A DNA stretch of 33,450 bases, taken from Myxococcales bacterium. GTDB taxonomy: Bacteria > Myxococcota > B64-G9. Below the pieces are notes generated by a model, which saw only the letters and a program-made list of their open reading frames with translations, was not told the DNA's origin and ran no database searches. The first letter of the stretch is position 1, and each line of letters starts with the position of its first letter. Positions 1 to 33,450 of the stretch are shown here, piece by piece. Location: positions 1-33,450 of the forward strand of contig JALVPF010000341.1 in assembly GCA_027031935.1 (NCBI GenBank), in the 5' to 3' direction. Made by a program: the position numbers and the translations under genes.

Positions 1-239
1 GCGCAGACCTGTTCGTCGATTACATGAAGGCGGGTTTTCAAATGCCTGAAGGAGAGATGGACCCCGTTGTTTTTCCCGAAAATGGAGTTGATTTGGATGA
101 AATCCTGGCATCTGTGGAACGAAAGTGGATACGGGAGGCTCTTTTGGCTAGCGGGGGTGTCAAGAAGAGGGCTGCTGACCTGCTGGGCATATCTTTCAGG
201 TCCTTTCGATACAGGCTCGCAAAGCTGGACATGGAGTGA
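1..239 (+). CDS. pilR: PilR-type sigma-54 response regulator, 3' end only
   Basis: Only the C-terminal 79 or so residues lie in the window; the reading frame is open from base 3 and ends at TGA 237-239. The last 45 residues form a Fis-type helix-turn-helix: an ALLASGGVKKRAADLLGIS core followed by the recognition-helix pattern RSFRYRLAKL, as in the DNA-binding end of NtrC/PilR activators. The receiver and AAA+ parts, if present, are upstream and cannot be seen. The assignment to PilR rests on position: it is followed by pilin-like genes and by pilA with sigma-54-type promoters, as in the Myxococcus pil locus. It could be another NtrC-class regulator. Family (Fis HTH) is firm, name is inference. 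Confidence 0.75.
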   Translation, partial: ADLFVDYMKAGFQMPEGEMDPVVFPENGVDLDEILASVERKWIREALLASGGVKKRAADLLGISFRSFRYRLAKLDME

Positions 240-485
240 CCAATACTGCTAAGAAAACCTTTCGTCCTATGCAAAAATTTCATTGCAAAAGCTTGATTGT
301 CCGGATTTGTATTTAATTCCATAGATGATCCGTAATGCTTTAACTCCTTGAATTTTGGGATCTTGTGTTATTTGTAAGACATTTTGCCATGTTTTTGGCT
401 TGCTCATTATCATGGCATGTAACCTGCATAACTATGTTTGATCTTAATCCGTTTGATTATGGTCATTTTTCTTCAGGAGGTTGTG
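240..485 (+). promoter_or_regulatory. Regulatory intergenic region before the pilin-like pair
   Basis: This AT-rich stretch separates the activator gene from the first pilin-like gene. It holds the sigma-54-type promoter at 413-428 and a good Shine-Dalgarno at 475-480. A pair of TGCAAAA direct repeats at 270-276 and 284-290, also readable as a short TGCAA/TTGCA inverted repeat, lies about 130 bases upstream of the promoter, a distance at which enhancer sites for NtrC-class activators are found. Calling it an activator site is a guess. No gene is seen here. Confidence 0.5.
413..428 (+). promoter_or_regulatory. Sigma-54-type promoter of pilin-like gene 1
   Basis: The sequence TGGCATGTAACCTGCA fits the sigma-54 pattern TGGCACGNNNNTTGCW with two mismatches. 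The invariant GG (414-415) and GC (426-427) have the required spacing. Transcription would start near 439, giving a leader of about 47 bases to the ATG at 486. The same TGGCATG -24 element appears at the pilA promoter, and a PilR-type activator lies just upstream. Confidence 0.6.
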
Positions 486-1058
486 ATGCCCGGCAGGTAT
501 CCATATTTACGCAAAAATACGAAAAAGGGTTTTACACTCATAGAGTTGATGATCACCGTTGCTATCATTGGGGTTTTGGCTGCTGTGGCAATACCTGTCC
601 TTTCGGGTTACATACAGCGCTCCAAAGCGTCTGAAGCCTTTACTGTCTTGCAGGGAATCCGGGACAAGGAAGAAGCCTATTTCGGCGATTACAGGCGTTA
701 TACTGCCCCTATACCGTTTTATCCTGGGGGAAACTGCAATGACACATGCGCTGCTACCAGTTGGAATATTGCCAGGACCTGGAATCCTGTGCCCGACGCG
801 TGGAAAGAGCTTGGGTTCAACCCTGATGGGCCTACATATTACATGTATTCAGTAACATCTCCATACAATGCAGCTGGAGTGTTCAACAGCGGAATGGCAA
901 GACCAGCCAATGTGGGCACCTCATGGCCTGTCGCCATGAAACCCTGGTTCATGGCGGAAGCTTGTGGAGATCTGGATTGTGACGGTCAACCTGCACACTA
1001 CTATATCAGTTCTGCCAACAAGAATGTGTTTGCCCAAGAGGGAGATGAAACCTATTGA
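486..1058 (+). CDS. Type IV pilin-like protein 1 (prepilin, 190 aa)
   Basis: A prepilin with a short basic leader ending KKG, cleavage expected between G15 and F16, giving the mature N-terminus FTLIELM with Glu at +5. The following hydrophobic helix ([17 protein letters not shown]) is the assembly and membrane segment. The globular part has two cysteine pairs (CNDTC and CGDLDC) and a DLDCDG loop that resembles a DxDxDG metal site. The start at 486 is chosen because AGGAGG (475-480) sits five bases upstream; an in-frame ATG at 438 would precede the predicted transcription start. It is related to the next gene (shared AYF..RYT.P motif and overall layout), so the two are probably duplicates. It may be a minor pilin or an alternative major pilin. 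Processing by the PilD at 13898 is expected. Confidence 0.88.
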
Positions 1059-1089
1059 TGAAAGAAGGCCATTTGCTGGAGGAGGGCCC

Positions 1090-1686
1090 ATGAGATCAAT
1101 TCGCAAGCCAAGGGAAGTTCGAGGCATGACCTTGGTGGAACTGATGATTGCCATGGCCATAGTCGGTGTGCTTGCCGCAATAGCCATTCCGGTTTTCTCT
1201 GGCTATATCAGGGAGGCTGACCTGAACGAGGCTGTCGGAAATCTGCAGGGAATTCTGGAAGCTGAACAGGCATATTTTTCTCGTTTTCAGCGTTATACGA
1301 CGCCGCTTACCGAGTGTCCCGTGGGAGCCTTGCCTGTCAATAACACTGTCCAATGGACGTTCTGTACCCCTGGTTGGCGACAGTTGGGGTGGTCACCTGA
1401 TGAAGGTGTATCCTTTCACTATCAGGTTTTTTCCGGCTGTGATGCTGCGGGAAATTGTAACACCAGCCCCATGGTATACGGAGGTTGGCCTGTAGGTGGA
1501 ATGGACACATTTGGAGTGAAATGGTCTGATGAGTTCTCTGCCATCAGCCCACAAGCTTGGTGTGCGGTACAGGCCATAGCCGACGTTGATGGGGATACCA
1601 AACCGGTCTACCTGAGAACCAACTCTTATAATCACAAGATTTACCGCTATCCCAATCCGGAAGTGGATGGAAAAGTCACCTATTGA
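1090..1686 (+). CDS. Type IV pilin-like protein 2 (prepilin, 198 aa)
   Basis: A second prepilin 31 bases after the first. The leader ends VRG and is followed by MTLVELMIAMAIVGVLAAIA, so cleavage would be G12/M13 with Glu at +5; Met rather than Phe at +1 is less usual but tolerated by prepilin peptidases. The C-terminal part has several cysteines and an IADVDGDTKP loop, a DxDGD pattern like the calcium loop of pseudopilins. Start 1090 follows a GGAGGAGGG stretch (1078-1086); in-frame ATGs at 964 and 1045 lie inside or against the previous gene. The stop overlaps, tail to tail, the stop of the minus-strand gene at 1676. Likely co-transcribed with pilin-like gene 1. Confidence 0.86.
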   Translation: MRSIRKPREVRGMTLVELMIAMAIVGVLAAIAIPVFSGYIREADLNEAVGNLQGILEAEQAYFSRFQRYTTPLTECPVGALPVNNTVQWTFCTPGWRQLGWSPDEGVSFHYQVFSGCDAAGNCNTSPMVYGGWPVGGMDTFGVKWSDEFSAISPQAWCAVQAIADVDGDTKPVYLRTNSYNHKIYRYPNPEVDGKVTY

Positions 1687-3487
1687 TCATTCGGAAGGCT
1701 GCTGAGATGGTCTTGTCTTGTGGATTCGCCTGCCTGGCGATGCCCAGCATGTATCTCGCCAGCCCTGGTAGCTTTAGGTGCTGGGCTGCAACTGCCTGAA
1801 AATATGCGTGCCATGCGAGCACATTTGCTGTCCTGGCATCCTTGGATGCGTTACATGTCAGCTTGATGTTCTTGAATATTCTTTTTTGTAAAGAAAGCAT
1901 TTCTTCATCTGTATGGTTTTGCAAGGCTTTTATTTGCCAGAGCAGACCAAAAGGCCTGATTGGCATCAAGGACTCGTCTGCTGGAAAGTGTGGACCCAAA
2001 TCCATGGCCAGTGGGACCGCTTCGGCAAACTTCAGAACACCTGCCGCAGTCAAATTTGAATCCGGGGGCAGGTGCTTGACTATATCAGGTCGTATGGATG
2101 ATAGTCGGGAACGCAATGCTGAATTGTCCAGGTCACGTAAAAACAGGATTGTCGCATCTGGACGAATGTTTCTTACTTTCGTAAGGTAATCCAACATGAA
2201 AACCAGGTTGAAATCAGCACAGAGCACAACCGAAGCCTTTGGCAACTCGTGGAGAGTGCGTGTGACCATGGTTTCGGAGCAGTTGCATTGGGAACGATTT
2301 TCTTTTGGTGCAAGGAACAATAGCGTATGTAGGCACATGAGCACAGACAGGATACTGACTATCAGATAGGCGTGTTTGCGCAAGGGATGTAAGACTCCAG
2401 CTATCATTATCCATGAGATGTTCGAGAATAAACCAACTGATACGAAGGCCAGCAGGGCGTAGCCGCTTACGTCCGGGTTGTCCAGTCTAAACGAGCGCTC
2501 GATGAGCAGGGGCACGAAGGCTGCTGCCATGGTGATGAGTAAACCCGCAGCCAAATGCATGCTGCTGCGAAGAAGTGCGTATATACCCAGCATTCCAAGG
2601 ATCAGCAGGGGCCACCCTGTTTCTGTGATGAGTAGGAGAAAAACATTGTAGATGTTGGAAGCAAAGCTTGTTGGCCCCCCGGAGAAGGTGTGACTGAAGG
2701 TGGCTCCTGAGATGAAATTCAACCAGCCAGAAAAAGAAGTTGGATCTCCCCATCGTACATCTGCCCATCCATGTACCATGAATCCGATAAAGGCAAGGGG
2801 TGTGGCGCCTAAAAGAAAAAGAAGAAAAGCTCTGCCGATCTTGCCTGGAGCAAGGAGCTTTGATCTGAGTTTGGATCTCAGAGAGGCGAAAAGTAAAACA
2901 GGCAGGGGAACGAGAGCCACCAGTGGATGGACCGCTATTCCCATGCCGGTATAAAGGCTTGCTTGGTATACTGCTTTTTTTATTTCCGAGAAAGACTCCG
3001 TGGTGAAAATTCGCATGGCCTGAAAAAGCACGAGTAAGGCCAGCAATAGCCCAAGGGTGTAGACCTCGGTTCTTACGGCCTGTGATAGAAGTCCGGGTGA
3101 CAGTCCAATTACCACAGCCATCGCAGGGGCTGCGATCATCTCGCCACACCTGTTTGCCCCGGGTGCGAGATTCCTCCAGAGATGCTGATTGATACGGGAG
3201 ATTACATAGATGCTGGCTGCAGCCCAGATGGCTGAGAAAAACATCATTCCCTGACCAGGGTGACCAAAGGGTAAAAGAGATATGACGTGACCAAGCAGTA
3301 CTGCCAGAGGTGAACCAGGGGGATGAAAGGTTCCCAATCGCACAGAAGCTGTTATGAGCTCAGGACTATCCAGCCAGTCAGGGAAAGGGAAGGAGTAGAT
3401 GACATACACAAAGGCACAAGCAGCAGCGGCAATTATGGAAATTATTTTTTCACAAGATGCCTTGCTGTTTGGTCCACAAGATTCCAT
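1676..3487 (-). CDS. DUF2723 (TMEM260-like) polytopic membrane protein, 603 aa
   Basis: A protein with many hydrophobic segments over roughly residues 15-395 and a soluble C-terminal part. Near the N-terminus it has the DSPELITASVRLGTFHPPGSPL signature typical of DUF2723, a family related to GT-C glycosyltransferases whose animal member TMEM260 is an O-mannosyltransferase; the Asp-Glu pair and the HPPG turn are the recognisable parts. The last 80 residues are alpha-helical and TPR-like. It starts 12 bases after pilI ends, so it is probably the last gene of the pilA-GHI run, with no good Shine-Dalgarno of its own. A role in lipid-linked sugar transfer to a surface protein fits the neighbourhood but is inference. 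Confidence 0.7.
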   Translation of the reverse strand: MESCGPNSKASCEKIISIIAAAACAFVYVIYSFPFPDWLDSPELITASVRLGTFHPPGSPLAVLLGHVISLLPFGHPGQGMMFFSAIWAAASIYVISRINQHLWRNLAPGANRCGEMIAAPAMAVVIGLSPGLLSQAVRTEVYTLGLLLALLVLFQAMRIFTTESFSEIKKAVYQASLYTGMGIAVHPLVALVPLPVLLFASLRSKLRSKLLAPGKIGRAFLLFLLGATPLAFIGFMVHGWADVRWGDPTSFSGWLNFISGATFSHTFSGGPTSFASNIYNVFLLLITETGWPLLILGMLGIYALLRSSMHLAAGLLITMAAAFVPLLIERSFRLDNPDVSGYALLAFVSVGLFSNISWIMIAGVLHPLRKHAYLIVSILSVLMCLHTLLFLAPKENRSQCNCSETMVTRTLHELPKASVVLCADFNLVFMLDYLTKVRNIRPDATILFLRDLDNSALRSRLSSIRPDIVKHLPPDSNLTAAGVLKFAEAVPLAMDLGPHFPADESLMPIRPFGLLWQIKALQNHTDEEMLSLQKRIFKNIKLTCNASKDARTANVLAWHAYFQAVAAQHLKLPGLARYMLGIARQANPQDKTISAAFRMINR

Positions 3488-3499
3488 GAGCTTGATTGC

Positions 3500-4267
3500 T
3501 TATGTGATATCACGCCTGGAGAAGATCAGGGCAGACAGGAGCAAGAGCACAGCGGAATATCCAAACGCGTATGCTGCGCTGATTCCCACGTGGTCCCAGC
3601 CTATGGGCAGCTTGTGTACCACTCTCGTGGCCTTGTTGAACTCGGAAAGATCCGGAAGCCCCCACACCAGGACCTTGAGCAGAGCATAGGCTGCAGCGTT
3701 TTGAGTCTTGTCCATGAGTTTTTCCAGGACCGGCAGGGAGCGGCCCACTACAAAAATCGAGAAGGTGAACACACCGCTGAGATACGGTGATGAAAATGAA
3801 GAGAAGAAAACGGCCATGGCCGCAACCAGGAGTATTTCCAAAAGAGCCAGTACCAGAGACTGGAACAACAACTGCGACGGTGCGATGCCCTCAAATGCCA
3901 GCAGAGCGATCAGTGCTGCGGACAAAACTCCCAACTCCACCAGCAGTGTCGCCCCAAGTCCCAGGTATTTTCCAAAAATGTACTGCCATCTGTAAATGGG
4001 TTTTGTGAGAATCACATAGAGGTTTTTGCGGCGAAGCTCCTTTTGAACCTGGCTCACTCCTATGAGGATTGAAAGTAAAACCCCGAATGCGGATACGCAG
4101 AACAGGCCCCAATCCAGGATCACTCTGGTGCGCTGATCCAGTGCAAGCTCTGCAAGCAAGAGGGCCGATATGATAAAGCCCACGGCAAGCAGAACTATGG
4201 CCAGCATGGTCTTGTTCCTGATGGATTCGCGAAAGGCTGTTGCTGCTACTGAAAGGATGGCTCTCAT
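3500..4267 (-). CDS. pilI: PilI-like ABC-2 type permease
   Basis: A 255-residue membrane protein with about six hydrophobic segments, starting MRAILSVAATAFRESIRNK, the usual opening of ABC-2 permeases whose first helix follows a cytoplasmic amphipathic stretch. It contains the loop QKELRRKNLYVILTKPIYRW, which is common in this family. It begins four bases after the ATPase gene ends, with GGAG inside the preceding gene as ribosome site, so the two form one transporter. In Myxococcus xanthus the pilGHI genes next to pilA code for an ABC-transporter-like system needed for pilus assembly; the same order here supports the name. Substrate is unknown. Confidence 0.75.
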   Translation of the reverse strand: MRAILSVAATAFRESIRNKTMLAIVLLAVGFIISALLLAELALDQRTRVILDWGLFCVSAFGVLLSILIGVSQVQKELRRKNLYVILTKPIYRWQYIFGKYLGLGATLLVELGVLSAALIALLAFEGIAPSQLLFQSLVLALLEILLVAAMAVFFSSFSSPYLSGVFTFSIFVVGRSLPVLEKLMDKTQNAAAYALLKVLVWGLPDLSEFNKATRVVHKLPIGWDHVGISAAYAFGYSAVLLLLSALIFSRRDIT

Positions 4268-4271
4268 GGAC

Positions 4272-5258
4272 TCATGGCTCCTGTGATTTTTTTTCTTCGC
4301 CCTGGCCGGTATGGTTTTGTGCCGTATCGTTTTTTATCAGGCGGATAAAGACATCTTCCAGCGAGGCGTGTCTACGCTCCACACCCATGAGCTTGTAGCC
4401 TTTTTGGGCCAACAAGGGCAACACCTGTTCGGGAGCTTGATCGTGTGCGAGAGCCAGGAGGCTGTCGGGTCCGGCAGGCCGAGTCGACGACACCGCAGCC
4501 TTTATTTCCTTGTCCTTCAGTGCTTCGTCGCCCAGCACCAGTATTTCCCAGGTGCCGGCATCTGCGGCCAAAAACTCCCTGGTGGTGCCCTGGGCTATGA
4601 GCTTGCCCTTGTTTAGAAAAGCAACCCTGTGACACACGGCCTGCGCTTCTGCTAAAACGTGAGATGAGAAAAATACGGTTTTTCCGGCCTCGCTGAGTTC
4701 TCCGATGAGGTCCTTGACCCACCTGCGACCCAGGGGGTCCAGTCCACCCATGGGCTCATCCAGGATATAGAGATCCGGATCGGGCAGCATGGCCTGGGCG
4801 ATGCCGCATCGTTGTAACATGCCCTTTGAAAACTTCCTCATGGGTCTTTTTTCCGACGGGTCGAGTCCAACCCGTTCGAGTAGCTCAGGGACTCTGCGCT
4901 TCAATGTAGGTGTATCCATCCCAAAAAGCCTGCCACAGTGGAAAAGGAACTCGGATGGCCTGAGGTAATCGTAGAAGTCGGGCAATTCCGGCAGGTAGGC
5001 TATTTTTTTCCTGATGTGCACATGGGGCAGGGTTTGGCCGAAAATCTTCGCATGTCCGGAGTCCGGTTTGAGCAGACCCACGAGAATCTTGATGGTGGTG
5101 GTCTTTCCTGCTCCGTTGGGGCCCAGGAAACCGAAAACCTCCCCTCTGGGAACGTCGAGATCGAGTCCCATCAAGGCTTCAGAAACCTTGAGCCTTACTC
5201 CCACCCGGAACTTTTTGCTAAGGCCTCTAGCCTGTATTGCCAGGTCTTGCTGGTTCAT
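4272..5258 (-). CDS. pilH: PilH-like ABC transporter ATPase
   Basis: A 328-residue ATP-binding subunit. Visible motifs are Walker A GPNGAGKTT, a signature FSKGMLQR in place of LSGGQ, Walker B LYILDEPMGGLDP and the switch histidine in FSSHVLAEA; the C-terminal 90 residues match the usual extra domain of ABC-2 exporters. I chose the start at 5258 (MNQQDLAIQARG...) because its ATG overlaps the TGA of the upstream pilG-like gene as ATGA and GTGAGGA stands before it; an in-frame start at 5315 would lie deep in that gene. Named from the pilA-G-H-I order shared with Myxococcus xanthus, where PilH is an ABC ATPase required for pilus biogenesis. ATPase identity is firm, pilus role is by context. Confidence 0.8.
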   Translation of the reverse strand: MNQQDLAIQARGLSKKFRVGVRLKVSEALMGLDLDVPRGEVFGFLGPNGAGKTTTIKILVGLLKPDSGHAKIFGQTLPHVHIRKKIAYLPELPDFYDYLRPSEFLFHCGRLFGMDTPTLKRRVPELLERVGLDPSEKRPMRKFSKGMLQRCGIAQAMLPDPDLYILDEPMGGLDPLGRRWVKDLIGELSEAGKTVFFSSHVLAEAQAVCHRVAFLNKGKLIAQGTTREFLAADAGTWEILVLGDEALKDKEIKAAVSSTRPAGPDSLLALAHDQAPEQVLPLLAQKGYKLMGVERRHASLEDVFIRLIKNDTAQNHTGQGEEKKSQEP

Positions 5259-6049
5259 GGTGTCCTCACCAGTAAAAAGAGATCGAAGGGGATAAATGCC
5301 CACTTGGACTGCCATCTTTGCATCAACTCGGTCCTCAGGTCCAAAAGCGCCTGGCGCTCCCGGGGGCTCATGATATACACCAGGCGCTCCTTCAGGGTCC
5401 TGGAGATGTTGGGGTCGTCGGTTCCCATGGCTATGGACTCGAGAACTCGCTTGGCCATGTCTTTTTTCTTTATCTTTGAAAAGAGATCCACGAGCTTCTT
5501 GTTCAGCCAGTCGGGGGCATGGGGTTTTGATGCTGCCATGGAAAAATAGGCGATGGCGTCTTCTGCATCACCAGCTTCGTAATAGAGGTTGAAGCCTATC
5601 CTCATGGGAAAACGGTAGTCGGAAGGAAAACGTGCCATTCCCTTTTCCAGTATTCGGTTGGCTCTGTCCACAAGTTCCTTTGGTACAAAGTCCACCTCTC
5701 GCTTGTAATAAGTTGTGGCAAGGGCTCCCCACAGGTATGCTTTCTTGAAATCAGGATCCACCTTTAGAAGTATGTCGATAAACGACGAAAGCCATGGGGT
5801 TTGCTCGTCTGTGAGCATGTGACTTCCGTAGTAGAGGTTGGCCCGGATGAACATCAGGTCTGCGGCCAGAGTGTGGTAGCCCAGGTCCATTTGCCGGATC
5901 ACTTCTCCTGGAGGAACCAAAAGGACTTCCTGCATGGAAGCCCGGTTTTCCGCAGCGCCTTGGTGCAGTAAAAATCTGGACCAGGCCAGTACCGCCAGGA
6001 AAATTCCCATGGCCAGAACAAATGCGATATGGTGCTTTTTTAAGTTCAT
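5255..6049 (-). CDS. pilG: PilG-like membrane-anchored helical-repeat protein, 264 aa
   Basis: One N-terminal membrane anchor (residues about 8-24) is followed by a mostly helical soluble part. It contains TPR-like helix pairs, for example around PDFKKAYLWGALATTYY and PSDYRFPMRIGFNLYYEAGDAEDAIAYF. It sits between pilA and the ABC ATPase gene and is coupled to the latter by an ATGA overlap, the position held by pilG in Myxococcus xanthus. Its role there is accessory to pilus assembly together with PilH and PilI. The sequence alone shows only an anchored repeat protein; the name rests on gene order. The first gene of this unit after the hairpin at 6074-6103. Confidence 0.65.
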   Translation of the reverse strand: MNLKKHHIAFVLAMGIFLAVLAWSRFLLHQGAAENRASMQEVLLVPPGEVIRQMDLGYHTLAADLMFIRANLYYGSHMLTDEQTPWLSSFIDILLKVDPDFKKAYLWGALATTYYKREVDFVPKELVDRANRILEKGMARFPSDYRFPMRIGFNLYYEAGDAEDAIAYFSMAASKPHAPDWLNKKLVDLFSKIKKKDMAKRVLESIAMGTDDPNISRTLKERLVYIMSPRERQALLDLRTELMQRWQSKWAFIPFDLFLLVRTP

Positions 6050-6073
6050 TGGGTAAACAAGATATAGATCAAT

Positions 6074-6103
6074 AAGGGACGAGAGGCAATGCTCCCGTCC
6101 CTT
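6074..6103 (-). terminator. Hairpin between pilA and pilG
   Basis: AAGGGACG (6074-6081) pairs perfectly with CGTCCCTT (6096-6103), and GAG/CTC inside the loop can extend the stem with one G-T pair. On the minus strand it lies about 40 bases after the pilA stop, with no run of T behind it. It may be a partial terminator or a 3'-end stabiliser that lets the pilA message exceed that of pilGHI. That role is inference; the inverted repeat is plain. Confidence 0.55.
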
Positions 6104-6146
6104 TTCAGATACAGGTCAGGCAAAAAGTCGTACAGACTTGCAAATC

Positions 6147-6779
6147 CTACCAGTCATCCAGGGTGTCATCGTGCCACACGTGACCTGCGATGAAGGATGA
6201 TGTCTCCAGAGAGAATCCTGCACCCTTCTGCCAGTGACAGAGTGCATCATCATCATCGATGTCTGTCCATGCGTCACACTGGAAGGCGTTCGGTGAAGCA
6301 ATGGCCGCGTTGATGGTAACGCCACCATTGGCTGTATTGTACTGGTAGCATGCATAGGTGGCCTCTGTGATGATGAAGTTCAGGTCTCTGAGGATCAAGG
6401 AGTCACCACCGGCTGCAGCATTGTATACGGCCTCGGGAATGTAGCCCGACTCACCTGAGAGAGATCCAGCTGCGGGAGCCATGAGACCACCGCCACTACC
6501 TGCGACGTCTGGGCAAATGGCCATTCCCATGGGCATTGGAAGCTGGGAGGAAATAGTGGTTCCATTTTGAAGTCCATGGGGTTTATCAAAGTAGTCCACC
6601 GCTCCCTTGTAGCATTTGTCCAGGTTTTCGTTTACTTCTGTAGCCTTCGACTTCCTGATGTAGTCGATGAAGGCCGGGATGGCCACTGCAGCCAGGATAC
6701 CGATAATGGCCACGACGATCATCAGCTCGATGAGGGTAAAACCTCTTCTTCCCAGTTTTCTGCGCAATTTGATAATCAT
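6147..6779 (-). CDS. pilA: Major type IV pilin PilA (prepilin, 210 aa)
   Basis: The basic leader [13 protein letters not shown] is cut between G13 and F14 to give [24 protein letters not shown], the canonical type IVa pilin N-terminus with Glu at +5. The C-terminal domain is long and contains cysteines and a [12 protein letters not shown] loop, another acidic cluster resembling a metal-binding loop. AGGAGG lies seven bases before the ATG. It has its own sigma-54-type promoter (6908-6923) and a hairpin after it, and the pilG-H-I genes follow, as in Myxococcus. Of the three pilins in the window it has the most canonical leader and the best promoter, so it is the likely main subunit. Probable targets of the glycan genes upstream include this protein, but no experiment is implied. 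Confidence 0.92.
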
Positions 6780-6907
6780 GAATCCTCCTTTTCTTTGCGA
6801 GCCTGCTGGCTCAAATTCAGGTTATCTGCAATCTCGTGCAGAGATGTACGTTGTTATCCTTTTCATTATCCAATTCAGTCATTCACTTCATGCTGCAGGC
6901 TTTTATA

Positions 6908-6923
6908 AGCAATGACCATGCCA
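6908..6923 (-). promoter_or_regulatory. Sigma-54-type promoter of pilA
   Basis: Read on the minus strand the sequence is TGGCATGGTCATTGCT, which matches TGGCACGNNNNTTGCW with a single mismatch (C to T in the -24 box); the GG and GC dinucleotides have exact spacing. Transcription would start near 6897, leaving a leader of about 118 bases. Control by the PilR-type activator at the left edge is the natural reading. Confidence 0.72.
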
Positions 6924-6984
6924 TACTTGCAGAATAAGAAACACAAGTTTAATAATAGCTTAGCGCTTGGTTTGAAGAGTAGCA

Positions 6985-7009
6985 AATAAAAGTGACGCTT
7001 TTTGTCACT
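6985..7009 (-). terminator. Rho-independent terminator after the methyltransferase operon
   Basis: On the minus strand AGTGAC (7009-7004) and GTCACT (6996-6991) form a six-base-pair stem with a seven-base loop, followed by TTTATTT. It starts three bases after the stop of the gene at 7012. It would separate the glycan/methyltransferase transcript from pilA, which has its own promoter just beyond. Confidence 0.6.
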
Positions 7010-7011
7010 CT

Positions 7012-7743
7012 TCATTGACGAATATGGGCAATGGTCAGCATGTAGAGACCCAGCCTGTTGATGCCAGGCATATGTTCAAGGAACTCCTCTGCATTGCTGG
7101 AAAACTGCCTGAATGTCCATAGGGGTGGAGGTACAAGGCCCAAAAAGCTCATGTGTATCTCGGCAAATCCTGCCTTCCGAAAAAGCCTTCGATTTTTCCA
7201 CGGGGTGTGTCGTAAAACCCCGGATTCTATTTGCCAGCTTAAGGCAGGATGCAGGGTGATAAATGCAAGCCAAGCTGCTTGCATGGGATTAGGGTCCATG
7301 AAGACTGCCTTGCCGCCCGGCCGAAGGGCCCTGTGTACACGCTCGATCACTGCCTGAGGGTCTTGAAGGTGATGCAGTATGCCTCTTCCCATAATCAGGT
7401 CATAGTCCCTGACACTGTCCAGGTCTTCTGCCGCTCCATGTTCCGCAGTGAAAGATTCCTGTAGATTGAGGGTGCTTATCTTTTGCTGCAACAGCTCCAG
7501 GGTGCTGGCTGAAAGCTCCAGCCCGGTCACATGACATCCGGCCTGCAACAGCGGTATGGTTGTCCTGCCGGCCCCGCAGCCCATGTCCAAAACCTTCATC
7601 CCGCCCTTTACCCCGGCCAACTCCAACAAGCGCCTGGTCATGGCATCGTGAAAGGGTGTGTGCTGACCGTACATCCGGGAGTATTCTCTGGACTTTGAGT
7701 CGAAATGCGCCTGCTGGCGTTGCAACCAGGAGGATTTTTTCAT
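7012..7743 (-). CDS. Class I SAM-dependent methyltransferase, 243 aa
   Basis: The SAM-binding motif I is VLDMGCGAGRTTIPLL near residue 50, followed by an acidic residue at the end of strand 2 (TGLELS) and the motif GRGILHHLQDPQAVIERVHRALRPGGKAVFMDPNP, typical of Methyltransf_11/UbiE-like enzymes. The start at 7743 (MKKSSWLQRQQ) is chosen because its ATG overlaps the TGA of the upstream methyltransferase as ATGA; a longer reading frame upstream would overlap that gene by over 130 bases. The acceptor is unknown. Position between glycosyltransferase genes and pilA suggests modification of a glycan or lipid-linked sugar. Translationally coupled to its neighbour. Confidence 0.8.
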   Translation of the reverse strand: MKKSSWLQRQQAHFDSKSREYSRMYGQHTPFHDAMTRRLLELAGVKGGMKVLDMGCGAGRTTIPLLQAGCHVTGLELSASTLELLQQKISTLNLQESFTAEHGAAEDLDSVRDYDLIMGRGILHHLQDPQAVIERVHRALRPGGKAVFMDPNPMQAAWLAFITLHPALSWQIESGVLRHTPWKNRRLFRKAGFAEIHMSFLGLVPPPLWTFRQFSSNAEEFLEHMPGINRLGLYMLTIAHIRQ

Positions 7744-8450
7744 GGAGGATACTCCTGGCCCTTTAGTCCGGCAACCAGGACCTGGTATTCTGCAAAGGGA
7801 AGATCCCTGTCGAAGATTTTCAATATGGGAACCATGAAGGCCGGGGTGTTGTTTTGCGAGATCATGCCCGTGGTCCAATGGGCAATCACGCGGGCACCGG
7901 TCTGTTGTACGAGGGAGTTCAAAAAGCCCCTGGTGAATTTGAGCCCACCTCTTTCTGCCTGAACGAGAAGGGAAAAACCAAGCATCAGGGGGTTTGAGAT
8001 ATTCGGCTCTATGAGTACCATGCCTTGTCTTGCCACCCTGGCCATCTCTGCCAAGGCCTTGTCAGGCCTGTCCGTGTGGTGGAGCAGGTTGGCTTCGAAG
8101 CATATGTCAAAGGAGTCATCATCAAAGGGAAGGTTGGTTGCGTCACCAGGAATGATCTCGACACCATGCAGTTCTGCTGCCTTGCTTAGCATATGAACCG
8201 AGGAATCACATCCTGTCACTTTCCCGGCCAACTCGGAAAGGAGCAATGTGAAATTTCCCGGGCCGCATCCCACATCCAGCACCGATTTTCCTCTGAAGTC
8301 CATGACCTTCTGTATCAACTCCAGCTTGGGCTCTGCGTATGCCCTGAAAACCGGGTCGTGTGGAGTTCGATATTTTGCCGAGACCCAGTGTGCTTCCTGA
8401 TCCCTGTCCAGACCCATGGTCTTTGCCAGCGCCTTGAGGATTTTGTGCAT
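7740..8450 (-). CDS. Class I SAM-dependent methyltransferase, 236 aa
   Basis: Motif I VLDVGCGPGNFTLLLSE, then GDATNLPFDDDSFDICFEANLLHHTDRPDKALAEMARVARQG, the pattern of Methyltransf_11 enzymes. The C-terminal 80 residues carry a hydrophobic stretch (NPLMLGFSLLVQ) that may contact a membrane substrate. AAGGA stands seven bases before the ATG. It lies 24 bases downstream of the GT2 gene and is coupled by an ATGA overlap to the next methyltransferase, to which it is similar in size and fold but not a close copy. Specific acceptor cannot be told from sequence; a sugar or polyprenyl-linked intermediate is a reasonable guess. Confidence 0.8.
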   Translation of the reverse strand: MHKILKALAKTMGLDRDQEAHWVSAKYRTPHDPVFRAYAEPKLELIQKVMDFRGKSVLDVGCGPGNFTLLLSELAGKVTGCDSSVHMLSKAAELHGVEIIPGDATNLPFDDDSFDICFEANLLHHTDRPDKALAEMARVARQGMVLIEPNISNPLMLGFSLLVQAERGGLKFTRGFLNSLVQQTGARVIAHWTTGMISQNNTPAFMVPILKIFDRDLPFAEYQVLVAGLKGQEYPP

Positions 8451-8474
8451 GTGACATCCTTGATGATCAAATGG

Positions 8475-9707
8475 TCATGGCCCGTGCTGGGCTTTTTTTT
8501 CTTCCAGTCTCAGGCGAACCCCCTCCACCACCCTGACCAGGCTGCCCCACAATACGAGCGATATTCCCAGGAGGAACAACATGGAGCCGGTGAGTGTGTA
8601 CGACCAGTGGAGATAGACTTTTCCCGTGGTGAAATAGGTGTAGAGTCCTTCGTAGTTTAGCGCAGGAGCCGCAATCATGAGAATGATCCCCGCAAACCAC
8701 AGGTGTCTTATCACGAATGGTCTCAACAGGAGTTTGGCCAGGATGCTGTTTCTGTAGGGAGGAAGCCTGTGTATTGCAGCCATTATAATATTGGAGACCA
8801 CGCCAAAAAAGATGATGTTTATTCCCGCTACTGCAAGAACGATGACCGTCGTCAGGCGGTATATTTCCCAGTCTTCCACCCGCTGAACCCTGATGTAATA
8901 GGCAAGGGGACTTATGCCCAGAACTATGGCTACCACCAGACAAATCGCGCCCAGCAGCCCAAACATTTTCATGGGGTTGTACCTGTGTGCTGTACGCAGG
9001 ATGGTCCATAAGAATCTCAAGCCGTCTGTTATGGGATTGAGCTTGGAGCCACCAACCCGCTCGTCATAGGGCATGGGTATTTCACGTATGTCCAGCATTC
9101 TATGCAAGGCGCTGGTGCTCATGGCAGGAGTATAATTGAGTCCGTCGGGAAGCTTGTCCAGTTCGCTCAGCGCACTCTTTTTTAGTATGCGCATTCCCGA
9201 GGCAGTGTCAGTGATTTTTTTACCCGTAATCCACGAAAGCAGGTGGGCAAAAAACAGGTTTCCGGTTTTCCTCACCATGGGCATGCCTGTCTTTTGTCCG
9301 CTCAGCCGGGAGCCCAGGATAATATCCGCATCAGTTTCAATCATCTCACGAACGAGATCCACCAGAAACGACGGTGGGTAAGTGCCGTCTGCGTCCAGAA
9401 ACACCAGCCAGTCGCCGTGGGCCCTGGAAAAACCGGTTTTTATGGCATGACCGTAACCACCATTTTTTGCCTGCCGCACGACGCTTACGTCTTTTACTTC
9501 TTCGGCTATCTCCGCCGTACGGTCGGTGGATCCGTCATCTACGACTATTATCTCTACATGGTCAATGATTTCGAATTCTTGCTTGACATGGTCTGCCGCT
9601 TCTCGGAGCCCGTCTAGAACCTTCTTGATTCCCTTTTCTTCATTCAGGGCAGGCAGTACCACCGATACAATTTTTTTTCCACCTTCTGTATTATTATCCT
9701 TTTCCAT
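8475..9707 (-). CDS. GT2 glycosyltransferase with C-terminal membrane domain, 410 aa
   Basis: A GT-A fold glycosyltransferase of the dolichol-phosphate-mannose-synthase type: SVVLPALNEEKGI at the N-terminus, EIIVVDDGSTDRTAEIAEE, the metal-binding DADGTYPP, and a downstream SRLSGQKTGMP segment followed by TDTASGMRI. Four hydrophobic segments occupy about residues 245-390. Enzymes of this layout move a sugar from a nucleotide to polyprenyl phosphate or extend a lipid-linked glycan at the inner face of the membrane. It follows the oligosaccharyltransferase gene by 75 bases on the same strand, so it may supply that enzyme's lipid-linked donor. The link is inference. Confidence 0.82.
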   Translation of the reverse strand: MEKDNNTEGGKKIVSVVLPALNEEKGIKKVLDGLREAADHVKQEFEIIDHVEIIVVDDGSTDRTAEIAEEVKDVSVVRQAKNGGYGHAIKTGFSRAHGDWLVFLDADGTYPPSFLVDLVREMIETDADIILGSRLSGQKTGMPMVRKTGNLFFAHLLSWITGKKITDTASGMRILKKSALSELDKLPDGLNYTPAMSTSALHRMLDIREIPMPYDERVGGSKLNPITDGLRFLWTILRTAHRYNPMKMFGLLGAICLVVAIVLGISPLAYYIRVQRVEDWEIYRLTTVIVLAVAGINIIFFGVVSNIIMAAIHRLPPYRNSILAKLLLRPFVIRHLWFAGIILMIAAPALNYEGLYTYFTTGKVYLHWSYTLTGSMLFLLGISLVLWGSLVRVVEGVRLRLEEKKAQHGP

Positions 9708-9782
9708 GTCGAGTCATGGTACAGGGGCAAGGAGTTGAATCCAAGTTTTTAACGACAGTTTTCATTGCTCCTGCAGCGTTCG

Positions 9783-12050
9783 TCACTGAATCCTGGTGAC
9801 ATCGATGACTTTCTGCGTGATTACGTCTTGTTCATCAACTTCCACATGCACAACACGGTCGTCCGCTTTTATCCTGTATGGCCCTTGTGCCTTGCAGGGA
9901 AAAGGGCCATCATTGGTCGGGTAGGGCACGAGGAAGACAAACCTTCCGTCCTGGTCTGCCGTGGTTTTTCTCGAATAAGTAAAAGTTCTCGAGGTGTTTG
10001 TCTTTACCAAAAGCCGTAATCGCACTTGACTACCAGGTGTCGCTGCCCCTTCCAGCCTGGCACCCGGTACGACCTGGAATGCTTTCAACGTTGCATTGGA
10101 TGCATCCTTGACGCCAAGAACGGGCGTGGATGCAGAGGATTCCAGCACCAGGCGAAAATGTCCCAGCCCCTTGTGTATACTTCCGTCGGTCCATCGGGCA
10201 GAGCTGTCACCCAACCATAGCCTTGTGGATACACTGTTGAGGTACCTGGCAAGAGGTTCGGTTCTTTTTATAAGGCGTCCTTTCGGGTCAATGCCTGTTG
10301 CAGTCTCGACCACCGGTTCAGATATTTGGGCAATCAGGGCCATGGAACGAGCCTGCCTGATTTGGTTCGAGACTACCATATAGGCAAGGTGCATATTTTT
10401 CATGCCGGAAAAAACTGTATCCTCATCTTCTGAGAGCATCAGGGAAAACGATTTGCTGTTGCCTTCGAGAGCACGACTGGTTCCGAAGGAACTCACCGAT
10501 ACCGGGATCTTCGTCAATTCCAGCAGGGCGTGAGCCTCCATCCAGCCGGTCAGCATTCCCCACTTGGGATGTCCTGCGGAGTCCAAGGGGGAAGGCAGGA
10601 CATGGCGAAGGTCTTGACCGAATTTCCACAGCTGCCGCTGGTATTTTACCGGATCATGGGTATAGAGAAAGACGATTCCTTTCGGTAAGGGCCACAAGGC
10701 CACAACAAGGGACAAACCCAGGGAAACTCCAAGGACCCAGCGTCTGAGGCGTGTTGTGTTTGCAAGTGCTTGCCTGACGCGCCGCAGGCTTGCCACCAGT
10801 GCCCATGCTGTTATCAGGAACAAGGCAGGTGCTGCGAATTCTCCGAAACGCTCTTGCGCCAGCATGAGCCCCAGGCCCATGGTTGACCAAATGAGCACAA
10901 GAATTTTTCCAGGTGCCAGGTCATGGCCTGATTTCATGCGTATGGCAAAAACAGCTATGAAAAGGGGCCAGAAGTAGGCCAGGTAGGAATATAGAATCAC
11001 CGGTCTCATTAAGCTGAAGGTGTGTTTTGGAAAAAGCAGGGAACTGCTTTCCATGGCCATGGAATAGGTCGAGCTGCCTCCTGATGCTACTTCAATGGCG
11101 GTTTTAATGGGCGAAGCCAGCTGGGGGACAAGCAAAAGAACAAGTATGCCAAAAGCGAGCAGAAAAGCACACGTAAGTACAAGCCACTTTTTCCCTTTCA
11201 GTGACGCTAGCCCCAGAATGGCGAAGCCTGCATATGCGAGCAGATGCAGTATGGACGGTCGATAAAGGGAGAAATTGTCCCCTGGATTGCCTGCCCAAAA
11301 GACTACGAGGGCAGACAATACGACCGCAGTGAGTATGCCCCACCTGATGGGGGTAGATGCTTTGTGGTCATCACCCTTGAGGGCATGGAGCATGAGCATC
11401 AAGGCCACCGGGGTAAAATAAATGGGAGGGGTTACGATCCATGACCCCAGGGCCACTGCGGCAAGAGCCGCGCCAAGAAGGCTCCATAGCCTGGAATGCT
11501 CCCTGTTCTGTAGCGCATTGAGAAAAGATATACAAATGCCAAGGCACATGGGAGCTACCAGGGCATGATGATCGATCCTGCCAATTTTCGAGTAATGAAT
11601 GAATCCAATGGACAAAGCAGTAAAAGCTGCTGCCAGCAGGCCGGTGGGCCTGTCGAATATCTTTTTTCCAAGTACCCAGACCAACCAAACGCCGAGCGCG
11701 CCCAAGGCGGGCATGAGCACAGCTCCCCATGCAGCCAGGAAACTTGTGGGTGCACCCAATAGTCCAGGTAATGCTATCATGAGGTCGAAGCCCGGTGGCC
11801 AGGGAATGGAGCCACCCTTGGGGAAGGAGATGTATGGATCCACCAATGGTGCAAGGGGAAAAGATTGGACCAGATGTGTTGCTCTCCACAGGTGGTAGTA
11901 TGGATCCACCCCTGGCATTATGACTGAGCCCTCGCTGAAAACGAATCTCCAGGGAAGACAGCGGGCCACAAAGCCAAGCAGCGCCATGGCGATGGCGGCC
12001 ATCTCCCAGAGCCATGCTTTTTTTTCTTTGCTTGTAGCACTCATGTCCAC
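9783..12050 (-). CDS. AglB/STT3-like oligosaccharyltransferase, 755 aa
   Basis: About a dozen membrane segments occupy residues 12-450, with a soluble C-terminal part. The first motif GVDPYYHLW (D49) matches the catalytic metal-site Asp of STT3/AglB, and GRIDHH (D160) the second. SMAMES in the long loop may be the SxxE-type element. The region aligned with the acceptor-binding WWDYGH motif reads GWMEAH (W503), so the first Trp and the Asp are absent. The last 100 residues (VPGARLEGAATPGSQV ... FTYSRKTTADQDGRFVF ... PYPT ... GPYRI) resemble the beta-domain of archaeal AglB. Start at 12050 is GTG; an ATG at 12044 is equally possible, and neither has a good ribosome site. The gene heads the minus-strand glycan operon and is divergent from the epimerase. 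Confidence 0.75.
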   Translation of the reverse strand: MDMSATSKEKKAWLWEMAAIAMALLGFVARCLPWRFVFSEGSVIMPGVDPYYHLWRATHLVQSFPLAPLVDPYISFPKGGSIPWPPGFDLMIALPGLLGAPTSFLAAWGAVLMPALGALGVWLVWVLGKKIFDRPTGLLAAAFTALSIGFIHYSKIGRIDHHALVAPMCLGICISFLNALQNREHSRLWSLLGAALAAVALGSWIVTPPIYFTPVALMLMLHALKGDDHKASTPIRWGILTAVVLSALVVFWAGNPGDNFSLYRPSILHLLAYAGFAILGLASLKGKKWLVLTCAFLLAFGILVLLLVPQLASPIKTAIEVASGGSSTYSMAMESSSLLFPKHTFSLMRPVILYSYLAYFWPLFIAVFAIRMKSGHDLAPGKILVLIWSTMGLGLMLAQERFGEFAAPALFLITAWALVASLRRVRQALANTTRLRRWVLGVSLGLSLVVALWPLPKGIVFLYTHDPVKYQRQLWKFGQDLRHVLPSPLDSAGHPKWGMLTGWMEAHALLELTKIPVSVSSFGTSRALEGNSKSFSLMLSEDEDTVFSGMKNMHLAYMVVSNQIRQARSMALIAQISEPVVETATGIDPKGRLIKRTEPLARYLNSVSTRLWLGDSSARWTDGSIHKGLGHFRLVLESSASTPVLGVKDASNATLKAFQVVPGARLEGAATPGSQVRLRLLVKTNTSRTFTYSRKTTADQDGRFVFLVPYPTNDGPFPCKAQGPYRIKADDRVVHVEVDEQDVITQKVIDVTRIQ

Positions 12051-12147
12051 AGGGAGTATATTCTATTAGTTGCGGGCAAACAAAATGATAATAGGTGCGA
12101 TGTCTGGCACAGATTTTGGGCTTTCATTATCATGAACCGGAATTATT
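12051..12147. promoter_or_regulatory. Divergent intergenic region between glycan operons
   Basis: These 97 bases must hold the promoters of both the minus-strand oligosaccharyltransferase operon and the plus-strand epimerase operon. On the plus strand TGGCAC (12105-12110) is a perfect sigma-54 -24 box, with TTGG at 12116-12119 where TTGC is expected, so the -12 box lacks its C; the match is therefore doubtful. No clear sigma-70 promoter was found by eye. Confidence 0.35.
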
Positions 12148-13158
12148 ATGAACACTGATTCCAAAGATCACATGGGCCGTATCCTCATAACCGGCGGTGC
12201 AGGTTTCATAGGCTTGTCTTTGGCCTGGCATTTACGGAAATCGGCGGACTTGATTTTGCTCGATTCTCTGCGCCACAGGGTGGATTTCCAAAACCAATGG
12301 GCCAACTCATGCGGAGCGAAGCTGGTGGTGGGAGACGTGCGGGATGCAGATTTGGTCCTGCGCTGCCTGGATGGCTGCAACTGCGTGGTCCACCTGGCTT
12401 CTCTGGCAGGGGTAGACCGGGTCAGAACCAATCCAGGAGAGACTTCCAGGACCATACTGGATGGCACGAAAGCCCTGCTGGACGCCTGTTCGAAGAGTCC
12501 GAATATAAAAAGGATAGTTGTGGCATCCACCAGTGAGGTCTACGGGATAAATGCCGACAGAGATGATGAATATGAGTTCCATGGGCCTTTGCCTGATGAT
12601 GACCCGCGCTGGATTTACGCTGCGTCCAAGCTGGTGGCGGAAAGGATGGTTCTGAATTTTGGTGCGGAGCATGGGCTGGATGCTTTTATCGTACGGCCTT
12701 TCAATGTATATGGCCCGGGTCAGCTTGGCAGGGGGGCGGTGGAGACATTTGTCAAAAGGGCCCTGGCCGCAGAACCACTGGAAGTATTCAATGGAGGCGA
12801 ACAGGTGCGCGCCTGGTGTTTTATCACCGATTTGCTAAAGGGCCTCGAAGCGATACTGCTGGCCCGTGATTTGGCTTCGAACATATACAACATGGGCAAT
12901 CCTTATGCTGCCCTTACCACCAGGCAGTTGGCTTCAAAGATTGTGCACTTGGCTCAATCGAAGAGCACCATCAGGTCACGGCAGGAAACTTTAGCTGAAG
13001 TGCAGTTCAGGGTACCCAACATAAGCAGAGCCGAGACGGAACTCGGCTTTGGACCTGCTGTGGACCTGGAGCAGGGACTGATATGGACCATAGCCTGGTA
13101 CAAGCATTTGCTCGATGGTAGTCCTGTGGCACCTTGGGAGGGTGATTTTGGACTGTGA
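12148..13158 (+). CDS. NAD-dependent sugar-nucleotide epimerase/dehydratase (extended SDR), 336 aa
   Basis: The Rossmann motif GGAGFIG sits at residues 16-22; VVHLASLAGVDRV, STSEVYG and the catalytic YAASK follow in the order seen in UDP-glucose 4-epimerases, dTDP-glucose dehydratases and UDP-glucuronate decarboxylases. The RPFNVYGPGQ motif and the WCFITDLLKGL segment fit the same family. It would make an activated sugar for the nearby glycosyltransferases. It is the first gene of the plus-strand operon and overlaps the start of the following GT2 gene. The exact substrate cannot be assigned. The start has only a weak CCGGAA ribosome site; an ATG at 12172 (MGRILITGG) is an alternative. Confidence 0.85.
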   Translation: MNTDSKDHMGRILITGGAGFIGLSLAWHLRKSADLILLDSLRHRVDFQNQWANSCGAKLVVGDVRDADLVLRCLDGCNCVVHLASLAGVDRVRTNPGETSRTILDGTKALLDACSKSPNIKRIVVASTSEVYGINADRDDEYEFHGPLPDDDPRWIYAASKLVAERMVLNFGAEHGLDAFIVRPFNVYGPGQLGRGAVETFVKRALAAEPLEVFNGGEQVRAWCFITDLLKGLEAILLARDLASNIYNMGNPYAALTTRQLASKIVHLAQSKSTIRSRQETLAEVQFRVPNISRAETELGFGPAVDLEQGLIWTIAWYKHLLDGSPVAPWEGDFGL

Positions 13159-13837
13159 ATTGACCATATTGATCCCGGTTTATAACGAGGCCGAAAATCT
13201 GAAAAAAAACCTTGCCATAATCAAGAACGCGGCACAGTCGCTGACCGGGAACTGGGAGATCCTTGCGGTTGATGACGGGTCTTCGGATTCCACGGCAGAG
13301 ATAGTCAAGCAGGCATCGAGGCAGGATGTCCGCATTCGTCTCGTGTCCCATAAAAAAAACATGGGGCCTGGTGCCGGACTGTATTCTGGCTTGTTCTGGT
13401 CCAGGGGAAAATGGGTGCTGTTTGTCCCGGCCGACTTGGCTTGCAAGCCCAAGCACCTTCTGAGAATGTGGAAAGCCAGAAAGGGCGCGGACCTGGTGGT
13501 GGGCCTTCGCTCCGACAGGAGAGATTACAGCCTTGCAAGAAAGCTCATGAGCGTCACTTATATCGCCTTGATCCGTTTTTTGAGTGGATCGAGCGTGAGA
13601 CAATTCAACTACATACAGATGTGGCGTAGGTCTTTCTTTGCCGGACTGGACCTGCAGTCTAAGGGGGTGTTCATTACGGCAGAGGTGATACTGAGGGCAC
13701 AGAGAAAAAACGCCAGGGTCGTGCAAGTCGGCATGGCTTACCTTCCTCGTACCAGCGGACGTGGAGCAGGTGCCAGGCCTGCTGTGGTTGCCAGATGCCT
13801 CTCGGACCTGGTCGAATTTTTTGCCTTTGGACGGTAA
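13148..13837 (+). CDS. GT2 glycosyltransferase, short form, 229 aa
   Basis: A soluble GT-A glycosyltransferase: ELTILIPVYNEAENL, EILAVDDGSSDSTAEIV, then VLFVPADLA where the DxD metal motif normally stands (here P-A-D), so the first Asp is missing. No membrane segments are obvious. The start is uncertain: TTG at 13148 has GGGAGGG (13136-13142) at good spacing, GTG at 13142 is too close, and ATG at 13115 would overlap the epimerase by 44 bases without a ribosome site. It is translationally overlapped with the epimerase and lies 60 bases before pilD. Probably adds one sugar in the same glycan pathway. Confidence 0.75.
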   Translation: MDCELTILIPVYNEAENLKKNLAIIKNAAQSLTGNWEILAVDDGSSDSTAEIVKQASRQDVRIRLVSHKKNMGPGAGLYSGLFWSRGKWVLFVPADLACKPKHLLRMWKARKGADLVVGLRSDRRDYSLARKLMSVTYIALIRFLSGSSVRQFNYIQMWRRSFFAGLDLQSKGVFITAEVILRAQRKNARVVQVGMAYLPRTSGRGAGARPAVVARCLSDLVEFFAFGR

Positions 13838-13897
13838 ATGGGGTTTTCTATTGAATAGACTCGTGATTCCAGGTCTGCAGGGCTGAAGGGAGGAGTC

Positions 13898-14863
13898 TTG
13901 GACGGTTTTGCTGATTTGCAGGTTTGGTTGTGGCAACACTGGATATATACATCTTGCTTCGTCTTTTTGTTTGGTGTGGCGGTGGGAAGCTTCTTGAACG
14001 TTGTGATCTACAGGCTTCCGGATCCGGACCTTTCCATTGTCAAGCCAAGATCCCGCTGCCCGCGATGTGACGCTTCCATCGCCTGGTACGACAACATTCC
14101 CATCCTGAGCTTTGTCTTTTTACGCGGAAAGTGTCGCAAATGCGGTGGCAAAATCTCCTTTCGTTATCCCCTGGTGGAGTTGCTCACGGGAGCTTTTGCC
14201 CTTGGCCTTTTCTTGCAATTTGGTCCAACACTGGCTGTGCCTCTGTATTTCGTTTTTGGAGCTTCTCTCATCGCATGCTCGTTTATCGATCTGGATTACC
14301 TGATCATTCCCAACGAGATCAGCATCCCCGGTATTCTCCTCGGTATTGCAGTGTCTTTTCTGGGGCCGGAAGGATACTGGAAACAGTCCCTGATGGGAGC
14401 GCTCATTGGCGGCGGTGGCCTCTTTCTCATAACATTGATATGGGCTCTTTTGCGTGGCAAGTGGGCCATGGGACTGGGTGATGTAAAACTCCTGGGCATG
14501 ATAGGCGCATGGTTGGGCTGGAAATCGTTGTTGTTCGTGGTCCTCTTTTCTTCCCTGCAGGGCATTGCAGCAGCGGTGGTGATGTTGGTCTTGGGTGTGG
14601 AACTTCAACCTCCACTGGAGGAAGAGGACGAGGAGACGGAACTGGAACGTATTCGCCAGGAGCGACGAAAGAAGTTTGGCCTGGACGAAGCGGAAGACAA
14701 GTCAGAAAAAGATTTGGATGTGGCTGCGGACGAACAGGATGAGCAACAGGAGCCCGTTGGATTTTTTGGTGCTGCAATTCCTTTCGGGCCGTTTTTGGCA
14801 CTGGCTGCCATCGAATATCTTTTTCTCGGCCAGTGGTTCTTCGACCTTCTCGCAGGAAGGTGA
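13898..14863 (+). CDS. pilD: Prepilin leader peptidase / N-methyltransferase PilD
   Basis: An inner-membrane aspartyl protease that cuts prepilins after Gly and methylates the new N-terminus. The cytoplasmic zinc loop has CPRC (54, 57) and CRKC (79, 82). The catalytic aspartates are in FIDLDYLIIP (131/133) and MGLGDVK (195). About eight membrane segments are seen. Between the last two lies a charged insert (residues 241-286, EEEDEETELERIRQERRKKF and more) that standard PilD proteins lack. The start is TTG at 13898 with GGGAGGAG a few bases upstream. It would process the three pilins in this window. In Myxococcus pilD also follows pilI, though here glycan genes intervene and the strand differs. 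Confidence 0.93.
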   Translation: MDGFADLQVWLWQHWIYTSCFVFLFGVAVGSFLNVVIYRLPDPDLSIVKPRSRCPRCDASIAWYDNIPILSFVFLRGKCRKCGGKISFRYPLVELLTGAFALGLFLQFGPTLAVPLYFVFGASLIACSFIDLDYLIIPNEISIPGILLGIAVSFLGPEGYWKQSLMGALIGGGGLFLITLIWALLRGKWAMGLGDVKLLGMIGAWLGWKSLLFVVLFSSLQGIAAAVVMLVLGVELQPPLEEEDEETELERIRQERRKKFGLDEAEDKSEKDLDVAADEQDEQQEPVGFFGAAIPFGPFLALAAIEYLFLGQWFFDLLAGR

Positions 14864-14896
14864 AACTGCGGGTTGGCCCTACGCAGGAGGTTATAG

Positions 14897-16510
14897 TTGT
14901 TACGGGCAGGCATGGGTCTGAAACCCTTGATCGCCGTGTATCTCATCATCCTGCTCGCGCTGTGTGCAGGATTGACCGAGCTGGCAGCCGTGCGACTATC
15001 GCGTCATGCCCTGGTGGCAGAGCGCGTGTCCGATGCCAGGATTTTGTTGAGACAGTGGGGGGAGAAACTGGACGAGATGTGTGAGGATCTCTCATCCGAC
15101 CGTCTGTGCAAGGGCTTTGACTCCTGGACAAGGAAACGGCAATCTCTGATGCCATCACTGTTGAGTTTGTCAATCATCGATGGAAACGGAAAATGTGTCG
15201 CAAGCTCTGATCCTGCCATTTCGGCCGGTGCCATGTGGGATGGATTGATACCAGCTGAAAAAAGCGGCCCAAGCGGCGATGGGTGGAGGGTGGTCGACCA
15301 TGGTCATGGACGAAAACTTGCCGTGGAGCTTTCGGTAGCCGATGGCGAATGGTTTCTCCGCGCGTGGTTCTCTCTGGGGCAGACAGACAGGCTGGTGGCC
15401 TTTATCACCACTAGTGCTTCTGTTTACGCTGTGGTCGTGGCAGTCGCCTTGGCTCTCATAGGATGGCTGTTTCTGTACCGTATGGTGGTTCGACCTGTAG
15501 AGCGGCTTCTCGATGTGGCTGACAAGGTCAGCGAGCAGGGAGATCTTTCTCTTTTGATGAGCACTGACAACGGAAGTGAACTCGGTCGCCTCGGGGTAAG
15601 ATTGGGCAGGATGGCGAGAAGAATAAAGGAGGATCACTCCAAGCTGCAACATCACATTTCTCAACTCGAGGATCTCAATCGCAATCTCACCCAGGCCCAA
15701 AAAGCTTTAATCAGACAGGAAAAACTGGCATCGGTGGGTCTGCTTGCTGCCGGACTGGCCCATGAGGTGGGAAACCCCATGGCAGCCATAATGGGTTATG
15801 TGGACATGCTTCGCACCGAAGATTTTTCAGAGACAGAACGTAGTGATGTCCTCATGAGGGTCGGACGGGAGCTGGAAAGAATCGACAAGATAATACAGGA
15901 TTTGCTCGCCTTTTCCAGGCCTGGACGGGGCGAGACCCAAGCATGTAATGCCCATGACCTGATTCAACAGGTCAGAAGCCTTCTCGTGCCACAAAAAAAG
16001 TTCAAGATCATAAGCTTCGAGGCTGAGGTGCCGGATGATCTGCCCCCTGCACTCTGTGACCCGGACCTGGTTAGCCAGGTTCTGATAAACCTCTGCCTCA
16101 ATGCATTGGATGCGCTGGACAAAGATGGACACATGTGGATACGGGCCCTTAGCCTCAGGCGATGTGGCGACAGGATGCTCTGGAATGGTTCTGATTCCGT
16201 ACCGGAATTTTTCGAGCTTGGTCCGCTTCATGGGATCATGCCGCCAAACGATGGACGGGATCTTCCCGAGAATGAAACGGTGATTGTATTTTGTGTCGTG
16301 GATGATGGAGTCGGTATGAGTCAGGAAAATGCCTCGCGAATCTTTGATCCTTTTTTTACCACGAAACCTCCGGGAAAAGGAACTGGACTGGGCTTGGCAA
16401 TCTGTCATACTGCCATCGAATCCATGAATGGACAGATATGGGCCTGGAGCAAGGCAGACCTGGGAACCCAGATGGCATTTTGGATTCCTTCTGCACAGAT
16501 TGAAAAATGA
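14897..16510 (+). CDS. Membrane sensor histidine kinase, PilS/NtrB-like, 537 aa
   Basis: Two membrane segments (about residues 8-30 and 168-195) flank a periplasmic sensor of roughly 135 residues. A HAMP-like linker starts at RMVVRPVERLLDVADKV, and a coiled coil leads to the H-box GLAAGLAHEVGNPMAAIMGY with its phospho-accepting His. The ATPase part has NLCLNALDAL (N box), VDDGVGMS (G1), FDPFFTTKPPGKGTGLGLA (F/G2). An insert of about 45 residues lies between N and G1 boxes. The TTG start at 14897 is favoured by AGGAGG six bases upstream; ATG at 14912 is the alternative. No response-regulator gene of NtrC type follows directly. In Myxococcus pilS2 follows pilD, so this may be its counterpart. 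Confidence 0.88.
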   Translation: MLRAGMGLKPLIAVYLIILLALCAGLTELAAVRLSRHALVAERVSDARILLRQWGEKLDEMCEDLSSDRLCKGFDSWTRKRQSLMPSLLSLSIIDGNGKCVASSDPAISAGAMWDGLIPAEKSGPSGDGWRVVDHGHGRKLAVELSVADGEWFLRAWFSLGQTDRLVAFITTSASVYAVVVAVALALIGWLFLYRMVVRPVERLLDVADKVSEQGDLSLLMSTDNGSELGRLGVRLGRMARRIKEDHSKLQHHISQLEDLNRNLTQAQKALIRQEKLASVGLLAAGLAHEVGNPMAAIMGYVDMLRTEDFSETERSDVLMRVGRELERIDKIIQDLLAFSRPGRGETQACNAHDLIQQVRSLLVPQKKFKIISFEAEVPDDLPPALCDPDLVSQVLINLCLNALDALDKDGHMWIRALSLRRCGDRMLWNGSDSVPEFFELGPLHGIMPPNDGRDLPENETVIVFCVVDDGVGMSQENASRIFDPFFTTKPPGKGTGLGLAICHTAIESMNGQIWAWSKADLGTQMAFWIPSAQIEK

Positions 16511-17757
16511 AGAAATTCCTGAGGGAAAGAATTTTTTGCCTGTCTGTGCTTCTTGTCTTCATTCTCATGCCAAACGGGGTGTTCGCCTCTGTCTCGGAGG
16601 CTTGGCCTTTTGAACCCGACCATGTACTGCTCGTGAAGATCCAGATGAATCCTCAGCAATGGGATACCTTGCGAAAACAGACCAGGACCAACGAACAGGG
16701 TCCGTGGGGAAAGGGCTGCTTTTCCGAACCGGGGCCGACTCCCTTTACCTATTTCCCTGCTCGACTGGACATAGACGGCCAGGTTTTCGAAAATGTTGCC
16801 ATCAGAAAAAAGGGCATGTTCGGTTCTCTGGACGACAAGCGACCGTCGTTGAAGATAAATTTTTCCAAGTTCAGCAAGGGGCGGCGTTTGGCCGGATTGA
16901 AAAAACTCACCCTGAACAATTCTCTGCAGGATCCTTCAATTGTGCGGCAGTGTCTCGGGTATGAACTTTTCAGACAGGCCGGGGTAGTGGCATCCAGGTG
17001 CAGCTTTGCGCATGTGACAGTCAACGACGTGTCACTTGGTGTTTACGTCAACGTCGAATCTGTCGATAAGAGATTTATAAAGCGGCAACTGGGTGATGAG
17101 AGTCTGTGCCTGGAAGAGGGGGCAGAGTCGGATTTTCGTCCTGGCTGGGTTCGTTCCTTCGAACACAAGTTCGGACCCGAGGAAAAATGCCGACGGAGCC
17201 TGGATTCCATCGTGGATTTGTTTTTGGATTCTGATTCGGCCATAGCCGGCAGGCTGGAAAAGTACATGGATCTGGATTCCTTTTATACCTTCTGGGCCAT
17301 CGAGGCCCTTGTGGGCGATGATGATGGGTATACAAGTGCTGCGAACAATTTTTTTGTGGCAAGAGGAGCAGACGGACTCTGGCATTTCATTCCATGGGGA
17401 ATAGATGAGATCATGCAAGGACGAACACAAGCATGCGAACCTTACTGCCAGTATGCAAGGACCTATTCCATATTGACACTCAGGTTGTGGTTGATACCGA
17501 AAATGAGGCAGGCTTTTGTCTCGCGACTTTTGTGGATCATGGACAAATACTGGGACGAGGAGCAACTCGTATCCAGGGCGGAGAAAATGGAGCAGCTCAT
17601 CTGGCCTTTTCTGGACAAGGGGCAGGTGCAGGCAATGCCCGAAGCCATGGAGAATCTAGTTGATTTCGTCTGCAGCCGTCGTGAATTTCTGCATGAGGAG
17701 ATCCAGATGGGCCCCTTTACGGTCCGGCCTTTTTATGCCCGTGCTTTTTGCAAATAG
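16507..17757 (+). CDS. CotH-like secreted protein kinase-fold protein, 416 aa
   Basis: A signal peptide (residues 1-27, ending VFA) precedes a domain of the CotH family (PF08757 type), known from spore-coat proteins and from secreted proteins of many bacteria; Bacillus CotH is a protein kinase. Recognisable parts are the RKKGMFGSLDDKRPSLKINF block, VGVYV-like LGVYVNVESVDKRFI, and DDDGYTSAANNFFV...FIPWGIDEIM near the C-terminus, where the family usually has PWDxD; here the first Asp is Gly. The gene overlaps the histidine kinase stop as ATGA, so the two are translationally coupled. It acts outside the cytoplasm if secreted. Function in this operon is unknown. Confidence 0.75.
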   Translation: MKKFLRERIFCLSVLLVFILMPNGVFASVSEAWPFEPDHVLLVKIQMNPQQWDTLRKQTRTNEQGPWGKGCFSEPGPTPFTYFPARLDIDGQVFENVAIRKKGMFGSLDDKRPSLKINFSKFSKGRRLAGLKKLTLNNSLQDPSIVRQCLGYELFRQAGVVASRCSFAHVTVNDVSLGVYVNVESVDKRFIKRQLGDESLCLEEGAESDFRPGWVRSFEHKFGPEEKCRRSLDSIVDLFLDSDSAIAGRLEKYMDLDSFYTFWAIEALVGDDDGYTSAANNFFVARGADGLWHFIPWGIDEIMQGRTQACEPYCQYARTYSILTLRLWLIPKMRQAFVSRLLWIMDKYWDEEQLVSRAEKMEQLIWPFLDKGQVQAMPEAMENLVDFVCSRREFLHEEIQMGPFTVRPFYARAFCK

Positions 17758-17777
17758 GCCTTATACGCGGCAGGATA

Positions 17778-17806
17778 TTGACATGGGGCGCGATGCAGGG
17801 TAGACC
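17778..17806 (+). promoter_or_regulatory. Possible sigma-70-type promoter of the response-regulator gene
   Basis: A perfect -35 box TTGACA (17778-17783) is followed after 17 bases by TAGACC (17801-17806), a weak -10 box. It lies in the 77-base gap between the CotH-like gene and the next gene. It may give that gene expression independent of the pilus operon. Confidence 0.4.
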
Positions 17807-17855
17807 TGATAGGTGCTAATTTAGGTATTCTGTCGTGAAAACAAAGGGGTTTGAT

Positions 17856-20723
17856 GTGCCTAGACAGAGCCTTTTAATCGTGGACGGGGATCCAAAATCC
17901 CTACGGGTCATGGAGGTCAGCCTCCGTAAGGCCGGGTTTTCCATTACTGCTGCCGTTGACGGGGAAGATGCGCTGGAAAAGGCGAAGATCTCTCAACCCG
18001 ATCTGATTATCTCGGATACAAAGATGCAGAACATGGATGGATTCGAGTTTTGCGAGAAAGTGAAGGCCGATCCAATCCTGAAGGAGATTCCATTCATATT
18101 CCTTACCAACCAGAAGGCCATAGAGGACAAGGTTCGTGGTCTGGAACTGGGTGTGGATGATTACCTTACAAAGCCCATCTATATAAAGGAGATAATCACC
18201 AGGGTAAAGATTCTCTTGCAGAAAAAGAAGAGGGAGTCTCTGGAACGCAAGGACCAGAAGGTCAGATTTTCTGGAAATCTGGCTGACATGGGTGTGGTGG
18301 ATCTCATACAGACCATTGAGATCGGCCGAAAGACGGGAATCGCCCTGTTCCATTCTGACACGGAACCTCCAAAGCATGCCACCGTGTATTTCAGGGGAGG
18401 AAAGGTAATAGATGCGGAGCTGGGAAAGCTCCATGGGGAAAAGGCAGTATACCGGCTTTTGCAATGGAACAACGGAACTTTCGAGATCGATTTCAAGCCC
18501 AGCATGAAGCACCCGGACGAGATTTCTCTATCCAGCCAGGCACTGCTCATGGAGGGGATGCGGAGAGTGGACGAGTGGGGACGGATGCTGGAGCAGATCC
18601 CCCCCCTGGATTCCGTGTTCGAAGTGGATTACCTGGAGTTGTCGGATCGCTTGAGTGAGATCCCTGACGAGGTAAACGGAGTACTGCGCCTGTTCGATGG
18701 CAAAAGAACCTTGTTGGATGTGGTGGATGACAGTGATTTTGACGATCTGGAGGCCCTGGGGGTTATATCCAAGTTGTATTTCGAGGGTCTCATCTTTGAG
18801 CCTTCCACGAGGCAAGATGAGCCTGTGGCCACCGAAGCGGAAAGCCACATCGATCAGTGGATCTCGAGGCCCCCACCCCTTGATGATGAATCCCCTGAAC
18901 TAGAGCAGCACAAAGAGCCCGAGGCCCGGGAACCCGAAGCGCAGCAACCCGAGGTACAGCAACCCGAGGTACAGCAACCCGAAGCCCAGCAACCCGAAGC
19001 GCAGGAACCCGAGGCACAGCAACCCGAAGCCCAGCAACCCGAAGCCCAGCAACCCGAAGCCCAGCAACCCGAAGCCCAGCAACCCGAAGCCCAGCAACCC
19101 GAAGCGCAGGAACCCGGGGCGCAGGAACCCGGAGCACAGGAGTCAGTGCAGCTTACGCCTGGTTTGGCTGGTGTTGATGAGAAAGAGAGCCCTGGGACCA
19201 AGCAGGATCTTTCTGAGCCCATGGAGACCCAGGCTGAAGAGCAGATCAGATTTGATTCGGTGGAACCGGAGGACACGGGCGAGCAGAGTTCCTTGCTTGA
19301 TCATCCTCCGCCCGTAATTCTTGAGCCTGAGGCTGCAAGCGAGAAAGAGCAGCCGGCTTCAGAGGCCGCCGTCGAGGAGCAGAAGGTCATAGTGGAGGAT
19401 TTGCCTGACAAACCCTACACTCATGAAATAATGGCGGCTGTCTCTGCTGAGGGTCAAGCCCCTGAATCATCCGGCGAAGAAGCGACTTTTACCGGTATGG
19501 AGAATGCAGCTGACGATACCAGCCCTCAGGCCTCGTCTTCGGCTGACTCTTGGGTGGTGATGGAGAACAAGACAGAGTCTGAGAAGGGAAAGAAGGAAAA
19601 ATCGCCTGACAGTCTTGCTTCCCATGACAAGACGGATCTCTCTGCTGATGCAAAGGCCTCTGAAATAGTTGAAGACATGCTCACCTTGATGCGGCCCAGA
19701 CCCGCTTCCAACGGAATACAGGAGGCGCATGAGCAAAAGGGCACAGCAGAGCCCGTATTGGATGCAATAGTACTGAAGCAGCCAGCTGAATCCGATGCTG
19801 ACACAAAAGAGCAGGAAAACACACAGGCTTCTGATGGTCAGAGAGATTATCAAGAGGGGGAACAGGGCTTTTTTGATGCGGCTCCACCAGTGGATGACGA
19901 TGTGGATTTTCCGGGTCGTTCGAATCGATTTCTCTGGTTCTTTTTGGTTGTAATCATCGGTGCAGGAGTGGGCTATGGGGCTTGGAGATTGGTTCCCATC
20001 CTCGGACAATCAGGTGGAGATGCGGCGACCAATGGTTTGACGCCCGTACCAATGACTCAGGATGGAGGCACGAGATCGACCAAGGGTGTCTCCGCAAAGA
20101 CCAAGCCCAATCAGGATGGCAAGACAACTGCTCTGGCATCTTCTGCCGATGCAGGAATTAAGCATGCCAAGGCCTTGTCTGTGGATGCCGGAGTGGGCTT
20201 GTCTGATGCAGGGTCTTTGTCGTCTGCCACAGGGGATCAAGCAGTCAAGGCAGATTCTGGACAAAAGCTTGCGAATTCAGGCAAGCCGTCTGGGGGCGAT
20301 AAAAAGACCAGTGATGAAAATCAGCCTGCAGATGATGGTTCCAAAACGACGGCACAGGCTGGTGTGGATATGGAATATGCCAAGCTGCTCTCCGATGGCC
20401 AGGCATTCATGAAGGCCCGCAAGTACAGAAAGGCCATAAAGGTCTTGAAAAAAGCCTCGGAGATGAACGACAAGGACTCCAGTGCCCTCGTGGCTTTGGC
20501 CAACGCCTATTTTGAAATGGGATATGACGGCAAGGCCATTATTGCTGCCAGGAAAGCCTTGAAGATCGATCCAAAAAATGGTCGCGCTTATCTGACTCTC
20601 GGAACCATTTATCAGACAGCGGATCAGAATGCCAAGGCCCGCAGGGCATATCATAACTACCTCAAGCTTGATCCAAAGGACAAATCGGCTGCTGAGGTAC
20701 GCAAGATTCTGAAGAATCTCTAA
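17856..20723 (+). CDS. Response regulator - DUF4388 - repeat linker - TM - TPR protein, 955 aa
   Basis: Domains in order: receiver (1-120) with the phospho-acceptor D54 in LIISDTKM and the [10 protein letters not shown] end; a DUF4388/PATAN-like domain (about 135-235) beginning [18 protein letters not shown]; a further helical part to about 320; 15 copies of a QPEAQ-type pentapeptide (354-428); a long acidic linker; one membrane helix (about 690-712, [19 protein letters not shown]); a Ser/Asp/Lys-rich stretch; and TPR units (about 838-950). Receiver and DUF4388 would be cytoplasmic and the TPRs external. GTG at 17856 is chosen for AAGGGG six bases upstream; GTG at 17835 is possible. No DNA-binding domain is seen. 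The nearby orphan histidine kinase may be its partner. It ends two bases before tsaD. Confidence 0.82.
18915..19139 (+). repeat. Fifteen tandem 15-bp units coding for QPEAQ-type pentapeptides
   Basis: Fifteen in-frame units of 15 bases, most close to CAGCAACCCGAAGCC, span this stretch of the response-regulator gene. The central six are near identical, the outer ones drift (QPEVQ, EPGAQ), the pattern expected when an array grows and shrinks by slippage or unequal exchange in its middle. The protein product is an extended, proline- and glutamate-rich spacer between the cytoplasmic domains and the membrane helix. Confidence 0.95.
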
Positions 20724-20725
20724 GT

Positions 20726-21748
20726 ATGAAAACCTCCACGCGGACCATGTTGGTGCTGGGAATTGAATCCTCATGCGATGAGTGTGCTGCAGCACTCATG
20801 CGTGGTGAGGACTTGCTGGCACAGAATGTATCATCCCAGATCGAGCTTCATGCTCCCTATGGTGGTGTGGTGCCAGAGCTTGCGTCCAGGGATCATGTCC
20901 GAAAGATAGTACCGGTGATAAAGTCGGTCATGGAAGCATCAGGTGCCTGTCTCGAAGATCTGGACGGCATTGGGGTCACCGTGGGCCCGGGTCTCATCGG
21001 CTCCCTCCTCGTGGGAGTTACTGCTGCCAAAACCCTCTCCTGGTCTTTGCAAAAACCCATTGTGGGAGTAAATCACCTTGAGGCTCACCTGCGGGCTGCT
21101 TTCATCGATGACCATGACCTGTATTATCCCCATTTGGGCCTTGTGGTTTCCGGTGGCCACACCAGCCTGTTCAGGGTCAATGGAGTTGGAGACCTGGTGC
21201 TTCTGGGAAGGACTTTGGACGATGCCGCGGGGGAGGCCTTTGACAAGGTCGCAAAGCTCCTGGGCCTGTCGTATCCTGGAGGTATAAGTATTCAGCGGGC
21301 AGCAAAAGGGGGAGACCCCAATACCATAAGGTTTCCAAGACCCATGCCCGGGAAACGGCTGGATTCGAGCTTTTCGGGATTGAAAACCTCTGCTGCGGTT
21401 CATATAAGAAAAAACGGGCTTCCAGAGGGAAAGGCTCTTTCCGATTTTACCGCAAGTTTTCAGGAGGCAGTGGTGGACACCCTGGTCAGAAAAACCCTGT
21501 TGGCCGCAAGACGGGAAAAACTGGATCTGGTGGTGGTCTCAGGAGGGGTAGGTGCCAACGAGCGACTGAGAGAAAAGATGAACAAAAAAGCCCTGGCTGA
21601 TGGTGTACGAGTCGTATTTCCTCCCGTGGAGTTCTGCACTGATAATGCGGCCATGGTGGCGGCCTTGGCTGCTGTGTATCTTGGGCGGGGAACCGATCAT
21701 GGCCTTGGCCTGGATGCCAATGCGGGGTTGGGATGGCAGACACTTTAA
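20726..21748 (+). CDS. tsaD: tRNA threonylcarbamoyladenosine synthase subunit TsaD
   Basis: The catalytic subunit that transfers threonylcarbamoyl to A37 of ANN-decoding tRNAs, in the cytoplasm with TsaB and TsaE. Motifs: LGIESSCDECAAAL at the N-terminus, the metal-binding NHLEAHLRAA histidines, LVVSGGHTSL, GRTLDDAAGEAFDKVAKLLGLSYPGG and VVSGGVGANERLR, all in the standard order. The length of 340 residues is usual. The start may be 20726 or the ATG at 20747 (MLVLGIESS), which is closer to the family norm; neither has a strong ribosome site. It is two bases after the response-regulator gene and overlaps rsmA by 16 bases, so it is probably read through from upstream. Confidence 0.95.
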   Translation: MKTSTRTMLVLGIESSCDECAAALMRGEDLLAQNVSSQIELHAPYGGVVPELASRDHVRKIVPVIKSVMEASGACLEDLDGIGVTVGPGLIGSLLVGVTAAKTLSWSLQKPIVGVNHLEAHLRAAFIDDHDLYYPHLGLVVSGGHTSLFRVNGVGDLVLLGRTLDDAAGEAFDKVAKLLGLSYPGGISIQRAAKGGDPNTIRFPRPMPGKRLDSSFSGLKTSAAVHIRKNGLPEGKALSDFTASFQEAVVDTLVRKTLLAARREKLDLVVVSGGVGANERLREKMNKKALADGVRVVFPPVEFCTDNAAMVAALAAVYLGRGTDHGLGLDANAGLGWQTL

Positions 21749-22611
21749 ACATCAAGTCGCTTTTGAAAAAACACGGACTGAGGCCAAAGAAATCCTGGAG
21801 TCAGAATTTCCTTGTGGACCTGAGCGTGTTGTCTGACATCGTCGATGCAGCTGACCTGCACGCAGATGATGTGGTGGTAGAGTTGGGCGCCGGACTTGGT
21901 GCGCTGACCGCGATGCTGGCCAAGGATGCCGGCAGGGTGGTTGCTGTCGAGCGTGACCGGGATTTGGCAAAGGTGCTCAGGAGCGAGTTTGCTGCTGATT
22001 CCAGGGTGGAGATCCTGGAGGCAGACGCTGTCCGCCTGAATTGGAATGACTTACTCCCAGACATGCAAAAACCACCTGTGGTAGTCGGCAATCTTCCTTA
22101 TCATATCGCCTCCCAAATCATTTTTTCTCTCCTGGAGCAAGGTGCTTTGCTGGACAGATGGCTGCTCATGGTTCAGAGGGAAATGGCCATTCGCATGGTG
22201 GCTCAACCTGGGGGTCGGGATTACGGGGTTTTGAGCATTCAACTGCAGATGCTTGCGGATGTGGAGTCGGTACTCGATGTAGCTCCAGAAGCTTTTCTGC
22301 CACGGCCAAGGGTTCAATCCAGGGTTGTAAGGTGCAGGCCCCTTCAGGCTCCCAGGGTAGAAATAAAGGACATGGATTTATTCAGACGTGTGGTCAGAGC
22401 AACTTTTTCCCAGCGGAGAAAACAGATCCGCAATAGTCTCAGAGCCAACTTTGGGGGGATACTTTCGGATGACCTGCTGGACCAGGCTCTCGTCCGGGCC
22501 TCGGTCCTGCCTACCGTGCGCCCCGAGCAGCTGAGTCTTGAGCAGTTCGGAGCCCTTTCTGACGCGCTGCTTGTTGGGCTGAAGCATGGCAGGGCTTGGG
22601 GGCATCAATAA
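21733..22611 (+). CDS. rsmA: 16S rRNA dimethyladenosine transferase RsmA (KsgA)
   Basis: Dimethylates two adjacent adenosines near the 3' end of 16S rRNA during small-subunit assembly. The N-terminus RPKKSWSQNFLVD, SAM motif VVELGAGLGALTAML, catalytic GNLPYHIASQIIF (N-L-P-Y), REMAIRMVAQPGGRDYGVLSIQLQ and the C-terminal SQRRKQIRNSLR are all diagnostic. Length 292 is slightly above average. It overlaps tsaD by 16 bases, a common bacterial pairing, and its stop overlaps tail-to-tail with the minus-strand gene at 22605 by seven bases. Confidence 0.96.
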   Translation: MADTLNIKSLLKKHGLRPKKSWSQNFLVDLSVLSDIVDAADLHADDVVVELGAGLGALTAMLAKDAGRVVAVERDRDLAKVLRSEFAADSRVEILEADAVRLNWNDLLPDMQKPPVVVGNLPYHIASQIIFSLLEQGALLDRWLLMVQREMAIRMVAQPGGRDYGVLSIQLQMLADVESVLDVAPEAFLPRPRVQSRVVRCRPLQAPRVEIKDMDLFRRVVRATFSQRRKQIRNSLRANFGGILSDDLLDQALVRASVLPTVRPEQLSLEQFGALSDALLVGLKHGRAWGHQ

Positions 22612-22823
22612 CCCCGTTTTTTTACAGTGGCCATGAGGGTCTGGAGATGGTTGTTGACATAACGACGAAATTCGTCTTCATCCAGGTGCATTTCCTTTAG
22701 AATGTCAGAGAATATCTCCTCGAATCCCTTCAGCTTTTCCCTTCTCATCTTCATGGCGATCTTCAGCAGAGCCGCCTGGTGCATGCGCTCCTGCTTTTCT
22801 CTTTCATTCAGTTCCTGAGCCAC
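22605..22823 (-). CDS. Small charged helical protein, 72 aa, unknown function
   Basis: I do not recognise this family. The product is highly charged and predicted to be almost all helix: heptad-like ELNEREKQERMHQAALLKIA, then GFEEIFSDILKEMHLDEDEFRRYVNNHL, and a basic tail KKRGY. There is no signal or membrane segment. The start is set at GTG 22823 because AGGAGG (22830-22835 on the plus coordinates) stands exactly six bases upstream; the longer frame from 22889 would begin upstream of the transcription start predicted from the promoter at 22885-22913. The good ribosome site and promoter argue that it is real. Its stop overlaps the rsmA stop. It might be a small regulator or a coiled-coil partner; nothing more can be said. 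Confidence 0.65.
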   Translation of the reverse strand: MAQELNEREKQERMHQAALLKIAMKMRREKLKGFEEIFSDILKEMHLDEDEFRRYVNNHLQTLMATVKKRGY

Positions 22824-22884
22824 GCGCCACCTCCTGGCAATCCTCCGTCCCTCTTGAAAAACCACATAAGCAACGAATGACGTT

Positions 22885-22913
22885 ACCATACAATGCTATA
22901 CACCTGCTGTCAA
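22885..22913 (-). promoter_or_regulatory. Sigma-70-type promoter of the small minus-strand gene
   Basis: On the minus strand a perfect TTGACA (22913-22908) is followed after 17 bases by TATGGT (22890-22885). Transcription would begin near 22878, about 55 bases before the GTG start at 22823, which supports the short form of that gene. Confidence 0.6.
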
Positions 22914-22917
22914 TATT

Positions 22918-22946
22918 TTGACCAGTTTTCTCCAATTTTCTTGAAT
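22918..22946 (+). promoter_or_regulatory. Plus-strand promoter candidate overlapped by a palindrome
   Basis: TTGACC (22918-22923), 17 bases, then TTGAAT (22941-22946). The -10 box is the left arm of the inverted repeat at 22941-22972, the arrangement of a repressor site. If used, the transcript would carry the hairpins at 22974-23060 as a structured leader of the kinase gene or as a separate small RNA. Confidence 0.4.
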
Positions 22947-22972
22947 AAGTTCGACTAAGCTGTCGAATTCAA
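22941..22972. repeat. Inverted repeat, 11-bp arms with a 4-base bulge
   Basis: TTGAA-(TAAG)-TTCGAC at 22941-22955 is complementary to GTCGAATTCAA at 22962-22972, with loop TAAGCT. The inner TTCGAC/GTCGAA part is perfect. It overlaps a possible -10 box and could be an operator. Confidence 0.7.
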
Positions 22973-22973
22973 T

Positions 22974-22985
22974 GAGCTATAGCTC
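22974..22985. repeat. Perfect 12-bp palindrome
   Basis: GAGCTATAGCTC is its own reverse complement. It begins one base after the preceding inverted repeat and may be a dimeric regulator site. Confidence 0.7.
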
Positions 22986-22998
22986 TCTGATTCAGGTG

Positions 22999-23060
22999 GG
23001 ACCAGGACCGGGGAAAAGTTGTTCAGACAATCCAGTTCCCGGTAAATGAAAACCTGGTCC
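22999..23060 (+). other. Long compound hairpin, possible structured RNA or cruciform
   Basis: Outer arms GGACCAGG (22999-23006) and CCTGGTCC (23053-23060) pair perfectly over eight bases. Stacked directly inside, ACCGGGGAA (23007-23015) pairs with TTCCCGGT (23036-23043) with one bulged G. At the tip TTGT (23019-23022) pairs with ACAA (23027-23030) around a TCAG tetraloop. A nine-base A-rich bulge (23044-23052) breaks the right side. There is no T-run, so it is not a simple terminator. Confidence 0.65.
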
Positions 23061-23079
23061 GGAATGGAAACAATTAATT

Positions 23080-23108
23080 TTGAACTTGTTCCCATTTTAT
23101 GTGATAAG
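23080..23108 (+). promoter_or_regulatory. Sigma-70-type promoter of the kinase gene
   Basis: TTGAAC (23080-23085), a 17-base spacer and GATAAG (23103-23108). Transcription would start near 23115, about 100 bases before the ATG at 23219. Confidence 0.5.
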
Positions 23109-23218
23109 ATCTTCCTGAATCTCAATCAAAATAGAGTCAGGTGACACCAAATGTCCGGGTTACGCGAAATGGCCGAATTTTTGTTTTCAGCCCTTGGTCT
23201 ATTTCTGGGGTAGACTCC

Positions 23219-25450
23219 ATGGCAAACAATGAGCACAACGGTATATCGACGATAAACTCGTTGCAGGACCGTTATCGAATCGTTGCCAAACTGGGTTCCG
23301 GCGGAATGGCTGATGTGTTTTTGGGTATTCAGCTGGGTGAGGAGGCCTTTCAGCAGCTGGTGGTGATCAAGCGTATCCACTCTCTTTGGCTCGACGACCA
23401 GAACGCAAGGGAGATGTTCATCAGCGAAGCAACGGTCATCGCGTCTCTGAGCCACCCCCATATAGTCAAGATCTTCGATCTGAGCAAGCTGAACAAGGAT
23501 ATCTGCATAGTCATGGAATACGTCAATGGTGAGAACCTTGACTATATCCGCAAGGTTTCCAAGAAGCAGAAAAAAAGCATCCCCTTGCCAATCGTTTGCA
23601 AGTGGATGGTGGAGGCCTGTAATGCCTTGCACTATGCTCACACTGCTACCACTCCTGATGGAAAACCCCTGAACCTGGTTCACAGGGATATAGGTCCTCA
23701 CAACCTCATGACCGACAAGCAGGGCTATCTGAAGGTGATCGATTTCGGAATTGCAAAAAGTACAGCCCGAAGTGATTTGACCACACCAGGCATGATAAAG
23801 GGAAAATTTTCCTATCTCTCTCCCGATCTTTTCAAGCACGAGTCCATTGACGGACGCGCTGATCTATACTCCCTGGGACTTGTGTTTTACGAGCTTCTGA
23901 CTGGCAAAAGATGTTTCATTTTCAAAAAAGACGTGGCTGTGGCTGAGGTACTACGGAGGGTGACGACCGAGCATTTGGACCCACCCTCGAAATTGGCACC
24001 CCTCGTCCCACCGCCCATTGATCGCGTGGTCATCAAAGCCCTGGAAAAGGACAGGGATAAGCGATTTCAGACAGGTGCTGAATTCGCCGAAGCCATTAGG
24101 AAGGCTGCGGCTAGCTTTGGAGGGATCGCATCGAGTTCCAAGGTCACCGAGTGGATGGAAAAGGTGATGGGGGACAGAATCCGTAAAAGGCGAAAATTTG
24201 AAGTACGGGCCATTGAAAAGGCCAAGGCCATGATTTCCAAGGTGGACTCCGAAATTGATCCAGGACTCACCACGGGCTCTTTCAAGGCAGCTGATCAGAA
24301 CTCCATCACCGGCCTCAGTCAGTTCAGAATTCAGCATTCCACCCAAGAACAAATTTCGACTCCTGGATCTGTTGTGGTCACTCAGGAACACAAACGCAGG
24401 TCCAATCCTTATCTCATCCTGGCACTCGGCTTTTTACTGTTTGTGGGTGGTGCCTTTCTGGTGCACAGACTGTTTTTTTCTTCTCCTGAGAAGTCGGCGC
24501 ACGAGACGACGGAAGCAGACACCGGTGCAAAGGTCATGGTTCGTGCAGATCACTTTGGTGCCAAGGTTTTCCTGGATGGCAAGGAGATGGGCGTTTGCGG
24601 ACAAAATGGCATATTGTTGAATCTCCAGCCAGGACAAAAACACATACTGAAACTTCAAAAGGAAGGCTACAAACCATATCAGGTATCTGTTGTTGGAAAA
24701 AAGGGAGTCGAGCTTCTGGTGGATGCAAGCCTCGTAGCCCTTGTAAAACCCGGAGACGGCGGCAAGAAGCTTGTGGCTGCGGCAGGTAACACGGAAAATA
24801 TACCTGAAGGCCCCCAGGTCAGTGCCTCCTCTGGACAAAGCAAAATAAGCGACTCTCACAAGGGGCGGAGAAAAAAACATTCGGGGCGCAAGAAGAACAG
24901 GAAAAAGACCCATGGCAAAAAACTGGCTTCAGTGGATGTTTTGAAAAATGCGACTGCTGAGCCGGAGCACAAGGCGGAATCCAAAGCAGAACCGAAAGAA
25001 GAACCTGAACCTAAGCCAGAGCCCAAGCCAGAGCCCAAGCCAGAGCCCAAGCCAGAGCCCAAGCCAGAGCCAAGGTCAGAACCAAGGTCAGAACCCAAGC
25101 CAGAACCGGAGTCCAAGCCTGGGCCGGAGTCCAAGCTGGAGCCGGAACATGCAGTGCTTGCGTCCATAGAACACAAGGAACCCGAATTTATCAGCGGACA
25201 GGGTAACTGGAGTGGCCAAAAGGTGGCCAAGAGGGGCTGTACCCACTGTCACAACGGAGGCAAGGCTCCAAAGCTGAAATGGGGCATTAAATCAGCTAGG
25301 CAGTGGAAGTTTTTCTTCAGGCGCAAGAGACACAACAGACATGCCAAGCTGGGCAAGCTGTTTTCAAAGAAAGAACTGAAATCTGTGTTGGTATATATAG
25401 TTTCTCAGCTTTCAGACGAGGAAAAATCTGGAATAGCCGGCGTGAAGTGA
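23219..25450 (+). CDS. Transmembrane Ser/Thr kinase with PEGA domain and C-terminal c-type haem motif, 743 aa
   Basis: The N-terminal Hanks-type kinase (about residues 15-295) has the glycine loop LGSGGMADVF, catalytic Lys51, HRDIGPHNLM (D157), DFGIAKS (D175) and the SPDL form of the APE motif. One membrane helix follows (about 395-417), then a PEGA domain (about 438-505), a Lys/Arg-rich stretch, a PEPK-type linker (about 595-645) and a C-terminal domain with CTHCH (674-678), the c-type haem attachment site. After it come HNRHAKLGKLFSKKELKSVLVYIVSQL, with no Met, so a His could be the distal ligand. The kinase is cytoplasmic and the haem would be outside, where c-type cytochromes mature. ATG 23219 is preferred over GTG 23141. 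An outer-membrane protein gene follows after 24 bases. Kinase identity is firm; haem binding is inferred from motif. Confidence 0.88.
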   Translation: MANNEHNGISTINSLQDRYRIVAKLGSGGMADVFLGIQLGEEAFQQLVVIKRIHSLWLDDQNAREMFISEATVIASLSHPHIVKIFDLSKLNKDICIVMEYVNGENLDYIRKVSKKQKKSIPLPIVCKWMVEACNALHYAHTATTPDGKPLNLVHRDIGPHNLMTDKQGYLKVIDFGIAKSTARSDLTTPGMIKGKFSYLSPDLFKHESIDGRADLYSLGLVFYELLTGKRCFIFKKDVAVAEVLRRVTTEHLDPPSKLAPLVPPPIDRVVIKALEKDRDKRFQTGAEFAEAIRKAAASFGGIASSSKVTEWMEKVMGDRIRKRRKFEVRAIEKAKAMISKVDSEIDPGLTTGSFKAADQNSITGLSQFRIQHSTQEQISTPGSVVVTQEHKRRSNPYLILALGFLLFVGGAFLVHRLFFSSPEKSAHETTEADTGAKVMVRADHFGAKVFLDGKEMGVCGQNGILLNLQPGQKHILKLQKEGYKPYQVSVVGKKGVELLVDASLVALVKPGDGGKKLVAAAGNTENIPEGPQVSASSGQSKISDSHKGRRKKHSGRKKNRKKTHGKKLASVDVLKNATAEPEHKAESKAEPKEEPEPKPEPKPEPKPEPKPEPKPEPRSEPRSEPKPEPESKPGPESKLEPEHAVLASIEHKEPEFISGQGNWSGQKVAKRGCTHCHNGGKAPKLKWGIKSARQWKFFFRRKRHNRHAKLGKLFSKKELKSVLVYIVSQLSDEEKSGIAGVK
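25001..25150 (+). repeat. Degenerate 12-bp repeat coding for a PEPK-type linker
   Basis: Units near CCAGAGCCCAAG recur in frame, with four or five near-perfect copies at 25017-25068 and drifting ones after (PRSE, PESK). They encode an extended, charged, proline-rich spacer between the PEGA part and the haem-motif domain. Confidence 0.9.
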
Positions 25451-25474
25451 GTTTCTGGCAAAAGGGGAGACGAG

Positions 25475-27268
25475 ATGAGACATGAACGCTGGGTACTTGG
25501 AATGGTGTTTTTCTGGATGGCGCTCTTCGCATTTCAAGGTGCCACATGGGCGGGGCCTGAGACCAGGAAAGATCCAGGGGAGACAGAAAAAAAGAGTATT
25601 CAGAAAAAGAAGAAAAAGCCCAGACGTTCCCTTGAAGACCGACTCAGGAGAGTTGGCAGGAGGTTGAGACGAGATCAGCTGGAGCTTGAGAGAATTCTGC
25701 TGGAGGACCTGAAGAAGGAACGCTCCACCACACAGGCCCCACAAGCTGCACCCAAGGTTGATGTGAGCGGTATGGAGGAAAAACTTTCGGATCTGGACGA
25801 GCGCCTCTCTGGGCTGGAGGATGATGTGGAGGGGATGCTGGGAGTTCAGGACAAGCTTCTCAAGAGGGTCAAGAAGGACAAGCTCAGGTGGTCAGCCTCA
25901 TACAGGGCCGTGGTAAACAATTTTCATCTGGTAGACAAGAGCTATGACACCATTCCTGATCACCTTGAGCTTGTTGTGGATGATTTTGGTCAACCGGTGA
26001 TCGATCCGTCCACTGGTCAGGTGATGGCCACGCCAGTATATACCCAGGTGCCCAGGAACCTGGATAAATGGTATGGAAGTCAGTGGTTGAATCGGCTCAG
26101 ATTGACCATGACCTGGGATGTGACAGACAGCTTGAGATTTTATGGTCAGATTGGTGTGTTCAAGTATTTCAATGAACTCCAGAATGAACCGACAACCCTG
26201 GACATGCACACAAACCGGTATCCGCGGGATCCCACCTTGCGCATAGAGAGAGCTTATTTTGACTGGTTCATCTGGGACTGGTTGGTGCTCACCATTGGAA
26301 GGGTGTCGTCTCCAGAGGGCCCTCCTGCGGAACTCAAAGAGAATACCGTACGCAATGCCACCTGGGGTGTACAGATGGTGGAGGCGGAGATGGAAGCAGT
26401 CATGTTGACTTTCCATCTGTCGGGTTTGCTGGAAAATACATATTTCAGGATGTATTACATTCCGTTTCTGGATCACATGGACTTCAGCCTGGCTGATGAC
26501 AGGTTCTTGTTCATGGACTCGGGGATCAAACCCATGCATGCCTATGGTGCCCTGTTCGAGATGAAGATACCCAAGGTCGGAGACAATCTCCTGCAGATCG
26601 GATATGTTTGTGTCCCGCAGTTCAGGCCGAGGAATATCGATATCTCCGTGCCATGGTTGGAAGAGAAGGTCAGCCCATCAGAGCCCACCGGCCAGGATCT
26701 GGGCTCATACTGGATGGTAAACGGCCTCCTGGAATTCAAGAATATCGCAGACAGCGGGCTGGATTTATTCGCAGCCTACGCACTGAGCATTCTCCAGCCC
26801 AGGGAGGATCGCATGATCTATGATGTGCCTGTAAGCTTGCCAATCGTGCATCCTCTGACTGGCCAGCAGGTGGGGACCTATGATGGGACCACCAGGGTAG
26901 AGACAGGTTTGGCTTCGTATGAGGAAGGGAATGGAACCACGAACTTCGGACACATGTTCTATCTCGGCTTCAGATATACTTTTCCCTGGTTCGGAGATTA
27001 CAAGGTCCGCATTGGTGCAGAGGTCAATCATGGTTCCAAGTATCACATCAACTGGAACTCTCCTTCCGATTTGCTCGTAAATCGGCTTGGCACCAAGGGC
27101 TGGGCGTGGGAAGTTTACTACATACAGCAGTTGATAAAGGATCACCTGTTTGCAAGACTCGGATATTTACAGCTCATAAGGGATTATCAGGGATTGCACA
27201 TAGGACCTACCGTTCCCATAGATCAGACAATAGATAATGCGTATCTTCTGATGGAAGCAAAGTGGTAA
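25475..27268 (+). CDS. Outer-membrane beta-barrel protein with N-terminal coiled coil, DUF3373-like, 597 aa
   Basis: A signal peptide (residues 1-26, ending TWA) is followed by a very basic stretch, a coiled coil (about 45-130, heptads such as MEEKLSDLDERLSGLEDDVEGML) and a long domain rich in alternating aromatic/polar residues, typical of porins. The last residue is Trp after LLMEAKW, the aromatic C-terminus recognised by the barrel assembly machinery. The middle part (RIERAYFDWFIWDWLVLTIGRVSSPEG) resembles DUF3373-type barrels of delta- and epsilonproteobacteria; that family match is from memory. GGGGAG precedes the ATG. It lies 24 bases after the haem-motif kinase and is probably co-transcribed with it. 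The coiled coil may span the periplasm or bind peptidoglycan. Confidence 0.78.
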   Translation: MRHERWVLGMVFFWMALFAFQGATWAGPETRKDPGETEKKSIQKKKKKPRRSLEDRLRRVGRRLRRDQLELERILLEDLKKERSTTQAPQAAPKVDVSGMEEKLSDLDERLSGLEDDVEGMLGVQDKLLKRVKKDKLRWSASYRAVVNNFHLVDKSYDTIPDHLELVVDDFGQPVIDPSTGQVMATPVYTQVPRNLDKWYGSQWLNRLRLTMTWDVTDSLRFYGQIGVFKYFNELQNEPTTLDMHTNRYPRDPTLRIERAYFDWFIWDWLVLTIGRVSSPEGPPAELKENTVRNATWGVQMVEAEMEAVMLTFHLSGLLENTYFRMYYIPFLDHMDFSLADDRFLFMDSGIKPMHAYGALFEMKIPKVGDNLLQIGYVCVPQFRPRNIDISVPWLEEKVSPSEPTGQDLGSYWMVNGLLEFKNIADSGLDLFAAYALSILQPREDRMIYDVPVSLPIVHPLTGQQVGTYDGTTRVETGLASYEEGNGTTNFGHMFYLGFRYTFPWFGDYKVRIGAEVNHGSKYHINWNSPSDLLVNRLGTKGWAWEVYYIQQLIKDHLFARLGYLQLIRDYQGLHIGPTVPIDQTIDNAYLLMEAKW

Positions 27269-27292
27269 TTGCTCCAACCATCTAGGTTTTCA

Positions 27293-27322
27293 TTGACTTT
27301 TTGGACCGTTATAAGGTATGAA
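27293..27322 (+). promoter_or_regulatory. Sigma-70-type promoter of panC
   Basis: TTGACT (27293-27298), 18 bases, then TATGAA (27317-27322), in the 112-base gap before panC. Expected start near 27329, about 50 bases before the ATG at 27381. Confidence 0.5.
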
Positions 27323-27380
27323 GTCCCATTTACGGCTTGTAATAATCAGCTTTTCGGGATTTCCCGACTAGGGGTCGAGT

Positions 27381-28469
27381 ATGGCTACTACTCGTAAGGG
27401 CAAAAAGAAATCAAAGAAGACAACCGTCAACTCCAAAAAGACTTCCAGAAAAACCCGGAATGTTAAGAAATCATCTGGAAAGACCAAGAAGGTTACCGGA
27501 AAGACCGGGAAGGCCGCTGGCAACACCAAGGTCGCTGGAAAGACCAAGAAATCCACCACAGGGGTTTCGAAAAAATCTGGGAAAAAGAAGCCTGTGAAAC
27601 CGTCTTCCCATTTCAAGCTTATCAGAAAAGTTGCAGACATGAAGAAGCTGGCTCGTGAACTCCGTTCGCGGCGCCGCAAGATAGCCCTGGTTCCCACCAT
27701 GGGCTTTTTACATGAAGGACACCTTTCGCTGATTCGTGAGGCAAGACGTCGTGCTTCGGTTGTGGTCGTCTCTGTTTTTGTTAATCCGAAACAGTTTGGC
27801 GTCAATGAAGACCTCGACAGGTATCCCAGGGATCTTGCAGGGGACAGAAGGAAGATTCGCTCCGAAGGGGCTGATTACATGTTTGCTCCCGATGTGGCGG
27901 AGATGTATCCGGAAAATTTTCAGACATTCGTGGAGGTAACTGGGGTAACGCGTGATTTTTGTGGTGCTTCCAGGCCGTCTCATTTCAGGGGTGTGACCAC
28001 GGTCGTGACAAAGTTGTTTCAGATAGTTCAACCTGACATGGCATTTTTTGGCGAGAAGGATTTTCAGCAGCTCGTGACCATTCGTCAAATGGTCAGGGAT
28101 CTGAACCAGGATATCAATGTCATCGGAATGCCAACCATTCGAGAGGAAGACGGATTGGCCATGAGTTCACGAAACACCTACCTGTCCACCTCTCAACGCC
28201 ATCAGGCCACGGCCATCTATCGCGGATTGAGAAAGGCCAAGCGACTGTGCGATAGCGGTGAGTACGATGCCGCAGAACTATCTGCCGTTGTGCTCGACTT
28301 GTTGAGGGAACAAAGAGACATGGAGATAGAGTACGTTGCCGTAAGCGATCCCAATACCTTAGAGCGCATTCACGAAGTTGAGAAACAGGCGGTATTGATG
28401 GTTGCGGTCAGGGTCGGAGATACCAGGCTTATCGATAATATTCGCCTTACAGTCAGGCGCCGTAGATGA
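27381..28469 (+). CDS. panC: Pantothenate synthetase PanC with lysine-rich N-terminal extension
   Basis: The C-terminal 285 residues are a full PanC, which joins pantoate and beta-alanine with ATP: PTMGFLHEGHLSLI (HxGH), FVNPKQFG, FFGEKDFQQL and MSSRN, in order. In front are about 76 residues, a third of them Lys, rich in Lys/Thr/Ser/Gly (GKTKKVTGKTGK and similar), like the tails of bacterial histone H1-like and AlgP-like proteins. The enzyme normally begins near HFKLIRKVADM, so the tail is an addition. The start at 27381 has a GGGG ribosome site and a promoter upstream, while the first internal ATG (27639) has none and would clip the enzyme. The gene overlaps the next one as ATGA. Confidence 0.92.
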   Translation: MATTRKGKKKSKKTTVNSKKTSRKTRNVKKSSGKTKKVTGKTGKAAGNTKVAGKTKKSTTGVSKKSGKKKPVKPSSHFKLIRKVADMKKLARELRSRRRKIALVPTMGFLHEGHLSLIREARRRASVVVVSVFVNPKQFGVNEDLDRYPRDLAGDRRKIRSEGADYMFAPDVAEMYPENFQTFVEVTGVTRDFCGASRPSHFRGVTTVVTKLFQIVQPDMAFFGEKDFQQLVTIRQMVRDLNQDINVIGMPTIREEDGLAMSSRNTYLSTSQRHQATAIYRGLRKAKRLCDSGEYDAAELSAVVLDLLREQRDMEIEYVAVSDPNTLERIHEVEKQAVLMVAVRVGDTRLIDNIRLTVRRRR

Positions 28470-29329
28470 AAGTCCGGTCTGTAATTATTTTGGTCCTTGC
28501 CTTGATGTACTCATGTGGGGGACAGCATGAGTCGCTGAAATACCGTCAGCCACAGCAAAAGGTGCAGGCGAAGGAGTTCAGTGCTCAAGAACTGCTACAG
28601 GTGGCCATTTCTTATAACTCCCAGGGAAAAAGTGAAAAAGCCATTGGGGTTCTCCACAGAGCCTTGAAACAGGATCCGAGCCTAGCTGCTGCTTATCGCG
28701 AGATGGGACTTGCATTGTCCCGTCTCAATCGTCTGGATGAGGCATTGGTCCTACTGAAAAAGGCGGTTGAGCTGGATTCGTCGGATGTGGACGCGGCGCT
28801 CCTGCTGGGAATGATCTTTGATCTGGAACATCATGGCGCGCAGGCGCTCAAGGTATATGAGGACGCCTTGAAGACTAAACCCAATCATCCCGAACTCAAC
28901 CATGAATATGGATTGAGCCTGCTCATGTCAGGTAAACCCACCGAGGCTGTGGCAGCGCTGGAAAGGGCGAGAGCCTTTAGCAACAACGCAGAATTATTGG
29001 GGGATTTGGGATACGCATACCTGCTCTCTGGTCAAAGCAAGAAGGCCAGCAAGGTCTTGAAGGAATCTGTCAGCAGGGATGGCAGCAAACCGGAGGTGCT
29101 TTTCAATCTGGCCAGGGCCTGTGTCGCAGCAGGGGACAACAAATGTGCCTTTGATGCCTTGGGTCATTTGATTAAACTTGTCCCGAATGAACCAGGTCCA
29201 TACTTCAACCTTGGTCTTCTGCTTGAAAAACAGGGAAAGACTTCAAAGGCAAAATTAGCCATAGAAAAGGCTCTGGAGATTGCTCCGGATTTTGCTCCGG
29301 CAAAAAAGTGGCTAAAGGCTCATCCGTAA
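28466..29329 (+). CDS. TPR-repeat lipoprotein, 287 aa
   Basis: A lipoprotein-like signal (MKVRSVIILVLALMYSCGG, Cys17) precedes six or so TPR units covering residues 42-285, with typical patterns such as PSLAAAYREMGLALSRLNRLDEALVLLKKAVEL and PYFNLGLLLEKQGKTSKAKLAIEKALEIAP. The lipobox is imperfect (M-Y-S-C), so lipidation is likely rather than sure. TPR lipoproteins of this layout serve as assembly factors or scaffolds at the cell envelope; PilF/Tgl-type pilotins are one such group, but nothing here proves that role. It is coupled to panC by an ATGA overlap and its stop overlaps that of the suhB-like gene by ten bases. Confidence 0.82.
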   Translation: MKVRSVIILVLALMYSCGGQHESLKYRQPQQKVQAKEFSAQELLQVAISYNSQGKSEKAIGVLHRALKQDPSLAAAYREMGLALSRLNRLDEALVLLKKAVELDSSDVDAALLLGMIFDLEHHGAQALKVYEDALKTKPNHPELNHEYGLSLLMSGKPTEAVAALERARAFSNNAELLGDLGYAYLLSGQSKKASKVLKESVSRDGSKPEVLFNLARACVAAGDNKCAFDALGHLIKLVPNEPGPYFNLGLLLEKQGKTSKAKLAIEKALEIAPDFAPAKKWLKAHP

Positions 29330-30123
29330 CATGGCCCTTGCGGAAGGGCTTTTGCCAAAGACCCTATGAGCTCTGCATGCAAAAGTCCGTTCGTGGCACA
29401 GGTGTCTGCACCCGTGTCCCCAAAAGGAGATCCATCGGTAGCTGAGACGACGCCTCCAGCTTGTCTTACCAGGAGAACTCCAGCAGATACATCCCACGGG
29501 TTTAGCTTGTATTCCCAAAAGCCGTCGAGTCTTCCGCACGCTACGTAACAAAGATCCAGTGCAGCTGAACCGCTCCTGCGAACTCCCTGGGTGCGCATGG
29601 TAAGGGCTGCGAACTTGTCCAGGTTGGTAAGGGGACTGTCGCAACGGTCATAAGGAAAACCAGTGGCGAGAATGGATTGGGAGAGCTTTTTTGTTTGGCT
29701 CACTTTTATCGGGGTTGAATTGCAGCTTGCCTTCCCATCGATGGTGGCTTCAAAAATTTCGTCTCTCGTGGGATCGTAAACCACACCCAGAAGTGTCCTG
29801 CCCCTCTGTCGCAGGGCAATGGAACAACAATACGCAGGATAAGCATGGGCAAAGTTGGTGGTCCCATCGAGGGGATCTACCACCCACACCAACTCTGCAT
29901 CCTTGTCCTCATCTGCATTGCTCTCCTCTGCCAGGATATTGGCAGAAGGCAAAGCTTTGGAGAGGATCTTCACAATGGCTTGTTCGCAGGCCTTGTCCAC
30001 TTCTGTGACCAGATCATACAGGCCCTTGTGCTCCACCTGGTGTGCCTTGCCAAGTCCATCTGTCATGATTTGGCCAGCCGCAAGGGCCGCCTGGCGCGCT
30101 GCATCCATGGCCCCCGGAATCAA
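29320..30123 (-). CDS. suhB: Inositol monophosphatase family protein (SuhB-type), 267 aa
   Basis: Motifs of the lithium-sensitive magnesium phosphatase family are in place: LAEESNA, WVVDPLDGTTNF and NPWDVSAGVLLVRQAGG. It probably hydrolyses inositol-1-phosphate or a related sugar phosphate in the cytoplasm. I set the start at TTG 30123: it overlaps the TGA of the upstream gene as TTGA, and GGAGGAG lies six bases before it; TTG at 30138 and ATG at 30108 are other possibilities. Whether it is a true SuhB or a broader family member cannot be told. It is the last gene of the cstA-surface protein-suhB run. Confidence 0.9.
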   Translation of the reverse strand: MIPGAMDAARQAALAAGQIMTDGLGKAHQVEHKGLYDLVTEVDKACEQAIVKILSKALPSANILAEESNADEDKDAELVWVVDPLDGTTNFAHAYPAYCCSIALRQRGRTLLGVVYDPTRDEIFEATIDGKASCNSTPIKVSQTKKLSQSILATGFPYDRCDSPLTNLDKFAALTMRTQGVRRSGSAALDLCYVACGRLDGFWEYKLNPWDVSAGVLLVRQAGGVVSATDGSPFGDTGADTCATNGLLHAELIGSLAKALPQGPCYG

Positions 30124-31352
30124 TGGCGTCTCCTCCAAAGCATTCCGAGCAAAATCGGCATAAGTACCAGCGGGCCGGGTTTGTCAGAGGATGAACATTG
30201 GCAGCCAAGCTCACCGTCCGCTTGGCCAGGACCCCATTGATAATCAGGATCTTTTTCCAGAGTGAAATTTTGAGTCTTGTTGGCCGATAGCTCAAAAGGC
30301 TCGGTCGTGACGGTCGTATATCCCTCCATGGCAGCACCCATTTGCCAGGTCCCTTCCCTTAGACCTCCAAACCTGTACGTGCCGTCTTGTCCCACGGTGC
30401 TTATCCTGGGCGGAGAATCCTCCTGCCATATACTCACCGTAACTCCAGTGCCGACGGTGGGATCTGCATCCTCGTTCTCCAAAAAACTTACTGTGCCGGA
30501 GACCACAAAGGTTCTGCCCGTGTTACCCCCGTCATTTTTTCTCAAGATAAAGTCCACTGAGGAGTCTTGCTGCACGATGAAGTCGAGCCTGTGATGCCAT
30601 GTGTAATCAGGGCGGGAAGCCGCAATGGAAACAGGGCCTGCAGGAACCCCGTCGAGTTCGTATTCGCCGGATGCGATGGTAGTTGCGGAGACAGCAGGGT
30701 TGGTGCCAAAAACCCTGATGATGGATCCGGATCGATCCAGGGGGTTGTCATCGAGGCGCACGTGTCCCGAAAGCTTGTACGGACCTGCAGAACTGAGAGA
30801 CAGTGCTACTGTCGGTGGGGCTGCAAGATCCACGGCCACACCTGGGCTGGTAGCCACGCGGAATCCTATGGCCATGGCCCTGAAATCATATGTACCTGCA
30901 GGGATGCCGTTGAGGCTGAACGTGCCATCTGACTTGGAAAGAGCTGTTGATACCACCGTGTTACCATTCCTGGCTTGCAGCATGATTGCAGAACAAGGTG
31001 AACCATCACAAGTGGTGGTGCCGGTCACCGATACGGTATCCGCACCAGGGGGTTGGAGATCGAAATCGTGGGAATTGTCTTGTGAGAGATCCACAGCTGC
31101 GGTAGAGCTGGCCATGAGCCCTGGGGCCCAGCAGGTAATTCCATATGAACCTGCAGGAATGGCAGGGATGGCATAGACGCCATCCGAGTTTGTTCTTACA
31201 TGAAGAGTCGTACCTCTCACCAGGATTATGGCGGAATCTACCGGGGTTCCAGTGTCCGAGCGGCTGACAAGACCACTCAGGGTGGATGCTTCAGCCACGG
31301 TCCCGGTGACCATCAGTAGCATGCAAGAGAATGTAACAATGGAACGAAGCAT
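30120..31352 (-). CDS. Secreted carboxypeptidase-regulatory-like repeat protein with MYXO-CTERM-like end, 410 aa
   Basis: A signal peptide (residues 1-23, ending AEA) is followed by about four beta-sandwich units of the CarboxypepD_reg type, each with the pattern LSGLVSRSDTGTPVDSAIILV ... SDGVYAIPAIPAGSYGITCWAPG. The C-terminus has a GCQC motif, a short linker, a hydrophobic helix (LVLMPILLGML) and the basic end WRRRH. This cysteine-hydrophobic-arginine layout is that of MYXO-CTERM sorting signals, which in myxobacteria lead to processing and surface anchoring. It lies 27 bases downstream of cstA. Likely a surface-exposed structural or binding protein; no catalytic residues are seen. Confidence 0.8.
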   Translation of the reverse strand: MLRSIVTFSCMLLMVTGTVAEASTLSGLVSRSDTGTPVDSAIILVRGTTLHVRTNSDGVYAIPAIPAGSYGITCWAPGLMASSTAAVDLSQDNSHDFDLQPPGADTVSVTGTTTCDGSPCSAIMLQARNGNTVVSTALSKSDGTFSLNGIPAGTYDFRAMAIGFRVATSPGVAVDLAAPPTVALSLSSAGPYKLSGHVRLDDNPLDRSGSIIRVFGTNPAVSATTIASGEYELDGVPAGPVSIAASRPDYTWHHRLDFIVQQDSSVDFILRKNDGGNTGRTFVVSGTVSFLENEDADPTVGTGVTVSIWQEDSPPRISTVGQDGTYRFGGLREGTWQMGAAMEGYTTVTTEPFELSANKTQNFTLEKDPDYQWGPGQADGELGCQCSSSDKPGPLVLMPILLGMLWRRRH

Positions 31353-31379
31353 GGCAAAACTACGATAGCATTAATCACC

Positions 31380-32948
31380 TCAACAGGCTACGCCATCGGT
31401 GTTCTTTTCTATCTCCTTTTGCAACTCGCTGGGGGCATCCAAATCCTTGGCAGGATCGTCTGATTCCGGCGTGAGGCGGGGTCTGAACCAAAGGAAGACA
31501 CCCAGGGCCGTGGCGCCAAGGACGATACCTATGATGGTTCCTGTCGTGTCATCCATCCCTATGCAGCCTTTGGAACGTTGCTCCACCAATATGAACGTGG
31601 TGGTCATCACCGTCATGAAGGTGGCAGGCAAAGCGGCCAACCACCACCTGTTTCCACGCCTTGCCAGAAACACCGCCGCTGTCCAGAGTGCGACTGCCGC
31701 AAGGGTTTGGTTGGCCCAACCGAAGTAGCGCCAGATCACCCCAAAAGGCAGGAACATGAGCAGAATGGAGATGGCGAACATGGGCAAGGCTACTATATAC
31801 CTGTTTCTGATCCTCGTCTGGGGCAGATGCAGATAGTCGCCCAATATGAGCCTTGCCACTCGAAATGCAGTATCACCTGAGGTGATGGGCAGAACGATGA
31901 CTCCAAGCACGGCAAGGAATCCGCCAAAAGCACCCATGGAATGGTTGCAGATGGTGTGTACCACCACCGCTGCGTTGTTGAGGTTGGGACCCAGGGCCTT
32001 TGCCAGGCCGGCTACACCCCCATAGTAACCCTGAGCCGCTGAAGCCCAGATGAGAGCGATGAAGCCCTCTGCGATCATGGCGCCATAGAACACGGGTTTC
32101 ATGTATTTTTCGTTGCTCAGGCATCTGGCCATCATGGGGCTTTGAGTCGCATGAAATCCGGAAATGGCACCACAGGATACGGTGATGAAGATGATTGGCC
32201 ATGCAGGTGTATGGTTGGGGTGGAGATTGGCTAGTGTGAAATCGGGTGCGTTCATTTCGCCGAAGATCATGGCCCAGGCCAGGCCGATCACCATTACCAG
32301 CAAGGCGATTGCAAAGAAGGGATAGACTCGTCCTATGAGCTTGTCCACCGGAAGGATGGTGGCTATGAGGTAATATGCAAACACTATGGCCGATACGATC
32401 CACTGCCATATGGTGGCGTGATAGAACGATGTGTTCAAGGCCTGGGTGGTCCCTTGACCGGCCCATCCAAAGACCATGTCTGCCGGCAGCAGATGAACTA
32501 TCAAGGCTGCAGGCGCTTTGACAAAGACCGTACCCACAAGGACCATGAGCAGGAGTATGAAAATGGTAGCGCCATGGCGGGCAAAGTTTCCAAGGTAGTG
32601 ACCAATGAGGGAAGGAAGCCCTGCGCCGTCGTTGCGAATGGACATGGCGCCTGCCATGAAGTCGTGCACTGCTCCACCGAGTATGGCTCCGAAGACGATC
32701 CACAAAAAAACCTGCGGTCCCCAAAGAGCCCCCATGATGGGACCAAATACAGGTCCCAGCCCGGCTATGTTCAACAGTTGTACCAGAAACACCCGCCACG
32801 TGGGCATGGACACGTAATCCACTCCGTCCGCCAGGCGAATGGCAGGTGTGGGCCTACTGGGATCAGGGTGTACGGCGGTGGCTGTAAGCTTTCCATAAAA
32901 CACGTATCCCGTGGCAAGCAGGAAGATTCCCACCAGGAAGATAAGCAT
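31380..32948 (-). CDS. cstA: CstA-family peptide/pyruvate transporter, 522 aa
   Basis: A polytopic protein with about fourteen hydrophobic segments. The N-terminus (GYVFYGKLTATAVHPDPSRPTPAIRLADGVDYVSMPTWRVFLVQLLNIAGLGPVFGPI, given here only as landmark phrases) and GAVHDFMAGAMSIRNDGAGLPSLIG are hallmarks of carbon-starvation protein A. E. coli CstA takes up peptides and BtsT takes up pyruvate; the substrate here is open. At 522 residues it is shorter than the 700 or so of E. coli CstA, the shortfall being at the C-terminal side, as in many non-enteric members. AAGGAGG lies seven bases before the ATG. First gene of a run with the surface protein and suhB. Confidence 0.9.
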   Translation of the reverse strand: MLIFLVGIFLLATGYVFYGKLTATAVHPDPSRPTPAIRLADGVDYVSMPTWRVFLVQLLNIAGLGPVFGPIMGALWGPQVFLWIVFGAILGGAVHDFMAGAMSIRNDGAGLPSLIGHYLGNFARHGATIFILLLMVLVGTVFVKAPAALIVHLLPADMVFGWAGQGTTQALNTSFYHATIWQWIVSAIVFAYYLIATILPVDKLIGRVYPFFAIALLVMVIGLAWAMIFGEMNAPDFTLANLHPNHTPAWPIIFITVSCGAISGFHATQSPMMARCLSNEKYMKPVFYGAMIAEGFIALIWASAAQGYYGGVAGLAKALGPNLNNAAVVVHTICNHSMGAFGGFLAVLGVIVLPITSGDTAFRVARLILGDYLHLPQTRIRNRYIVALPMFAISILLMFLPFGVIWRYFGWANQTLAAVALWTAAVFLARRGNRWWLAALPATFMTVMTTTFILVEQRSKGCIGMDDTTGTIIGIVLGATALGVFLWFRPRLTPESDDPAKDLDAPSELQKEIEKNTDGVAC

Positions 32949-33024
32949 TTGTATGCCTCCTTGTGTTGCCTTGTGTGGAGGAGATTAGGAGATTGTGAGT
33001 TTTTGATCAACACGGAATCCTTTT

Positions 33025-33100
33025 CCCTGGTCTCCCACGACGCTTGGGAGTCCTGTGGCTATGCTGCAGAATCTTTTTCGGCAAGCTGAAGCCTGGACGT
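33025..33100 (+). repeat. Direct repeat copy A (76 bp)
   Basis: This segment recurs at 33370-33444. Over the first 60 aligned bases 49 agree; the core CTGTGGCTATGCTGCAGA (33053-33070) is identical in both, as is TCTTTTTCGG just after it. It ends exactly where similarity to the nucleotidyltransferase-substrate-binding family begins. Confidence 0.85.
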
Positions 33101-33364
33101 TTCGAGGTGAGCTTTGAATACGCCTGGAAGAGTCTCAAGGCAATGGTGCAAGGGCATGGAATGGAGGCATATAGCCCTAGGGATGTGATCAAGGTAGCAG
33201 GCCGATTGGACATCATCCAAAATGTGGAACTTTGGTTGGGTTTTTTGGAAGACCGCAATTTGAGTGTTCATGATTATCTTGGCATCGAAGATTCAGAGTA
33301 TATCCAAACCGTACACAGGTATTTGGCGGAAGCCACAAGCCTATACGAAAAACATTTTTCTTAG
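33044..33364 (+). pseudogene. 5'-truncated NTase-substrate-binding (HI0074/HEPN-type) protein
   Basis: From about 33098 the frame reads RFEVSFEYAWKSLKAMV ... SPRDVIKVAGRLDIIQNVELWLGFLEDRNLSVHDY, the core of the HI0074-type nucleotidyltransferase-substrate-binding family, whose members form MNT/HEPN-like toxin-antitoxin pairs. The family is usually about 130-140 residues; here the first 30-40 are missing and replaced by the translation of repeat copy A. The only upstream starts (TTG 33044, GTG 33107) lack a ribosome site. No nucleotidyltransferase partner gene is visible in the remaining sequence. I read it as a remnant left between two repeats, though translation from TTG cannot be excluded. 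Confidence 0.7.
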
Positions 33365-33369
33365 TTTAT

Positions 33370-33444
33370 CCCTGATTTCCCACCTCGCTTGCGATCTCTG
33401 TGGCTATGCTGCAGAGTCTTTTTCGGTGAGGTGAGGCTCGACGT
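33370..33444 (+). repeat. Direct repeat copy B (75 bp)
   Basis: The second copy of the repeat at 33025-33100, starting six bases after the stop of the truncated gene and running almost to the window end. Offset between copies is 345 bases. Confidence 0.85.
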
Positions 33445-33450
33445 GGTGAA

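Follow-up and report, generated by a model that had tools for sequence, protein, structure and literature searches.

In the literature on oligosaccharyltransferases, the WWDYG motif is described as strictly conserved in the enzymes that glycosylate asparagine (N-OSTs) and as necessary for their catalysis, and it serves to recognise them. In PglB, the side chains of the WWD triplet hold the hydroxyl of the threonine or serine at position +2 (PMC7226087; PMC8479172), and the isoleucine of the MI motif contacts the methyl group of the threonine (PMC7226087). The single substitutions W457S, W458R, W458C, D459V, Y460N and G461D each yield an inactive PglB of Campylobacter jejuni, and W457R and D459N occur in inactive double mutants (PMC3527161). 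In the archaeal AglB-Long of Archaeoglobus fulgidus (AfAglB, O29867; structures 3waj, 5gmy and 7e9s), the residues of the catalytic site are D47, D161, H163 and E360 (PMC7226087). The PglB-type enzymes of Campylobacterales and Desulfovibrio retain WWDXG (PMC2952790). Archaeal aglB paralogues have been noted to vary in this motif (PMC5131992), and phylogenetic trees have led to the inference that bacteria acquired AglB from archaea (PMC4973528). Two observations on record depart from the N-X-S/T rule: Asn-2 of the Halobacterium S-layer protein is glycosylated even after the replacement of Ser-4, which is unexplained, and a Rha-Asn-Glu-Gly-Ser peptide of Methanosaeta documents N-glycosylation in the absence of a +2 hydroxyl (PMC2952790). 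Searches of a collection of open-access papers found no report of a loss of WWD in bacterial AglB-like proteins.

The window analysed here is a stretch of 33,450 nucleotides from a Myxococcales bacterium. At positions 9783-12050 of its reverse strand it contains a gene with a GTG start encoding, without internal stop, a protein of 755 residues, hereafter OST, which is an AglB-like oligosaccharyltransferase whose WWD motif is replaced. The reading frame is intact and single in the source genome (G000, a 5.5 Mb draft in 613 contigs), where searches with the protein, TIGR04154 and PF02516 returned no further STT3 match, canonical oligosaccharyltransferases included. Pfam recognises the STT3 domain PF02516 (33 bits for a cut-off of 24.5) and, over residues 663-749 (9804-10064, reverse strand), the C-terminal beta domain AglB_L1, PF18079 (79.2 bits for a cut-off of 23.6, E 2e-22), so that the likeness of this domain to archaeal AglB claimed in the original prediction lies well above the curated threshold. 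The best NCBIfam match is TIGR04154, the archaeosortase-associated archaeal STT3 (E 1.8e-70), yet the OST stays below its curated cut-off (238.3 bits versus 450) and is devoid of WWD.

An AlphaFold2 model built from eight sequences, in which model residue n corresponds to protein residue n+1, reached a pLDDT of 77.5 and a pTM of 0.77, the confidence being low in the catalytic loops 328-345 and 155-159. With VIA-align the model superposes on AfAglB 3waj with a Z-score of 30.7 (rmsd 3.2 over 647 residues, 21% identity) and on 7e9s with a Z-score of 29.7 (Foldseek E 2.3e-30), on PglB of Campylobacter lari (5ogl) with a Z-score of 22.9 and 12% identity, and on Pmt4 with a Z-score of about 21. The OST thus shares with archaeal AglB-Long the GT-C membrane domain, the catalytic Asp/DHH/Glu/Arg set and the C-terminal domain with its AglB_L1 beta domain, and differs from it by GWMEA in place of WWDYG, by the absence of a DK motif where one would be expected, by an identity of only about 20% and by its bacterial host. 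With C. lari PglB it shares the oligosaccharyltransferase fold and perhaps, in its MI-like M-x-x-I, the MI motif, but PglB has the WWDYG that the OST does not have, and the alignment of the PglB periplasmic domain stops at residue 660 and leaves the AglB_L1 part uncovered. By homology and fold, the OST is a member of the STT3/AglB/PglB superfamily, of the AglB long type and not of the PglB type of Campylobacterales and Desulfovibrio. It does not have the WWDXG with which the canonical N-OSTs bind the +2 Ser/Thr; it is therefore named here a WWD-less AglB-like transferase and is not filed as an N-OST.

The catalytic residues are all in place. The motifs GVDPYYH (residues 47-53; 11892-11912, reverse strand) and GRIDHH (residues 157-162; 11565-11582, reverse strand), whose retention had been noticed from the sequence at the outset, carry the catalytic D49, equivalent to AfAglB D47, and the metal ligands D160 and H162, equivalent to AfAglB D161 and H163. 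Among the aligned bacterial homologues, the first aspartate is present in 48 of 48, the second in 48 of 48 and the histidine in 45 of 47. In SMAMESS (residues 330-336; 11043-11063, reverse strand), E334 of the external loop EL5 corresponds to AfAglB E360 and PglB E319 and is found in all 46 sequences aligned at this point. QERFGE (residues 399-404; 10839-10856, reverse strand) aligns with AfAglB QNRFAY and brings R401, the counterpart of PglB R375, conserved in 48 of 49 sequences and proposed here as the arginine that would bind the phosphate of the lipid-linked oligosaccharide. Taken together, the catalytic residues of the sampled bacterial AglB-like proteins are 95-100% conserved.

The situation is different at the acceptor site, where the OST reads GWMEAH (residues 502-507; 10530-10547, reverse strand) at the place of WWDYGH. 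Three alignments agree on this register: the profile of eight relatives places t-g-W-k-d-a-h on S-W-W-D-Y-G-H of AfAglB 3waj/5gmy, hhalign of the same profile with the canonical AglB of Halocatena salina places MLTGWMEAH on VVSWWDYGH, and a MAFFT multiple alignment including the Halocatena protein as control again sets GWMEAH on WWDYGH. In the AlphaFold2 model, GWMEAH lies at the start of a helix that follows a strand, in agreement with this register. The first tryptophan is accordingly replaced by glycine, the second is kept, the aspartate becomes methionine, the tyrosine glutamate and the glycine alanine, and the histidine is kept. The substitution first noticed by eye therefore stands, and an alignment displaced by a segment is ruled out by the agreement of three different methods; a canonical WWD elsewhere in the protein is likewise ruled out, neither WW nor WD occurring as a dipeptide anywhere in its 755 residues. 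Downstream of this position, a helix of the model carries M570-A-L-I573 (10332-10343, reverse strand). In the eight-member clade alignment M570 is invariant (8/8) and the +3 position hydrophobic. This segment resembles the MI motif of PglB, and a hydrophobic contact to the +2 residue may have survived in it; M570-x-x-I573 is seen by alignment, and the third residue of the motif is indistinct in the OST. A DK motif is not evident at the place where it would be expected.

The original prediction had named a lone mutation as one case that would undo it, and the survey of homologues disposes of this case. The eight members of the query clade, which come from six genomes and form one group in the tree with a support of 100/100, read GWMEAH, SWNETH, SWNETH, GWRDAH, GWKDSN, KWDDGH, GWNDAH and GWDASH; all eight have W503 and seven an acid at position 505, and most have also lost the Asp and Gly of WWDYG. 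The wider sample drew some 50 bacterial AglB-like proteins from Myxococcota and from roughly eight further bacterial families; one family contributes about a dozen of them as close orthologues, a few are fragments, and unrelated GT-C proteins among the fetched regions were left out. In the alignment of these homologues the first tryptophan occurs in 0 of 50, the second in 33 of 50 and the aspartate in 20 of 50, the forms typical of the other lineages being PWDLGH, FWDLGH, QYDMGH, DWNLGH and QWGIGH. The absence of the first tryptophan is a lineage-wide feature of the sampled bacterial AglB-like group, a statement from which the PglB-type enzymes of Campylobacterales and Desulfovibrio are set apart. 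A survey of 24 genomes in another phylum gave a match in 3 of them. The backbone of the tree between the bacterial groups is without resolution and gives no count of the WWD losses. It is hardly conceivable that the altered motif reflects a sequencing error, an isolated mutation or gene decay: the draft state of the genome would allow it, but a similar change is found in the seven close relatives and in all of the approximately 50 homologues, and both the reading frame and the catalytic residues are intact. The conservation of W503, of the acidic residue at 505 and of M570 (8/8) within a fully supported clade argues that the site has been remodelled under constraint and is not decaying.

Several relatives carry observations of their own. 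In G005 (L016) two OST paralogues, both with SWNETH, lie in tandem, and in G007 (L015/L128) a pair with GWRDAH and GWKDSN occupies opposite strands; such pairs suggest a division of acceptor or donor roles. In another bacterial family, L091 (G332:C118) holds an AglB-like gene degraded by several in-frame stops, next to which a DPM-like GT2 gene is intact. In haloarchaea, a branch of plasmid-borne STT3 paralogues (L050, 3934-6306; L161, L162, L163 and L164, from Haloplanus, Salinigranum, Salinibaculum, Haladaptatus and Natrinema) is also devoid of WWD, with the forms SIWGKN, SDWGQN, SDWGRN, SAWWRN and SPWSDN and intact catalytic residues. Their neighbours are genes for S-layer or surface glycoproteins or for PGF-CTERM proteins in three cases and glycan genes in two, and these paralogues are candidates for the S-layer glycosylation without a sequon that has been reported in Halobacterium. 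The plasmid matches to the OST are haloarchaeal only, and no relative was found in phages.

Substitution at each of the WWDYG positions inactivates Campylobacter PglB, the OST departs from this motif at four of the five positions, and two of its relatives bear the same tryptophan-to-serine change as W457S, so that the selection of the acceptor must differ in the OST. That the whole clade, and with it every bacterial AglB-like protein sampled, retains the catalytic residues without the first tryptophan makes a changed acceptor rule likely, and the OST is more easily read as an enzyme with another mode of acceptor recognition than as a dead one.

The genes around the OST suggest, by inference from synteny, a small pathway for a carrier-linked glycan that would feed the enzyme, with pilus proteins as its likely customers. 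Codirectional with it are an AglJ-like or dolichyl-phosphate-hexose-transferase-like GT2 of 410 residues (8475-9707; TIGR04182, E 6e-46, below the cut-off), the SAM methyltransferases MT2 (7740-8450) and MT1 (7012-7878), the type IV pilin gene pilA (6147-6779), whose match to typeIV_PilA_Myxo suggests a host in Myxococcota, a PilGHI-like set (3500-6049) made of a TPR protein (5255-6049), an ABC ATPase (4272-5315) and an ABC-2 permease (3500-4267), and a TMEM260-like GT-C (1676-3487), all on the reverse strand. Divergent from it, on the forward strand, are an NAD-dependent sugar epimerase/dehydratase (12148-13158), a second GT2 (13115-13837) and the prepilin peptidase PilD (13898-14863), followed on the same side by a histidine kinase. 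A gene for a CotH-type protein kinase (16507-17757, forward strand) lies between this histidine kinase of the pil locus and a response-regulator/DUF4388/TPR protein, and two further pilin-like ORFs at 438-1686 of the forward strand, with pilin N-terminal matches at 510-641 and 1099-1284, are probably minor pilins. The arrangement resembles the AglJ/AglP/AglB pathway of Haloferax, of which AglP has been described (PMC2952790) and in which AglB likewise accompanies an AglJ-type GT2 and SAM methyltransferases; here the host is bacterial, the setting is a pil locus and the OST is without canonical WWD. In two relatives a hexapeptide-repeat acyltransferase gene stands between the epimerase and the second GT2 (L016, 15561-16226; L018, 6373-7020) and it is missing in the window, so that the glycan probably differs among species.

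Both parts of this neighbourhood recur. The GT2, MT2, MT1 and OST genes are found together again in G005, G020 and G004, and GT2 with MT2 in G023, the AglJ-like GT2 copies in the OST regions of these four genomes being 61-68% identical. Genes of the pilus lie at the OST locus in the source genome and in G005; PilGHI-like genes adjoin the OST in G023; in family f13, G052 and G054 have the OST surrounded by pilA and by ABC, PilD, kinase and regulator genes, and in G064 it adjoins genes of these last four kinds. In all, at least six genomes, drawn from three families, have the OST next to pil genes. This recurrence argues against the reading in which the OST would act on another surface protein, a lipid or a polymer and the TMEM260-like GT-C would modify the pilin, which we regard as improbable, as does the 600-residue protein that stands between the OST and the ABC genes in the relative L019 without a Pfam TMEM260 match. 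That reading draws its support from the match of the GT-C to PF11028 (4e-23), from a 40% identical copy in the pil locus of G005 and from the position of the OST away from pilA in G007 and in the genomes of family f8 that were examined. The TMEM260-like GT-C is a possible second pilus glycosyltransferase.

The pilin that the original prediction proposed as the target was further examined for its sequons. PilA of the window has one N-G-T, at residue 72. Among the aligned pilins of the family, those of the OST-bearing source genome and G007 have N-G-T at this site, as do one broken copy in the OST-bearing G005 and a pilin of the OST-less G006; the other forms are D-G-T in one pilin of G004 and, in G005, T-G-T for the intact pilA of the pil locus and D-G-S for a further pilin. 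Pilins entirely free of N-X-S/T are the two of G004, the intact copies of G005 and the one that adjoins the OST in G052. Sequon and OST do not co-occur across the family, and the N-X-S/T of PilA thereby fails as a proof of the target; either the OST of those genomes has a target other than the pilin, or it follows a rule other than N-X-S/T. What stands of the proposal is the link to the pilus by synteny, repeated in several genomes.

These data bear directly on the possibility that the OST still glycosylates asparagine in N-X-S/T, the +2 Ser/Thr being held by the indole of W503, by E505 and by the MI-like M570/I573. The conservation of these positions in the clade (W503 and M570 in 8/8, an acidic 505 in 7/8), the service of the MI-motif Ile of PglB to the Thr methyl (PMC7226087) and the N-G-T at the same site in PilA of the source genome and of G007 speak for it; the sensitivity of PglB to substitution at each WWDYG position (PMC3527161), the sequon-free pilins found in G004, in G052 and among the intact copies of G005, and the N-G-T site of the OST-less G006 speak against it, and we hold it to be rather unlikely.

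A different acceptor rule, either O-linkage or another sequon, had been anticipated in the original prediction. The altered rule is supported in outline, and O-linkage is without specific support. In an O-linked transferase built on the STT3 fold, a serine or threonine would be the nucleophile and the WWD pocket would have been lost for want of a +2 residue to read. The loss of WWD beside an intact metal site and the O-mannosylation performed by the related GT-C fold of Pmt4 (Z about 21) would fit, as would the fact that known pilin glycosylation systems are often O-linked. The pilin O-oligosaccharyltransferases PilO/TfpO/PglL, with which the OST would share a pilus-linked glycan transfer that for the OST is proposed only, are Wzy/O-antigen-ligase-type and not STT3-type enzymes. 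The overall match of the OST to the N-OSTs is far stronger (Z 30 versus 21), the amide-activating EL5 glutamate is kept in 46/46 sequences and the literature searched on oligosaccharyltransferases yielded no O-linked STT3 enzyme, which makes O-linkage quite improbable. E334 is also a metal ligand, and its conservation is thus no proof of an amide acceptor.

We consider it an evenly balanced proposition that the OST is a transferase of lipid-linked glycans, probably for pilus proteins, which does not read a +2 Ser/Thr through WWD. In this model, a membrane-embedded GT-C enzyme would take a short glycan off its polyprenyl-phosphate carrier and attach it to proteins of the periplasm or the surface, of which the type IV pilus proteins would be the most likely recipients. 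The adjoining AglJ-like GT2 would probably start the carrier-bound glycan, and the neighbouring methyltransferases, the epimerase and the second GT2 would probably decorate it. As the conservation of the residues suggests, catalysis would be AglB-like: D49, D160/H162 and E334 would bind both the metal and the nucleophile of the acceptor, and R401 the phosphate of the carrier. The acceptor would be chosen without the hydrogen-bond network between WWD and Ser/Thr, in a pocket rebuilt around W503, H507, an acid shifted by one place (E505) and a small residue, which may face M570 and I573. The favoured consequence is that the acceptor would still be an asparagine, without a strict Ser/Thr at +2, and this N-linked, relaxed rule is preferred to O-linkage and to the alternative N-X-S/T pocket. 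The activity of the OST, its donor, its acceptor residue and the pilin as its target are all points that we infer. The N-G-T present in PilA of the source genome and of G007, the distance of the OST from pilA in G007 and the f8 genomes examined, and the remaining M-x-x-I, through which a +2 pocket may persist, count against the favoured reading.

A broader proposal, possible although we do not hold it to be probable, is that the bacterial AglB-like proteins would be a widespread class of active oligosaccharyltransferases without the N-X-S/T rule and with their own acceptor code, either asparagine without a +2 hydroxyl or another residue, tied in Myxococcota to the pili; the haloarchaeal WWD-less branch could then explain the Halobacterium S-layer case. 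Such proteins provide a candidate enzyme class for the N-glycosylation outside N-X-S/T that has been reported and is unexplained, and possibly new acceptor specificities for glycoengineering. An STT3-type bacterial lineage whose catalytic residues are intact and which has no WWD means either that sequon reading has a second solution or that enzymes of this fold do not all obey the sequon rule, and in Myxococcota it points to an unrecognised glycosylation of the pilus.
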